From a virus: DNA of 54,385 nucleotides. Positions 1-54,385 of the stretch are shown here, piece after piece; within the stretch, counting starts at the first letter, position 1; the number at the start of each line of letters is the position of its first letter. A model generated the notes under the pieces. That model had not been told where the DNA came from. It ran no database searches and saw only the letters and a list, made by a program, of their open reading frames with translations. The position numbers and the translations under genes are program-made. The stretch spans positions 1 to 54,385 of the IMG/VR virus record IMGVR_UViG_3300045952_000282; one strand, written 5' to 3'.

Positions 1-249
1 AGCGATCTTCTTCGCTACCTCTTCGCGATTCTGCTCGAACGTACGGCGAATGAACGAGCGCTGCGGCACGCCGGCGCGCGGCGACCCGAACTCGTGGATC
101 GCGGCCAGCTCAACTGCGCTAATACCGATCTGCACGCGCCTATCGCTGCCCTTCAGAACACCGACTTTTACCGACGAGCCACCGAGCTTCACGAGCTGCC
201 GCTTCAGCGCCAGCCCCTCGCGCGTCCATTTGGGTTTACGACGCGCCAT
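1..249 (-). CDS. HK97 gp10-like tail completion protein, partial (second, diverged copy)
   Basis: N-terminal 83 codons of a protein homologous to the complete gene at 53710-54225; the rest lies beyond the left end. It starts at ATG 249 with MARRKPKWTREG. The core IHEFGSPRAGVPQRSFIRRTF is typical of the HK97 gp10 family of head-tail joining/tail completion proteins. Relative to the right-end copy it differs by several conservative changes (for example LVKLGGSS versus LAKLGSSS), while its last 111 bases are identical. It is almost certainly the same locus seen from a different strain or assembly path, not a paralogue. Confidence 0.85.
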   Translation of the reverse strand, partial: MARRKPKWTREGLALKRQLVKLGGSSVKVGVLKGSDRRVQIGISAVELAAIHEFGSPRAGVPQRSFIRRTFEQNREEVAKKIA

Positions 250-252
250 GAG

Positions 253-627
253 TCACCCAACGACGGCGAACCTCGCCATTGTCCCGCGAAGAAGAGTGCG
301 GTACTCCTGACCGAAGACAGTCTTGTCAAATGTCGGATCAGCACCCTCCGACGAAACCGCCGAATACTGCCGACTGAGCCCACCCGCAGACTCGCCAGTG
401 ACGATCCCGAAGCCACTGCCCGCGTTAGCGCCCTGAAGCGTGAGCGTACCGAAGTGAGCAGCGAGAAGGATGCGCGCATACTTCAACTTCGGCGACGACT
501 CGCCTCCCCACACGTCAACGGCAAGCGTTGTATTGACATGATTCAGGATCGTGGTCTGCGCGCCGCTGGAGACGGAACTCAGCCCGGAAGAAAAAGCCGT
601 TACATCGCTCCAGGAGATCGACGCCAT
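253..627 (-). CDS. DUF4054-type head-tail connector (adaptor) protein
   Basis: 124 residues. The central ARILLAAHFGTL, then VTGESAGGLSRQYS and the C-terminal FGQEYRTLLRG are the signature of the DUF4054 family. These proteins are encoded between capsid and tail genes in myoviruses with DUF2184 capsids and probably form the adaptor ring under the portal. The stop lies 3 bases upstream of the gp10-like gene and the start is 1 base after the stop of the gene at 629-1327, so it is part of the leftward late operon. A diverged C-terminal fragment reappears at 54229-54385. Confidence 0.8.
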   Translation of the reverse strand: MASISWSDVTAFSSGLSSVSSGAQTTILNHVNTTLAVDVWGGESSPKLKYARILLAAHFGTLTLQGANAGSGFGIVTGESAGGLSRQYSAVSSEGADPTFDKTVFGQEYRTLLRGTMARFAVVG

Positions 628-628
628 G

Positions 629-1327
629 TCACTGCGGCCTCACCAACCGGATTGAAGCGTTGATTGCAGCCGACGCAGTTCCGACGAGCGCGTATGCCAC
701 AATTCCCGGCGAGTGCTGCAGCCGACGAGTGTAAGCGTCACCGGGATTGATCGCGATCGCGCCGTCATCGGCAAAACCGAGGGCCGGGTCAAACGCGAAC
801 CACTCGACACGATGTGTGTCGTCGGCCGGATCTTCCGAGCCCTGCACGTCGCTTAAGGTAATGACGCCTGTACCGGCTGAAGTGATATCAATCGGATCGG
901 CGCCGGTCAGCCAATCATTAAATGACGCGTAGAGCTGGATAGTATTGGCGTCGACAACACCGATCCAGTAGTTAGTAGCGGCCACAATACCACCCGGAAG
1001 TGTAAGCGTGGAAGCTACCGTCACCGGCCCGTCGCCGCCGCGATACGTGTGCCCTGTAATCCCGAGCTCGTTGTCGGTGGTGTCGACTGAGTCAACGGTA
1101 TCGTCGGCGATCGTGCCGGGTTTCCGCTCAGCGCCGCCGATGCGGAAGTTCGTGAGATTGGCCGCCACAGACGACCAGATCTGGAGATCGAACTCGAGAT
1201 TAAGTACAGCTCCCCAGTCGGCGACCGCGCCCCATTGGGCCGGAGGCGGAGGAAACGTGAACGTATCATCACCGCTCGCGAGGGTAACCTCGCTACCGCG
1301 TCGAGCTATTGCTTCCCAAAAAGTCAC
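629..1327 (-). CDS. Virion structural protein with GPV/LPGG insert module
   Basis: 232 residues starting at GTG 1327 behind an AGGAG ribosome-binding site 6 nt upstream. There is no clear enzymatic motif, and it is beta-rich, Thr/Asp-rich and acidic. Residues of about 90-165 contain a module with GDGPVTVASTLTLPGG, then ATNYWIGVVDANTIQL and GTGVITLSD. Similar modules occur in the sheath protein (50084-51718) and in the 524-residue neck protein (51786-53360). It sits between the capsid gene and DUF4054, where head decoration or connector proteins are normally found. The exact role is unknown. Confidence 0.65.
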   Translation of the reverse strand: MTFWEAIARRGSEVTLASGDDTFTFPPPPAQWGAVADWGAVLNLEFDLQIWSSVAANLTNFRIGGAERKPGTIADDTVDSVDTTDNELGITGHTYRGGDGPVTVASTLTLPGGIVAATNYWIGVVDANTIQLYASFNDWLTGADPIDITSAGTGVITLSDVQGSEDPADDTHRVEWFAFDPALGFADDGAIAINPGDAYTRRLQHSPGIVAYALVGTASAAINASIRLVRPQ

Positions 1328-1408
1328 GATTCACTCCTGAAAAGAAAACCGGCGCCGTGGTCGCCGCCAGACGAACACACGGCGCCGGAGGGGAGAGATA
1401 ATTCAGTT

Positions 1409-2359
1409 TTAGATACCGTCGCCGTACGCAACGGCGACCGGGTAGCGAATAACCACGCCGCCGCAGCGAGCGATGCACGGGATCTCGAAGTTCAGGCCAT
1501 ATTGCTGATAAGGCTGCGGGCTGAACTCCATCGGGATCAGAGCACCGCAAACCATCGGATCCTTCACAAAGCAGATCATGCGGTTAGCGTTACCGGCGCC
1601 CGCACCAGACAGCTTATGCCAGCTCTCGACTGAATCGAGGAACGGGCTGTTGCTAAGCAGGTACTGCAGTGCGGTCTTGTCCGCGTTGTCACCCATTGGA
1701 GTGCTCGCCAAGTAGGCGTACTCCATGGCCGGCAACACGAGGGTCATCTTCCCATTCAGGCCCTGCGCTTCTTTCATAGCGTTCCATCGCTGAGCGAGGA
1801 AGGTGTTGACGTCGGCTACCATTTGCGCGCCAGTCGCGTTCGGCGCGCCGGCGTTCAGCCAAGTATCGACGCCACCTTTATCACCAGGGACGAAGGTGCT
1901 GTCGTCAACCTCGCTGTTATTGATGAAGCCCTTCATCTGATGTTCGGTCGAACCGAACGCCAGAAGGTCGTCAATCGATTCTTCGATCGCCTGGCGAGCA
2001 GCGCGGGCGAGCAAATCGCTAAGCGGTTTACCCTTCGCAGCCGCAGCCTTAATCTCGAAGATATCGTAGCCGTACTTATCACCGAGCGGTTTGATCCGGC
2101 TGGTGAACTCTTCGCCCTGGGCCTCGACGGACGGGAGATCCTTCGCGCCCGGCGCGATAATCTTCGCTTTACCGCGAGTCTCATACGTACGATAGGTGTA
2201 CGTATCGTCAGTCTCGCCGACGTCGGCGACTTTTGGGAGAAGCATCCGCCCTTTCAGCAGCGGAAACTTCACGTCATAGATTCGGTTGTCGATGGCTTCA
2301 AGCTCTCGTGCAAAGAAGAGCGACTCGTTGCCGTCGAGCCTGTCTTGTTGTTTGCTCAT
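1409..2359 (-). CDS. Major capsid protein, DUF2184 family
   Basis: 316 residues, normal for DUF2184 HK97-fold capsid proteins. Early residues SLFFARELEAIDNRIYDVKFPLLKGRMLLP, the YTYRTYETRG segment, GEEFTSRIKPLGDKYGYDIFEI and the LLAFGSTEHQMKGFIN region match this family. It forms the icosahedral shell. It lies directly downstream of a decoration-like protein, a coiled-coil scaffold candidate and a DUF2213 protease, the usual gene order in this phage group. No separate promoter is visible, so it is expected to be read from the portal or DUF2213 promoters. Confidence 0.9.
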   Translation of the reverse strand: MSKQQDRLDGNESLFFARELEAIDNRIYDVKFPLLKGRMLLPKVADVGETDDTYTYRTYETRGKAKIIAPGAKDLPSVEAQGEEFTSRIKPLGDKYGYDIFEIKAAAAKGKPLSDLLARAARQAIEESIDDLLAFGSTEHQMKGFINNSEVDDSTFVPGDKGGVDTWLNAGAPNATGAQMVADVNTFLAQRWNAMKEAQGLNGKMTLVLPAMEYAYLASTPMGDNADKTALQYLLSNSPFLDSVESWHKLSGAGAGNANRMICFVKDPMVCGALIPMEFSPQPYQQYGLNFEIPCIARCGGVVIRYPVAVAYGDGI

Positions 2360-2377
2360 GGTATCTGGTCGCCTTCC

Positions 2378-2887
2378 TTAGTCGTTGTTCAGAGCCGCAA
2401 CTGCGTTCATGTCGATTTCGAGCAGCGCCGTTCCACCGTCACTGCCGCCCTCGAGATACTGCGCACCCGCGAGGACCGCGCAATCGGTGGAATCCGCCGT
2501 AGTGCGAAACGCGCCGAGCTGCTCACCGGTGTCGGCCACAACGCGCACGCGAACCGCCTCACCAGCGACGACATCCTCTTCAAGGAGAACGCGAATAGTC
2601 CCCTTGCGAAGAACAGCAACGGAAGCGCTCGGCTTCAAACCATCGTCTCCGAGGTTGTCGAGATCACTCGATCCCTTTGAATAGGCGTGTGAGTGCATCA
2701 CGACACCGAGTGGCACTGTGCCGTCGGTCGGAAGCTTGCACTCGCCTTCGGTAGTCGTGGCGACCACGAGGACGCCAAACGGAATCTCCGCCGTAGTTTC
2801 AGCGTTGAAATAAGATTGCGAGGAGAGATGTTGGTCGACAACGCCGGCAAACACTTCACGCTGCGCGTTAACTTCAGATTGAGACAT
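2378..2887 (-). CDS. Capsid decoration/cement-like protein
   Basis: 169 residues, overlapping the stop of the upstream scaffold gene (TAATG at 2887). The sequence is beta-rich: IPFGVLVVATTTEGECKLPTDGTVPLGVVMHSH is followed by ASVAVLRKGTIRVLLEEDVVAGEAV. This pattern of exposed beta strands ending in a KG-x-I-x-V-x-x-E turn is typical of structural cement proteins (DUF2190/gp24-like) encoded just upstream of DUF2184 capsids. Assignment rests on fold-like pattern and position; no catalytic residues are visible. Confidence 0.7.
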   Translation of the reverse strand: MSQSEVNAQREVFAGVVDQHLSSQSYFNAETTAEIPFGVLVVATTTEGECKLPTDGTVPLGVVMHSHAYSKGSSDLDNLGDDGLKPSASVAVLRKGTIRVLLEEDVVAGEAVRVRVVADTGEQLGAFRTTADSTDCAVLAGAQYLEGGSDGGTALLEIDMNAVAALNND

Positions 2888-3492
2888 TAGCGGCTCTCCT
2901 TTTCGAAGGCGAGGTTGTTTTGACGGTCAAGGAAACGCTCACGGGCTGAGCGATTGTCCCGGCGCTCTTCAGTCGCCGGCGCGCGCTCGGTGATCTCGCG
3001 GACGCGAGCCATTGCGGCCACGCCCTGCGCACGGTTCTTCACGAGGGTTTTGAAACAACCACTGACGAAGGCGTCAGCTGCGTTGGCTTCAACGGGAGCG
3101 TCAAGTCGCTCAATCACTTTAATCATGACCTGGCGATCGGTGTACTCATCGAGACGCTCGTCGCCGAGGACTTCGGCCGCCTGGCGCTCCAGTTCCACAC
3201 GAGCACGCACCGCTTCGCGGACTCTGGCCGGTTCGTTCGCGGCATAATCTTTACGAGCTTTGTCCTGCGCCTGCACTTGCTTCTTCAGCGACGCGTTCTC
3301 GAGTTTCAATTTCTCGATGTTCACGTCCGCACGTTCTTTCTGAAGAGCCTCGTGGCCGGCCTTTTCCGCACGAAGTTTGCCTTTCAGATCTTCGATCTCG
3401 ACCGTAGCAGCATCGAGAGCTTGCTCAGCGTTATCCGCCCGGAGAGACTCCGCAGCGAGCTGCGTCATTGCATCATTAAGTTGATCTTCCAC
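2887..3492 (-). CDS. Coiled-coil capsid scaffold-like protein
   Basis: About 201 residues from GTG 3492, chosen because GGAG (within CGGAGATAA) lies 8 nt upstream, just at the stop of DUF2213. ATG 3519 is an alternative that overlaps that stop. The first ~100 residues are a continuous heptad-like coiled coil (AAESLRADNAEQALDAATVE, then LKLENASLKKQVQAQDKA). A charged helical C-terminus ends in RFLDRQNNLAFEKESR. Related phages often carry the protease and scaffold as one fused polypeptide; here they are two adjacent genes. The inferred role is internal scaffolding for capsid assembly. Confidence 0.7.
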   Translation of the reverse strand: MEDQLNDAMTQLAAESLRADNAEQALDAATVEIEDLKGKLRAEKAGHEALQKERADVNIEKLKLENASLKKQVQAQDKARKDYAANEPARVREAVRARVELERQAAEVLGDERLDEYTDRQVMIKVIERLDAPVEANAADAFVSGCFKTLVKNRAQGVAAMARVREITERAPATEERRDNRSARERFLDRQNNLAFEKESR

Positions 3493-3496
3493 TTGG

Positions 3497-4078
3497 TTAT
3501 CTCCGAGCGAGAAGTACATTTGAAACGGCCATCGCAGAATCACGATGCGCCGGAGAAACTGAATCCATGCGCGCACGCACCTCCGTGCCGGCGCGACCGC
3601 TGTACACGAGCGCAACATGGTCGGCGACGATCTGGCGCTGCACTGCGTCGTAACGCTGACCATCCGGCGTCACGCCAGGGGTCCGGTCAAGCTCCACCTT
3701 GTAGCCGGCGCTAAGCTGTAGCTTGCCGGCTTCCATCGCTGCGATCGTGGATTTGTCGAAGACCGTAATCCGAGCACGGACCTTGTCACCGTCCCGTCGC
3801 ACATTGCTGATAGCGCCAACCACGTGACCGCGGGCATTCGCACCAAGCAGTCCGGCCGGATGATCGTTCGTCAGAGGCACACCCTCAAATGAGGAGAGCG
3901 ACTCAGAACGAAACACTTCGTCAGCCGGGCGGTACTCACGACGCTCCTGATTACCGTCGGCGTAAGAAAGGATCCCGACGCGCGCGAGATAAGCATCAAC
4001 GCGAATACGCCCGTCGCCCAAGCGTTGCACGGGTTCAAGAGCGCACATATCAAAGCGAACGAGTGACACCGGGGTCAC
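3497..4078 (-). CDS. DUF2213 capsid maturation protease-like protein
   Basis: 193 residues from GTG 4078. Segments characteristic of DUF2213 are present: GDGRIRVDAYLARVGILSYADG, then EVFRSESLSSFEGVPLTNDHP, HVVGAISNVR and LSAGYKVELD. Members are encoded just before scaffold and capsid genes and are thought to be the prohead protease. A GTCGAC-box promoter lies immediately upstream on the same strand (4086-4120), giving a leader of only a few nucleotides. ATG at codon 11 (MCALEPVQR) is an alternative start. Confidence 0.8.
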   Translation of the reverse strand: MTPVSLVRFDMCALEPVQRLGDGRIRVDAYLARVGILSYADGNQERREYRPADEVFRSESLSSFEGVPLTNDHPAGLLGANARGHVVGAISNVRRDGDKVRARITVFDKSTIAAMEAGKLQLSAGYKVELDRTPGVTPDGQRYDAVQRQIVADHVALVYSGRAGTEVRARMDSVSPAHRDSAMAVSNVLLARR

Positions 4079-4085
4079 TCACGAG

Positions 4086-4120
4086 ATTAACATAAAAGCG
4101 TCGACTCGTCGATAGTCTAA
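4086..4120 (-). promoter_or_regulatory. GTCGAC-box promoter for DUF2213/scaffold/capsid genes
   Basis: On the minus strand, TTAGAC (4120-4115), a 17-bp spacer and TTTTAT (4097-4092). GTCGAC at 4105-4100 and a degenerate GTTAAT at 4091-4086 flank the -10 box with the same 14-bp spacing seen in other promoters here. The predicted transcript starts about 7 nt before the GTG at 4078. Confidence 0.5.
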
Positions 4121-4149
4121 CGGGTAGCAATCATTAACATGTTGTGTAG

Positions 4150-4177
4150 TTCTGAATGGATAGCAATCCGGTAGACT
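4150..4177 (+). promoter_or_regulatory. Possible weak promoter for small membrane protein
   Basis: TTCTGA (4150-4155), a 16-bp spacer and TAGACT (4172-4177). The -10-like box ends 8 nt before ATG 4186, so a transcript would be leaderless or nearly so. No GTCGAC box is present in the expected positions. The match is weak and mainly notable for its position. Confidence 0.25.
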
Positions 4178-4185
4178 GAAGAGCG

Positions 4186-4533
4186 ATGACGTGGATTTGG
4201 GTGTCCGGGCTCTTCCTGGCGATGGCTGCTGTCGCCGCCGCTATCTCGTGCGCTTACCACCATGCACGCGAGGACGGGCGCGCACTCACGGCCGCGAACT
4301 GGGGACTGCTGCTCGACGTGCTGCAAACCGCACCGATTCTCTTCCTCTGGTTTGCGGACTCGCCGGCTGCTCTGATCGGTGACTTCCTCGGCGGATGGTT
4401 CGGTGTGTTCTTCGGCGTTCGTTATGTTACGCGCAAGGCCGGTTCGGCGACTCGAACGCGAATAAAAAACAAGTCCCCTCGGAGTCGCGGAAAGTGTTCG
4501 AAGAAGCGTCCACGGAAACCACGACGCCGGTGA
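4186..4533 (+). CDS. Small membrane protein, opposite strand to head genes
   Basis: 115 residues. Three hydrophobic segments (WIWVSGLFLAMAAVAAAIS; a second ending APILFLWF; then ALIGDFLGGWFGVFFGV) are followed by a very basic tail (KKRPRKPRRR). It is the only rightward gene inside the leftward head operon. Its 3' end overlaps a 77-residue minus-strand gene by 107 bases. No family is recognised. Such isolated, oppositely oriented membrane genes are often accessory (moron-like) genes. The basic tail may partly be a by-product of reading antisense to the overlapping gene. Confidence 0.5.
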   Translation: MTWIWVSGLFLAMAAVAAAISCAYHHAREDGRALTAANWGLLLDVLQTAPILFLWFADSPAALIGDFLGGWFGVFFGVRYVTRKAGSATRTRIKNKSPRSRGKCSKKRPRKPRRR

Positions 4534-4660
4534 CCCAACACTCCTCGTCACCGAGCTCAAGCACGAACGACTGGCCGACGCGCGGCAACTCCGTCGCCCA
4601 ACCGGAGACCGCAGTCGGATCTGCGTTGACACTGAGATCGATTAACCGGATGTGCATCAC
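4427..4660 (-). CDS. Small uncharacterised head-operon protein
   Basis: 76-77 residues. GTG 4660 overlaps the stop of the head morphogenesis gene (TGATG context), the usual sign of translational coupling. The sequence is beta-rich (HIRLIDLSVNAD, then VGQSFVLELGDEECWVTGVVV) with no motif I recognise. It lies antisense to the 3' part of the membrane protein gene at 4186-4533, so at least one of the two is under constrained dual coding. Function unknown. Confidence 0.55.
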   Translation of the reverse strand: MMHIRLIDLSVNADPTAVSGWATELPRVGQSFVLELGDEECWVTGVVVSVDASSNTFRDSEGTCFLFAFESPNRPCA

Positions 4661-5508
4661 TCGTTTGACTCTCCGAGAATGTCGTCGAAAACAGGGTCCG
4701 CAAAACAGCGACAGTTGATAGGCTCGCCCGGGAGTCCTTCTGTCGGGTGGCCCTTCGGATACTTGAAAGTTTCACCGTCGAGCTGTCGGTGAAGCGGGCG
4801 AACGCGGGCATCGTGCACGCTGCGCCAGATGAACTTCTCCACACCGAGCGCCTGATGTCGCGCGGCATTAACCTGACCGTACATCTTCCCGACCTGATCC
4901 CGTGCAATGAGTTTCGACTTCTCCTCAGCGACGCCAAGTTTTAACTCGATCTCTTCCGCTAAATGCTTATGCAAGGTACCGTTAACAAGCGCGCGCGTCG
5001 CGGCCTGCTCAATCTCCGCTAGCGTCCGCTGCGGAAGCGCGGTGATGAGTGAGACGTTCTCATTAATAAATCCTTCGATCTGCGGTACGAGATTAGGCTC
5101 TCGCGCAAACACGTTCGCACCGAGCGCCGCGTGCACCTGGCGATCAAGCTGAACACGCTGATAGGTCGCAATCTGCCGCGCAAACTTACCGGCCAGTTCT
5201 TCGACCGCCTGCAGGGAGATCGCCCGGCCCAGCGCGGCCGTTGCTTCGGCGATGAGCTGGCGCACGCGCGAGCCCTCGCCCGCGTCGGTGCGCTCGTGCG
5301 CGGCGGACTCGACAAGACGTGGCAAGGCGTCACGCAGCGGCTGGAGCGAGCGTCGCACCTCGTCAACGATCCGCAGGAGAGCCGCGGCGTACTCGCGTTC
5401 AATTGTCTTCGGGAAGACCTGGCGGGGTATACGTCGACGCGGCGGTCGAATCCCGAGCGAACGGCGCAGACGGAGCAACCGCACGGTTTCTGCGGTACGG
5501 GGATTCAC
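4657..5508 (-). CDS. Head morphogenesis protein, phage Mu F / SPP1 gp7 type
   Basis: 283 residues from GTG 5508, which shares a base with the portal stop codon. The C-terminal third carries the family signature: IARDQVGKMYGQVNAARHQ, FIWRSVHDARVRPLHRQLDG and the closing PGEPINCRC. These minor head proteins bind the portal and are packaged in the capsid. The N-terminal half is helical and Arg-rich. It follows the portal directly, the standard order in this gene cluster. Confidence 0.88.
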   Translation of the reverse strand: MNPRTAETVRLLRLRRSLGIRPPRRRIPRQVFPKTIEREYAAALLRIVDEVRRSLQPLRDALPRLVESAAHERTDAGEGSRVRQLIAEATAALGRAISLQAVEELAGKFARQIATYQRVQLDRQVHAALGANVFAREPNLVPQIEGFINENVSLITALPQRTLAEIEQAATRALVNGTLHKHLAEEIELKLGVAEEKSKLIARDQVGKMYGQVNAARHQALGVEKFIWRSVHDARVRPLHRQLDGETFKYPKGHPTEGLPGEPINCRCFADPVFDDILGESNE

Positions 5509-7064
5509 TACTCCTCGTGCTTCCGTTTGCGTGTCTTTTTGCGGGGTGCTTCGTCTTTTTTGTCGGATTCCGATGGCTCACTCGGAGCTTCGGACGCGCT
5601 GACTTCAAGCTGTTTCTCAGCGAGTTCCCGTTCGGCTTCTTCCTCATCGAGTTCCCTTTGAGACTTCACAGGCGCGTCTGCGGCCGGCTCCAGTTTCGCG
5701 CGCGCTTCGAAATCAATCACAGTCTCAAAACTGTACTCGTCACCGCCGTAGCGATTGAGCGCTACCTCTTCGGCAGACAACACGCAGTTCGTGATGTTGA
5801 TGGAGTCAGCTTGCGCCTGGATCATGCGCGCCTCCGCCATCTCTTTCTCCGTCGCTTGCCAGAGGGGACGGAAGCGGAAACTCCAATGCTCTGGCTCCTT
5901 GATCTTGAGGGCCGCGAAAGTCACCTGTGCGATGTACTCGAGACGAGGGCGCAGCTTGCGATCCTGCAGGCCGGCAATCTTATCGTACCAGAACCGGATG
6001 TCCGCGTTCCCAGTGGCGTTCAGGCCGGCCGGACTCTGTCCCATGAGGCGCGTGACCGGGATATCGCCGGCTGCGGCGATGCGAACTGCGAACCGATCGA
6101 GCGTCTCTGGCATACCGGAGATCGGAGTCTGCTGTCTCTGGAAGTCGTCTTCTTTATCGACGACGACGATACGCGAGAAGCTCCGACCCATTTCGAGCGC
6201 TTGCAGGCGCGCCTTCACAGCCGTGGTGTTGTTCTCCGCGGCCATGATGTCGAAGTCTTTCATCTTATACACGCCCTGCGCAAAATCGCGCATGAGGTAC
6301 CCGGCCGCACTCCAAGCTACACCGAAGTCGAAGAGCACGCGGCGGACGCGGCTGAGAACGGAGTCACCCCAACCCTCGTAAGGTTGATCGCCGCGCTTCC
6401 GGGAGACGCGAATCCCTGGGAAGAGAATCAGACGCGTCTCGTGAATGAGCTGCTCACTGATGAAGCCGCCGCGGCCAACACCGTGCGGACGCAGACGCCA
6501 GAGCTCGACCTGGCCGTACTTCGGTGCCGTCGGGTTCTCGTAGTATGTCTCCGGGATCAGCTCGTCCGGCTGCAATGTCGTGAGGAAGTCGAAAGAGGTG
6601 ACAGTCTTCAGGTTGAGCGGCAGCTGCCAGCTCACCTGCATATCGTTGACGCCGAGCAGGATCGCCGCGCCCCCATACGCGCGCTCGTAGGAGATCGCGT
6701 CCCATAACGCCGGCGTGAGTCCGAGCTCTTCCCACTTCGAGTGCATCTTCTCCGCGATACCCTTCGCGTCGAGATTCTTGTCGGTGGCTTCGCGCACGCG
6801 AAGCTCGAACCCGGCGCGAAGCATCTCGTCGGCGTACGCCTCGACGATCTTAGCTGCCATGTCCTCGGTGCGCCAAAGGAGCGCCGCTTCCTCAATCGGG
6901 ACGATATCAGCGCGATAACTGTCCGCACTGCGCCTGTCCGCGCTAGTTCCGAAGCCGCCGAGGACGTTTACGTAATCATCACCACGCGCGGCCTTACGCG
7001 GTGCAGGACAGAGCGGGCAGGTCCCGCCGGTAAGTGCGCGGACGGTAGAGTGGGAGCAGGACAC
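5508..7064 (-). CDS. Portal protein, DUF1073 type, with N-terminal Cys/His tag
   Basis: 518 residues from GTG 7064. The DUF1073-type core includes AAKIVEAYADEMLRAGFEL, AISYERAYGGAAILLG and, later, GDIPVTRLMGQSPAGLNATG. A Glu/Lys-rich tail follows residue ~460. It forms the portal dodecamer at the packaging vertex. Residues 1-20 (C3, H5, C16, C19 with LTGGTCPLC) are unusual for portals and closely match the N-terminus of the large terminase. The start codon is fixed by a GTCGAC-box promoter ending 7 nt upstream, implying a leaderless mRNA. Confidence 0.88.
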   Translation of the reverse strand: MSCSHSTVRALTGGTCPLCPAPRKAARGDDYVNVLGGFGTSADRRSADSYRADIVPIEEAALLWRTEDMAAKIVEAYADEMLRAGFELRVREATDKNLDAKGIAEKMHSKWEELGLTPALWDAISYERAYGGAAILLGVNDMQVSWQLPLNLKTVTSFDFLTTLQPDELIPETYYENPTAPKYGQVELWRLRPHGVGRGGFISEQLIHETRLILFPGIRVSRKRGDQPYEGWGDSVLSRVRRVLFDFGVAWSAAGYLMRDFAQGVYKMKDFDIMAAENNTTAVKARLQALEMGRSFSRIVVVDKEDDFQRQQTPISGMPETLDRFAVRIAAAGDIPVTRLMGQSPAGLNATGNADIRFWYDKIAGLQDRKLRPRLEYIAQVTFAALKIKEPEHWSFRFRPLWQATEKEMAEARMIQAQADSINITNCVLSAEEVALNRYGGDEYSFETVIDFEARAKLEPAADAPVKSQRELDEEEAERELAEKQLEVSASEAPSEPSESDKKDEAPRKKTRKRKHEE

Positions 7065-7065
7065 C

Positions 7066-7101
7066 GTCTACAGTATAACGTCGACCATGCTAGCTCTGCA
7101 A
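7066..7101 (-). promoter_or_regulatory. GTCGAC-box promoter of the portal operon (leaderless)
   Basis: On the minus strand, TTGCAG, an 18-bp spacer and TATACT (7077-7072). GTCGAC (7085-7080) and GTAGAC (7071-7066) flank the -10 box with starts 14 bp apart. The GTG start codon of the portal is at 7064, so the -10 box ends 7 nt before it and there is no room for a ribosome-binding site. Confidence 0.65.
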
Positions 7102-7156
7102 TAATGTTATGAAATCATTTGGTTTTTCAACAGGTTGAAAGTCGGTCGCTATTCAC

Positions 7157-7192
7157 TTGTGTTCGGTGAACGGTCGACGTTATAGTGTCGAC
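7157..7192 (+). promoter_or_regulatory. GTCGAC-box promoter, rightward (leaderless)
   Basis: TTGTGT (7157-7162), an 18-bp spacer and TATAGT (7181-7186). Perfect GTCGAC boxes at 7173-7178 and 7187-7192 flank the -10 box. ATG 7193 follows immediately. It is divergent to the portal promoter about 90 bp away, so both could be co-regulated by one protein. Confidence 0.65.
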
Positions 7193-7414
7193 ATGGCGAG
7201 AGAGAAGAAACCAAGCTTTCAAGTGGGTGATGAGGTTGTTCTGGCGTCGCATGTTTCGACCTCGTACTACCCGGGCGTTCTTCGCGACACGGTATTGCGT
7301 GTGTCCGCAGTTTGCGGCACGGGCACAAAACGCAATCCGTGGACGCTGCGCGTCACCGACGGTACCAACTTCTGGGGGAATGAGCCGAACGACTTCGTTA
7401 AGGTGGTGCGCTAA
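7193..7414 (+). CDS. Small SH3-like beta-barrel protein
   Basis: 73 residues from ATG 7193; a longer reading from 7157 would run through the promoter and is rejected. The sequence begins MAREKKPSFQVGDEVVLASH and continues with alternating hydrophobic strands (VLRVSAVC, WTLRVTDG). This resembles small SH3/KOW-like barrels that bind nucleic acid or protein. No specific family is recognised. It is the first gene of the rightward lysogeny module, with its own leaderless promoter, so it may be expressed in the lysogen. Confidence 0.6.
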   Translation: MAREKKPSFQVGDEVVLASHVSTSYYPGVLRDTVLRVSAVCGTGTKRNPWTLRVTDGTNFWGNEPNDFVKVVR

Positions 7415-7452
7415 CGCGCCGCCATTCTCTACCAAGCGCAAAGGAGCAATCT

Positions 7453-7647
7453 ATGTACACTGTCGAAAAACAACTGACCGCTCTCATACTCGGAACTCTC
7501 GCCCTTCTGGCAATCCTGGCGCTGTTCGGCGCCTGCGACACGTCCAGCCCACCCGAGATCGGGGAGTTGCAAACCGACTGCCCGGTAGATGTCGACGAGC
7601 TGTGCTTGATCGACAACGTTTGGCAGGAGTGTCCGGCTGTTGACTAG
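7453..7647 (+). CDS. Small putative lipoprotein
   Basis: 64 residues behind a strong AAAGGAG site 6 nt upstream. A basic start (MYTVEKQ) is followed by the hydrophobic stretch LILGTLALLAILALFGAC. The Cys could be a lipobox Cys, although F at -3 is not ideal. The mature part is short, acidic and holds three more Cys (CPVDVDELC, QEC), perhaps forming a disulfide. Its stop codon lies inside the first integrase arm-type repeat (7639-7658). Function unknown; an envelope-located lysogenic protein is possible. Confidence 0.55.
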   Translation: MYTVEKQLTALILGTLALLAILALFGACDTSSPPEIGELQTDCPVDVDELCLIDNVWQECPAVD

Positions 7648-7658
7648 TTGTTGACTAG
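7639..7658 (+). repeat. Integrase arm-type sites, left pair
   Basis: Two direct copies of GTTGACTAG at 7639-7647 and 7650-7658, 11 bp apart. A second pair in the same orientation lies on the other side of the attP core at 7869-7889. This arrangement fits arm-type binding sites of a tyrosine integrase. Confidence 0.6.
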
Positions 7659-7704
7659 CCGGCGGCTCTGAAGCGCTTTACAGCGTGGAACTGTCTGGAT
7701 TCAT

Positions 7705-7749
7705 TGGAGCCGATGGACAGGATTGAACTGTCGACCTACGGTTTACGAA
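7705..7749 (-). other. attP: attP core: 3' half of a tRNA-Thr(CGT)-like gene
   Basis: The minus strand reads as the anticodon loop (TTCGTAA), 3' anticodon stem, variable loop AGGTC, T-arm (GACAG-TTCAATC-CTGTC), acceptor strand CATCGGC, U73 and CCA. The 5' half that would pair with these stems is absent, so it is not a working tRNA. It is the segment shared between phage and host tRNA gene at an integration site. It lies 400 bp upstream of the integrase. The identity block predicts insertion into a host tRNA-Thr gene that is restored by the phage copy. Confidence 0.75.
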
Positions 7750-7868
7750 TTCTTGGATCTACCGTCCCACGAACGTCCGTTCGGTCCCGGTCGCGCCTAA
7801 CATGCCTGATTCTAACGCAGGGTGATTCAACTCACGTCCCGGTCCGTCCCTCCGAGAACGCACCGCGT

Positions 7869-7889
7869 GTTGACTAGTCTGTTGACTAG
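7869..7889 (+). repeat. Integrase arm-type sites, right pair
   Basis: GTTGACTAG at 7869-7877 and 7881-7889, 12 bp apart, in the same orientation as the left pair and about 120 bp beyond the attP core. The repeats lie just upstream of the chosen start (7918) of the next gene. Confidence 0.6.
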
Positions 7890-7917
7890 TGAGCCGGAAA
7901 AACACGACACTGACCTC

Positions 7918-8148
7918 ATGGCAAACGAACCTGAATGGAAGCCGATAGCCTGGCGCTACGAAACAGCAACCCTCCTAGCGGAGGTTTGGGAGACGGTTCA
8001 CGGAACGGTTCTATGGCGCATTCGTGACCGCGCAGGTCGCGTTGTAGCGGAAGGCGGCGCGGAAGACATGCCAGCCGCTCAACTCCGTGTCGCGCGTGAT
8101 TTAGAGAGATGCCTAACTGGCGACCTCAGGGTGACGCCGATTAGATGA
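7918..8148 (+). CDS. Small protein coupled to integrase
   Basis: 76 residues from ATG 7918 (MANEPEWKPIAWRYET). A longer reading from 7822 would cross the arm-type repeats and looks non-coding. The sequence suggests a small beta sheet (TATLLAEVWETVHGTVLWRIRD) followed by a helix. Similar short proteins are common in phages but unassigned. Its stop overlaps the integrase start (ATGA at 8145), so the two are translationally coupled. Confidence 0.55.
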   Translation: MANEPEWKPIAWRYETATLLAEVWETVHGTVLWRIRDRAGRVVAEGGAEDMPAAQLRVARDLERCLTGDLRVTPIR

Positions 8149-9404
8149 AGGTCCACTTCACGAAGCGCAGCCTTGAATCCCTAGAACCGCCGCGGGAAGG
8201 CTTCCAGCGCGTCGTCTGGGATACCGAGCTCCCGGGCTTCGGCGCGGTCGTCGGCCGACGCGGGATCACGTTCGTCGCGAACTTCCGCGCGAACGGGAAG
8301 CTCCGGCGGATGAAGATCGGCCAGCTAGGCGCGCCGCGGCCGGCCGGCGGGACCTGGACGCTCGCCGATGCGCGCAGGCGCGCGCGGGAGATCCTCGGCC
8401 AGGTCGCCGGAGGCGAAGACCCTAGCGCCGAACTCCGCGCGAACAAGGAAGCGCTCACGCTTGAAGAGGGGATCAAGCTGCATGTCACCGACATGCGGAA
8501 GCGAAAGTGCAGCGAGCGGTCGATCGAGACCTACGAAGAAGAGCTCGGCCGACACCTGAAAAACTGGCTGGATCGCCCGCTGACCGAGCTCACCGGTCTG
8601 ACGCTGCACAAGATACACAGCAAGCTAGAAGAACACCCACACGTCGCGAACCGCGTCGTTGCCGCAGTCTCCGCGGTCTGGAACACGGTCGACCGACTCC
8701 ACGAGCTCCCGGGTCGCAATCCTGCGTCACGCGTTCGACTGTACAGCGTCGAACCGTCGCGCCAGCGGATCGAAGATGAAGACCTCCCGGACTGGTACGC
8801 ACGCGTCCAGACCCTCACGCCGATCCGGCGCGACCTCTACCTAACATTTCTGTTCACCGGTCTGCGCTCCGAGGACGCGCGACACATCCGCTGGAACGAA
8901 GTAGACCTCGAGCGCGGCTCGCTCTACCGGCCGGATCCGAAGGGCGGCTCGAAGAAAGCGTTCACGCTCCCGCTCCCTAACACGATCGTTCAGATATTCA
9001 AACAACGCCAGGCGGAGAACGCGATACTGTTTGCACCGCACGGTGGCGATCATGAGTGGGTGTTTCCCTCGCGCTCGCGCAAAACCGGGAAGGTACAACC
9101 GGTCGCCGAGCCGAAGGAGCGCCGGACAAAGGACGGCAAGCGTAGCCGGAAGTCCGCCGACCTCGAGCAGTACCTACCCGGACCACACACGCTCCGGCGA
9201 ACCTACATCAGCGTCGGGCGTGAGATCGGGATCGCAGAAATAGACATGCACGCGCTCGCAAACCATTCATTTTCGAGCGGTAGAGTTCAGGATCAGTACG
9301 TCCGCCAGGCGTTCCAACACCTGGCTACCTGCCAAGCGCGCATCGAGGCCGCGCTCTGGACGCGGATCTCACTTTCCGACTTGCTACCGTCGACGTCGCC
9401 GTGA
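8145..9404 (+). CDS. int: Tyrosine integrase, P4 type
   Basis: 419 residues. The N-terminal arm-binding domain resembles DUF4102 (FTKRSLESLEPP, GFGAVVGRRG, IGQLGA), followed by a core-binding domain (~105-195) and the catalytic domain. All catalytic residues are visible: R241 (TGLRSEDARHIRW), K266 (DPKGG), H348 and R351 (HTLRRTY), H374 (LANHSF) and nucleophile Y385 (VQDQY). It catalyses phage integration and excision at the tRNA-like attP core located 400 bp upstream. The adjacent excisionase-like gene supports a functional temperate module. Confidence 0.95.
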   Translation: MKVHFTKRSLESLEPPREGFQRVVWDTELPGFGAVVGRRGITFVANFRANGKLRRMKIGQLGAPRPAGGTWTLADARRRAREILGQVAGGEDPSAELRANKEALTLEEGIKLHVTDMRKRKCSERSIETYEEELGRHLKNWLDRPLTELTGLTLHKIHSKLEEHPHVANRVVAAVSAVWNTVDRLHELPGRNPASRVRLYSVEPSRQRIEDEDLPDWYARVQTLTPIRRDLYLTFLFTGLRSEDARHIRWNEVDLERGSLYRPDPKGGSKKAFTLPLPNTIVQIFKQRQAENAILFAPHGGDHEWVFPSRSRKTGKVQPVAEPKERRTKDGKRSRKSADLEQYLPGPHTLRRTYISVGREIGIAEIDMHALANHSFSSGRVQDQYVRQAFQHLATCQARIEAALWTRISLSDLLPSTSP

Positions 9405-9414
9405 TAGCGTCGAC
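9381..9414 (+). promoter_or_regulatory. GTCGAC-box promoter for excisionase operon
   Basis: TTGCTA (9381-9386), a 16-bp spacer and GATAGC (9403-9408). GTCGCC (9395-9400) and GTCGAC (9409-9414) flank the -10 box, 14 bp apart; another GTCGAC is at 9389. ATG 9418 lies 9 nt past the -10 box. The promoter overlaps the last codons of the integrase gene. Confidence 0.5.
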
Positions 9415-9417
9415 TCC

Positions 9418-9600
9418 ATGGGGTCAGAGCAGTACGTCGACGAGCGAGAGTTAGAGCGCCGGCTCAACATCTCGGCGAAGACCTGGCGCAACTGGCGCGC
9501 CGCACGAAAGGGTCCGCCGTATCGAAAGCTAGGGAAGCGGGTTGTCTACCTGTGGACCGAGGTGCAGGCGTGGATCGACAGGCAGAAGGTGGCCGCGTGA
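9418..9600 (+). CDS. Excisionase-like HTH protein (MerR/AlpA type)
   Basis: 60 residues. The sequence ERELERRLNISAKTWRNWRA followed by GPPYRKLGKRVVYLWTEVQAWI is a typical winged HTH of the HTH_17/AlpA class found in excisionases and small phage regulators. Placed directly after the integrase with its own promoter, it most likely acts as the recombination directionality factor, perhaps also repressing int. It would bind DNA as a small multimer near attP. Confidence 0.75.
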   Translation: MGSEQYVDERELERRLNISAKTWRNWRAARKGPPYRKLGKRVVYLWTEVQAWIDRQKVAA

Positions 9601-10400
9601 GCGTCTTACCGCTGCATCACACGCACTCGCAGATCATTCGGCTCCTGCGGTGTCTTAAAAACACACCTGCAAACCCGAACACTACAAAACGCTGGTCAAC
9701 ATCTGCGCTCGTGCGCGCTGCGCGAATTAAATACCGGATCCTTACGCACGCCGTAAGGTGCGGAGTCGTGAAAATCAATCCGTGGGCCATCACCGACAAA
9801 GGAGAAAACTGGCTTCGTTGGGAAGATGGACAACTTAAAAGGAAAGCTAAGCTCATGCACGCCGACACAACAACCACCTGCCGCAACATTCTATTTTTAC
9901 TGTTTACACAACCACTCAATCCACTGACCGACGCCGCTAGGACCACGTCAGAGCTGCTGCGAGCGGTCGACTACTCCGCGAGTTCAAAGGAAGGGCGCCG
10001 ACTGCTGACCGCCTTGGCTAAAGACGGTTTGGTTTATCAGCCGGTCCCGGGCTACTGGCTTCTCACCGAAGCCGGGATAAAACAGCACGAACAGTTGAGT
10101 GTAATAGACAGACTAAAAACGATAAAAGAGCCAGTTGTCGCTGAAGATGGGCTGCAAAAAGCACGACGGCTCGTCGATCAACAATATAAAAAACCCCCTG
10201 TCAGCGATCTGGATCGCGTGGTGCGCCTCGAACGAAAAACTGCGGCGCAGAGGAAGACTCTCAAATACTACACCACACGAATCGAAAGTCTTTCGACCGC
10301 TCTGAAGAAATGCGAAGCCGAGCACAAAGAATTTCTTAATGCGCTTGATATGCTTCGTGCCCATCTTGCCCATCTTGGCGCGCTCGGAGCTCTGAAGTGA
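9597..10400 (+). CDS. Winged-helix-like protein with C-terminal coiled coil
   Basis: 267 residues from GTG 9597, overlapping the previous stop (GTGA). The first part contains two regions that look like helix-turn-helix units (TKRWSTSALVRAARIKYRIL and LTDAARTTSELLRAVDYS), each followed by wing-like strands. The C-terminal third is a charged coiled coil (RTAAQRKTLKYYTT-like to HKEFLNALDML). Its codon use is more AT-rich than its neighbours (AAA-rich), suggesting recent acquisition. It could be a DNA-binding regulator of the lysogeny module; no named family is recognised. Confidence 0.6.
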   Translation: MSVLPLHHTHSQIIRLLRCLKNTPANPNTTKRWSTSALVRAARIKYRILTHAVRCGVVKINPWAITDKGENWLRWEDGQLKRKAKLMHADTTTTCRNILFLLFTQPLNPLTDAARTTSELLRAVDYSASSKEGRRLLTALAKDGLVYQPVPGYWLLTEAGIKQHEQLSVIDRLKTIKEPVVAEDGLQKARRLVDQQYKKPPVSDLDRVVRLERKTAAQRKTLKYYTTRIESLSTALKKCEAEHKEFLNALDMLRAHLAHLGALGALK

Positions 10401-10618
10401 TCGCCACGTCGAGCAGCTTCGAAGATGCCACCTTCGACGACGAGCCGGACGATGAAACCGTCGAGCTACTCGTTCAACAAGGCTGGCGTGATTTTTTCAA
10501 CGGCCGGCCTAACGGGATATGGGCCGACATCAGTTGGTACTGGCTCGGGTGGGGTATGGCCCACGAAGCCGAACAAGCGCACAAGCTAGAAAAAGTCGAA
10601 GAAAGGAGAGCAGCATAA
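10397..10618 (+). CDS. Small acidic protein
   Basis: 73 residues from GTG 10397 with a GTGA overlap. The N-terminus is very acidic (DATFDDEPDDETVELLVQQ), followed by an aromatic stretch (WADISWYWLGWGMAHEA) and a charged helix. No family is recognised. It belongs to a chain of five coupled small genes (9597-11311), suggesting one transcript from the excisionase promoter. Confidence 0.5.
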   Translation: MIATSSSFEDATFDDEPDDETVELLVQQGWRDFFNGRPNGIWADISWYWLGWGMAHEAEQAHKLEKVEERRAA

Positions 10619-10773
10619 TGGAAGAAGTCACCGAGAAACTATCCGCCGAAGAGCTCGTTGTTCGCGAGCGTCTCGAAGACGCCGAGCTGGAGCGCTTGCT
10701 CCACGAGCTGGTGCTCGACCCGGCACACGCGGAGACGTGGGAGATCCTCGCGAGAGTGACGGTGTGGCTGTGA
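10618..10773 (+). CDS. Small helical protein
   Basis: 51 residues from ATG 10618, overlapping the previous stop (TAATG) behind an AAGGAG site. It is almost entirely helical and acidic (EELVVRERLEDAELERLLHELV). Function unknown; support comes from the ribosome-binding site and tight coupling on both sides. Confidence 0.5.
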   Translation: MEEVTEKLSAEELVVRERLEDAELERLLHELVLDPAHAETWEILARVTVWL

Positions 10774-11096
10774 AATTAACACCTAGAAAACTAGATGCAC
10801 TCGAGCAAGAGTTTATCAACACCAAATCTCACGATGAGCTAGGCTGCTGGGCGCATAAACACGCCGATGAAATCATCACTGCCTTACGTGAGGCGTGGGC
10901 GGAGCGGGACCTGGCGCGATCGGAATATACAGAGCTGCTCTGCAGCACACCGCTTGGACCGGATATCGCCCGCGAAGCCCGTGCCGACGAGCGTGAGGAG
11001 TGCGCGAAGATCGCTGACAAATATGATCAGGACGAGTGTGGCTCTAACTTCTGCTACTGGGTTGCAAGAGACATCCGCGCCCGGGGGAAACTATGA
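10770..11096 (+). CDS. Hypothetical phage protein with conserved C-terminal ADEREECAKIA motif
   Basis: 108 residues from GTG 10770 (GTGA overlap); a longer frame from 10737 is not preferred. The helical N-terminus (PRKLDALEQEFI) is followed by a C-terminus of the common phage form AREARADEREECAKIADKY ending VARDIRARG. That form is widespread in small phage proteins of unknown role. It is in the coupled operon. Confidence 0.55.
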   Translation: MKLTPRKLDALEQEFINTKSHDELGCWAHKHADEIITALREAWAERDLARSEYTELLCSTPLGPDIAREARADEREECAKIADKYDQDECGSNFCYWVARDIRARGKL

Positions 11097-11311
11097 CGCT
11101 ATCAAGCCACATTCAACACCTTCGCTCGCGCGGCTACAAGATCACGAAGATCTATCTGCGCGCCCGTCCGCGACGACCTTTATCAACCGCTCCGGTTGAG
11201 GTCGCCCCGGATCTCTGCGCGGAGTATCACACCGACTACATCATCGAGACCGAAGGCCCGAAGAGACGGCGGAAGAGTCGAGCGAAAGCTAAGACGATTG
11301 AGACTTCGTAA
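11093..11311 (+). CDS. Small basic protein
   Basis: 72 residues, start overlapping the previous stop (ATGA). It is basic at the C-terminus (PKRRRKSRAKAKT). The middle (DLCAEYHTDYIIETEG) looks beta-structured. It might bind nucleic acid, but no family is recognised. It is the last gene of the coupled chain. Confidence 0.45.
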   Translation: MTLSSHIQHLRSRGYKITKIYLRARPRRPLSTAPVEVAPDLCAEYHTDYIIETEGPKRRRKSRAKAKTIETS

Positions 11312-11441
11312 ATCGCCCGACGCCGAACAGGAGCAGACCTACTAGGCAGAGGACACTCCCACTCTCGAAGCTGCCCTGCTGACAGGCCGTTGGACTGACC
11401 GCGGCCAGGAGCGCGCCGACTCCCATAAATAACTTACTCAC
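11289..11441 (-). CDS. Possible small two-helix membrane protein
   Basis: 50 codons from GTG 11441 to TAG 11289. The product has two hydrophobic segments (LFMGVGALLAAVSPTAC and VLCLVGLLLFGVG) separated by a short polar loop. It overlaps the 3' end of the preceding rightward gene by 23 bases. The upstream ribosome-binding site is weak, so the call rests on the membrane-protein-like composition. Confidence 0.3.
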   Translation of the reverse strand: MSKLFMGVGALLAAVSPTACQQGSFESGSVLCLVGLLLFGVGRFTKSQSS

Positions 11442-11740
11442 CGCACCAGCGTATCAGCCGGAAAGTGTAAGTCGGAAGGTCCGCGCTTAATTTTGCGCGT
11501 TGTCGCCGTAACGCGCGGCTAAAAATGCATGCTGGCCAGCTACTTAGCTCTCCGGGCATGCGCTGTGCATTAAATAAATGCATGCACCCACATCTAGGAA
11601 GCGCTAGCCGACGTCGCCCGACAACCTCTCACCTAAATAAGCCCGACAAAGTGCAGATCTTGCGCGCTCCGTGTTACGTTTTAAGGCAGGGTGACGGGAG
11701 TCCCGCATGATTTGCGTGGCGTCGGGGCGCCCGGATTAGT
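11442..11740. other. Intergenic stretch with GCATGC palindromes
   Basis: No convincing gene on either strand. ATGCATGC-type palindromes occur at about 11526-11533 and 11578-11585 with a GCATGC between them (11556-11561), and an A/T-rich element lies near 11490. These may form alternative hairpins. No Rho-independent terminator with a T-run is seen. Confidence 0.3.
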
Positions 11741-12160
11741 ATGGGCACACGTCGTACACGTACAACGCACCATGAGCGACTCGCCGATGAAGGTTGGGCT
11801 CACGAGACGACGACGCTTTACAGCAAAGCATTTCATAGTGGCTTTTTTGCGCTGGTTGCCTATGTACCGGAGTTCGGGTGGGGCTGGAGCTTCCGACATC
11901 GCAACTGCACCATTACCCTCGCGAGCGGATTCGTTCGCAACCTTCTGCAAGCGCGAACCGCCGCTCTCAACGAGTTCGTCTCGTACAAAGAGGCCGCCCG
12001 TAAACTCCTCGAGCAGTCGCAAGGACACCACATCCTAGCCGCGCAGGCGCTCCGCACGCGCGCGGGCGACAACATCGACGCGATGTCTCCGTACAAAGCT
12101 CTTCTAGAGCTACTTGAAGACGCAGAGAATTGGGACAGCGAAGACCTGCCGGAAGACTAG
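11741..12160 (+). CDS. Hypothetical protein convergent with terminase
   Basis: 139 residues from ATG 11741. It has a basic N-terminus, an aromatic beta-rich centre (FHSGFFALVAYVPEFGWGWSF) and a helical, acidic C-terminus (YKALLELLEDAENWDSEDL). Its stop overlaps the stop of the terminase gene by 4 bases in convergent orientation. No family is recognised. The initial residues are Arg/Thr-rich and the true start could lie slightly later. Confidence 0.5.
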   Translation: MGTRRTRTTHHERLADEGWAHETTTLYSKAFHSGFFALVAYVPEFGWGWSFRHRNCTITLASGFVRNLLQARTAALNEFVSYKEAARKLLEQSQGHHILAAQALRTRAGDNIDAMSPYKALLELLEDAENWDSEDLPED

Positions 12161-13719
12161 CCGACCTTGCCTTGTTCGGTGCGGAGTCCGAGCGCCTTCA
12201 TCTTCGTCGCGTAGCTTGACGGAGTGCGGAAGTAGTTGAGCGCCTGCGTGAAGACGTCGACCTGATCGTCGCGCTTGCCGGCCGGGAACGCGCAGACCTC
12301 CGCAAGGAATTCTTCGACCCACGGCGCGCCGCGCGGCAACGCCACGTTCCCGCCTTCGACGTAGCTCTGCACCGCCATCGCCCGCGACTCTTTATCCGTA
12401 CCGACTTCGACTTCGATGATTCCCGGGATGTCGCGCCGGAGCTCTTCGACCACGTCCGGCCCCATGGCTTTCATCTCAACGATCACTTTGCGCGCGCGCC
12501 AGCGCTCACGCATGTCTTTAATCCGCCGCACCGTCTCGCGGAGCGAGATCTTCCCCTTCCACACTTCCAGCATGAAACGGTCGGGACCTTTGCGCGCAAC
12601 CGCGGCGATCGCGGTGTTCGAGCCCTTCAAGGTCTTCTTAGCCGCGCAGTCCACGGAGATAACGATATCCTCGAAGTTTTGCGGCTGTTCATCGTAATAC
12701 TTGAACCAGGAATATTTGAAGATCCCGCCCTCGCGCGCGAACGGGGCCTGTTGATACTGAGTCTGAAACTTGAACTCCGACTTCGCCCGCTCCGCTTCCA
12801 CGGTCTCAAGCGGGAAAATTTGAGGGCTGAGGCACTCGCCTTCGACCATTCGTATGTCGTACTCGCCGAGTGGCGAAGAACGACGCTCGCCGTCGAACAA
12901 CATCGGCAGACTAACCCGAGCCCAGCCGTGCTGCTCGGCCCAGGCGGCCAGGTCTTCGACGTGCGTCTTCTGACAAATCATGACCCGGGTCGAGAAGACC
13001 ATGCTGTTGACGCGGTTATCGACGGTGTTCACGTACCGGTCAATCACCGCTAGGCGCTGCACGTCCGATTCAACGTTGTTCGGGTCGTGCGGGTCGTCGA
13101 TCACAAGCATGTCCGCGCGTTCACCGACGATGTCCGCGTCCAATCCGCGCGCCGCGCGAAATCCGCCGATGGTGTTCAAGAATAACTCGACGCCGTCCGC
13201 GTCCCGGCGAATCTCCCACTCCGGGTGAAACGCCTCCTGGTACCACTCCGAGCGAATTAGGTCGCGCGCCATTCGCGAATCGCGAATCGCGACACGCGGG
13301 TTACACGACAAGCAAATTGCTTTCAGACCTGGCCAGCGGATCCACGCCCATGGGATTAAATACGTGAGGAATCGCGACTTCATGCACCCGGGCGGGATGG
13401 TGATGAGAAGGTTCTGCAAGCGCTGTCGGTAGGTCGTGTCGTCGTTCGTCTTTGCCCAATCCTCGACCAACACCTGCAGGTGATTCGCGAGGACGTCGAA
13501 GTACCAGACCCACGTGAGTTTCGCGGTCTCAACCCCGCTATTTGCCCACGCCTCGCGGAAGAACCGGGCGAAGGAGCGCCGGCACTGCTCGGCCAGGCGC
13601 TGCTGCGGCGTGATTGCGGACAGTACCGCGGTCACGATCGGTTTCACCTGACGGCCCGGCGGACAGACGGGACAGGTCCCGCCGGTCAGTTCGCGGATCG
13701 TGGTGTGGGTGCAGTTCAT
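12157..13719 (-). CDS. terL: Terminase large subunit with N-terminal Cys/His tag
   Basis: 520 residues from ATG 13719, which overlaps the stop of a small upstream gene (ATGA); a further in-frame ATG at 13740 is rejected. The ATPase half has a variant Walker A at 109-115 (PPGCMKS) and Walker B (DMLVIDDP, 203-210). The RNase H-like nuclease half shows VISVDCAAK and the closing DDQVD. It translocates and cuts concatemeric DNA at the portal. Residues 1-20 (C3, H5, C16, C19) form a tag nearly identical to that of the portal protein. Confidence 0.93.
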   Translation of the reverse strand: MNCTHTTIRELTGGTCPVCPPGRQVKPIVTAVLSAITPQQRLAEQCRRSFARFFREAWANSGVETAKLTWVWYFDVLANHLQVLVEDWAKTNDDTTYRQRLQNLLITIPPGCMKSRFLTYLIPWAWIRWPGLKAICLSCNPRVAIRDSRMARDLIRSEWYQEAFHPEWEIRRDADGVELFLNTIGGFRAARGLDADIVGERADMLVIDDPHDPNNVESDVQRLAVIDRYVNTVDNRVNSMVFSTRVMICQKTHVEDLAAWAEQHGWARVSLPMLFDGERRSSPLGEYDIRMVEGECLSPQIFPLETVEAERAKSEFKFQTQYQQAPFAREGGIFKYSWFKYYDEQPQNFEDIVISVDCAAKKTLKGSNTAIAAVARKGPDRFMLEVWKGKISLRETVRRIKDMRERWRARKVIVEMKAMGPDVVEELRRDIPGIIEVEVGTDKESRAMAVQSYVEGGNVALPRGAPWVEEFLAEVCAFPAGKRDDQVDVFTQALNYFRTPSSYATKMKALGLRTEQGKVG

Positions 13720-13892
13720 ACACCACACTCCGAACAACATCGGAAAGGGTAGTTCTCAACCGGGCCGGTTAGGTCGGCCAGCTGCTCGGTGACTTCGGCG
13801 CGTTCGGACTGGTGCGGCCGCGGTTTGCAGGCCGGACAGTCGCGAAGACCCGATCGCGAACAGTGTCGCTCGCGCCGACGACTGCGACTCAC
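13716..13892 (-). CDS. Small zinc-ribbon protein upstream of terminase
   Basis: 58 residues from GTG 13892, with AGAGG about 6 nt upstream and its TGA overlapping the terminase ATG. The product carries RHCSRSG, then DCPACKPRPH and the closing FRCCSECGV. Two CxxC knuckles about 40 residues apart suggest a zinc ribbon. It is coupled to terL, so it may assist packaging. The gene is short enough to be missed by length filters, but its spacing, codon pattern and Cys pairs support it. Confidence 0.55.
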   Translation of the reverse strand: MSRSRRRERHCSRSGLRDCPACKPRPHQSERAEVTEQLADLTGPVENYPFRCCSECGV

Positions 13893-14279
13893 GATGCACC
13901 TCTAGTGATTTCAAGTAGATACAGCGATTTCGATTTTAGATCTGAAATTTTGAATACTTGGGCGATTTCGATTTCAAGATATGCGTATGTCAGGCTAGGC
14001 CGCCCGACTACATGTGGGGGGTGGGGGGCTGGTGTACGACCGGGTGGGTATCTGTGTGAATCCGCCTTACTTGTCGTGTGATAACCCCTATTAACACACC
14101 TATGATGGCGCGCATGGCGCGAATCCGAGTCAAGCAAGTGATTACAGAGGCTTGCGTTGTGGATTCTGGCGCAGAGTTGACTAGTCAACACTATAGGCAA
14201 CGTAACCATTCGCTATCACTAGGCTTCTCGGTGCAACCTAGGGTTAGCTTATTCCTGGGTTGACGGCCGCTCATGCTCG
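13893..14279. other. Non-coding repeat-rich region between terL and probable terS (possible pac/cos)
   Basis: Contains an A/T-rich patch with a direct repeat GCGATTTCGATTT at 13924-13936 and 13962-13974 (38-bp period) and GATTTCAAG near both. There is a run of G-tracts at 14016-14048 (G6-T-G6, then GGGTGGG) able to form a G-quadruplex. A 14-bp perfect palindrome lies at 14176-14189 (GTTGACTAGTCAAC), containing the integrase arm motif. No credible gene is seen. Position between the terminase genes suggests a packaging recognition site. Confidence 0.45.
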
Positions 14280-14690
14280 CTACTGGATAGCCAGCTCGGT
14301 CAAAGCTTCTCTATCTTCGCTCAGGTGAGCATGAGCTCGCTCCAGAGCCGCTAACTCGTCGTCGGACAGGTATCGGGCCAGCTCGTTGCCAATCTGGGCA
14401 GGCTCGACTTCCTGGACACGCAGGGTCGCAGGCGCTTGACCCCAGCCGCGGTCGTAGAGCAGCTTGGCCGCTTGCACGACAACGGCGTTCGCTGTGTGGG
14501 GATCCATCGCAATGTCGTAAACCTTACGCGTTAACTTAGCGAAATCCACTACATCGCGGACCATTGCGGCGAGACCTTTTGGCCGCCCGCCGCCAGGTAT
14601 CGGCGGGCTTCCCGGTAAAATCCTTCCGGTTTTTGGGTCGCGAAGCGGTTTGAGTGTTTTCGCGGCCGGTTTGTGTCCTTTGGTAGGCAT
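14280..14690 (-). CDS. Probable small terminase subunit (DUF5681-like)
   Basis: 136 residues from ATG 14690 (MPTKGHKPAAK). ATG 14750 would add 20 low-complexity residues. The GRPKGLAAMVRDVV segment after a Pro/Gly-rich N-terminus resembles DUF5681. The helical centre (HTANAVVVQAAKLLYDRGWGQAP) resembles the helical core of that family, which often precedes large terminases. The C-terminus is acidic and helical. It would recognise the packaging site. The region upstream of 14690 has better coding quality in another frame (see 14536-14766), so the N-terminus is uncertain. Confidence 0.6.
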   Translation of the reverse strand: MPTKGHKPAAKTLKPLRDPKTGRILPGSPPIPGGGRPKGLAAMVRDVVDFAKLTRKVYDIAMDPHTANAVVVQAAKLLYDRGWGQAPATLRVQEVEPAQIGNELARYLSDDELAALERAHAHLSEDREALTELAIQ

Positions 14691-14766
14691 ATGTAGGGTC
14701 GTTGCGGTCGATGTAGGCGACTTTGATTTCGAGGCCCCCGTCAGGCCCATTTGGCTCGAAAAACAA
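14536..14766 (-). CDS. Overlapping small reading frame, TTG start (uncertain)
   Basis: 76 codons from TTG 14766. The first ~28 residues (FEPNGPDGGLEIKVAYIDRN) look like genuine protein, whereas the rest, overlapping the DUF5681-like gene, does not. The reverse is true for the DUF5681 frame. This pattern fits either a short coding segment ending shortly after 14690 or a frameshift joining both parts. GTCGAC boxes at 14798-14803 and 14820-14825, with TTGATG nearby, may form a promoter. Confidence 0.3.
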   Translation of the reverse strand: MFFEPNGPDGGLEIKVAYIDRNDPTYAYQRTQTGRENTQTASRPKNRKDFTGKPADTWRRAAKRSRRNGPRCSGFR

Positions 14767-14903
14767 GGAGTCTCAATCGCAGCTTACCACACCTTGCGTC
14801 GACGCGCCATCAATTTCCAGTCGACCGCCGACGAAGCTCAGCCAAAAACAAGGTCGAGTCCGTTCCATTCTGCTCGCCTGCTTCACACAACCTGTCCGTC
14901 AAC

Positions 14904-14976
14904 GGTACGTAGTTCGTTCTCCGGCCTCCTACGGAGAGCCGGAACGAACCCGTACGTACCAGCGTTCCAGAACGCT
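14904..14976. repeat. Nested inverted repeats built from GAACG units
   Basis: Arms 14904-14925 and 14938-14960 pair through GGTACGT/ACGTACC, GTTCGTTC/GAACGAAC and CCGGC/GCCGG with small bulges. They are followed by a near-perfect hairpin AGCGTTC-CA-GAACGCT (14961-14976). Further GAACG units continue to about 14995. They lie directly downstream of the winged-helix gene and upstream of the terminase genes. Possible roles are a terminator, a protein-binding array or a packaging site. Confidence 0.6.
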
Positions 14977-14997
14977 ACTAGAACGAACCGGAACGGA

Positions 14998-15606
14998 CTA
15001 CCTCTTCCTGACCGATTTACCCACGAGCGAGTTCCCCCTCCGACGTCTCGCCGCCCGGAGCGGACTATCCTTCTTCGGCCCACGCGCCTGTCCGTCTAAA
15101 TCCCACGTGTAGGTCTTCTTCCGAGGTGACGCCTTATCCACCGACACGAGGGCGTTGTACTCGAGCCGGTTCAAAGCCGAGTGCAGTTTAGTCTCATTAG
15201 CACCGCTCAGGAGCTTCAACTCCTGGTGACTCACCGAGCGAGGGTAGACCGCCTCGATAAGCCCTTGGAGCCACGGGTAAAGCCTCTCCGTGCCCGTCTC
15301 ACCCTCCGGCTCATACCGCCAGAGCCAGAGCCGTGGCGCGCCCAGTATCGCCAGCGACAGCGCTTTCCCGTTCTCCGCCAGTCCTTCGAGCTCTCCCCGC
15401 GTCTCGTCGACGCCCTTTCCGAGCTCTTCCGCCAACTTGTCGACGTCGGACGGTTGATAGTCGATAAGTTGCTGGATTGGGTTAGTACCGCGGGCCACCG
15501 TTTTCGTCGCCGCAGTAGTACCCGCACTCTCGAGCCGCGCGAGGCGTTTCTCGATTTTCTTGAGGAACTGTAGGACATCTCCCTTGTCGGCTTCTTTTCG
15601 TTTCAT
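14998..15606 (-). CDS. Coiled-coil and winged-helix DNA-binding protein
   Basis: 202 residues from ATG 15606. An N-terminal coiled coil (LKKIEKRLARLESAG) leads into a helical linker, then a winged helix (about 135-185: SVSHQELKLLSGANETKLHSALNRLEY followed by strand residues KKTYTWDL) and a basic tail (AARRRRGNSLVGKSVRKR). It is divergent from the primase-helicase gene, with a cluster of GNGCAAC repeats between them, a good position for a regulator or replication initiator. Alternatively it could be a packaging DNA-recognition protein, as it lies upstream of the terminase genes. Confidence 0.65.
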   Translation of the reverse strand: MKRKEADKGDVLQFLKKIEKRLARLESAGTTAATKTVARGTNPIQQLIDYQPSDVDKLAEELGKGVDETRGELEGLAENGKALSLAILGAPRLWLWRYEPEGETGTERLYPWLQGLIEAVYPRSVSHQELKLLSGANETKLHSALNRLEYNALVSVDKASPRKKTYTWDLDGQARGPKKDSPLRAARRRRGNSLVGKSVRKR

Positions 15607-15689
15607 ACCCGTTCAGTGGAGCACGAAGCGTGCCGGTGAGTCAACGTTCATTCGTTTACGTGTATTCAGTCATCTAGCGAACCGTCGAC

Positions 15690-15728
15690 GTGCAACACGT
15701 TGTGCAACGGTGGCGCAACTGGGGCAAC
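15690..15728 (+). repeat. Four direct GNGCAAC repeats (operator or iterons)
   Basis: GTGCAAC at 15690-15696 and 15702-15708, GCGCAAC at 15713-15719 and GGGCAAC at 15722-15728, spaced 12, 11 and 9 bp. They lie between the divergent winged-helix and primase-helicase genes, just upstream of the primase promoter. A binding array for a regulator or initiator is likely. Confidence 0.5.
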
Positions 15729-15756
15729 ACTCGCCAGTGAGGCCCCCAGTCGACGG

Positions 15757-15789
15757 TTGACTCCTGTGCGTCGACGGTGTACAGTGGAC
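15757..15789 (+). promoter_or_regulatory. GTCGAC-box promoter of primase-helicase
   Basis: TTGACT (15757-15762), a 17-bp spacer and TACAGT (15780-15785). GTCGAC (15770-15775) and GTGGAC (15784-15789) flank the -10 box, 14 bp apart, and a further GTCGAC is at 15749-15754. The leader to TTG 15878 is about 85 nt. Confidence 0.65.
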
Positions 15790-15877
15790 ATACTTACCGC
15801 CCGTCCGCTTCCGCAGGTGTTCGACCTGACCCCTTGAGCCCACGGAAGCGACGCGGCATTTTTAGGGGTCACAGAGC

Positions 15878-18094
15878 TTGATAGTCACCTATTTCGCCCG
15901 CGGCTTGAAAGACATCTCGACGTCAAACGTTGTTGAGATGACGTGGGAGCAGCTGGTCGAGTCGCTCAAAACCCACGAGCGTCGAGCCAATAAAGAAGGC
16001 CCGGGGTTTGCGCCGACGGAGTTCAAGAAAGAGCGCTGCACGTGCGGAATGATGCACTGTCCACGCGAACGCGGTCATCGCATTAACCAGAACGTTGTAC
16101 GAGTCCACGCCCTGGCGCTGGACCTAGACAAAGGCTTCGACGGTAGCGCGATGACCATCGAGGCGGCGAACGCGGTACTCGAGAAACTCGTCGCGCGTGG
16201 CGTGGAGTTCTGCGTCTACTCGACCCATAGCTACAAACCGCCCGAGAAGGCGGCCCTACGCGCGCTTGTGCGTCTTTCTCGTCCAGTCGAGGCCGCGGAG
16301 TGGGAGAGGTTCTGGCACGCGGCGATTGGCTACCTCGGTATCCCCGTCGGCACCGGTTCGCAGAAAGGTAAAGCCGATCCGCCCGCGCGGTTCTGGTACT
16401 TGCCGTCCGCACCGGAGGGTGCGGAGGTTCTGGCCGGTAGTTTCCCCGGCGCCCCGCTTGACGTCGACGCTCTCCTGGCGAGTGCGCCGGCGCCCGAGCA
16501 GAAGAAGGAAAAATCGACCGGGATTTCTTACACCGACTTTCCCGAAGCGGACCGGAAGACCGTCGAGGCGGCGTGGACCGCGCTTCTAAAACACGGGCCG
16601 CACGTGCAGGGCCAGTCGTCTGACGGACACACCTTCCAGGCGTGTGCGATAGCTTTGAACGATTGGGCTCTGTCGGATGAGATTGCTTGGCCGTTAATCG
16701 AAGCGTGGAACAAGAGCAGTCAACCGCCCTACCCAGAAGACAAGCTACGCGACACGTTCGAGCGCTGTGCTAAACGTTACGCCACAGGTGAACCCGGGAA
16801 GGCGCGAGCGGATCATATCTTCGCGGAGGTGATGAAACCACTCATCCCAAAGCCTGAGGCGCCGGAGCTGGCGCCTGAAACGACGCACGAGTTTAAACCG
16901 GCATTGCGCGCGGATGAGATCTCGAAGCTGGAACGCAAGCCGAAGAAGAAATACGCGACATGGTGTAAAGCGCTCGACTTCGCGCTCGGAGGGGGTTTGT
17001 GGACTCGCCGTGTGACCACGATTTGTGCTCCACCTGGAGCCGGCAAAACCGCTTTCGTAACTCAGACAACGTTATACCTCGAACCGACGATTCCAGCGTT
17101 ACACATCAGTACTGAGCTTGATACCGAAGAAATGGTGTCGCGTTACGACGGTAACGCAAGCAATCGCTCATGGTCGCAGCTAGACGAAAATGCGATTAAA
17201 TGGTGTGACGCTCTAGATGGAAAACGTATCCACTTCATTGGCTGTGACGATCTACCGGCCGAGACTGACAAGGTGTTCGAGCTGATTGAGCAGAACATCG
17301 CCGCGCTCAAAGATAAATATGGTGTCGCGCCGCTGCTTGTCGTGGACTACGTACAAGACATTGTCCGCGGTGCCAGCGACGACAAGAAACGCGGAGCCGT
17401 CGGTATGGCAATCAAAGCTCTACGTCAAATAGCGGTGCACCACGACTGTGTTGTGATTGCGGTCTCGAGTGTTAGCCGCGGATTCTATAGCGGCGCGCAA
17501 ATCGAAAAGATGCGCGAGAATGATGATGCGCGTGTGTTTCTGGCCGCAGCGAAGGAGTCGGGTGACATCGACTTCGACTCCGGTGCGGTGCTTTTTCTTG
17601 ATGTAGACCCATCCGAAGATGGGAACGATCAAAACGCGCGGATTGCGATTGCGAAAGCTCGAAGCGGTCATCCGGGACGATTCGTAGGTGCGAAGTTCAC
17701 CGGCTTGACCGGGCGCTGGGCTGAGTCGATTGAGGCCGCCGAAGCAATGAGACCTGAGTCGCGCGCAGAGCGCAAACGGCTGAAACAGGCGACCACGGAC
17801 GCAGAAATCGTATTACGGATGGTAAGAGAACTGCACATAAAGAATGAGCACTTGGCGAAAACCGTTCTGGCCCAGAAGTGTGGCGGAAACTATAAACGGA
17901 TGTTGAGTGTGGTCGAACTCTTACTCGACGACGGACGTCTGGAGTCCTGCACCGAGTTTAATCTGCGCGGAAATAAGAACGTGGAGAAGATATGGCCTGC
18001 AGGTACGATACCTATGCCCGCGCCTGCAATCTCGAGCACAGAAGCGTTAACCGGGATCGAGAAGATTATAACTAACCGTAAACGCACTGATTAG
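15878..18094 (+). CDS. Bifunctional PrimPol-like primase / DnaB-type helicase
   Basis: 738 residues from TTG 15878, with AGGGG upstream. The N-terminal domain carries D82 and D84 (ALDLDKGFD) and H117 (YSTHSY), as expected for archaeo-eukaryotic primase-like folds. A Cys/His cluster (CTCGMMHC, 54-61) precedes them. A RecA-type helicase follows, with Walker A APPGAGKTAF (about 383-392) and Walker B LLVVDYVQDI. The C-terminus is helical. It should prime and unwind at the phage origin. It is the first gene of the early rightward region and has its own promoter. Confidence 0.85.
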   Translation: MIVTYFARGLKDISTSNVVEMTWEQLVESLKTHERRANKEGPGFAPTEFKKERCTCGMMHCPRERGHRINQNVVRVHALALDLDKGFDGSAMTIEAANAVLEKLVARGVEFCVYSTHSYKPPEKAALRALVRLSRPVEAAEWERFWHAAIGYLGIPVGTGSQKGKADPPARFWYLPSAPEGAEVLAGSFPGAPLDVDALLASAPAPEQKKEKSTGISYTDFPEADRKTVEAAWTALLKHGPHVQGQSSDGHTFQACAIALNDWALSDEIAWPLIEAWNKSSQPPYPEDKLRDTFERCAKRYATGEPGKARADHIFAEVMKPLIPKPEAPELAPETTHEFKPALRADEISKLERKPKKKYATWCKALDFALGGGLWTRRVTTICAPPGAGKTAFVTQTTLYLEPTIPALHISTELDTEEMVSRYDGNASNRSWSQLDENAIKWCDALDGKRIHFIGCDDLPAETDKVFELIEQNIAALKDKYGVAPLLVVDYVQDIVRGASDDKKRGAVGMAIKALRQIAVHHDCVVIAVSSVSRGFYSGAQIEKMRENDDARVFLAAAKESGDIDFDSGAVLFLDVDPSEDGNDQNARIAIAKARSGHPGRFVGAKFTGLTGRWAESIEAAEAMRPESRAERKRLKQATTDAEIVLRMVRELHIKNEHLAKTVLAQKCGGNYKRMLSVVELLLDDGRLESCTEFNLRGNKNVEKIWPAGTIPMPAPAISSTEALTGIEKIITNRKRTD

Positions 18095-18126
18095 AACAGT
18101 CGACACGTCGACGCTATAATGTAAGT
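18091..18126 (+). promoter_or_regulatory. GTCGAC-box promoter of the lipoprotein protease (leaderless)
   Basis: TTAGAA (18091-18096), an 18-bp spacer and a perfect TATAAT (18115-18120). GTCGAC at 18099-18104 and 18107-18112 lie upstream and a degenerate GTAAGT at 18121-18126 downstream. GTG 18127 follows directly. The layout is nearly identical to the sheath promoter at 51725-51746. Confidence 0.7.
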
Positions 18127-18789
18127 GTGCGTTACCTCTTACTAGTGTTGTGTCTGCTCTTCGGCTGCGTCGTCGATAAAATAAAGGTGATCCCGCAGCC
18201 GACCACCCCGCCCGAGCCGGAGATGTCATTCGTCGAGGGTCTAATTGACAGTACGGTGCAGGTTTGGGCTACTTGTCCCGACGGTACTTCCGGCTCTGGC
18301 TCCGGTGTGGTTATCAGCCAAACTGACATCTACTCTTTAGTGGCGACAGCGGCGCACGTGGCTGAGTCTGCGACTTGCTCTCTCAAAGTCGACGGTAAAG
18401 CGTGTTATCTGATGAAAATAAACAGAGAAGACGATACCGCGATTATTTGGTGCGCACCGTCATCGAGAACACCTCGGGCGCTGGTCGCACCTGTGTTAGG
18501 TGAGCCGGTGTGGGTTGTCGGTTACCCGTTCCAGCTCCACGGCAGTAAGACGCAGTTACAGGTCACAACCGGTAATGTCTCCGCTGTTTTCGACGACCGT
18601 TTCAAGTACTCGGCTCCGAGCTACTTCGGCAACTCTGGCGGCCCTATCTTTAACGCACGCGGCCAGGTCGTCGGATTGGTTGTACTTCTCTATAGCGCTG
18701 GGCGTAACCCATGGGGTCGGATCATCCCCATGCCGGGGGAATATTTTGGGACTTCCGCGGCGAAATTGCTGGATTTATGGGCGCAGTGA
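18127..18789 (+). CDS. Trypsin-like serine protease lipoprotein
   Basis: 220 residues from GTG 18127, a start set by the promoter. A short signal MRYLLLVLCLLFGC has lipobox LFGC (Cys14), predicting a membrane-anchored lipoprotein. The mature domain has the chymotrypsin-fold triad: H77 (VATAAHVAE), D103 (REDDTAII) and S170 (YFGNSGGPIF). It resembles HtrA/trypsin-like proteases without a PDZ domain. It sits alone between the primase and a TetR-type gene, with a strong leaderless promoter. It may act on the cell envelope in infected or lysogenic cells, for example in exclusion of other phages; the target is unknown. Confidence 0.85.
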   Translation: MRYLLLVLCLLFGCVVDKIKVIPQPTTPPEPEMSFVEGLIDSTVQVWATCPDGTSGSGSGVVISQTDIYSLVATAAHVAESATCSLKVDGKACYLMKINREDDTAIIWCAPSSRTPRALVAPVLGEPVWVVGYPFQLHGSKTQLQVTTGNVSAVFDDRFKYSAPSYFGNSGGPIFNARGQVVGLVVLLYSAGRNPWGRIIPMPGEYFGTSAAKLLDLWAQ

Positions 18790-18797
18790 AAAAGTTG

Positions 18798-18831
18798 TTG
18801 ACGGGTGACGTGTCGACGCAGTATGGTCGAC
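18798..18831 (+). promoter_or_regulatory. GTCGAC-box promoter of TetR-type gene
   Basis: TTGACG (18798-18803), an 18-bp spacer and TATGGT (18822-18827). Perfect GTCGAC boxes at 18812-18817 and 18826-18831 flank the -10 region. The leader to ATG 18951 is about 115 nt and contains a large hairpin. Confidence 0.65.
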
Positions 18832-18868
18832 TGGAGATCGGGGGCTAGACTTTAACGCACACGGGCCG

Positions 18869-18927
18869 GCGCGGAAGGCTGGCAGCACAATCCTCCCTCT
18901 CCCCCTACACCCAACAGCCTTCCGCGC
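18869..18927 (+). promoter_or_regulatory. Long hairpin in the TetR-type gene leader
   Basis: A perfect 13-bp inverted repeat, GCGCGGAAGGCTG (18869-18881) with CAGCCTTCCGCGC (18915-18927), surrounds a 33-nt C/T-rich loop holding CCTCC. The loop could pair with the AGGAG ribosome-binding site just downstream (about 18940). There is no T-run, so an RNA regulatory structure is more likely than a terminator. Confidence 0.55.
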
Positions 18928-18950
18928 TGCGCCTAGTTTAGGAGCGGGTT

Positions 18951-19196
18951 ATGGCATTGCGTAAGGAGCAACAGGCGCGGACGCGCAACGCAATTCTGGC
19001 TGGGGCGCGTCAGCTTTTTCAGGAGCGCAGCTTCGACAAAACGTCGATGGCAATGATCGCCGCAGCGAGCGGTATCAGCGTCGGCGGTCTGTACATCTAC
19101 TTTAAAAACAAGCACGCAATCTTCGAAGCCGTCTTCGGTAGCTCGTTGCGTGACGCTCGTCGCGAACTGGAACTAAACATCATGGGGGCTGTATGA
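18951..19196 (+). CDS. Stand-alone TetR-type DNA-binding domain
   Basis: 81 residues behind an AGGAG site. RTRNAILAGARQLFQERSFDKTSMAMIAAASGISVGGLYIYFKNK is a textbook TetR_N helix-turn-helix. Normal TetR proteins are about 190-220 residues, with a ligand/dimer domain that is absent here. The next gene, coupled by ATGA, could supply an interaction partner, or the short protein may work alone. It could be a regulator of the GTCGAC-box promoters, one of which drives it; this is inference. Confidence 0.75.
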   Translation: MALRKEQQARTRNAILAGARQLFQERSFDKTSMAMIAAASGISVGGLYIYFKNKHAIFEAVFGSSLRDARRELELNIMGAV

Positions 19197-19453
19197 AGAC
19201 GTTACAGGAGCAGGTTGAGCAGGTACATCGAATCATCGACGACATCGCACACGTGCGGTCAGGGATGAATAGAACAACGATTTTTGCTGTGCTGGTGCAG
19301 CAACTGAATCGTCGGCTGTACCGCGGAGTCGTTGACGCGCTCCGGCGTCACTTCGTTAAAAACCCCGGCGGCGTATTTACGTCCGATGATTATCACTGGG
19401 CGGTTAGAGAAGCCGCGCAGGAACTTGAAGGAAAGGGTGCCGGAGTTTGCTGA
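19193..19453 (+). CDS. Small helical protein coupled to TetR-type gene
   Basis: 86 residues, with an ATGA overlap to the TetR-type gene. Predominantly helical (EQVHRIIDDIAHV, FAVLVQQLNRRLYRGVVDALRRHF) with HWAVREAAQELEG at the end. There is no recognised family. It might replace the missing C-terminal domain of the TetR-type protein as a separate polypeptide, but direct evidence is only the overlap. Confidence 0.5.
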   Translation: MKTLQEQVEQVHRIIDDIAHVRSGMNRTTIFAVLVQQLNRRLYRGVVDALRRHFVKNPGGVFTSDDYHWAVREAAQELEGKGAGVC

Positions 19454-19671
19454 TGCGCTGGTTTACGCGTAATAGCGTCGACGGGTGGCTCTCGCCTTAC
19501 GTGAGTGAGTGGTCGGCCCCGCCGGTGCGGTTTCGCGACGGTGAGTCGGTTAGTTGGCTGAACCCATCGGCAGAATCGCCCGCGTTCGTTGCGCTTCACA
19601 CACTGGAGACGGTGAAGCGAATGATCCGCACGGCGCCCGATGATGATTTGCAGTGTGTGAGGTACGGATGA
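19453..19671 (+). CDS. Small hypothetical protein
   Basis: 72 residues from ATG 19453, overlapping the previous stop (TGATG). Tryptophan-rich (MRWFTRN, DGWLSPYVSEW) with a helical C-terminus (ALHTLETVKRMI). No family recognised. Kept because of tight coupling on both sides. Confidence 0.45.
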   Translation: MRWFTRNSVDGWLSPYVSEWSAPPVRFRDGESVSWLNPSAESPAFVALHTLETVKRMIRTAPDDDLQCVRYG

Positions 19672-19925
19672 CTGGGTTAGTGTTTTTCGCGGGTGTGTTT
19701 GCGTACACGTTCATCGGGACGCTGGTCGCGCATCGTTTGGACGATAGTGTGTCACATTCCTTCGATGCTCCGTTTGAGCATCCGCTAGTCGTCTTGGGCG
19801 CCATATTTTGGCCCGTTGCGGTACTTCTAGGCACGCCGATTAGCCTTGGCAATCGCGTGGCGCGGCAGCTGAAGCAGCGCGCCGATCAGAAGGCGTTACC
19901 TCCAGCGAGAGTTGTAAAGAAGTGA
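19668..19925 (+). CDS. Small membrane protein
   Basis: 85 residues from ATG 19668 (ATGA overlap). Two probable membrane helices: GLVFFAGVFAYTFIGTLVA and PLVVLGAIFWPVAVLLGTPI. The C-terminal tail is basic (RQLKQRADQKALPPARVVKK). Function unknown. Confidence 0.5.
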   Translation: MTGLVFFAGVFAYTFIGTLVAHRLDDSVSHSFDAPFEHPLVVLGAIFWPVAVLLGTPISLGNRVARQLKQRADQKALPPARVVKK

Positions 19926-21685
19926 CGCCAGAAGTCTTCCTCGGTCGCACCGTCGTCGACGGTAAGGTGCAGTTCTGGTCGATGTCTTCCCTCGAGAAGG
20001 GTGACACGGACCGGGAAGGCTGTCTCCGCAAGTGGCATTACCGCTATGTCATGGGGATCAAGGAGCCGGAGAAGCCCTGGCTCAAGCTCGGTGACGAGTT
20101 CCACAAAGAAGCGGAGAACTACCTCCGCAGCGGAAATCGCGCTGCGTGCTCGCCCCTCCTGCTTAGCGGCCTGCACCTCATGCCAACGCCGGGGCCGGAT
20201 TTACTTCTCGAGTACCCGCTTCCACTCATGCGCACCGGTGAAGGTGTGCGCATCGTGACGATTGACGGCGCACAACGCCTGGTTGGAGGGAAGCTCGTCG
20301 GCGCATTTAACATCGCCGGCATTCCCGTTACCGGGAAGATGGACTGCGTCGACTCGCGCGGAACATACATCACCGAAGAAGGTGAGATCCGTGATGACAA
20401 CCTGAACTCTATCAGCGTCAGCGATTGGAAGACCGGCAGCGATTGGCGTTATCACAAGACGAGGCACCAGCTTCCTGACTCGCTGCAGATGACCGGGTAC
20501 GCGCATTATCTAGCCGGTGCGTCGGCGTCGGATTACGTCCGCCTCACGCACGTGTTCTTCAATAAGAAGGCGCGCGACGCTCGCCGGTCGACAATACCGG
20601 TACCGCGCGGCGAGATCGCCCGACGCTTCCAGCGCATCGAGAAGATCGCGCACACGCTGACGCAGGTCGCGTGCGAGACCGATCCGCTCAAGGTCGACGC
20701 CAATACCAATGTTTGTTCCGCCTACGGCGGATGTCCCTATCGCGGTGAGTGCCCTGCAAGCCGCGAGAAAACCCTCGTTGACATGTTTGGTCCCGGAATG
20801 AACCGAGACCGTAAGGAGCTAACTATGAGTCTCGATCTGATTGCCCGTCTACAGCAGCAAAGCGCCCTTGCGACGTTGACCGCGCCGGCGCCGACCGTCC
20901 CGCCCGGCTTTGCCGAAGCCATCCGAACGCTCGACAATCTACCGAGCGGACGTCCCGCTCTCTCCGGTGACGCGGCGCAAGCCTACGCGGCATTGAAGGG
21001 CGTGGAGTGGAAGAAAGGCGCCGGGTTCGCCGGCACCGGTGAACTCGGTAAATACACCAGCGACAGCGTGGAGCAAATCATCGCTATCGCGGCCGAAGTA
21101 GCGAAGCAACCGGCTCCGCTTCCGCCCGATGCGCCGAAGTCGAACCCGGCGCTCGCCGCCGTACCGGTCGAGGGTGAGCTCCCGCCCGGCGTGGTGAACC
21201 CTCCGCCCGTCGAGGAGAAGAAGAAAGGCAAGGCTAAGAAAGCCGCGGCTCCAGCGCCGACGCTTCCGACGGCCGCGACGGGAAACGCGGCGACGGTTGC
21301 CCCGGTTGTGGTTATTCCCGCGGGCGCACCTGTGCCGACGCAGAACCTCTCAGCACCTATCACCCCTTATGAGTCGGTGACCGGTGGCCTGCAGGTCTTC
21401 GTCGATTGCATGGTAAGTCAGCAACTCCCCTCGCTCGACTCAATGGTTGATGCGTGTGTTGCGAAACTCCAGGAGCTCAGCGGCGTCGCTGATATTCGCA
21501 TCGCGCCAAACGACAGCCCGCTCGGTTATGGTAAGTGGAAGGCTGGCCTCGCGCTTGCCATGAAAGAAGAAGCCGCGAAGCTGGCGCCCGGTTCTTACGT
21601 CATGTCCGGCTACGGTGAGATCCGGGCCGCGGCGGCGGAGGCGCTCAGCTCCGTCGCGACCCTCTTCGTACGAGGCGGGCGCTAA
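19922..21685 (+). CDS. RecB/Cas4-like PD-(D/E)XK nuclease with long C-terminal extension
   Basis: 587 residues from GTG 19922. The N-terminal ~290 residues show H61, D141/D144 (GKMDCVD) and the D168-W-K170 pair (VSDWKTG), the PD-(D/E)XK active site. Cys34, Cys265, Cys271 and Cys277 (GGCPYRGECP) fit an Fe-S cluster as in Cas4/AddB. The remaining half has an Ala/Pro-rich linker (about 370-460) and a helical domain that I do not recognise. It probably processes DNA ends during replication or recombination, together with the helicase and SSB-like protein. Confidence 0.75.
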   Translation: MTPEVFLGRTVVDGKVQFWSMSSLEKGDTDREGCLRKWHYRYVMGIKEPEKPWLKLGDEFHKEAENYLRSGNRAACSPLLLSGLHLMPTPGPDLLLEYPLPLMRTGEGVRIVTIDGAQRLVGGKLVGAFNIAGIPVTGKMDCVDSRGTYITEEGEIRDDNLNSISVSDWKTGSDWRYHKTRHQLPDSLQMTGYAHYLAGASASDYVRLTHVFFNKKARDARRSTIPVPRGEIARRFQRIEKIAHTLTQVACETDPLKVDANTNVCSAYGGCPYRGECPASREKTLVDMFGPGMNRDRKELTMSLDLIARLQQQSALATLTAPAPTVPPGFAEAIRTLDNLPSGRPALSGDAAQAYAALKGVEWKKGAGFAGTGELGKYTSDSVEQIIAIAAEVAKQPAPLPPDAPKSNPALAAVPVEGELPPGVVNPPPVEEKKKGKAKKAAAPAPTLPTAATGNAATVAPVVVIPAGAPVPTQNLSAPITPYESVTGGLQVFVDCMVSQQLPSLDSMVDACVAKLQELSGVADIRIAPNDSPLGYGKWKAGLALAMKEEAAKLAPGSYVMSGYGEIRAAAAEALSSVATLFVRGGR

Positions 21686-21819
21686 TGGAGTTTCTATTGG
21701 CGCTTGTAAGCGGTGCCGCCGGCGGCCTGGTGGTCGTCGGAAGCATCATACTCACGGCGAAGATTGTAAAAAGCCGGACGCGACGGGTACACAGGAGGAA
21801 GCATGGCTCCGCCACGTAG
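21685..21819 (+). CDS. Tiny membrane protein
   Basis: 44 residues from ATG 21685, overlapping the nuclease stop (TAATG). One hydrophobic helix (GGLVVVGSIILTAKIV) is followed by a basic tail (RTRRVHRRKHG). The gene overlaps the ribosome-binding site and first codons of the next gene. Function unknown. Confidence 0.45.
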   Translation: MEFLLALVSGAAGGLVVVGSIILTAKIVKSRTRRVHRRKHGSAT

Positions 21820-21991
21820 CCCAGTGCGAACGAGGAAGATCACTTCTAAGGAGTGCACCTGCTCGAAGTGCGGGCTGACTACCCACTCAATCCCAGGGAC
21901 AAAACATCGTCGCTGTACCGGGCATGAGAACGCGACATCCACTCGACCAAAACACAGCGCAGCTCCGGCCGGTCGAGGTACGTGGGTGTAA
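21803..21991 (+). CDS. Small Cys-rich protein
   Basis: 62 residues behind a strong AGGAGG site. KECTCSKCGLTTHSIPGTKH followed by RRCTGH gives a possible zinc site (CxCxxC plus a distant Cys/His). It is one of many small Cys-rich proteins in this phage. Function unknown. Confidence 0.5.
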   Translation: MAPPRSPVRTRKITSKECTCSKCGLTTHSIPGTKHRRCTGHENATSTRPKHSAAPAGRGTWV

Positions 21992-21993
21992 TC

Positions 21994-22287
21994 ATGACCT
22001 ACATTCCGTGTATTCAGTGCGGGCAACTCCCTTGCACCTGTAGCCAAACCGTGCCGATTCTCCCCTGGCACCCACCGGATGAGCCCATGCTTCCACCCGT
22101 ACCCACGTACACGGGCACTAGCGTGCGTTTCCTCTACCCGGATAACGACTACCTAGCGGGCGAGCTCTATCGCCAGGATCAATTAATCGACGCGGCGCGC
22201 GCAGCGATTAAAGAGATCCTCCGTCACCGTAAGCCAAGCAGGAAGATGCTACAGCGTGCGCTTCGAATTTTGGAGGCGAAATCTTAA
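21994..22287 (+). CDS. Small protein with N-terminal Cys motif
   Basis: 97 residues from ATG 21994, two bases after the previous stop. The N-terminus IPCIQCGQLPCTC is a tight CxxC...CxC cluster that could bind zinc. A Pro-rich linker and a helical C-terminus follow (LIDAARAAIKEILRHRK). It directly precedes the helicase gene. Confidence 0.5.
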   Translation: MTYIPCIQCGQLPCTCSQTVPILPWHPPDEPMLPPVPTYTGTSVRFLYPDNDYLAGELYRQDQLIDAARAAIKEILRHRKPSRKMLQRALRILEAKS

Positions 22288-22289
22288 CC

Positions 22290-24221
22290 GTGCCGGTCGA
22301 TGTGAAGCAGTTCGCCGGCCCGGACTTCAAGCCGCGGGCCTGGCAACCGTCTGCACCGGAGCGCGGATGGGCTGGCTCACAGCCGCCGGTAAGTAGCTCA
22401 CCCGACCTAGCTCGAATCCTCGACATACCCCGTCGCGCTCGGCTATCGCCGGGTACGCCGGAGTCCGAGGCGCTTATCGACTTCGTGACCGAGCGGTACC
22501 GTAAGCGGTTACAAGGCGCCTGCCAGTGCAGCGAGCTCAAGCGCGATTGCATCACCCGGCTTAACCTCACGCAGGCGTGGGGGCTAGCGGAGATCGAGCT
22601 GCGCCAGGGTTTGATCGGCCCGATTGTAGTCGGCGGAGGGAAGACCTTCCTCGAAATCCTCGCACCGCTGGCTATGCCGAACTGTGAGAGCGCGCTCTTG
22701 CTCGTTCCGTCATCGGTACTCGACCAGCTCGTTTTCGACTATAAGCTACTCTCGCAACACTTCCGCGTTCCCTCGCTCATCGTGCACGGGCGCGACGTGC
22801 GGGTACCGACCAGCGAACGTGCGTGGCTGCGCGTCTTCCCATATTCACGGTTGAGCCGGCCGGAGAATAGCGAGTTCATCGAGAGCGCCCGGCCGGACTT
22901 CATCATCGCGGACGAGTGCGACAAGCTACGGCACGCCGACTCGGCGACGACCGCGCGCGTGCTGCGCTACTTCTTCAAACACACCGACACACGGTTCGCA
23001 GGTTGGTCCGGCTCGCTGACGGACTCAAGCGTGACCGACTATAACCACCTGGCCGCGCTCGCACTGCGCGAGAGCTCACCGCTTCCGATCAGCCGCCAGG
23101 TCGCCGAGGATTGGGCGCGCGCGCTCGACCCGGTGCGCGAGGGCGAGGAGTCGGCGCCGGCCGGTGCGCTCTCGAAGCTATGCGACGAGGGCGAGGATCT
23201 CTACTCCGGCTTTAGCCGTCGCCTGCTCGAGACCGAGGGTGTCGTTAGCTCAACCGATGCGGGCGTGGTCGTGCCGCTGAACGTGCGCAAACGCCCGGCG
23301 CCGGCGATACCGGATGTCGTCAACGCTCACCTGAAGAAGTTAAGAGCTATGTCGGTGCGCCCGGACGGCGAAGAGTTCACCGACGCGCTGCAGGTATCGA
23401 AGTGTGCGGTAGAGCTGGCGTGCGGTTTCTATTATCGCTGGAAGTACCCGCGCGGCGAACCGCAGGAGCTTATCGAGCGCTGGTTTGAAGCGCGAAAGCG
23501 ATGGAACAAGGCGGTACGCGAGAAGGTGAAAGAGCGCCGGCCGCAGCTCGACTCGGAAGACTTGTGCGCGAAGGCCGCCGCGCGCGCGTGGGGAGACCTC
23601 GACGACTCGTCGCGCGTGGTGAACCGGTTCTCACACTACGATACGAAGACCGGGCAGCCGATTTACGTGCAGCATATCGAAGGGAAGAAGGACGGGCCGC
23701 GATGGAAGTGTCCATTCTGGCCAGCGTGGCGCGACATCCGCGACCAAGTACAGCCGGAGGTCGAAGCGGTCTGGGTTGACGACTACCTAGCGCAGGCCGC
23801 GGCGGATTGGGCGCTCGAGTCGCCCGGTATCGTCTGGTATGGACACCAGGCGTTCGGTAGACGCGTCGCCGAATTAGCGGGGCTACCGCTCCATAGCGGC
23901 GGCCAGAAGGCCGGCGAGCGGATAGGACGGGAACGAGGCGACCGGTCAATCGTCGCCTCTATAAAGAGCCATGGGCGCGGTCGGAACGGGCTGCAGTTCT
24001 TCTTCAGCCGCCAGCTCGTCGCCTGCCCGCCGTCGACGGCGACCGACTGGGAGCAGCTACTTGGTCGAACGCATCGACGTGGCCAAACCAAGGAAGTTAC
24101 AGCGGAATTTTACGCCCACACCTCGGAGTTACGCGCGCATTTACAGACCGCAATTGCCCGCGCCGCGTACGTGCAGGCGACGCTGGGCGCGTCTCAAAAA
24201 CTCGTCAAAAATATCCTTTGA
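22290..24221 (+). CDS. SNF2-type superfamily 2 helicase
   Basis: 643 residues from GTG 22290. Motif I VGGGKTF (114-120), motif II DECD (208-211), motif III GWSGSL (238-243) and the C-terminal motif VI QLLGRTHRRGQ (near 595-605) define a SNF2-like helicase. A Cys cluster (CQCSELKRDC, 78-87) precedes motif I. The lysine of motif I lies in an unusual Gly-rich GGGK. It probably acts as a DNA translocase in replication or recombination, next to the nuclease and SSB-like genes. Confidence 0.85.
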   Translation: MPVDVKQFAGPDFKPRAWQPSAPERGWAGSQPPVSSSPDLARILDIPRRARLSPGTPESEALIDFVTERYRKRLQGACQCSELKRDCITRLNLTQAWGLAEIELRQGLIGPIVVGGGKTFLEILAPLAMPNCESALLLVPSSVLDQLVFDYKLLSQHFRVPSLIVHGRDVRVPTSERAWLRVFPYSRLSRPENSEFIESARPDFIIADECDKLRHADSATTARVLRYFFKHTDTRFAGWSGSLTDSSVTDYNHLAALALRESSPLPISRQVAEDWARALDPVREGEESAPAGALSKLCDEGEDLYSGFSRRLLETEGVVSSTDAGVVVPLNVRKRPAPAIPDVVNAHLKKLRAMSVRPDGEEFTDALQVSKCAVELACGFYYRWKYPRGEPQELIERWFEARKRWNKAVREKVKERRPQLDSEDLCAKAAARAWGDLDDSSRVVNRFSHYDTKTGQPIYVQHIEGKKDGPRWKCPFWPAWRDIRDQVQPEVEAVWVDDYLAQAAADWALESPGIVWYGHQAFGRRVAELAGLPLHSGGQKAGERIGRERGDRSIVASIKSHGRGRNGLQFFFSRQLVACPPSTATDWEQLLGRTHRRGQTKEVTAEFYAHTSELRAHLQTAIARAAYVQATLGASQKLVKNIL

Positions 24222-24250
24222 CTCTTCCGCGTCGACGGAGTATCGTCGAC
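24218..24250 (+). promoter_or_regulatory. GTCGAC-box promoter of SSB-like operon
   Basis: TTGACT (24218-24223), a 17-bp spacer and TATCGT (24241-24246). Perfect GTCGAC boxes at 24231-24236 and 24245-24250 are 14 bp apart. Unlike the leaderless promoters, it leaves a leader of about 50 nt with a good AGGAAG ribosome-binding site before ATG 24302. Confidence 0.65.
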
Positions 24251-24301
24251 CAATCAACTGTTGTTTGTCTGGATTTTGTTCGGAATTGAAAGGAAGTGAG
24301 T

Positions 24302-24886
24302 ATGTCTAGTCCTAGTTTTTGGCAACAAATGGCGAACGCGAACTCGGGACCGTCGAAGGTGAAAGAGGGTGATCACCTCTTCGCTTTGCAAAGCTTCGAA
24401 TGGTTCAAGACGGAGCGTCATGGTCACGCAGTGTCAGCGAAATTGGTCGTGCTGGAGTCAACGTCGCATCCGGTTGGAGCTTTGGTCGACAACGCATGGT
24501 TTGTTCAGGGTGAATCTCCAGAGAAGGCAATGGCGAAGATGAAAGAGTTCATCGCCGCTCTTCTCGATATCGCCGATCCTGTGCAGCTAGCGGCACAGGG
24601 TGAAGCGCTTATGTCCGCCGAGCAACCGGGTCGCGGAATGCAGATCCGGTGCTCGGCGGAAAAGAAAACGTCACGCAACAAAACCACGTTTATTCAGCTC
24701 TCGTGGTCGCACGTTCCCGGCCAGAACGCGCAGAGCGTGGCACAGGTCAGAGCGTATCTTGATTCTCGCGCGCCGGTCGCGCCTGCAGCTCCCACTTTCC
24801 CGGCTGCAGCTGCGCCCCCAGTCGCTTCTCCAGCGCCAGCTGCCCCGGGTCTCCCGGCGTCGCTCGCGGGTCTTGGCTTAAAATAA
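24302..24886 (+). CDS. SSB-like (DUF669-type) protein
   Basis: 194 residues from ATG 24302 (AGGAAG at -11); the earlier in-frame start at 24296 lies within the ribosome-binding site. The first ~150 residues look like a beta-rich OB-type domain (GDHLFALQSFEWFKTERHG, VSAKLVVLES, TTFIQLSWSHV). A Pro/Ala-rich tail (APVAPAAPTFPAAAAPP) ends in a short hydrophobic tip (LAGLGLK). A flexible tail with a conserved tip is typical of single-strand binding proteins recruiting partners, although the tip is not acidic here. Expressed from its own promoter. Confidence 0.6.
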   Translation: MSSPSFWQQMANANSGPSKVKEGDHLFALQSFEWFKTERHGHAVSAKLVVLESTSHPVGALVDNAWFVQGESPEKAMAKMKEFIAALLDIADPVQLAAQGEALMSAEQPGRGMQIRCSAEKKTSRNKTTFIQLSWSHVPGQNAQSVAQVRAYLDSRAPVAPAAPTFPAAAAPPVASPAPAAPGLPASLAGLGLK

Positions 24887-24897
24887 CCACCCCACCA

Positions 24898-24940
24898 GGC
24901 AGCGGAGCGCGCCTATACCCTCAGCGTTAGCTCCGCTGCC
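24898..24940 (+). terminator. Intergenic hairpin after SSB-like gene
   Basis: A perfect 11-bp inverted repeat, GGCAGCGGAGC (24898-24908) with GCTCCGCTGCC (24930-24940), has a 21-nt loop. It starts 12 bases after the stop codon. It is followed by ACCTTCTCTG, not a clear T-run, so it may be a weak terminator, a processing site, or a structure limiting expression of downstream genes relative to the SSB-like gene. Confidence 0.5.
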
Positions 24941-24962
24941 ACCTTCTCTGTTCGGAGGTTTT

Positions 24963-25139
24963 ATGGCACGTAAGGAATTACGTCGCGAAGCCGAGTCTAT
25001 CGAGCTGCGCGAAGTTGAGCGCTCGTTCGCTCGTCACCAGAAGATCGGCAACATATTCGAAGTTGTCCTAGTTGGTGTCGCGTGGGTAGTCGCTCTCTCG
25101 TTCGCACTCGCGGTGATCATGTTGTGGATGTTGGTATGA
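24963..25139 (+). CDS. Small single-pass membrane protein
   Basis: 58 residues behind a GGAGG site. A charged N-terminal helix (KELRREAESIELREVERSFARH) is followed by a C-terminal membrane helix (VVLVGVAWVVALSFALAVIM). The stop overlaps the Gp88 start (ATGA). Function unknown. Confidence 0.55.
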   Translation: MARKELRREAESIELREVERSFARHQKIGNIFEVVLVGVAWVVALSFALAVIMLWMLV

Positions 25140-26005
25140 CGACAGCCGCGACGACAGCGTTCTGCGCGCACAAACTCGAAGGTGGCGATGGTCGTTACCT
25201 TTGGATCGACGGCAACGGCAAAGTGACCGCCGGGAACGGCACGCTTGCTAACCCATCGCCGAACGCCTTCAGCCTGGTGCAAATCGCCGACTGCCCGTTC
25301 GCGACGTCTATATGTGCGAAGTCTTGCTACGTCCATAATCTCGAAAAGCACGCGCCCGACACGCACGCGCTGTACCAACACAACAGCTCAACGATCCGTA
25401 ACATTTTAAACAACGTTCCGATTGCGATCGATGACTCGCCAACTCAGTGGCTAACCGGTGACTCGCCAACGCAATGGGCGCGTCGACTCGGCACCTGGAT
25501 TGCGAAGAACTGCCAGGGCGGCTTCCGCTGGCACGTAAGCGGCGACGTGTTCTCCCTTCGGTATGCGCAGTGGATTGCGCAAGTGTGTCAAGCGAGCCCT
25601 AACGTGCAGCATTGGATTTATACGCGCTCATTCTCGTATGTCGGCCCGCTCATGGCCGCGGAGAACTTGACGATCAACCTCTCCTGCGACGCGGAGAATT
25701 ATCAGCAGGCCATGACGCTATACAACAACTGCCGCGAACTCCAAAGCGAGCCTTTTGGCGGCACGGTTAGCAACGTACGCCTTTGCTACCTGCAAAGCGA
25801 TCCTGGTTTTGCGCCCAATCTTCCGCCTGATTCTGTGATTTTTCCCGATTATCATCTTCGGGGCGAAACGGATCAGGGGAGGGCCTGGTTTCATAAACGT
25901 TTAACGCCGGCACAGAAGAAAATGGTCTGTCCGGTTGATTATCACGGCAAGTCGGAACGGCGCCGGTGCGGGCCGTGTGACAAGTGCATCAAGACGCCAG
26001 CATAG
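25136..26005 (+). CDS. Gp88-family protein
   Basis: 289 residues from ATG 25136. It matches the mycobacteriophage Gp88 family pattern: CPFATSICAKSCYV near residue 60, then RWHVSGDVFSLRYAQW and WIYTRSFSY in the middle, and CGPCDKC at the end. Cys clusters suggest a metal or Fe-S site. The family's biochemical role is not established. It lies among replication and nucleotide genes. Confidence 0.7.
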   Translation: MTTAATTAFCAHKLEGGDGRYLWIDGNGKVTAGNGTLANPSPNAFSLVQIADCPFATSICAKSCYVHNLEKHAPDTHALYQHNSSTIRNILNNVPIAIDDSPTQWLTGDSPTQWARRLGTWIAKNCQGGFRWHVSGDVFSLRYAQWIAQVCQASPNVQHWIYTRSFSYVGPLMAAENLTINLSCDAENYQQAMTLYNNCRELQSEPFGGTVSNVRLCYLQSDPGFAPNLPPDSVIFPDYHLRGETDQGRAWFHKRLTPAQKKMVCPVDYHGKSERRRCGPCDKCIKTPA

Positions 26006-26014
26006 GAGGGGAGA

Positions 26015-26398
26015 TTGACTGTTCGACCATGGGTGACGGCGAGACCGCTGAAGGAATGGGAGTTACGACACAACAGGGAGGAGCTTTTGGACGAGTTGCA
26101 GGATGTCTCAGGGGATGTCGGAGAAGACGCAGCGGAGCTGGTGAAACAACTCAACGAGATTTTTCAACGAGGACATGTGCTCGAACGGATTCCGCCGGTC
26201 GAGCGGACACAACTGCAAGCACGACTCATTCGTTTAGAGGAGTTGCTTTATGCTCAACGTGAAAATCAGAATCCTGGACGGCGGTCGAATGCCGACAAAA
26301 GGAAGCGAACTGGCAGCCGGATGGGACCTGTACGCAGTCGAACCGGTTCTAGTACCCGCCGGGTACTTAGCAAAAGTCCCCCTAGGCGTAGCCCTTGA
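26015..26398 (+). CDS. Small helical protein with TTG start
   Basis: 127 codons from TTG 26015, preceded by AGGAGG at 5 nt, which strongly supports this unusual start. The first ~85 residues are acidic and helical (NREELLDELQDVSGDVGEDAAELVKQLNEIF). The last ~50 overlap the dUTPase gene in another frame and are Arg/Ser-rich, so they are probably incidental. No family recognised. Coupled expression with the dUTPase is likely. Confidence 0.5.
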   Translation: MTVRPWVTARPLKEWELRHNREELLDELQDVSGDVGEDAAELVKQLNEIFQRGHVLERIPPVERTQLQARLIRLEELLYAQRENQNPGRRSNADKRKRTGSRMGPVRSRTGSSTRRVLSKSPPRRSP

Positions 26399-26669
26399 GA
26401 TACCGCCCGGCTGGTACGCGCAGGCGAATCCTCGCTCCGGTCTGTGCGCTAAGGGTATCGAGGCATCAGTAGGCACAATTGATGCTGACTATCGCGGCGA
26501 ACTCTGCGCCGTCGTGAAGAACCTCGGACCGAACGACTGGGTAATTGGTCGCGGCGATCGTGTTGTGCAGCTCGTGTTCCTTCCAGTACCGCTCGTGATC
26601 TGGGAGGAAGTTCAGACGCTTGACGACACTCTCCGCGGCAAGGGCGGATTCGGGAGCACCGGCGTATGA
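26250..26669 (+). CDS. dut: dUTPase
   Basis: 139 residues with all five trimeric dUTPase motifs: AAGWDLYA (1), PRSGLCAKGI (2), GTIDADYRGEL (3), GDRVVQLVF (4) and RGKGGFGSTGV (5). It hydrolyses dUTP to dUMP and pyrophosphate, keeping uracil out of phage DNA. GAGGAG lies 7 nt upstream, inside the preceding overlapping gene. Coupled to the cupin-like gene downstream by ATGA. Confidence 0.95.
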   Translation: MLNVKIRILDGGRMPTKGSELAAGWDLYAVEPVLVPAGYLAKVPLGVALEIPPGWYAQANPRSGLCAKGIEASVGTIDADYRGELCAVVKNLGPNDWVIGRGDRVVQLVFLPVPLVIWEEVQTLDDTLRGKGGFGSTGV

Positions 26670-27223
26670 CGCCTATCTCGTTAGTTCTCATCGTCCTCGT
26701 TATCGCTACCTTTGTCGTGCGACGCGATCTGCTGCGCACCCTCATGGACTGGGGTTTGCACCGAGGGGTTGCCTACGTAATCCCAGATTATCTCACCAGC
26801 AAACCATACCTCAGCCGATTCCAGTTCCCGCGCTTCGGTATTCGGCCAATGGTGCACCAGATACACCGGCCGGATCACGATAGGCATCTACATAACCATC
26901 CGTGGAAGTGGTCGTTCTCGATCATCCTAAGCGGCAGCTATGACGAAGAACGAGTTGTTGGTTGGTCACGCGAGCGACTGGGGCGAGAAGTTCCGATAGT
27001 CAAAACTCGCCGTGTGCGGTTCTTCAACTTCCTTCGGAGTTATGACTACCACCGGATAACGAATCTGCACGGCGACGTGTTCACGCTCTTTATCGCGGGA
27101 CCGCGGACGCCCGGCGACGTCTGGGGTTTCCTCACGCCGGTTGGTTGGGTTGAGTCGAGCGAGTACATAGCGCAGCAGAAGAGGGCGCTTGAGCGGCGTT
27201 ATCGGAGGTCGACTCGCAAGTGA
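26666..27223 (+). CDS. Cupin-like protein with N-terminal membrane helix
   Basis: 185 residues (ATGA overlap). Residues 5-18 form a hydrophobic helix (SLVLIVLVIATFVV). The following domain has the phage cupin signature PDHDRHLHNHPWKWSFSIILSGSY, with further His at DYHRITNL. The HxH pattern suggests a metal site. The substrate is unknown. It lies between dUTPase and DNA polymerase, and similar genes are common in phage replication regions. Confidence 0.65.
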   Translation: MTPISLVLIVLVIATFVVRRDLLRTLMDWGLHRGVAYVIPDYLTSKPYLSRFQFPRFGIRPMVHQIHRPDHDRHLHNHPWKWSFSIILSGSYDEERVVGWSRERLGREVPIVKTRRVRFFNFLRSYDYHRITNLHGDVFTLFIAGPRTPGDVWGFLTPVGWVESSEYIAQQKRALERRYRRSTRK

Positions 27224-29493
27224 AACCCGACCGCCTTATAGCACTACCGACGGCCGGTGTGAGTTTCGACCTTGAGACTCACCGGATCCAGCCCGGTCTC
27301 GTCGCGCCTCCGATCGTCTGCGGTTCGGCTGGCTGGAAGGAGACGGACGGTAAGATTCGCGGAAAGATTCTTGACGTAGCGGGCGCGCGGCGTGCGTTCC
27401 GAGGGCTTCTCCAAGACCCTACGAGAATCATCGCAGGTGCGAACCTGCCATTCGACAACATTTGCATGATCGTTGACGCATGGCGCAACGGCGGCGACTG
27501 GGAAGAGCTGGTGCGGCTCATCTTCCAGGCGTACGAGGATCACCGCTTCTTCGACGTCCTTATTGCGCAGGCGCTCGACGGCATTGCCAAAGGCACGCTC
27601 GGACTCCATCCGAAGACGCTGAAAGACCTTACGAACGAGAACGGCGAGCCGACGCGACGTTACAACCTTTATAACGTCACGGAGATCCAGACCGGTCGCG
27701 ATACGGCGAAAGCACTCGGCCGCTGGCGCAACTCGTACGCCCTGCTCGAGGGTATCCCAATCGAGCAGTGGCCGCTTGACGCGCTGCAGTACCCGGTCGA
27801 CGACGCGTGCAACACGCGCGAAGTCGCCGACCTGCAGCTCACGAACTGCGAGAACCTGCACGACGTTGCGTTCCAGTGCTACACCGACTTCTGCCTTAAG
27901 CTGGGCGCGGCGTGGTCGTTCGTCACCGATAAGGCCGCGGTCGACGCGTTGGAAGCCAAAACGCTCGACGGGCGGGTCGAGGACGCGCAGCCCTTCCTCG
28001 CCGCCGGGTTTATCCGGGAGGGGAAAGAGAAAGACTACTCAGAAAACCAGGGCACTGTCCGCCGCGCAACCGCTTTGGCCTACGGGTGCGGCGGACAGTG
28101 CCAGATCTGTCTCGGTACCGGTATGGTTGGGACAACGTCGAAGTGTACGCGCTGCAAAGCGTCGCCCGGCGTCGACCCGAAGGGCGGGACTTGCACGAAG
28201 TGCAACGGCTGCGGACGGGTGCCGGCGAAGAAGGGAAAGAACTGCGTCGCGTGCGGTGCGACGGGGCTCGACATTAAGAGCGCGCCGGTGCCGATGACCG
28301 ACCCGAGCGACAAGTTCCCGCAGGGGCAGATCCAGATCGGCCGCGATGCGTTAATCGAGTCCGGCGACGATCAGCTCATCGAGTATGCTGAGTTCAAGGA
28401 GCTCGACAAACTCGGTTCGACTTATATCCCGTGGCTTCGCGGCGGACACGATGAGGACGGGAATCCGCGGCCGATTCGGCTGTCGCCCAACGCGCTCGTC
28501 GACACCGGCCGGACAAGCTACGGCGTCGAGCATCAGCTCCCGCGCGGCATGGGCGTGCGTGAGTGCATCCGCGCGCGCGACGGTTGGGTGTTCTACAGCG
28601 TGGACTGGGGTGGCGTCGAGCTGGTCACACATGCGCAGAGCTGTCTCTGGCTCCTAGGGCACTCTCGTCTCGCTGAAGTTATCAATCAGCACGGCGCCGG
28701 CGCAGTTCACGCAGCCTTCGGCGCCAAGCTCGCCGGTATCCCGTTCGAGCAGTTCGATAAGAAGAAGCACGGCGCCTATAGGCAGTGTGCCAAAGCCGCA
28801 AACTTCGGATTTCCGGGCGGCATGGGCGCAGTCAAGCTGGTACTTCAGCAGCGTAAAGGTGGACCGGACACCACCGGGCCGGACGGACGCGTTTACAAAG
28901 GGCTACGGTTCTGCATTCTCATCGGCGGTTCGGATCGGTGCGGCGTCGAGAAGATCACCGAGTGGAAGGAGCGCCCGACTACACCGGTTTGCAAACGCTG
29001 TGTTGAAGTAGCCGACAAACTACGCGACGAGTGGTTCGAGCAGTGGCCGGAGAATCGAGAATATTTCCGTTTTGTCTTCGAGCTCGTCGACCGCAACGGC
29101 CACGTCGTCTCGCACGTGGACAAACGGAAACGCGGCGGCGTGTGGTTTACCAACGCGTGTAACGGTTTCTTCCAGTCGCTCGCCGCCTATGCTGCGAAGC
29201 TGTCGCTACAGCGTGTTTCGAAAGAGCAATGGTGCGACCGCCAGAGCGCGATGTACGGTGCGAGAAACATATACGTCGTACATGATGAGTTATTCGGCAC
29301 GTGTCGGAAAGAAGTCGGGCACGAAGTCGCGCACCGCGTTAGTGAGATCATGATCGCAACGCTACGTGAGGTGTGTCCCGACATTCGAAACGTTGAAGCG
29401 CCGCCGGCGTTGATGGCTCGGTGGTTTAAGGAAGCCGAAGCAGTTTACGGGCCGGATGGTCGGCTCGTTCCTTGGGAGCCGGAGGTGAAATAA
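27220..29493 (+). CDS. Family A DNA polymerase with inserted DnaJ-type zinc domain
   Basis: 757 residues from GTG 27220. A 3'-5' exonuclease domain shows SFDLET (D17, E19), NLPFD (D79) and YPVDDACNT (190s). Between exonuclease and polymerase (about 294-350) sit four CxxC units, C294-C297 (CLGTG), C309-C312, C325-C328 (NGCG) and C342-C345 (GATG), the layout of the DnaJ Cys-rich domain. Polymerase motifs follow: A at D462/E467, B RQCAKAANFGFPGG (521-534) and C VHDE (687-690). A second Cys set (C565, C574, C591, C594) follows motif B. The position equal to Tyr766 of E. coli Pol I is Gly533. Confidence 0.92.
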   Translation: MKPDRLIALPTAGVSFDLETHRIQPGLVAPPIVCGSAGWKETDGKIRGKILDVAGARRAFRGLLQDPTRIIAGANLPFDNICMIVDAWRNGGDWEELVRLIFQAYEDHRFFDVLIAQALDGIAKGTLGLHPKTLKDLTNENGEPTRRYNLYNVTEIQTGRDTAKALGRWRNSYALLEGIPIEQWPLDALQYPVDDACNTREVADLQLTNCENLHDVAFQCYTDFCLKLGAAWSFVTDKAAVDALEAKTLDGRVEDAQPFLAAGFIREGKEKDYSENQGTVRRATALAYGCGGQCQICLGTGMVGTTSKCTRCKASPGVDPKGGTCTKCNGCGRVPAKKGKNCVACGATGLDIKSAPVPMTDPSDKFPQGQIQIGRDALIESGDDQLIEYAEFKELDKLGSTYIPWLRGGHDEDGNPRPIRLSPNALVDTGRTSYGVEHQLPRGMGVRECIRARDGWVFYSVDWGGVELVTHAQSCLWLLGHSRLAEVINQHGAGAVHAAFGAKLAGIPFEQFDKKKHGAYRQCAKAANFGFPGGMGAVKLVLQQRKGGPDTTGPDGRVYKGLRFCILIGGSDRCGVEKITEWKERPTTPVCKRCVEVADKLRDEWFEQWPENREYFRFVFELVDRNGHVVSHVDKRKRGGVWFTNACNGFFQSLAAYAAKLSLQRVSKEQWCDRQSAMYGARNIYVVHDELFGTCRKEVGHEVAHRVSEIMIATLREVCPDIRNVEAPPALMARWFKEAEAVYGPDGRLVPWEPEVK

Positions 29494-29496
29494 AGT

Positions 29497-30072
29497 ATGA
29501 GCAAAAAACCGGAATCTATTGTAGTCGGTATCTCAGAGGCAGCGCAGATCTGCGGGTTGTCTACACACGAGATTCGTCGACTGGCGAGGGTAGCCCTATC
29601 CGATAAACCAAGCCACGATCCAATCCCAGTCTTCCGCGCAAGCGGTAAGCGCGGTGCGCTGTTGTTTGACAACCGGAGGCTAGAGACTTGGGTGCGCATC
29701 AGAGATGAGGCATTGCGTGAGTATCGTACCAATCGTAAATCACGCGCAACAAAGAGGCTGACATCTATCGAAAGGTTAGAGAAGTCTGTCGCGCGCCTTG
29801 AAGAGCTTCTCACGATAGAGCGACCAACGGCCGACTGCGACCCGCTGATAAACCTCTTCTTTATAGGGGGCGATAGACAGGGGCAGGTGAAGAGCAAGTT
29901 CTCGAGTGAGAGTTATATCGTTGGTTATCACTCCTGGATTGATGGGCGCGAGATGAGCTGGAGTGTAGTTAGCGCCGCAAATATGCAAGGTTGGAAGTTT
30001 TTTAGAGAACACTCCGAGTTCGTGCGGGCCAAGCAACAAACCTTGCTGAGCGGAAGCGAGGTCGGTTTGTGA
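29497..30072 (+). CDS. MerR-like HTH protein with coiled coil
   Basis: 191 residues. The N-terminus (ISEAAQICGLSTHEIRRLAR, then KRGALLFDNRRLETWV) is a MerR/HTH_17-type DNA-binding fold. A helical coiled coil (TSIERLEKSVARLEELL) and a C-terminal beta-rich domain (ESYIVGYHSWIDGREMSWSVV) follow. It may be a regulator or a DNA-binding accessory factor. It lies 3 bases after the polymerase stop. No exact family recognised. Confidence 0.5.
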   Translation: MSKKPESIVVGISEAAQICGLSTHEIRRLARVALSDKPSHDPIPVFRASGKRGALLFDNRRLETWVRIRDEALREYRTNRKSRATKRLTSIERLEKSVARLEELLTIERPTADCDPLINLFFIGGDRQGQVKSKFSSESYIVGYHSWIDGREMSWSVVSAANMQGWKFFREHSEFVRAKQQTLLSGSEVGL

Positions 30073-30326
30073 GCTGCGGTAAACGCGCGCTAGCGCCGTG
30101 CAGACACGTCGGCGAGACTATAATCGGGCAGTACGTCGGGTGCGAACTCTGCGACCCGTACGTTGACGAAGACACGCTCGATCTTGAGTGTCCGCATATC
30201 GAGTTCTACGAGAGCGAGTTCGACCGCTTCGGCGCGTTCGGATTCTACAGGGAGACGATGAGCTTCTGTGTTGCCTGCGGTACGCGGCTCTACACGACGC
30301 TGGGTAAAATGAAGGTGAAGTTGTGA
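30069..30326 (+). CDS. Small Cys-rich (zinc-ribbon-like) protein
   Basis: 85 residues from GTG 30069 (GTGA overlap). Cys pairs CELC (about 25-28) and CVAC (about 67-70), with additional Cys/His (CRH, ECPHIEF), suggest a zinc ribbon. Function unknown. Directly coupled to the methyltransferase gene. Confidence 0.5.
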   Translation: MSCGKRALAPCRHVGETIIGQYVGCELCDPYVDEDTLDLECPHIEFYESEFDRFGAFGFYRETMSFCVACGTRLYTTLGKMKVKL

Positions 30327-31618
30327 TCCCGCTGCTATCAACCGAGCGCGCATGTCTTCTCGCTGGAGACGCGGCCGATCTTACCCTGCCGCCGAACTCG
30401 GTTGACGCTATCGTGTGTGATCCGCCGGCGGGCGTTTCGTTCATGGGGAAGAGCTGGGATGACGATAAAGGCGGCCGCGACGAGTGGATTCGCTGGCTGG
30501 CCGCTACGCTAGCGCCCGCATTTCATGCATTGAAGCCGGGCGGGTACGCGCTTGTGTGGGCGCTCCCTCGTACGTCGCACTGGACCGCACTCGCGCTCGA
30601 GTACGCAAGTTTTGAAATTCGCGATCGGGTTAGTCACCTCTTCGGGACTGGCTTCCCGAAGTCGCTTGCACTAGATAAGGCGATTGACGACCACTTCGGA
30701 GCGGAACGGGTTGCGGTATCCGCAAACCCGAACCACCGCGCTGTGAGTGGCGTTGGGTATGAAGGCGTGTACGCCGGCGGAAACACCGGCGCGGCCGTCA
30801 TCACCGCGCCGGCGACCGCAGAGGCGAAAGAGTGGGAAGGTTGGGGTACCGCGCTTAAACCAGCGTGTGAAGACTGGTGGCTCGTGCGGAAACCGCTCGA
30901 GGGAACGTACGCCGAGAACGTTCTGAAGTGGGGAGTCGGCGGTCTCAATATCGACAGCTGCCGTATCACGACAGACGAACCTCTCACGCGTAAGCTCGGA
31001 AAGACAACCGTCTCGGATTCCGGGTGGGTGAGCTCGAACCGTTCCGAGATCGCAGGGAAGGACGGCGGTCGCTGGCCGGCGCACCTGGTGCTCGACGAAG
31101 AAGCCGCGGCTGCGCTCGACGCCACGCAGCCGAAGAGCCAATCCCGGAAGGGGAAACCACGCAAGGGTAAGCAGGGCGACGGCTGGGGCATGAGTCACAC
31201 CGGCGCGGAGTATGAAGACGCCGGCGGACCGAGTCGCTTCTTTTACGTCACTAAACCTAGCAAGGCGGAGAAGAACACCGGCTGCGACAACCTTCCGGTC
31301 AAATCCGGCGGTGAAGCAACCGACCGCGTGGACGGGTCGAAGGGTCTGCAGAACCCGCGCGCGGGCGCCGGCCGCGGCGGAGGCTCGCGCAACTTCCACC
31401 CGACTGTGAAGAGTGTCGACCTTATGCGCTGGCTTTGCCGGCTGATCGCTCCACCGGGCGGCGTGATTCTCGATCCGTTCTGTGGCTCCGGTAGTACCGG
31501 CGTCGCGGCGCTCGCGGAAGGTTTTAGTTTCATCGGCGTCGAGCAGTCGCCCGAGTACGCGGAGATTGCAAAAGCGCGGCTAGAGCACGCGCTGAAGGGA
31601 GTGAACGATAATGAATAA
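30323..31618 (+). CDS. DNA methyltransferase, N6-adenine/N4-cytosine type
   Basis: 431 residues from GTG 30323 (GTGA overlap). Motif IV appears early (AIVCDPPAG, about 30-38) and motif I near the C-terminus (ILDPFCGSGSTGVAAL, then FIGVEQ), the order of the beta class. The catalytic motif reads DPPA instead of the usual DPPY, which may change activity or specificity. It probably modifies phage DNA, perhaps to avoid host restriction. It lies in the middle of the replication operon. Confidence 0.85.
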   Translation: MIPLLSTERACLLAGDAADLTLPPNSVDAIVCDPPAGVSFMGKSWDDDKGGRDEWIRWLAATLAPAFHALKPGGYALVWALPRTSHWTALALEYASFEIRDRVSHLFGTGFPKSLALDKAIDDHFGAERVAVSANPNHRAVSGVGYEGVYAGGNTGAAVITAPATAEAKEWEGWGTALKPACEDWWLVRKPLEGTYAENVLKWGVGGLNIDSCRITTDEPLTRKLGKTTVSDSGWVSSNRSEIAGKDGGRWPAHLVLDEEAAAALDATQPKSQSRKGKPRKGKQGDGWGMSHTGAEYEDAGGPSRFFYVTKPSKAEKNTGCDNLPVKSGGEATDRVDGSKGLQNPRAGAGRGGGSRNFHPTVKSVDLMRWLCRLIAPPGGVILDPFCGSGSTGVAALAEGFSFIGVEQSPEYAEIAKARLEHALKGVNDNE

Positions 31619-31994
31619 AGAACAACTCCAGCACCTCAAAGACCTGTGCTCCGCGGCAACGCCTGGACCTTGGGAACAGAGACCTGTGAAGTGCCTGGGA
31701 ACCTGGGACGTAGGCTCATCTGCAATTTATCATTGGCCTTACTCAGGGGAGAGGGCAATCCGTTGCGAGGAGAGGGACGACGCAGCCTTCATCGCCGCAG
31801 CCCGGAGTGCACTGCCTGAGTTGATAGCGGAGGTGGAGAGGTTGGAGGCTGAACTCTCAAAGGTTCGTGCGGATTACCTATCGCTGCTAGGGCAGGTGAT
31901 ACAGCCCGAGGAGTGCGACGTATGTCGGTTGCGACTGAAGGGCTGGGACATCGCGGGCTACAGAACCGCGTGCACGTGCGGCGGTCGAAAATGA
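31611..31994 (+). CDS. Ead/Ea22-like phage protein
   Basis: 127 residues, overlapping the methyltransferase stop. The N-terminal LKDLCSAATPGPWE and central DDAAFIAAARSALPELIAEVERLEAEL are the hallmark of the widespread Ead/Ea22-like phage family of unknown function. A C-terminal CxxC plus CTCGG suggests metal binding. Common in early regions of temperate phages. Confidence 0.65.
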   Translation: MNKEQLQHLKDLCSAATPGPWEQRPVKCLGTWDVGSSAIYHWPYSGERAIRCEERDDAAFIAAARSALPELIAEVERLEAELSKVRADYLSLLGQVIQPEECDVCRLRLKGWDIAGYRTACTCGGRK

Positions 31995-32518
31995 GCTACG
32001 TCCTCGCCGTCGATCCGTCGCTTCGCTCGACCGGCGTAGCGCTCTTTCACGACGGTAAGCTCGTAGCGGCTGCTCGTTTAGGCGGTTTTGATACCGGCGG
32101 ACTCGGTAAACGTTGCTATCGTGTCGCGCATTCGATTCGATTGTGGTGGCATGAACACCAGCCGCCCGTTCCGTGCGTTCCGACCCTTGTTTTCGAGTGG
32201 CCGCAGATCTACCGAGCCAGCAAAAGCAAGGGCGATCCGAACGACCTCGTACCGCTCGCGGGCATAGGCATGGCGCTTGCCGGAATGCTAGATGTCGATC
32301 CGGTCACTCCAACGCCGGCGGAATGGGCTGGCCAGCTAAAGAAATTCACGAATGGTGATGTCGGCCGGTCGCCGCGTGCAATTCGCATAAGCTCGCGTCT
32401 AACGCAGAACGAGCTTTGCCACTGGCAGAATCAGCACGACGTGATTGACGCGATCGGTTTAGGACTCTGGTACCTCGGACGCTTGGCGCCAAAGCGGGTA
32501 TTCCCCGGAGCAACGTGA
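31991..32518 (+). CDS. RuvC-like Holliday junction resolvase
   Basis: 175 residues from ATG 31991 (ATGA overlap). The RNase H-fold catalytic pattern is visible: D8 in VLAVDPSLRSTGVALF, an acidic residue in LVFEWPQ, and the C-terminal HDVIDAIGLG pair. RuvC-like enzymes resolve branched DNA before packaging. It closes the early rightward operon apart from a tiny downstream ORF. Confidence 0.75.
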   Translation: MSYVLAVDPSLRSTGVALFHDGKLVAAARLGGFDTGGLGKRCYRVAHSIRLWWHEHQPPVPCVPTLVFEWPQIYRASKSKGDPNDLVPLAGIGMALAGMLDVDPVTPTPAEWAGQLKKFTNGDVGRSPRAIRISSRLTQNELCHWQNQHDVIDAIGLGLWYLGRLAPKRVFPGAT

Positions 32519-32628
32519 TAACGCTGTACCAAGTTCGTTGTTGGCTGCTCTGGCCATGGCACGAATGGCGCTGGCGACGCGTATGTCACACGCACCGTGT
32601 CTTCGCTCTAGAGCGCCGTGGCTGGTAG
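32515..32628 (+). CDS. Possible 37-residue Trp/Arg-rich peptide
   Basis: GTG 32515 overlaps the resolvase stop (GTGA). The product (CWLLWPWHEWRWRRVC) is very rich in Trp and Arg. It ends 4 bases before the convergent sigma-factor gene. Evidence is only coupling and position. Confidence 0.3.
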   Translation: MITLYQVRCWLLWPWHEWRWRRVCHTHRVFALERRGW

Positions 32629-32632
32629 CTGG

Positions 32633-33724
<1,092 letters not shown>

Positions 33725-33892
33725 GAGGGAAATCGGAGGCCGGCGCGATCGGCCGCGTCTCTTTCAGGTCGCGATTCCGCGGGAGCGGCCCGGGACGCAG
33801 CGGCGTTGTGTAAGACCATTCGCGGGCGGGCGGTTGAAAGCAGGCGACGGGAAGCGTATCGTGTTCTCGGTCTTTGCGGCGTGACCCCATAA

Positions 33893-33941
33893 GTCGACGA
33901 TAACCCGAAGAACGTCCCGATGTCGACGGTAAACCGTCGAC
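33893..33941 (-). promoter_or_regulatory. GTCGAC-box region upstream of the sigma-factor gene
   Basis: Three GTCGAC boxes at 33936-33941, 33922-33927 and 33893-33898. The first two are 14 bp apart. On the minus strand TCGACA (33926-33921), a 17-bp spacer and TTATCG (33903-33898) form a plausible promoter. The leader to ATG 33724 is about 165 nt and contains no credible gene. Confidence 0.5.
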
Positions 33942-33943
33942 GC

Positions 33944-34588
33944 TCAATTCCCGAACGTATACGCTAGGATACGAGGCAACACGGCGTCATACCAAAGCTG
34001 ACCCGGATCCTCTTTCACCTTATTACAGTCGCGGTGCCCGAACCCGGCACGCGTCTTCGTCATTGGCGCCCAGTCGCAAATCGCTTTCGTAACCCGGCAG
34101 GCCGCGACAATCATTTCCTCCGGCCACTCCGTACCGTAACCCTCTTGCTCGATACCGATGCTGTGTTGGTTAGGGTGTCCGAGCCTGGGTAGATTGAGCC
34201 GCTGCTTACCGCCCGCGTGCCATGCCATGTGCGTCAGCGGGACCTGCTGAATAATCGAGCCGTCGCGACAGATGGTGACGTGCCAGCTCCCAACATGAAG
34301 CTTCGGATCCTCTTTCTTCACTTCACTGAACGCTCGCGCACGGCGCTTGGCCATGTTCATCCCGGTCCCGTACTTCGTCGCGGTATAGTGCCAGACAATC
34401 GCCTTCGGCTTCTCAGACGCGAACGGGCCGTCGAACCACGACGGGTGACTCGGAACATGCTTGACTCCGTCACCTACCAACCAGCCGTCAGCATCCACAC
34501 CGAGCGGAGACGCAATACCAGTTTCTTTTGGCGATATCGCCAGCTTCAGTTGGCGGATAAGTGACGCTATCTTCTCGAAGAGCCTCAC
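33944..34588 (-). CDS. N-acetylmuramoyl-L-alanine amidase endolysin
   Basis: 214 residues. The amidase_2 fold is shown by AIVWHYTATKY (H67), SWHVTICRDGSIIQQVPLTHMAWHAG, HSIGIEQEG and the closing GHRDCNKVKEDPG (H185, D193), giving the zinc ligands and active site. No signal peptide is seen, so a holin is needed. It cuts the peptidoglycan amide bond at lysis. Coupled to the dNMP kinase gene by an ATGA overlap. Confidence 0.92.
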   Translation of the reverse strand: MRLFEKIASLIRQLKLAISPKETGIASPLGVDADGWLVGDGVKHVPSHPSWFDGPFASEKPKAIVWHYTATKYGTGMNMAKRRARAFSEVKKEDPKLHVGSWHVTICRDGSIIQQVPLTHMAWHAGGKQRLNLPRLGHPNQHSIGIEQEGYGTEWPEEMIVAACRVTKAICDWAPMTKTRAGFGHRDCNKVKEDPGQLWYDAVLPRILAYTFGN

Positions 34589-35124
34589 TTCTTATCTCCG
34601 AGGATTTGGCCGAACATGCGCTGTGCGCGTTCAATTAAGTCGCCATCGGCGCGGCGTGATTCAAGAACGTAGTCGAACGGGACGCTGTCGACTTGCTCGC
34701 TGGCGTGTTCGCCGTTGTCGTTCGACGGGCGATCCGGGCAGATAAGCTTGACGACGATCCCGCCTCGCAATCGGATTGCGCGCGACTCGTTCGGGAAACG
34801 AAGGTCGTCACACACCCACGTAATACCGTGGCGTAGCGCGCCCATTGCCGCGTTGACCCACACGTCGCTACCGAGTACGTCTCGGCACACGTCCGTGCCG
34901 AGGAACTGCAGGAGCTGGCGAGATGACTTCCCGTAACGTGGATCGACGGCTTCCTTCTCTTCCTGCGTGCCGAATAGCTGCGCGTCGGTAAGCCCATAAA
35001 TCCGTCGCGCCATTTCCTTCAGCGGCGCGGCGTAGGAGAACTTCTGCGCACCGTACGAGTCGCGCAACCAGTTTGCGACCGTGGTCTTCCCGCTGCCGGC
35101 TTTACCGAGTAGTCCAATAATCAT
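34585..35124 (-). CDS. Deoxynucleoside monophosphate kinase-like protein
   Basis: 179 residues. P-loop GKAGSGKTT (7-15) near the N-terminus; the FSYAAPLKEMARRIYGL, GKSSRQLLQFLGTDVCR and VCDDLRFPNES segments match phage dNMP kinases of the T4 gp1 type. It phosphorylates dNMPs for phage DNA synthesis. It is unusual that it sits in the lysis region and not with the other nucleotide genes. Confidence 0.85.
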   Translation of the reverse strand: MIIGLLGKAGSGKTTVANWLRDSYGAQKFSYAAPLKEMARRIYGLTDAQLFGTQEEKEAVDPRYGKSSRQLLQFLGTDVCRDVLGSDVWVNAAMGALRHGITWVCDDLRFPNESRAIRLRGGIVVKLICPDRPSNDNGEHASEQVDSVPFDYVLESRRADGDLIERAQRMFGQILGDKK

Positions 35125-35134
35125 TTACCGCTCC

Positions 35135-35331
35135 TTACGTCCAGAAAAAATGACCGGTGAGAAGACCGAACGCGAAAGTGATGAGGAACTTCAAGAGCCG
35201 GATCTTTTGATCCCAGTAACGGACACGCTCGGTGATCGTGTTACCGTCTCGCTGATCCAGCCAGAGCCAGACATCCCAACCGATGATCCCGAGGGTTAGA
35301 GCGGCCATGATTATGGTGACTGTGAGCTCGC

Positions 35332-35335
<4 letters not shown>
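35135..35335 (-). CDS. Small two-helix membrane protein (holin candidate)
   Basis: 66 residues, ATGA overlap with the C5-methyltransferase stop. Two hydrophobic helices: VTIIMAALTLGIIGWDVWLWL and FLITFAFGLLTGHFF, separated by a charged loop (QRDGNTITERVRYWDQKI). Size and position beside the endolysin fit a class II-like holin or antiholin. Confidence 0.55.
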
Positions 35336-36188
<853 letters not shown>

Positions 36189-36192
<4 letters not shown>

Positions 36193-37904
36193 GCCGCCTT
36201 CTTCCCCTTGCGTTTCTTCTCCGGCTCGCGTCGCCACTTCCCGCCGATGATGAAGACGAGCTGTCGCTTGCCGTTCGGCCAGATGAGGCAATGCGCGTGC
36301 GCCCACGTGCTCGGACCACTCGTGTACTCGAGCGACAGTCTGGAGCTCGTGCCGACCGCCCACGCGCCGCGGATGATACCCGGCGTGTGCGAGTGCCCGG
36401 TCACAGTACGCGCGCCGATGCGGTCGAACTGGTTTAGCGTTCCCTTCTGTCCGTTGATTCCGTGGTCGCCGTGGTACGACACAACAACGCCGGCGATTTC
36501 CGCGACTTCATCACGAGAGAGGAAACGCACGGACTCGGGTACGTGCGGGCGCGCATATAACTCCAGCGGATCGGCCGCGCGCACGCCGCGGTCAGTCATC
36601 TCGATCGTATCGACCCACTCGGCCCACAACTTCACGAGAAGCTGGGCGTTGTCCGGGTCTGATAGCGGCGTCGCTTTCTTCAGCCACTTCGTCAGGTGAT
36701 CGTGGTGATTCGAGGGTACGATCCAGCGCTCGGAGTTCGCGGGCGTAGTCTCTTTGATAAACTTGACGACGTTCCTAAGCTCCTTCTCTAGAAGGTGCAT
36801 TCCGACGCCGCGCTTCCCGATCTGCACGACCGGGTCTTTCTCGGTGTGATGATTGACGGCGTACGAGTCAAGCACGTCGTGACTTACGATCACCTCCGGC
36901 TCGGTAGCTTCGACAATTCCGCCTTCGCCGTACGTACCTTCGCGACACGCTTTGTCGCTGAACTCGACGTGGACGTCGCCTTCGATAAGCGCCTTCGGTC
37001 GCGCAGTGTCACCGGGACCGTTCGGCCCGTAGTAGACGCAGTCGATATCGTAGAATCCGCCCTTCTCGTCGCCCATGAGCTGGCGCACGTGGAAGCGCGG
37101 GCCTTCTTTCTCGATAACAAGCGCGGCCGGCGTATGCACGAAGTTCGCTCTCGCGCCGGCGCGCGTCGTGCTGTACTGCAGCTCCGCGCTAACCGTACCG
37201 GTTGAGTAGATAGCCTTCGGCATTTTACGCCGCGGCGACGGGACCATCTTCAGACCGAGCTGTGCGTGACCGAAGATTGCGGAGCTGCCGCGGCTGATCG
37301 CCTCGAGACCTTCGAGCGGACTTGAGGCGGTCGCGCCCACGCGCACTTGACCCATAACCACGAGGTGTTCGTGAAGCTGCAGGTTCTCGTCGGTCAGGTA
37401 CTGGTGCGTTTCCATCGGCCACCAGGCGCGATAAATGCTGTGTTTATCCTCACCACGCGTGGTCGGATTTTTGTATCGCGCAGGGATAACAATGAGCTCG
37501 GCGTTACGCGCTTCGCAGTAACCAAGCAGCGCCTTCCAGAATGGTTTGTTCAGCTCAACGTTATTAAGTGCCGAGGTGACGACGAAGATCTGCGCGTCTG
37601 TGAACGCAGCGCGGCGCTCATCCGGTAGCTTCCAGTGGACATCGCCAGGATTCAACGGCGGCAGCTTGTCCGGTTCACGCTTCAGAAACAGATCGCGCAG
37701 CGGCGGCAGCTGTTTGGTGTGTCCCGCGGCACGAAGACGCGACACCCAGTTCTCGAAGGTGCGGACGGGTAAAACCGGCAAGCTCGGACACCGAGATCGC
37801 AGTTTCTGAATCAACTCTTCCTGGTTGTGGGATTTCGAGGCGAGAGGGGCGACCCACTTGAGAATGGCTTCGTCCCATTGTGCGCGGCGCTTTGCAGATA
37901 TCAC
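36189..37904 (-). CDS. T5 A1-like metallophosphoesterase (DNA transfer/host DNA degradation)
   Basis: 571 residues from GTG 37904, chosen for the AGGAG site 5 nt upstream; a longer frame from 37958 overlaps the next gene. The N-terminus is HTH-like (EELIQKLRSRCPSLP). Calcineurin-like motifs are spread along the protein: ALIEGDVHVE, SHDVLD, VPSNHHDHL, SYHGDHGINGQKG and GHSHTPG. This matches the T5 A1 family of DNA transfer/host DNA degradation proteins. The C-terminus is Lys/Arg-rich. The role in a temperate phage is unclear. Confidence 0.75.
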
Positions 37905-37926
37905 GACAGCTCCTAAGCGAGGGGGT

Positions 37927-38304
37927 TTAGAAAGCAATTGCGCCGACAGTTCCGCCAATTATCGCGGCCAGGCCGACGGCAGTGAGCCACAAGACGCGCG
38001 ACGAGCTAGCCGACTCTCGATAGAACTTCTTTTCCGCTTCGCAGCGGGTCCGATCTTTCTCGAGTGTTCGCACGTGCGCATCAAGTTTGTCGTGAACAGT
38101 TTCGCTCAGGATATAGGACGGTGGCAACGCTAAACCGTCGACACCTTCGATTTTTACTGTGAATGGTACGGTAACATGTAGATATTCCGTCGGTGGCGTC
38201 AACGGAATAACGTCGAAAGAGGGGTCGGCCGCCACGCTCGCAGGTCGGAGCAGGAACGCAACGAGCGCAGCAGCCGTTACCACCAAACGTTTACGGGTAT
38301 TCAC
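37927..38304 (-). CDS. Signal-peptide protein with C-terminal membrane anchor
   Basis: 125 residues from GTG 38304 (GGAG 6 nt upstream). A signal peptide (RKRLVVTAAALVAFLLRPASVAADP), a beta-rich periplasmic part and a helical stretch (DKLDAHVRTLEKDRTRCEAEKKFY) are followed by a C-terminal helix (VLWLTAVGLAAIIGGTVGAIAF). It is possibly an envelope lysis or spanin-like partner of the lipoprotein at 38875-39054, but its topology differs from classical spanins. Confidence 0.55.
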   Translation of the reverse strand: MNTRKRLVVTAAALVAFLLRPASVAADPSFDVIPLTPPTEYLHVTVPFTVKIEGVDGLALPPSYILSETVHDKLDAHVRTLEKDRTRCEAEKKFYRESASSSRVLWLTAVGLAAIIGGTVGAIAF

Positions 38305-38878
38305 GAGCGACTCCGATGGCGCCGGAGAGTCCATTGGTCGGAGTTGCGTCGACCGCGGCCTGGCCGGCTGCTTCCGCTTTCGCCACGGTGGCTCGGTCTT
38401 TTGCGAAGACCCAAAGAGCCAGGTCGATGACGGTCTTCGCCCAGCCGGGCATCCACTTACGACCCTGCAGCCAGACCAACCGAGGAACTACGAGCTCTTT
38501 GAGCAGCGCATACCCGCCGGCTAAGGTAGCTGCGGCACCTACAGCAGACCACAACAACCCGGCGGACAGAGCACCTCCGCCGGCCAGCCCGGTGCAGACC
38601 GTCGCCGCAAAACCGCCGACAAGCGTCAGAAGCGCCTTCCCTTCGCCTGTGTTGAGCCAGGGCCAGAACTTCCCACCGTAGCGCCAGGCCAGAGCAACGA
38701 GCGCAGAAAGAGCGGTAAAGCCGGCGAGTGCGTATTGCCCGCTACGCGCTGCGTCAACGAGCGCCTTGAACATGTCCGCCGGCGCGTCCGATGTGGCCGC
38801 CTCAGCCGCGAACGCGGTCGCGACGAACGACAGAAAGGCGATGGCAAAAAGCGAGAAGAACGAGAGTATAGATTTCAT
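38291..38878 (-). CDS. Holin-like multi-pass membrane protein
   Basis: 195 residues from ATG 38878 (GGAGG at 6 nt). An N-terminal hydrophobic segment or signal (ILSFFSLFAIAFLSFVATAFA) is followed by further membrane helices (ALAGFTALSALVALAW, LLTLVGGFAATVCTGLAGGGAL, LLWSAVGAAATLAGGYALL) and an amphipathic C-terminus. It lies between the lipoprotein and the signal-peptide protein in a lysis-like cluster. Holin activity is inferred. Confidence 0.6.
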   Translation of the reverse strand: MKSILSFFSLFAIAFLSFVATAFAAEAATSDAPADMFKALVDAARSGQYALAGFTALSALVALAWRYGGKFWPWLNTGEGKALLTLVGGFAATVCTGLAGGGALSAGLLWSAVGAAATLAGGYALLKELVVPRLVWLQGRKWMPGWAKTVIDLALWVFAKDRATVAKAEAAGQAAVDATPTNGLSGAIGVAREYP

Positions 38879-39054
38879 GATGCACCTCCACCGCACGAGA
38901 TAGCGGTGATTTTGGTAACTGCTTCGCACGGCGCTTGGTAGTCCGGCGGTAAAGTCTTGCAGGCGAGAGCTAGCACCACGCCCGCGACAGCGGCAATCCG
39001 CCGCTGTCGCTTGCGTCTCTCAGCCGAGAAGATGTCTTCGCGACGTTTAGTCAT
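38875..39054 (-). CDS. Small lipoprotein (o-spanin candidate)
   Basis: 59 residues from ATG 39054, overlapping the tail-fibre stop (TAATG) and the holin-like start (ATGA). A basic N-terminus (KRREDIFSAERRKRQRRIA) is followed by AVAGVVLALAC, a good lipobox. The mature part is short and Pro/Cys-containing. Size and position fit an outer-membrane spanin subunit. Confidence 0.55.
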   Translation of the reverse strand: MTKRREDIFSAERRKRQRRIAAVAGVVLALACKTLPPDYQAPCEAVTKITAISCGGGAS

Positions 39055-39941
39055 TACGGCACGCGATCCACGGTTACCCAAAGGGCATACAGCCGGACAT
39101 CGCCAGGCGGCGAACCTGTGTCGTTTATCTGAAAAAATGCGCTGTATGCGGTATCCGCCGCAACAACGGTAGTTAGACTCGATACGGTGAGTGATTGGAA
39201 ATTACCGGTGCCGTCGGTAATGGTTTGAGTAGATCCAAGCTGAGCTACGGTGCCCGGGGGAGCAACAGCATCCGTCATAAGTTGTGAGTGAACTGCTAGG
39301 TGAATTTGTTGGGTGCCACCGCTGTCATTACAACGGACTTTCGCTTTAACCGATTTAATCCGTTCCCCTATCTCAACAGGGAGATCAATCGCCAAGGGCG
39401 AGTCGTGGTTAAAAGCATAGTAACGATCGCCCGTACCGACGTTGCCGACAGTACCGACCATCTTGTTAATAGAGCCGGTGTAACCTAAACCCGGCTCTAA
39501 AAACGGGATTGTCACTAACCGCGTGATCTCTCCGTGGTAGATATTCCCGGTTACTGTCAAGTCGCCTCCGACAGACGCGTCATCTGTTATCACAGCGTCG
39601 TCGTTGATGAGCAAGTCGTCGGATTCAAGTGTGCCGACGAACTGTCCGCCGAGCGTGACGTTACCGTCGATGACCACACTACCGTCAACGTTGAGGTCGG
39701 CGTCGAAGTCGACATTGCCGGTGACACCGAAGGTGCCGTCGATTGTGTGATTTCCCGTAAGAGCGCCGTCTGAGAGATATAGAAACCACTTGTAAGCTTC
39801 CAGCGCTAGGACGTTGAAGTAGTCGCTAACTGCGATCTGGCCAGCCGTCCAGCCGGTATCTCGTTGACCGCTACTCGGTGCGGTGTTGTTGGTTTCGTCG
39901 GTCGCCCAACGGGAATCAGCTACTACAGGTTTATCAGCCAT
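39054..39941 (-). CDS. Tail fibre-like protein
   Basis: 295 residues. The central part has a repetitive pattern typical of phage fibres (GTFGVTGNVDFDADLNVDG, then GNVTLGG and GDLTVTGNI). The C-terminal ~140 residues form a beta-rich, possibly receptor-binding domain. It lies directly after the DUF2612-like baseplate gene, the usual place for the first fibre gene. Confidence 0.7.
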   Translation of the reverse strand: MADKPVVADSRWATDETNNTAPSSGQRDTGWTAGQIAVSDYFNVLALEAYKWFLYLSDGALTGNHTIDGTFGVTGNVDFDADLNVDGSVVIDGNVTLGGQFVGTLESDDLLINDDAVITDDASVGGDLTVTGNIYHGEITRLVTIPFLEPGLGYTGSINKMVGTVGNVGTGDRYYAFNHDSPLAIDLPVEIGERIKSVKAKVRCNDSGGTQQIHLAVHSQLMTDAVAPPGTVAQLGSTQTITDGTGNFQSLTVSSLTTVVAADTAYSAFFQINDTGSPPGDVRLYALWVTVDRVP

Positions 39942-39944
39942 GGT

Positions 39945-40508
39945 TTAACTCCTGGCGTCGATCAGTTTTTTGGAATCTAGGTTGCCTACATCAAGGATCA
40001 GCCACTCACCTGGCTCTTCGGCGGAAGACTCAAGGATCAGCCGCACGCCCGCCGCCTTGGCTTTGAAGAGGAAGCTGAAAACGATGTCAGCCAGATCGTC
40101 ACTGGTCGCGACATCGAGTAAGCGGATGATGATTGTCGCGATGTTGTGTCGCTCGGCCTGCACTAGTAGAGCGTCATCGTCAACGATCAGACGAGTGATC
40201 TTGATCAGTTCCTCGACGGATGCAAGCGAGCGGTTCGTAGCGACACGTGCGCGGATATAGCGGCGATAGTCATCATCGCTTAAACCAGCCCGCGGCTGGC
40301 CGACGATGTCACCGAGCTGATCGAGCTGAACACCCTCGGCGGTATCAATGCGCCGCAGGGTGTACAACTGCCAGGCCGCGTCCGATAGCTCCTGCACCTG
40401 CGTAACAAACACAGTAACCAGCGCACGGATATTCGCCTTGTCCTTGTGCTGTTGCGGCAGGCGCGCGAGGGCGCGCTCGACGCGGTCTGTGATTTGAGTA
40501 AGAGGCAT
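39945..40508 (-). CDS. DUF2612-like baseplate/tail protein
   Basis: 187 residues. The pattern LDQLGDIVGQPRAGLSDDDYRRYIRARVATNRS is characteristic of DUF2612, found next to baseplate J in myoviruses. It probably links baseplate wedge and fibre. One base overlaps the baseplate J stop. Confidence 0.75.
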   Translation of the reverse strand: MPLTQITDRVERALARLPQQHKDKANIRALVTVFVTQVQELSDAAWQLYTLRRIDTAEGVQLDQLGDIVGQPRAGLSDDDYRRYIRARVATNRSLASVEELIKITRLIVDDDALLVQAERHNIATIIIRLLDVATSDDLADIVFSFLFKAKAAGVRLILESSAEEPGEWLILDVGNLDSKKLIDARS

Positions 40509-41851
40509 TATGGAGTACCGTTAATTGCAGTAACTGTGATTCTCGAGGTGTCGTACGTTGCGAGCTGACGGTTGTTTATAGGGACCGTTGTGCCGGTTGT
40601 CGGGCTAGGCGCGTCGTCGAGCTGCACATCGGTGACATCGAGCACGCCGGTGACTTTAAAAACCTGAGCACTCACCCACGACGCGACAGCGTCGAGGCCC
40701 GCGTCGCGCGCATCGCCCGCGGTTACAATAGCTTCTTTAATCTGGTCATCGCCGTCGGCCGGATAAGTGTTGGGATCCTTCGTGACGAACACGTCGATGT
40801 AGATCTCGACTTCCTCCGGGCGAGTGAACGCGACATCGTGCTCGGTACCCTCGCTATCGACGGTCGTGCCTTCTTCAGTGCCATAAATACGGATACCGGC
40901 GGCGACCGAGTCGAACAACGCATCCCAGATGTCCTGGTCGTCTCCGCCGCGCACGAGGACCTCAACCGAGTGTGGCGGTACGCCGTCCAAGTCAGTCGCG
41001 TCGGTGTCGTTGTAGAACACGGTCGCGTGCGTAACAGCTTCAACATCAAGAATGTCGGCGCGGATCGCGTCTGCCGGCGCCTTGCCTGCACGCGCGAGTT
41101 CTAGCTCTCGACGAATACGGAGCGACTCGTCAGTTTCAATGTCCGCGCCTAAGTCCGCGTCTAAAAGATTGATCACTGACTGCCAGCCGCTCACCGGCGT
41201 TTCGATAATAGTAATAGTGCCCGAGTTACCGACAATCGGCCCGGTCTCGACCGATTCGGCCTCCGCGTCAACGGCCGCGTCACCCTCGCCCATGTACCGC
41301 CAGTGCACCGTGCCATCGGTAATGTCGTCGCTCGTCGTTGTCGGCCCGCCGGAGCCGGCGCTAGTCCCGGCAGTGATGCACACGTACGCCCGATCAGCGT
41401 TCGTTCGACGATCGCCGATCACGTACGCCGTGGTACCCGCCCACGCGGTGAGGGTCACGAGAGTAGCTTCCGCCAGCGTCTCGAACAAGTCGCCAGTTCC
41501 GTCAACACTAGCCTGGCTCCCCGCCGGAACATCCGTCCCGTTGTCTCCTGTTAACGTGAGTGTGACCGCCGAACTTCTCGCTTCCTCGCGGACAGTTCCG
41601 GTCAGTAAACACACGGCGTCAAGCGCGGCGTCCGTCGATTCGTCCGAGCCTTGCGAGTGGTAAACAGCCTCGAGCTCTTCCCAAACTTCCGCCAGCTGCT
41701 CGCAGAAAATGCCGTTAATCTGTCCGAGTAACGAGACGTCACTCACGTCTATAGACGCGCCGAATGCTGACTTCTCATCGTCGTTGACTTCGCCGCGCAG
41801 ATCTTCGAGCGTTTTAGGAACAAATCCAGTACTGAGTAATCCGAAGGGCAT
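40508..41851 (-). CDS. Baseplate J-like protein
   Basis: 447 residues. Family features: an early GQINGIFCEQLAEVWEELEAVYHS; a central PVSGWQSVINLLDADLGADIETDESLRIRRELELA; and VTHATVFYNDTDATDLDGVPPHSVEVLVRGG. Its inserted region (YVCITAGTSAGSGGPTT) resembles carbohydrate-binding-like modules. It forms the baseplate wedge. Confidence 0.9.
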   Translation of the reverse strand: MPFGLLSTGFVPKTLEDLRGEVNDDEKSAFGASIDVSDVSLLGQINGIFCEQLAEVWEELEAVYHSQGSDESTDAALDAVCLLTGTVREEARSSAVTLTLTGDNGTDVPAGSQASVDGTGDLFETLAEATLVTLTAWAGTTAYVIGDRRTNADRAYVCITAGTSAGSGGPTTTSDDITDGTVHWRYMGEGDAAVDAEAESVETGPIVGNSGTITIIETPVSGWQSVINLLDADLGADIETDESLRIRRELELARAGKAPADAIRADILDVEAVTHATVFYNDTDATDLDGVPPHSVEVLVRGGDDQDIWDALFDSVAAGIRIYGTEEGTTVDSEGTEHDVAFTRPEEVEIYIDVFVTKDPNTYPADGDDQIKEAIVTAGDARDAGLDAVASWVSAQVFKVTGVLDVTDVQLDDAPSPTTGTTVPINNRQLATYDTSRITVTAINGTP

Positions 41852-41852
41852 T

Positions 41853-42302
41853 TTAGCCTACCTCCGTTGTTTGAAGACTCGACTCGCCGAACGTGGTCCG
41901 TACCTTCCAGCGAATAGACAGCGTCCGCACGGGCGAGTCGTATTCCAGCCGCAACACTGGGATCTCGAGCACGTTTGGAACTGACAACAGCTCTTCGCGG
42001 AACGCGTTCCGTATCCGCACTTCACTGTCTTCGAAGTTGTGGCCAAGGATCTCCTGGTGATACGGGATCCCGCGATCAAGATCTAAAAACCACTCTTCTC
42101 GAAACAACAGCAGGCGCAAATGACAGCCTTGCACGACCGCCTCTAGGCCAGTTGTGAAACTGAGGTCGGTACCGATGAGCAAATCACTGTCGTCACCCAG
42201 CATCAGATCGATCGGCTCATCCGGTATCTCTATCCCGGCGGCCTCGAGAGTAACGACCTGCTCGGGCGCTAGCTCCCAACTAACTGACGGGAAACTAGGC
42301 AT
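41853..42302 (-). CDS. gp25-like baseplate wedge protein
   Basis: 149 residues. The FREEWFLDLDRGIPYHQEILGH segment followed by RIRNAFREELLSVPNVLEI is the gp25/DUF2634-type lysozyme-related baseplate wedge pattern. It lies directly upstream of baseplate J, as in T4-like and Mu-like gene orders. Confidence 0.82.
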   Translation of the reverse strand: MPSFPSVSWELAPEQVVTLEAAGIEIPDEPIDLMLGDDSDLLIGTDLSFTTGLEAVVQGCHLRLLLFREEWFLDLDRGIPYHQEILGHNFEDSEVRIRNAFREELLSVPNVLEIPVLRLEYDSPVRTLSIRWKVRTTFGESSLQTTEVG

Positions 42303-43083
42303 CGTCGACTACTCCTAAGTTTCCAGTTGAAAGCACTGGCACGAATTCGAACTTCGGCGGAAATGACCAGCCACCGGTTCGCCACACCGTAAAATGCGTT
42401 CCGTTGGTTGTGCTGCGCGTGTTGCGGTACTTCCCTCGGAATCCGTTGAGGCTGTCGTACGCAACTTCGCAGACAGAATCACCGTTACGAGATGAAACAA
42501 TAAGGATGAACAGCGAGAGGGTCTGGCTATCGTCAAGATCAAACTCGACGATTGTGTTGCGGAACACGTGCGAGGGCTCCGGCGGAGTTACACCAGTGAT
42601 GACGACAGGCTGCACATCGTCGACCGCGCTGCTAAAAGATAGATAAGCAGGGGACGCAGTACCCCCGACCGCTATAAGACCAACGGCGTTAGCCGGCGTC
42701 TCGAATTTATAGATTCCGTCGCCTAGCTCACTGAAGCTAGGCAGCGGGAGATCTGCTTCAGTCGATACGTCTTTGAGTAAACTCCAGGTAGGAGTCAGGC
42801 CGGTAAGCGGCACGCCGTCTCCGTCGAACGCTGCAAAAGTAGTGTTGAGAAAAGCCTCGACATGCAAGTAACGAGGGGTAGCGGTCGCACCGAGATCAAT
42901 CGTCCCGCAGAAGTCAGCAACATCGACCGGCAGCTCGAACTTATATGCGCCGCCGCTGATCTCTTCGATGGACGGTTCGCTCGCAGCTGTGCCGGTCTCA
43001 GCATCGAACGTCGCGAGCCACGTCGGCGTTAGCCCCGCTAAAGGCGAGTTGTTTGAGTCGTATGCTGCGAAAGCGATCAGCAT
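42295..43083 (-). CDS. Repeat-containing tail-associated protein
   Basis: 262 residues. Two tandem domains of about 75 residues align well: FAAYDSNNSPLAGLTPTWLA with FAAFDGDGVPLTGLTPTWSL, and GGAYKFELPVD with DGIYKFETPAN. A third, different beta-rich domain follows (RSTTNGTHFTVWRTGGWSF). It is likely a baseplate or adsorption component. Confidence 0.55.
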   Translation of the reverse strand: MLIAFAAYDSNNSPLAGLTPTWLATFDAETGTAASEPSIEEISGGAYKFELPVDVADFCGTIDLGATATPRYLHVEAFLNTTFAAFDGDGVPLTGLTPTWSLLKDVSTEADLPLPSFSELGDGIYKFETPANAVGLIAVGGTASPAYLSFSSAVDDVQPVVITGVTPPEPSHVFRNTIVEFDLDDSQTLSLFILIVSSRNGDSVCEVAYDSLNGFRGKYRNTRSTTNGTHFTVWRTGGWSFPPKFEFVPVLSTGNLGVVDDA

Positions 43084-43410
43084 TTATTTCTGATCTCCTG
43101 CTTCGGTGATAGCGGCGAAGAAGCTCTCGAGCTGCTCGAAGTCGAACATGTGCATCTGGCGCTGCTTACAAACAGCCACGAGCACCTGAAGATCGTGGTC
43201 GGATATTTCACAGGCGCCGAGGCCGCTATCTACAGCTTTCTTAATCGCTTGTTTCGCGTGGCTGATAGCCTGCGCTATCTCTAGAGTGCCGGAAATGTTC
43301 CCGAGGATCCGACCGACAAATTCCAGAAACGGAAGCGGATCTGAGTATCGCTGCGGTCCTGGAACGGCAGATTTGAAGGGTACGGGATCTGGAATGGTGA
43401 TGTTTTTCAT
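43084..43410 (-). CDS. Hypothetical protein between fibre and baseplate genes
   Basis: 108 residues. A Pro-rich start (MKNITIPDPVPFKS) is followed by a helical body (SGTLEIAQAISHAKQAIKKAVDSG, DHDLQVLVAVCKQRQ). No family recognised. Location suggests a fibre chaperone or adaptor, but nothing in the sequence proves it. Confidence 0.5.
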   Translation of the reverse strand: MKNITIPDPVPFKSAVPGPQRYSDPLPFLEFVGRILGNISGTLEIAQAISHAKQAIKKAVDSGLGACEISDHDLQVLVAVCKQRQMHMFDFEQLESFFAAITEAGDQK

Positions 43411-43419
43411 AATTCGCTC

Positions 43420-44976
43420 CTAAGCAAACATCGGCACCCAACGAGTGTTCGTGCCGTCGTAAACCTTGAACCACCCGACAGCGTCGAGGCTGGCAGGTCC
43501 CGTGCCCGTGCCCTGTGCTGGCGCCTTCAGATTAGTTTGCGCTCCGTCGCCCACGCCCGTGGCATTCGTGATCATTAGCGTGCTCGCAACTGCGCCCGGA
43601 TCACCGTCGGCCGCAAAACCCAACATGCGGGCATAGGATGACCCGTCGATCGAAGTCACGTTTTGGATTGCTCCGGCCTGCAAGTCTAAGTTCGCGCCGC
43701 CTGCCTTCATCGTGATGTTGCCAGAGTTGCTAATCGTGCCGTTCTGCAAATCCAAGTTACCGACGCTCGTCGCCATGGTAAGCCCGCCGCAGCCGACGAT
43801 AGTCCCGGAGTTCATGGTGATCACCGAGCCAGAGCCTCCGAAGGTCAGGTCATCGACGGCGGTAATGTCGCCGCCCTGCATATCGATGACCGAGCTCGAG
43901 TTTAGAAACGTAAGGTCGTCGACGTTGCTGATATCTCCGCCCTGCAGGTCCAGCAAAGAACTAGAACCTTGAAATGTAATGTCATCGACAGTCGTGATGT
44001 CTCCGCCTTGAAGGTCAAGAGAAGCAGCACCGGAGAAGGTGATACCGCCGACATTGATGACGTTGTGCGTCTGCATATCGAGGCACGCGCCGCTCGCGTG
44101 CCCGGTGCCCGTAAACATCGCAATCAACGTCTCCGAGCCTGAGTCGCCGATGTTGATACGGAGCTCGCTATTGCCTGCGGTAGCTGATACTTGGTTGAGA
44201 ACCAGCTGCGCGCTGCAGCTGACGCTCGCTGCACCGTTCCAGCGCGCACCGAATAACTCGAGGAACGGTGAGGGGTTGAACTGATCACCGACGGTAGCGT
44301 TCAAGCTCTGCATTCGCAGGCGTCCGTCGTTGTAAACAGCAAACCGATTCAATCCGTAATCGTTCTCGACGATACGAATCTGGACGATGCCATCTTGAGC
44401 GGCCGGGCCACCGCCGTTCACGCCGTCATACTTCTGAATCGTGATGCTATGCCCAGGTGTCTCCTGGAAGAGCATGTGCCCGAAGTTAGGAACGGTCGGA
44501 GAATCCCAGAGTGCGATGTAGTGGATCGAGTTTGGGATAGGGGCAGGCGCTCCACTCAGATACTGAAGAGTCGCAATAAAGCCTCTAGTCGAATCCTGAT
44601 ACGTAGCCGCTTCGTAACCAACAGCATCGGTCCCTAGAAGGATGGTATCGAAGGCGTCACCGTGGCCCGCGTGAATCACTTTGACAGCCCCGCCGCGGTT
44701 TCCGTCGGTCTGGTTATCAGTGATCTCCCAATAGTGGATCCAAGGATGAAGACCATCAGGACCGGGATCCGGGTCGAGCCTTGCATACTGAGCCGTCGAC
44801 TCGTCGTTGCCGGCCAGCGGCCACGAAGTGAGACGCGTCCTATATCGAACATCAATTACTTGACCGGTAACCGGCTCTTCGAGGTTCTGGATTACCCCGG
44901 AGCCGGTTAAGCCGTCGAGACCTCCGCCGCCTCCGCCTCCGTCTGGACCTGGTACTATAGCGCCACGACAAGTCAT
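43420..44976 (-). CDS. Tail spike/fibre with beta-helix repeats
   Basis: 518 residues. The N-terminus is Gly-rich (PGPDGGGGGGGLDGL). The middle (about 50-290) is beta-rich, and 298-446 consists of about seven ~20-residue repeats of the form LDLQGGDITTVDDITFQGSS, typical of a beta-helix. The C-terminus GWFKVYDGTNTRWVPMF is a common trimeric-fibre cap. It probably recognises the host surface. Confidence 0.75.
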   Translation of the reverse strand: MTCRGAIVPGPDGGGGGGGLDGLTGSGVIQNLEEPVTGQVIDVRYRTRLTSWPLAGNDESTAQYARLDPDPGPDGLHPWIHYWEITDNQTDGNRGGAVKVIHAGHGDAFDTILLGTDAVGYEAATYQDSTRGFIATLQYLSGAPAPIPNSIHYIALWDSPTVPNFGHMLFQETPGHSITIQKYDGVNGGGPAAQDGIVQIRIVENDYGLNRFAVYNDGRLRMQSLNATVGDQFNPSPFLELFGARWNGAASVSCSAQLVLNQVSATAGNSELRINIGDSGSETLIAMFTGTGHASGACLDMQTHNVINVGGITFSGAASLDLQGGDITTVDDITFQGSSSLLDLQGGDISNVDDLTFLNSSSVIDMQGGDITAVDDLTFGGSGSVITMNSGTIVGCGGLTMATSVGNLDLQNGTISNSGNITMKAGGANLDLQAGAIQNVTSIDGSSYARMLGFAADGDPGAVASTLMITNATGVGDGAQTNLKAPAQGTGTGPASLDAVGWFKVYDGTNTRWVPMFA

Positions 44977-45605
44977 TAAGCACCTTTCAAGATCTGCGTA
45001 CCAGACGCGCTAGGAGGACTGGTCAACGGCGTACCGCTAACCTGCAATGGCGTGCCGGGTGTCACGCCCGTGTGAACATGCGATCCGATATATGACTCGA
45101 GAGCATCGATGTCCGCTTTCGTCGCAAGCTGAGCCGACCCGCCCGCGTGGATAAGCGGCGCAACAATAACCATCGCCGTTGCGTGCACCCCCGCCGAGTC
45201 CACCGGATCAGAGAACGGTCGCAGACCGGGAATGAAGACCGCGTCGCTCAGCGTATTACGTCGATCGTCACCCGGATCAACTTCACCACCTTTTGACTTC
45301 CACTTGTCGAGGCTGCCGCTCGTGAAGATTAGAAGCCCGGTCGCGCCAGAAGCGATCGGCCAGGTGATACTGATAATGCCAGCGCCAGGAAACGCTACCG
45401 GAACGTCGGGAATGGCCGGAAGTGATTCGGCCTGGCGTTCATCAGCTTCATCTTTATAACCGCGTTTCAGAAGCGGCTGGACAGTCACCTTCTGCCGCGT
45501 TGAGTCATAACTCTCAACTCGAGCAGGTAGAGCGGTGAAGATGTCGCCTTGCTGGGCGGCGATAGCAGTACGCAACACTTCAGATAATGTCGGTGTGTTG
45601 CTCAT
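44976..45605 (-). CDS. Baseplate spike protein (gp138/gpV type)
   Basis: 209 residues. The N-terminal OB-like domain matches phage baseplate gp138-type proteins (ALPARVESYDSTRQKVTVQP, then ITWPIASGATGLLIFTSGS). The C-terminal HVHTGVTPGTPLQVSG is a typical spike apex segment with metal-binding His. It forms the membrane-puncturing tip. Confidence 0.8.
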   Translation of the reverse strand: MSNTPTLSEVLRTAIAAQQGDIFTALPARVESYDSTRQKVTVQPLLKRGYKDEADERQAESLPAIPDVPVAFPGAGIISITWPIASGATGLLIFTSGSLDKWKSKGGEVDPGDDRRNTLSDAVFIPGLRPFSDPVDSAGVHATAMVIVAPLIHAGGSAQLATKADIDALESYIGSHVHTGVTPGTPLQVSGTPLTSPPSASGTQILKGA

Positions 45606-46462
45606 AAACGTATTGCCTCAATGTCGGAATCCCAAACATTGCTGTGTGTGTCGCCGCTATGACGCACACGTTCGACACGGAACAAACCACTCACCACCTT
45701 GGACTCAACCAGGATGCGCCCGCCTGGCGTGATCTCAGGTCGGCAGAGCGTCGTCACGTGTAAGATCGGAGGGCGTTTCTTATCCGGCGGCGTGCCGAAT
45801 GAAGGCGAGCCTTTCATTCCGGTGTCGCTAGCGATACGGATAACATCGTCCGCGCGCGTCTCGCTACCGCCGAGAATTTGAAGGCGGCCATCCTGAATTG
45901 ACCACTGCTTTCCAAGCGGTTTGAGTAAGCGCGTCATTTCACGGTAAGCAGGCCCGCTCAAAGTAACGCCATTGGCGAACTGCTTCTGAAGCTCTTTGGC
46001 CTCCGTGACCGTACGCGGCAAAGACAAACCCATACTCTTAGCGGTATCGGTTACAAGCTGTTTAACCGTGGCTCCGCCTTGATATGCCTTACTGATCCGC
46101 CCATGTCGATAGGCTCGGAGACCGTCGCCTAACTGGAGCCGAGTCTCCCAATCAACACGGTCGAGATTCGACTCGGCCCACTGCAGGTCGCCTTCAAAGA
46201 GTCGCGAGAACTGATCATCGTAGGCGACTTCGACGCGAACATGAGTAGGTTTCCGTTGAAGCTGCATTCGCGTCCGCTCGGCCAAGTTAAAGATCGCGAG
46301 CTGGCATGTATTCGGATCATGCTCCAGCGACTTCTCGACCGTGAATGTCACGCGAAGGTCGGTGACCGTGGTGACGTTCGTCACCTGCTGCCGGAAAAAC
46401 TGGTTACCTTCGGCCGGCTGGCTGATCGTCACACGCGCATTGCGTTTGAAGTACCTCATCAT
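45602..46462 (-). CDS. Baseplate hub protein (gp27/gpD-like)
   Basis: 286 residues, ATG-ATG start. Features: VTDLRVTFTVEKSLEHDPNTCQLAIFNLA; FEGDLQWAESN; WSIQDGRLQILGG; and the closing SGLFRVERVRHSGDTHSNVWDSDIEA. These match hub proteins carrying the spike. It lies directly upstream of the spike gene and overlaps its start. Confidence 0.75.
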   Translation of the reverse strand: MMRYFKRNARVTISQPAEGNQFFRQQVTNVTTVTDLRVTFTVEKSLEHDPNTCQLAIFNLAERTRMQLQRKPTHVRVEVAYDDQFSRLFEGDLQWAESNLDRVDWETRLQLGDGLRAYRHGRISKAYQGGATVKQLVTDTAKSMGLSLPRTVTEAKELQKQFANGVTLSGPAYREMTRLLKPLGKQWSIQDGRLQILGGSETRADDVIRIASDTGMKGSPSFGTPPDKKRPPILHVTTLCRPEITPGGRILVESKVVSGLFRVERVRHSGDTHSNVWDSDIEAIRL

Positions 46463-46791
46463 GACGAGGTCTTCTCCGAATCGGGGAAATAATAAACAAC
46501 GACACGAGTTCCCATGTCATCGAAACCGGCGTCTCGCCCTTCATTAGACAAATCGCGGCAAACGAAGACTCCGGGCGGGAAGTTCGAATTCGCCACCCCG
46601 CTCCCGATGGCCGCACCGAGTACCAGCTTGAGACCGTGTGCAATCGGTGTCTCGTCCTCCTGAAGGAGATCTAAATACCAAGCTTCGTCGCGACCGTTCC
46701 ACCGAACATCTAAAACATACTGCTCCCCATCGAGCGCGGTCCCTACGCGATAGTTAGGAAGAGACGGTTGCAGTGGAAGAAGTGCGGCCAT
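46459..46791 (-). CDS. DUF6983-like baseplate plug protein
   Basis: 110 residues. QEDETPIAHGLKLVLGAAIG flanked by strands (YVLDVRWNGRDEAWYLDLL, TRVVVYYFP) matches small baseplate proteins located between Dit-like and hub genes. Role inferred from family pattern and position. Confidence 0.65.
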   Translation of the reverse strand: MAALLPLQPSLPNYRVGTALDGEQYVLDVRWNGRDEAWYLDLLQEDETPIAHGLKLVLGAAIGSGVANSNFPPGVFVCRDLSNEGRDAGFDDMGTRVVVYYFPDSEKTSS

Positions 46792-46793
46792 GT

Positions 46794-47447
46794 TTACCTA
46801 GACACCTGTTGCGACGGGGCCGGAGCACTCCACGCCGGCCGACTTAACGCTTCATCGTAAGGAACGACACGACTGAGCTGCTGCTCTTCGTCCTCAATCA
46901 CCCAACCCAGCGGCGTGGCCGCCGGGATCGCGGCTTTGTTCCCCAAGTTCACCTTCTTACGCGCACGAGGAACTGACACGCGGATAGTGGCACGTTCGTT
47001 TGTGACGATACGTACTTGTTTGAACGTAGCGGTGAAAAACAACGCATCGCCGGTGTCGGGATCCTGTCGAACCTGCAGACTCTCGATCGCCATATTCCGA
47101 TAGTCGAGCTCGGGTGTGCGAACGGTGACTAGCGCCCGGTTCTTACGAGTCTCGAGGAGAAAAGCTAATGCTTCAACACTTCGTCTGGTGCCGAACTCGT
47201 CGACCGGTGGCACGGCGGACTCGCCGATCGGAGTGTCGGAGACAATACCTTCCAGCTGCAGAACAACCGGCCGCGGTCGAACATTGTCTACATGATCCGC
47301 CTCCGACTCGACCGGGTAGTCGGTGACCTCGGAGTCGAAAGTCGGATTGATGATCTGCGCGGCGTCGAGTGACAGGCCGGACTCGTCCTCGAGTCGTGTC
47401 GCACTGGTCGCACCTGGCGTCGACTGTCGAACAATCGTGACGCTCAT
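46794..47447 (-). CDS. Dit-like tail protein
   Basis: 217 residues. The central RRSVEALAFLLETRKNRALVTVRTPELDYRNMAIESLQVRQD and FTATFKQVRIV are typical of Dit-like proteins just downstream of tape measure genes in myoviruses. The first ~40 residues are extended. It probably connects tube and baseplate hub. Confidence 0.7.
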   Translation of the reverse strand: MSVTIVRQSTPGATSATRLEDESGLSLDAAQIINPTFDSEVTDYPVESEADHVDNVRPRPVVLQLEGIVSDTPIGESAVPPVDEFGTRRSVEALAFLLETRKNRALVTVRTPELDYRNMAIESLQVRQDPDTGDALFFTATFKQVRIVTNERATIRVSVPRARKKVNLGNKAAIPAATPLGWVIEDEEQQLSRVVPYDEALSRPAWSAPAPSQQVSR

Positions 47448-49018
47448 AGCCCGGCCCCCTGTGATGCGCTCGCGTCGCGGTAATGCTGCTGCAGGCGCTG
47501 GTCGACTTGGTTCGCGACTTCGGCCGGGTCGGCCGAGTTGCTCGTCACGTTGATCACCGGATTATTATTGTTATTGATCACGGTCGTGCCCGCGGCCGCC
47601 GCGGCACCGGTTTTAAACATGTCGAGCGGCGCGCCAGCGGAGACCGCCATGGCGTCCTCGAACCGGCCCTCCTGGTGCAGTTTGTTACCGAGCGCAACCC
47701 GAGCCGCCACGTCTTCGGCCTTTTTCATTTTATCAGGATCGAACTCAAACAAATGCTCTCGGAGGTAACGGTTCTTCTCTACCTCCGGGTCTCCGAACGG
47801 CGATTTCCCGCCTTCTGTCTCGTCGCTGTACTCGGTGTCAAAGTGACGATCGAGTGCATCAACGATCTTCACGGTGATGCCGAGGATCTTCTCAAGCCCT
47901 TTCGCGAACTTCTCGAGACGCTCCGACGTGAACGCTTCGGCAACGGCAACCTTCAGGTTGTTCCAAGCTTTCTCCGCTTTGAAAGAAGAGCTCGCCTGCT
48001 TCTCCGCGTAATCCTCTTGCACGTCGTTCGCTTGAAGCGTTGACTCGGTAAGCGCATCCCAGGCGCCCTTATTCTTCGTGAGCTGGATAAACGCGGCGTA
48101 GGCTTCTTTGCTGCCGAACGCCCGCGTTAAGAGTGCTGGGTCGCGCGCCAGTTTGCTGTCCGCGATCGACTCGATAATCTCGTCGAATGACTTGAGCGTC
48201 TTGACGGTCTGGCCCTTCTCGTTCTTCTTGACGTCGAAGACCTGGACCCCGCCGGCTTTAAACAGTTTCGCGTTCTGCCGGATAGAGCCCATGAGTCGCT
48301 CGAGACCATTGGCCGCCTCGGACGTCGACCCGAAGCCTTGACGGGCGAGTTGAAGCGCGGCGGCCAGGCGAGACGCGCCTTTGACGCCAGCGCCCTGGTC
48401 GAACTGATTCGCTAGCGGCGCGAGGCCGGCGAAGACACTGGCCAGTTCGTTGAGCTCGACTGCGCCTTTCTTACCGCCCTGGATCAGGATGGAGAAAGTC
48501 TTCTCGAAGTCGGCTGGGTCGAGTTGCAGGTTCTGCTTCAACGCAGCGGCTGTACGCGCGATGTCCTCGATATTCGAACCTGTCGCGACGGCGACCTTCG
48601 AGAAGGTTTCCATCTGCTCGGCTGCGCCTTTGCCATCGCCAGTGATTGCCGTGTACGCCGCAGCACCTGCAAGGATCTCTTCCTTCGCTTGCCCGGTTGC
48701 TTTCGAGACGTCGAGGATGCGCTTCTTCATCTCGTCGTACGTGCCGAGTGCGTGCTGGCTATTGATACCGAGTTGCGTCAGCGCTTTGTCGAAATCGAGG
48801 GCGTCCTTCGTAGCGACCACCATGCCGGCGGCTAAGGCGGTGACTCCTAGTTGCGTCGCATCCCACGCGAGGCCCGCCGCACCCTTGGCAAACTTTGCCC
48901 AGCCTTTCGTCTTACGTTTAATCTTCGCATCTGCCGCGTTAAGAGCACGGTCAAGCTTCGCAACCGTCGCCGGATCGACGTCAATCTTCAACTCGGCGAA
49001 TAGGTCAGCGACCTTCAC
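47444..49018 (-). CDS. Tape measure protein
   Basis: 524 residues from GTG 49018. A helical N-terminus (VATKDALDFDKALTQLGINS, ILDVSKATGQAKEEILAGA, GGKKGAVELNELASVFAGL) matches tail tape measure families. It sets tail length; by the usual ~1.5 angstrom per residue it would predict a tail near 80 nm. It lies after the tail assembly chaperone genes, as expected. Confidence 0.9.
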   Translation of the reverse strand: MKVADLFAELKIDVDPATVAKLDRALNAADAKIKRKTKGWAKFAKGAAGLAWDATQLGVTALAAGMVVATKDALDFDKALTQLGINSQHALGTYDEMKKRILDVSKATGQAKEEILAGAAAYTAITGDGKGAAEQMETFSKVAVATGSNIEDIARTAAALKQNLQLDPADFEKTFSILIQGGKKGAVELNELASVFAGLAPLANQFDQGAGVKGASRLAAALQLARQGFGSTSEAANGLERLMGSIRQNAKLFKAGGVQVFDVKKNEKGQTVKTLKSFDEIIESIADSKLARDPALLTRAFGSKEAYAAFIQLTKNKGAWDALTESTLQANDVQEDYAEKQASSSFKAEKAWNNLKVAVAEAFTSERLEKFAKGLEKILGITVKIVDALDRHFDTEYSDETEGGKSPFGDPEVEKNRYLREHLFEFDPDKMKKAEDVAARVALGNKLHQEGRFEDAMAVSAGAPLDMFKTGAAAAAGTTVINNNNNPVINVTSNSADPAEVANQVDQRLQQHYRDASASQGAGL

Positions 49019-49161
49019 TGCCGGGCCTCGTTGTGTGCGATCACGACCTCTACCAAGTCCTGGAGGTCATCGATAGAGATGGCGTTGAGCTCGGTTATGG
49101 ACAGGCGACCTGAGACCCACAACGCGTGCGCTGGTGCGAGTGCTGGGTTCGGCCACTTCAT
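49015..49161 (-). CDS. Small tail assembly chaperone-like protein
   Basis: 48 residues from ATG 49161, overlapping the upstream chaperone stop (ATGA) and the tape measure start. The sequence (ALWVSGRLSITELNAISIDDLQDLVEVVI) is mostly helical. Its position between the first chaperone and the tape measure is that of the second chaperone component, often made by frameshift. Here it has its own start. Confidence 0.55.
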   Translation of the reverse strand: MKWPNPALAPAHALWVSGRLSITELNAISIDDLQDLVEVVIAHNEARQ

Positions 49162-49601
49162 GCTGCGCTGTTGACCTCCGCCGTCGCTTCGGATTCGCTG
49201 TCGGTACCGAGCGACGGTTCGTCGAAAAAACTGAGGAAGTTCACCTCGACAGAGAAGAACGCGACCTTCAGCAGTGTCGGCAACTTTCCGTAGAAAACCT
49301 TTTCAACCACTCGCGGATCAGTGAGCTCGACGAACTTCGCTTGCTCGCCATCCTTCTCCGCATATAACGCGCGTGCGCCGCGCAGGAGCGAAGACACCAG
49401 CTTCCGCACCTGATCTGGCGGAAGGATTTTACAGACGCGAAGAAAGAGCAGCAGGTTCGGCCGCGTGAGGTTGCCTAGGTCCTGCTCTACATCAATCGCG
49501 CCAAGGATTTGAGAACTGAGCTCCAGAGCGTCCCACACAGGGAGCTGCGTGATCGTGATCTCTAACCCGTCGATGGTACGGGTCTCGGTTTTTGGTCCCA
49601 C
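49158..49601 (-). CDS. Tail assembly chaperone
   Basis: 147 residues. The helical pattern with ITQLPVWDALELSSQILG, LLLFLRVCKILPPDQVRKLVSSLLRGARAL and VEVNFLSFFDEPSL fits phage tail assembly chaperones encoded just upstream of the tape measure gene. It overlaps a 48-residue downstream gene by ATGA. Confidence 0.7.
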   Translation of the reverse strand: MGPKTETRTIDGLEITITQLPVWDALELSSQILGAIDVEQDLGNLTRPNLLLFLRVCKILPPDQVRKLVSSLLRGARALYAEKDGEQAKFVELTDPRVVEKVFYGKLPTLLKVAFFSVEVNFLSFFDEPSLGTDSESEATAEVNSAA

Positions 49602-49633
49602 AGTTCTGCTCCTAACCGCAGGCGGTCGCCTGC

Positions 49634-50074
49634 TTAGCCGACGATGATTTGCCCACCTACCAGCTTGCTCAACCTGGCGCAGTCAATCATCCACTCGACG
49701 GTACCGGCTGCAGCGCCGCGGCCAACCTCGGGATACCCTTGGATCCAGGCGGCCGGTGCAGCAACGAGCGTGGTACCGCTGAGGTCTTTCAGCATGAAAG
49801 GTCGAATCCCGGTCCCAAGTTCCTCGTCTTCTGCCAGTATCGCCGACAGCAGATCGTTCGTCGGGCTAGCTTGAAGAAGAGTGAGCGTAACCGTCCCGTC
49901 GCGCCTTCGTTTACGCACACGCACAACATCTCCGCCGGCACCGGCGGTCATCTCGAAGGTCGGCTCGGTGCGTTTAACCGTCACGAAGTCTTCGGGGCCG
50001 TACCCGGTAATGAGAATGGGGCCGAAGGTCACAGTAACGAGGCCCGGATCATAGGTATGAAGTAGTTCAGCCAC
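49634..50074 (-). CDS. Tail tube protein (DUF3277-like)
   Basis: 146 residues. DPGLVTVTFGPILITGYGPEDFVTVKR, then RRRDGTVTLTLLQASPTNDLLSAIL and a closing VEWMIDCARLSKLVGG match DUF3277-type tube proteins, which follow DUF3383 sheath genes. It builds the inner tail tube. Confidence 0.82.
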   Translation of the reverse strand: MAELLHTYDPGLVTVTFGPILITGYGPEDFVTVKRTEPTFEMTAGAGGDVVRVRKRRRDGTVTLTLLQASPTNDLLSAILAEDEELGTGIRPFMLKDLSGTTLVAAPAAWIQGYPEVGRGAAAGTVEWMIDCARLSKLVGGQIIVG

Positions 50075-50083
50075 GTTCGCTCC

Positions 50084-51718
50084 TTAGACGGATACCGTTC
50101 CAGTCACGGTGACTTTGTGGATAGCGCCCGCCAGGGTGCCGGAGAATTTGACATTGGGAAGCAGGCGCAGCGCTTTGTCGCTGGTGCTGACGCTCGCCAC
50201 CTTCGGGACAGTGACTGCCGGCGCCGGATTCCGCGCAAAGATTCGTCGATCAACTGCACGCTGACACGACGCGCGTACAGCGCACTCGATAACGGACACA
50301 CCCTCGTCTTCGAACGGGATTTTCTCCGCGCCCGCGAGCGCGCCGAAGACTTCTTTCGACATGTCATCTTCGAGCCAGTCGAGATTGCGACGGTTGTCTA
50401 TAAACAGGAAGGTGCTGCTTCCGACGGTGCCTTCAAACGTGATCGCCACACCGGCAACTTCCTCGTACGAATTGGCGCGCCGGTTGACGAGATTAAGGCG
50501 TTGCGTCGCGGTGAGATTCACTGGCGTCACGCCGGCCAGATTGCGGAACTTCCAGGTGCCGGCACCCGGCTCGATCGGGAGACAGCGGCCCATCCACGCG
50601 GACGAGAAGAACTCTGCAGGAGACGGGTGATAAGACCCGAACGTATATGAGTAGCTCTCGTTCTTGATTTCCTGCAGTGTGTCTGTGTTGGCTTCGTTCT
50701 CTGCGACCGTGATCGCATCAGTCTCGTTCACGGTTGGGCCGTAGAGCTTCCGATTCGTCTCGCACCACGCTGCGGCCGTGAGCACGTAGCTGCGGGAGTT
50801 ATACAGAGTGACCAACGCGTACCAGCTAGAATCCTCGAGAAGGATGGCAGCGAGGTCATCGTCGACGTCCGCGTCGGCGTGAGTCTGCTCGATCGACAGA
50901 TCAGCCGGGTCCACTTCCAGGGAGAACCAATCGCCGGCCGCGGTACCAGTGACGACGATACCTGCATACGGAGAGACGGTGTTTGCAGTGTCGCTAATGG
51001 TTTGAGTCCCGGTGCCATCATCACTCAGAGGTTGAGCGGTGCCTGCCAGCGCGTTAGCGAGGGACGTAGCTAGCTGACCTTTCGTCGTGGTGACTTTGAT
51101 GTACCAGTAGTCGGTGAGCGCGGTCAGACCTGAAGGCAGCGCACCGCCGGCGTTGCTGACTTGGAACGGTCCGTCTCCGGTTTCAAGTGTGACAGGCGCG
51201 GCAAAATTGATAGAGTCGTCGTCGGCCTCTCCGGTGAACTCAGTGTCCGAGAAAACTAGCGGCTGAAACGTCGCCGTGTAGTTCTTATCGACGATCGTAT
51301 TCAGATCAGTCAGCAACCCGTTCGCGATCTCTTGTCGGGTGGCAGCGGTATCGCTTGCGTAGGTAGCGCTCTCGGCGTCGAAGCCCTCGCCATCAGCAGC
51401 GATCGAGTACGTGTGCGAATTCCGCACGGACGCTACAGCGATCTCATACTTCTGCGTCACCGCGCCGGCGGCACGACCGATCGCGATAGTCTCCGGGTGC
51501 GGAGACTGCGAGAAGAGAGCGACGGCCGCGCGATACTCAGGGCTCGAAGAATCGGCGAAGTCTTCGGCGACCCCGGCGATATCGGTGTAGAAACGAATCC
51601 GTTCCGGGAAAGTCGCGTTGTGGCTCAGGATCAACGGAATCCCAAAGCCGGCTCGCGCAATCCCGAGCGAATCTTGAGTAATAGTTAAACTGACATGATT
51701 CGACAGTGCGCCAGCCAC
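50084..51718 (-). CDS. Tail sheath protein (DUF3383-like)
   Basis: 544 residues from GTG 51718. The start is set by a GTCGAC-box promoter whose -10 box ends 6 nt upstream; TTG 51724 abuts that box and is rejected. Family features: NHVSLTITQDSLGIARAGFGIPLILSH, FGSYHPSPAEFFSSAWMGRCLP, VAITFEGTVGSSTFLFIDNRRNLDWLEDDM and RRIFARNPAPAVTVP. An inserted GPF/LPSG module lies around 185-260. The protein contracts to drive DNA ejection. Confidence 0.88.
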   Translation of the reverse strand: MAGALSNHVSLTITQDSLGIARAGFGIPLILSHNATFPERIRFYTDIAGVAEDFADSSSPEYRAAVALFSQSPHPETIAIGRAAGAVTQKYEIAVASVRNSHTYSIAADGEGFDAESATYASDTAATRQEIANGLLTDLNTIVDKNYTATFQPLVFSDTEFTGEADDDSINFAAPVTLETGDGPFQVSNAGGALPSGLTALTDYWYIKVTTTKGQLATSLANALAGTAQPLSDDGTGTQTISDTANTVSPYAGIVVTGTAAGDWFSLEVDPADLSIEQTHADADVDDDLAAILLEDSSWYALVTLYNSRSYVLTAAAWCETNRKLYGPTVNETDAITVAENEANTDTLQEIKNESYSYTFGSYHPSPAEFFSSAWMGRCLPIEPGAGTWKFRNLAGVTPVNLTATQRLNLVNRRANSYEEVAGVAITFEGTVGSSTFLFIDNRRNLDWLEDDMSKEVFGALAGAEKIPFEDEGVSVIECAVRASCQRAVDRRIFARNPAPAVTVPKVASVSTSDKALRLLPNVKFSGTLAGAIHKVTVTGTVSV

Positions 51719-51724
51719 GTTCAA

Positions 51725-51746
51725 AGTATAGCGTCGACGGGTCGAC
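51725..51746 (-). promoter_or_regulatory. GTCGAC-box promoter of tail sheath (leaderless)
   Basis: On the minus strand, two GTCGAC boxes (51746-51741 and 51738-51733) are followed by GCTATACT (-10 TATACT at 51730-51725), TTGAAC and GTG 51718. The -35 region is poor, which suggests help from an activator or phage sigma. The layout mirrors the protease promoter at 18091-18126. Confidence 0.65.
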
Positions 51747-51785
51747 GGTGCTACGTTGTCGGGAACGCTGATTTTTACTGTCTTT

Positions 51786-53360
51786 TCAGTAGGCTATAGT
51801 CCAGCCCAACGTCGACAGCAGCGTTTTGTTTGCGAGGCCGGCAGCGATCAGTGCCTGCGCCTGCGCCGGCTCCCAAAGAGCCCAATAACCGTAGCGACTG
51901 ATCCGGGTAGTCCCGCCAAAGGCCCCGATATGAGCTCCGACCAGATCAGAAACACCCTCCCAGTGGGTAACCGAGAACTGCTCCAGGTCGGTGAAGCACT
52001 TGGTTTCGTTGGTTACTGCGTTGCGGACTATTAAATACGGATGTACGGCTGCCAAGCCATCATGGGCAAGAGTGCCAAACGCCTGGATCCCGTTGGTAAA
52101 AACGCCCGGCCTATTGGTTACGCCGCCCACCGTGAGCGCCGGCCCACGATTAACTATCCCCGATCCGCCAGCACTAGCGAGCTGTCGCGTCGCTGTATTC
52201 GAGGCGAATGACGCATAGATGAGCATGGCCACAGACTCTCCGCTGGCGATGATTCGAGCGGCTCTCTCCCACCGGGCATTAGCGGTGTCGACGGAAAAGC
52301 CCACGAACTTCCGCGTCCAAGCGGCGACACTCTGCTGGTAGAGGTGATTCGAACCGCCAGCGGTCGCATTCTGTCCGCCCAACTGATCGACAAGCGAACC
52401 GCTCGTCTCCTGGCATAGGTAAAGATGCGTGGGCGACGGAATCTCTAACTGAGCCCAATGAGCCGCCGTCTCCGGGACGTATGCGCTATCCGGCCCGTCG
52501 CTCGGCACTACGTCGAGTTCAGGTGGCATCTCGTCCGGCGGGATCCGAGTTGTACGGCCCGTGTTCGTGTGGGTTACGTCAGTGCGCTCGATAAACGTAC
52601 CGGTCTCAGAAACTTCATCAGCGAGGTATCCGAAGACGCGTAAATGCGCACGCGGTTCTAGGACAGTCTGTCCAACAGCGCTTGTTACGTCGAGAACAGG
52701 TTCAAACCGAGAAATCCCGATACCCGCCGCTATGAGTGCGTTGCGAACGGACGGAAGTTGAGCTTTAGTGATGACGTTGTTCAATAGAGCGACGGCCATA
52801 TTAGAACCGGCCGGTGACGCGTCGAAGCAACGCACCTCGAGTACGAACTCACGAAGACCTTGGACTTTATGATCGATTTCAGAGCCGGCCAGTGTCGTCG
52901 TGTGGTTGCTAACAAGCATCTGGCTACCGCTGCCTTCGCTCGTAATGCTGACCGCTGTGTATGCTTCCGCAGCCGCTCTAAGAAAACTGTTGGCGATTTT
53001 GAAAGTGTCGGCACCCGTTCGGATAATCCAGAACTTTGTCTCGCTATCGACACCACCGGGCAAGTCGTCGCCGAGGAAATGTACCGGCCCTGTACCGCTC
53101 GTCAAACCGTGTGCGGTTACCGTAAACTCGTCAGTGTCCGGGTCAACCGACTCGATAGTTAAGTTGAACGAAATGAGCCGGTCGGTGCGACGAGTCCAAT
53201 CGCGACCCAGTCGACGCACCGACTGGATCTCCATATCGACAAATGTCCCCTGTGGCTGGCCGCCGTTCTGATTCGCCCAGATTACTTTCGCGTCCGCGAG
53301 ACCAGTTCCGGCTTCGATCCAATTCTGGATAGCTAACTGGACTGTAGACCAAGCGATCAT
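51786..53360 (-). CDS. Neck protein fused to a LamG-like domain
   Basis: 524 residues. The N-terminal ~220 residues resemble the gp12-like neck/terminator family (LAIQNWIEAGTGLADAKVIWANQNGGQPQGTFVDMEI, then REFVLEVRCFDASPAGSNMAVALLN). A GTGPVHFLGDDLPGG module is inserted near 88-160. The C-terminal half (about 310-524) looks like a LamG/concanavalin-type lectin domain (LYLCQETSGSLVDQLGGQNA; FVGFSVDTANARWERAARI). The fusion suggests a decorated neck that binds a carbohydrate. Confidence 0.7.
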   Translation of the reverse strand: MIAWSTVQLAIQNWIEAGTGLADAKVIWANQNGGQPQGTFVDMEIQSVRRLGRDWTRRTDRLISFNLTIESVDPDTDEFTVTAHGLTSGTGPVHFLGDDLPGGVDSETKFWIIRTGADTFKIANSFLRAAAEAYTAVSITSEGSGSQMLVSNHTTTLAGSEIDHKVQGLREFVLEVRCFDASPAGSNMAVALLNNVITKAQLPSVRNALIAAGIGISRFEPVLDVTSAVGQTVLEPRAHLRVFGYLADEVSETGTFIERTDVTHTNTGRTTRIPPDEMPPELDVVPSDGPDSAYVPETAAHWAQLEIPSPTHLYLCQETSGSLVDQLGGQNATAGGSNHLYQQSVAAWTRKFVGFSVDTANARWERAARIIASGESVAMLIYASFASNTATRQLASAGGSGIVNRGPALTVGGVTNRPGVFTNGIQAFGTLAHDGLAAVHPYLIVRNAVTNETKCFTDLEQFSVTHWEGVSDLVGAHIGAFGGTTRISRYGYWALWEPAQAQALIAAGLANKTLLSTLGWTIAY

Positions 53361-53713
53361 GGCCGATCCTTTCTAGATACATACGCGCGGTAATGCGTCA
53401 CGCCTATGTACGTCCAGTCCTCGACTTTAAAAACCTCGTACGTTGAGCCGTCGATAGAGATGCTGTCTGGAGCCTGAGTCGCCGTGCGCGTTAATAGCTG
53501 CGTGGTTGTGTAGAGAACTCGCGTCTCGTCAGTGCGCTGGCCTTCGGGCAAAACCTGCAGATCGCGGCCACTCAAAGGCTGCACCGACGCAACAATTGAG
53601 AAGCTGGACGTAGAGCCGGCGGATAATATTCCGCCAGAATACGACCCGGCTCCGGTGCGCGTGACTGTATAGGTACCAGTCGCGAAGGTCGCAATAGCGT
53701 CGTTAATACTCAC
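53357..53713 (-). CDS. Head closure/tail completion protein
   Basis: 118 residues. FATGTYTVTRTGAGSYSGGIL, then IVASVQPLSGRDLQVLPEGQRTDETRVLYT and SISIDGSTYEVFKVEDW are typical of small neck proteins lying between gp10-like and sheath-proximal genes. It probably closes the head after packaging. Confidence 0.7.
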   Translation of the reverse strand: MSINDAIATFATGTYTVTRTGAGSYSGGILSAGSTSSFSIVASVQPLSGRDLQVLPEGQRTDETRVLYTTTQLLTRTATQAPDSISIDGSTYEVFKVEDWTYIGVTHYRAYVSRKDRP

Positions 53714-54225
53714 TCAACCTCCCACGTGATAGCGCCGAGCAACCGGCCAGTATCAACGAGAGGACGCCGCGAACCCTTCCGCTCGATCGTCGCAGGCGCG
53801 TTCGGAGGCGGCACGCCAGCTCCGGTCGTGATCGTTTTCTTGACAAGGGTCGCGCCCCACGCGCCCAAGCGCCCAAGCGCACGCGCGGCCGACGGCCTCG
53901 GCTTCTGTCGCTTCCAGAACGCCAAGCTGCGTAGCGTCGAGCGAGTACGCGAGAACACAAACTGACTCGCCAGTTCAGCGATCTTCTTCGCTACCTCTTC
54001 GCGATTCTGCTCGAACGTACGGCGAATGAACGAGCGCTGCGGCACGCCGGCGCGCGGCGACCCGAACTCGTGGATCGCGGCCAGCTCGACCGCGCTGATT
54101 CCCACTTGCACGCGCCTGTCGCTACTCTTCAGAACGCCAACCTTTACTGACGAACTCCCGAGCTTCGCGAGTTGCCGCTTTAGCGCTAACCCCTCGCGCG
54201 TCCATTTAGGTTTACGACGCGCCAT
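53710..54225 (-). CDS. HK97 gp10-like tail completion protein
   Basis: 171 residues. AELAAIHEFGSPRAG-type core (VELAAIHEFGSPRAGVPQRSFIRRTF), RSTLRSLAFWKRQKPRPS and RPLVDTGRLLGAITWEVE match gp10-like tail completion proteins. It is the complete version of the locus truncated at the left end (1-249). Confidence 0.85.
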   Translation of the reverse strand: MARRKPKWTREGLALKRQLAKLGSSSVKVGVLKSSDRRVQVGISAVELAAIHEFGSPRAGVPQRSFIRRTFEQNREEVAKKIAELASQFVFSRTRSTLRSLAFWKRQKPRPSAARALGRLGAWGATLVKKTITTGAGVPPPNAPATIERKGSRRPLVDTGRLLGAITWEVE

Positions 54226-54385
54226 GAGTCACCCAACGACGGCGAACCTCGCCATTGTCCCGCGAAGAAGGGTTCGGTACTCCTGACCGAATACGGTCTT
54301 GTCGAATGTCGGGTCGGTCCCGTCCGGTGAGAACGCCATATACTGACGACTCAATCCGCCAGCGGACTCACCGATGACAGTTCCG
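53977..54385. repeat. Right terminal copy of a 409-bp redundancy (left copy 1-409)
   Basis: Position n at the left end corresponds to n+53976 here. The first 111 bases (1-111 and 53977-54087) are identical. The remaining 298 bases carry many, mostly synonymous, differences. This fits circular permutation or circular assembly joining two close variants, with the genome close to 53,976 bp. Confidence 0.9.
54229..54385 (-). CDS. DUF4054-type connector, partial (diverged copy)
   Basis: C-terminal 51 codons; the N-terminal part is beyond the right end. It matches the complete gene at 253-627 (ESAGGLSRQY, DPTFDKTVFGQEYRTLLRG) with substitutions such as MAFSPDGTD in place of SAVSSEGAD. It is the same locus seen in another variant. 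Confidence 0.85.
   Translation of the reverse strand, partial: GTVIGESAGGLSRQYMAFSPDGTDPTFDKTVFGQEYRTLLRGTMARFAVVG

Follow-up and report, generated by a model that had tools for sequence, protein, structure and literature searches.

A Cys/His N-terminal tag shared by the large terminase and the portal protein of an uncultured phage

Little is understood of the way in which an empty procapsid draws in its own terminase-DNA complex, and most portal N-termini cannot be seen in structures. The closest described tag is DUF5681 (PF18932), listed in Pfam as a domain of unknown function. Like the tag reported here, it is a short N-terminal segment common to a terminase subunit and the portal, and it occupies the same place on the portal. 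Unlike it, DUF5681 has no Cys/His residues, carries a basic GRP motif and is paired with the small terminase (TerS), the DNA-recognising subunit, rather than with the large one (TerL). Our literature search, with most subscription papers outside its coverage, found no description of a function for DUF5681 or of the Cys/His tag; a first-pass annotation of this DNA had likewise known of no such paired tag. Portals of family PF06381, including those of Pam3 (8hds) and E217 (8fvh), have the same fold and family as the portal studied here; we found no mention of a Cys/His tag for portals of this family, and the N-terminal 96 residues of the E217 portal were likewise not built (PMC10329688). TerLs of PHROG 38 / Terminase_6C have the same catalytic core and fold as the TerL studied here, whose 20-residue Cys/His leader is an addition seen only in four related phages. 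In phi29, the portal N-terminus makes the connector-pRNA contact and helps attach the packaging motor; this tail acts through pRNA and has no zinc motif, and we treat the likeness as a lead only. Both protein families are known; the pairing of the tag and the tail swap proposed below are new.

Genome and packaging genes

The window, that is, the whole stretch analysed (54,385 bases, a virus record from an uncultured phage), has overlapping ends (1-300 and 53977-54276, 92% identity by repeat finder) and is therefore probably a circular phage genome; the imperfect terminal repeat would fit either circularity with two variants of the genome or an overlap produced in assembly. On the minus strand, a probable TerS is followed by a 58-aa CxxC protein, TerL, a 5-kb block of plus-strand genes, the portal and the head genes:

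1409-2359, minus strand: major capsid protein
2378-2887, minus strand: cement-like protein
4657-5508, minus strand: Mu F-like head protein
5508-7064, minus strand: portal protein, 518 aa, GTG start (Pfam Phage_portal_3)
7005-7064, minus strand: N-terminal tag of the portal, codons 1-20, where relatives have a GRP tail
7066-7085, minus strand: palindrome GTCGAC-N8-GTAGAC that contains a TATACT box and stops 1 bp short of the portal start codon
8145-9404, plus strand: integrase, within the 5-kb plus-strand block between terL and portal
12157-13719, minus strand: TerL, 520 aa (Pfam Terminase_6C, PHROG 38, fold matches)
13660-13719, minus strand: N-terminal tag of TerL, codons 1-20 (C3, H5, C16, C19), the same tag as in the TerLs of L033, L078 and ctsHD2
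13716-13892, minus strand: 58-aa CxxC...CxxC protein, its stop overlapping the terL start (ATGA)
14280-14750, minus strand: probable TerS, assigned from its motif and its position upstream of terL

Profiles and fold together identify TerL as a large terminase with an ATPase and an RNaseH-like nuclease: it matched the Terminase_6C nuclease profile (4.4e-13) and PHROG 38 (8.5e-77), and its fold matched full-length phage terminases including 8dgc, D6E and T4 gp17. The portal belongs to Phage_portal_3 (PF06381; 5.8e-77 over residues 63-421), with the Pam3 portal 8hds as its nearest solved relative by sequence (7.5e-65) and the FCWL1, T1 and E217 portals as other solved relatives. The probable TerS matched no Pfam or PHROG family. 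Its N-terminal region holds a degenerate GRP motif, PGSPPIPGGGRPKG, translation may in fact begin at an ATG further on, and its LYDRGWGQAP segment resembles the LADRG(A/L/W)GK of the L033, L078 and L080 TerS. Near the integrase gene, a stretch at about 7705-7752 on the minus strand looks by eye like the 3' half of a tRNA and is a candidate attP; neither ARAGORN nor Rfam gave a match for it.

A tag common to TerL and portal

TerL begins with MNCTHTTIRELTGGTCPVCP and the portal, initiated at GTG, with (M)SCSHSTVRALTGGTCPLCP. This GTG, used here rather than ATG, is the only portal start that takes in the tag, because two codons further upstream the frame is closed by a stop. Both leaders carry the pattern C-x-H-x10-C-x2-C with ligands at positions 3, 5, 16 and 19, exactly as the first-pass annotation had described, and its statement that the DNA is about three-quarters identical and includes a 14-bp exact block was equally accurate. 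Counted from the start codon, 46/60 nucleotides are identical over the first 60 and 14/60 over the next 60, the similarity beginning at the start codon and ending at residue 20. The repeat finder returned 54 nt at 81% (7006-7059 and 13661-13714), and the exact block, ACCGGCGGGACCTG, has exactly two copies in the window, with none expected in shuffles. Upon searching the whole record with TerL, the portal N-terminus was matched at E = 1.2e-6. At the level of sequence, these data establish that the two tags are homologous, their common origin following mainly from a core in which 12/17 residues are identical and from borders that are sharp.

The DNA itself speaks to how the pair arose. Identity amounts to 44/57 nucleotides against a mean of 38 expected from the peptides and local codon usage (P = 0.0098, random synonymous back-translation), and the 13 residues shared after the start use the same codon in eight cases (5.1 expected, P = 0.08) and a different one in five. 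Such likeness above codon expectation favours copying over convergence. Among all ORFs of the window, the tag was found in no other. Its presence on many unrelated proteins of one genome, which had been named beforehand as a finding that would count against a docking role, was considered and did not hold in any of the three genomes looked at, those of the window, ctsHD2 and L078.

The same tag occurs at the same place on the TerLs of three relatives: ctsHD2 (MW202816.1; VICNHKILAAKNGGACPIC), L033 (MTPTCKHVALRTPDGRCLVC, where the H-to-C spacing is one residue shorter) and L078 (MESPQNIPCTHTVIRKINNGKCPLC, which has a longer leader). These TerLs are 36-40% identical overall to that of the window, and M1, C3, H5, G14, C16 and C19 are the only leader positions invariant in all four. 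In a tree of 37 TerL cores, the tagged proteins formed one group (support 91/95) requiring one change; the tree took in three of them, L078 having been found later and not placed. About a hundred further loci with related TerLs were examined, near-copies included, and had no tag, and a search of 50,697 phage records with the tag alone gave chance matches only. DNA patterns of the tag run against IMG/VR hit no packaging protein, one search returning nothing and another 12 unrelated ORFs, the latter with a pattern that could not match L078 because of its longer leader. In 386 genomes of one cyanobacterial phylum, TerL relatives were present, none tagged among those read. Judged from the ligands kept at 36-40% identity and from the single tree group, the tag on TerL is of old standing in this group and under constraint there.

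The first-pass annotation had called the tags possible zinc knuckles, a class that often binds nucleic acids. In favour of this assignment, the four ligands C3, H5, C16 and C19 are invariant, together with G14, in the four TerLs, and the ligands are present in the portal copy; against it, TerL and portal matched no Pfam zinc family, and the tag itself has no counterpart in Pfam or among PDB sequences and is therefore not assigned to any named zinc-finger family. The tag probably binds zinc. The AlphaFold2 model of TerL (mean pLDDT 87) gives the tag values of 64-68, with a short helix at residues 6-12 followed by GG and a CPxC turn; the linker that starts at about residue 21 has values near 50. 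Portal residues 1-50 have no predicted structure (pLDDT 40-51). Both tags thus appear, in the models, to sit on flexible leaders.

Portal tails and terminase tags in relatives

Among the portals of relatives that were examined, 84 of them in one survey with near-copies included, none has the zinc tag; in ctsHD2, L033 and L078, it is on TerL and not on the portal. Instead, these three portals (that of L078 in degenerate form) and those of L081, L082, L084, L086 and L100 carry a basic, DUF5681-like GNPxGRP-type tail, eight in all, with Pfam DUF5681 matches in ctsHD2 (2.7e-5) and L100 (1.1e-5) both slightly below the curated cut-off. In the portal tree, the window portal falls in a group whose six other members are all GRP-tailed, ctsHD2 lying just outside, although the forks that place the window portal are weak and open (SH-aLRT 80-83). 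Alignment set VSCSHSTVRALTGGTCPLCPAPRKAARGDDYVNVL of the window portal opposite MPFQKGKSGNPRGRPRKDANKSDGMVNAL and MSFKKGVSGNPAGRPRKDASDAADYV, with PRK-x-A common at the border. Its CPLCPAPRK aligns to GNPRGRPRK, the join being visible as GRPRK / CPAPRK; the window portal itself does not have the DUF5681-type tail, since it reads CPLCPAPRK instead of GNPxGRP and PRK alone remains. Because of the portal tree, the TerL tag in three relatives and its absence from their portals, the window portal most likely lost its GRP tail to a copy of the tag on TerL and not the reverse. A zinc-tagged portal is known from one genome only, which counts against the reading of its role favoured below.

In several relatives, the GRP tail of the portal has a terminase counterpart of its own. 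In L033, TerS (9634-10008) and portal (14587-16008) have a GNPxGRP N-terminal tag in common, beginning with MPPWQKGQSGNPKGRPKG (DUF5681, 4.6e-8) and MPFQKGKSGNPRGRPRK, respectively; L081, L082 and L084 are alike, and the portal leader of L078, RGNPNWKKGGPSPNPTGK, is similar to the TerS leader of L081, MGNPGWRKGGPSPNPRGRP. The GRP tag is found at the TerS N-terminus of L033, L078, L081, L082, L084, L080 and L094, and it co-occurs with the portal tail (5/6 versus 2/38 loci, P = 1e-4; with near-copies merged, 3/4 versus 2/32, P = 0.005; motif calls curated by hand in both counts). In ctsHD2, the portal tail is present and the ORF at the TerS position has no GRP motif. A GRP-motif protein also lies directly before terL in Rhizobium phage RHph_N3_2, and in Acetobacter phage phiAX1 one is followed by a TerL-sized ORF and then the portal. 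The TerS/portal GNPxGRP pair is apparently a second, undescribed tag shared between terminase and portal. AT-hooks combine a GRP core with basic flanks and bind the minor groove; PRGRPRK (L033 portal) and RTRGRPKG (L078 TerS) look AT-hook-like, with no match to Pfam AT_hook, and the GRP tags may bind DNA by analogy with these elements.

Possible roles of the copied tag

We give about an even chance to an explanation in which a mini zinc-knuckle of TerL was copied onto the portal in place of the GRP tail, such tails binding the targets of their terminase counterparts and aiding recruitment. The mini zinc-knuckle would originally belong to TerL in a small phage clade, and a copy of its coding stretch would have come to lie at the 5' end of the portal gene, displacing the basic GNPxGRPRK tail. 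The portal N-terminus would then be a flexible tail that accepts terminase-type tags, TerS-type GRP in relatives and TerL-type zinc here, and that binds what the terminase counterpart binds, either the packaging DNA or a terminase surface. By raising the local concentration of the packaging complex, the portal-borne module could help to bring DNA and terminase together at the empty portal vertex, either ahead of motor assembly or while it proceeds. We infer zinc binding, binding of nucleic acid or a partner, and recruitment for the tags themselves, and favour interchangeable tails of this kind that would bring DNA or terminase to the portal. The likely replacement of the portal tail by a TerL tag, among phages in which other portals have one in common with TerS, suggests that recruitment is a function of the portal N-terminus. 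More tentatively, in this phage group the portal N-terminus may serve as a general swap slot holding a copy of whichever recruitment tag the terminase uses, portal and terminase being addressed to the same target; if true, this would be a previously undescribed addressing code for packaging-motor assembly.

A possible but doubtful alternative is that the target of both tags is a single protein, either TerS or some host factor, and not nucleic acid, the portal mimicking TerL and so recruiting the terminase-DNA complex. As mimicry predicts, portal tails match TerS tags in relatives and the TerL tag here, and to this extent the earlier suggestion of a common partner survives in its general form. 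However, a single partner would need two binding modes for tags of such different chemistry, and the partner that had been suggested, the 58-aa zinc-ribbon protein at 13716-13892, is rejected as a general one: about 21 kb around each of L033 and L078 hold no small Cys-rich counterpart near the packaging genes, although the TerL tag is in both. In ctsHD2, a 54-aa protein with two CxxC pairs is encoded just upstream of the portal gene (L004, 43388-43549).

We consider it unlikely that the portal tag is a neutral accident, in which a duplicated 5' end of terL rescued the portal start after a rearrangement with the lysogeny genes that now separate the two, and has no role on the portal. A tagged portal in one genome only, the 5-kb plus-strand integrase block between portal and terL and a portal start adjoining a palindrome would all fit such an event. 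Yet five of the 13 shared residues have different codons while the ligands, GG and most others are kept, and the replacements are mostly conservative, as in an older and apparently constrained copy.

Direct docking of the two tags in a zinc-stabilised motor joint, the function first proposed for them, appears quite unlikely. One phage has both tags, and TerL and portal do meet during packaging; the tag is nevertheless on TerL only in three relatives, which had been named in advance as a finding adverse to docking. In HK97, TerL has its C-terminal nuclease domains below the portal in the motor and its N-terminal ATPase domains distal to it (PMC10359639). Portal N-termini are usually unresolved whiskers or capsid contacts (PMC7617512), residues 1-96 of the E217 portal were not built (PMC10329688), and it is the clip that contacts the motor. 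Because of this published geometry, contact between the tags is unlikely in an HK97-type motor and would still be possible during recruitment. Finally, the independent origin of two unrelated zinc-knuckle leaders is highly improbable. Unrelated proteins do have short N-terminal CxH...CxxC motifs of the same spacing, but the 12/17 core identity, the DNA identity above codon expectation (P = 0.0098), the E value of 1.2e-6 and the sharp borders all speak against it.

Two further observations concern these genes. By fold, TerL is matched best by the terminase of phiV-1 in its complex with the defence protein Avs3 (8dgc). Terminase and portal are both sensed by Avs proteins, and leaders changed on just this pair might be relevant to such sensing. 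The element before the portal gene is one of nine palindromic GTCGACGTTATANTGTNGAC matches in the window (up to 3 mismatches; 0.04 expected), among them those at 7066-7085 (minus), 7173-7192 (plus), 9395-9414, 15770-15789, 33922-33941, 38198-38217 and 51719-51738. At least two immediately precede a start codon (the portal GTG and that of the ORF at 7193), each with a -10-like TATAxT, which suggests phage-wide operators and perhaps leaderless transcripts.
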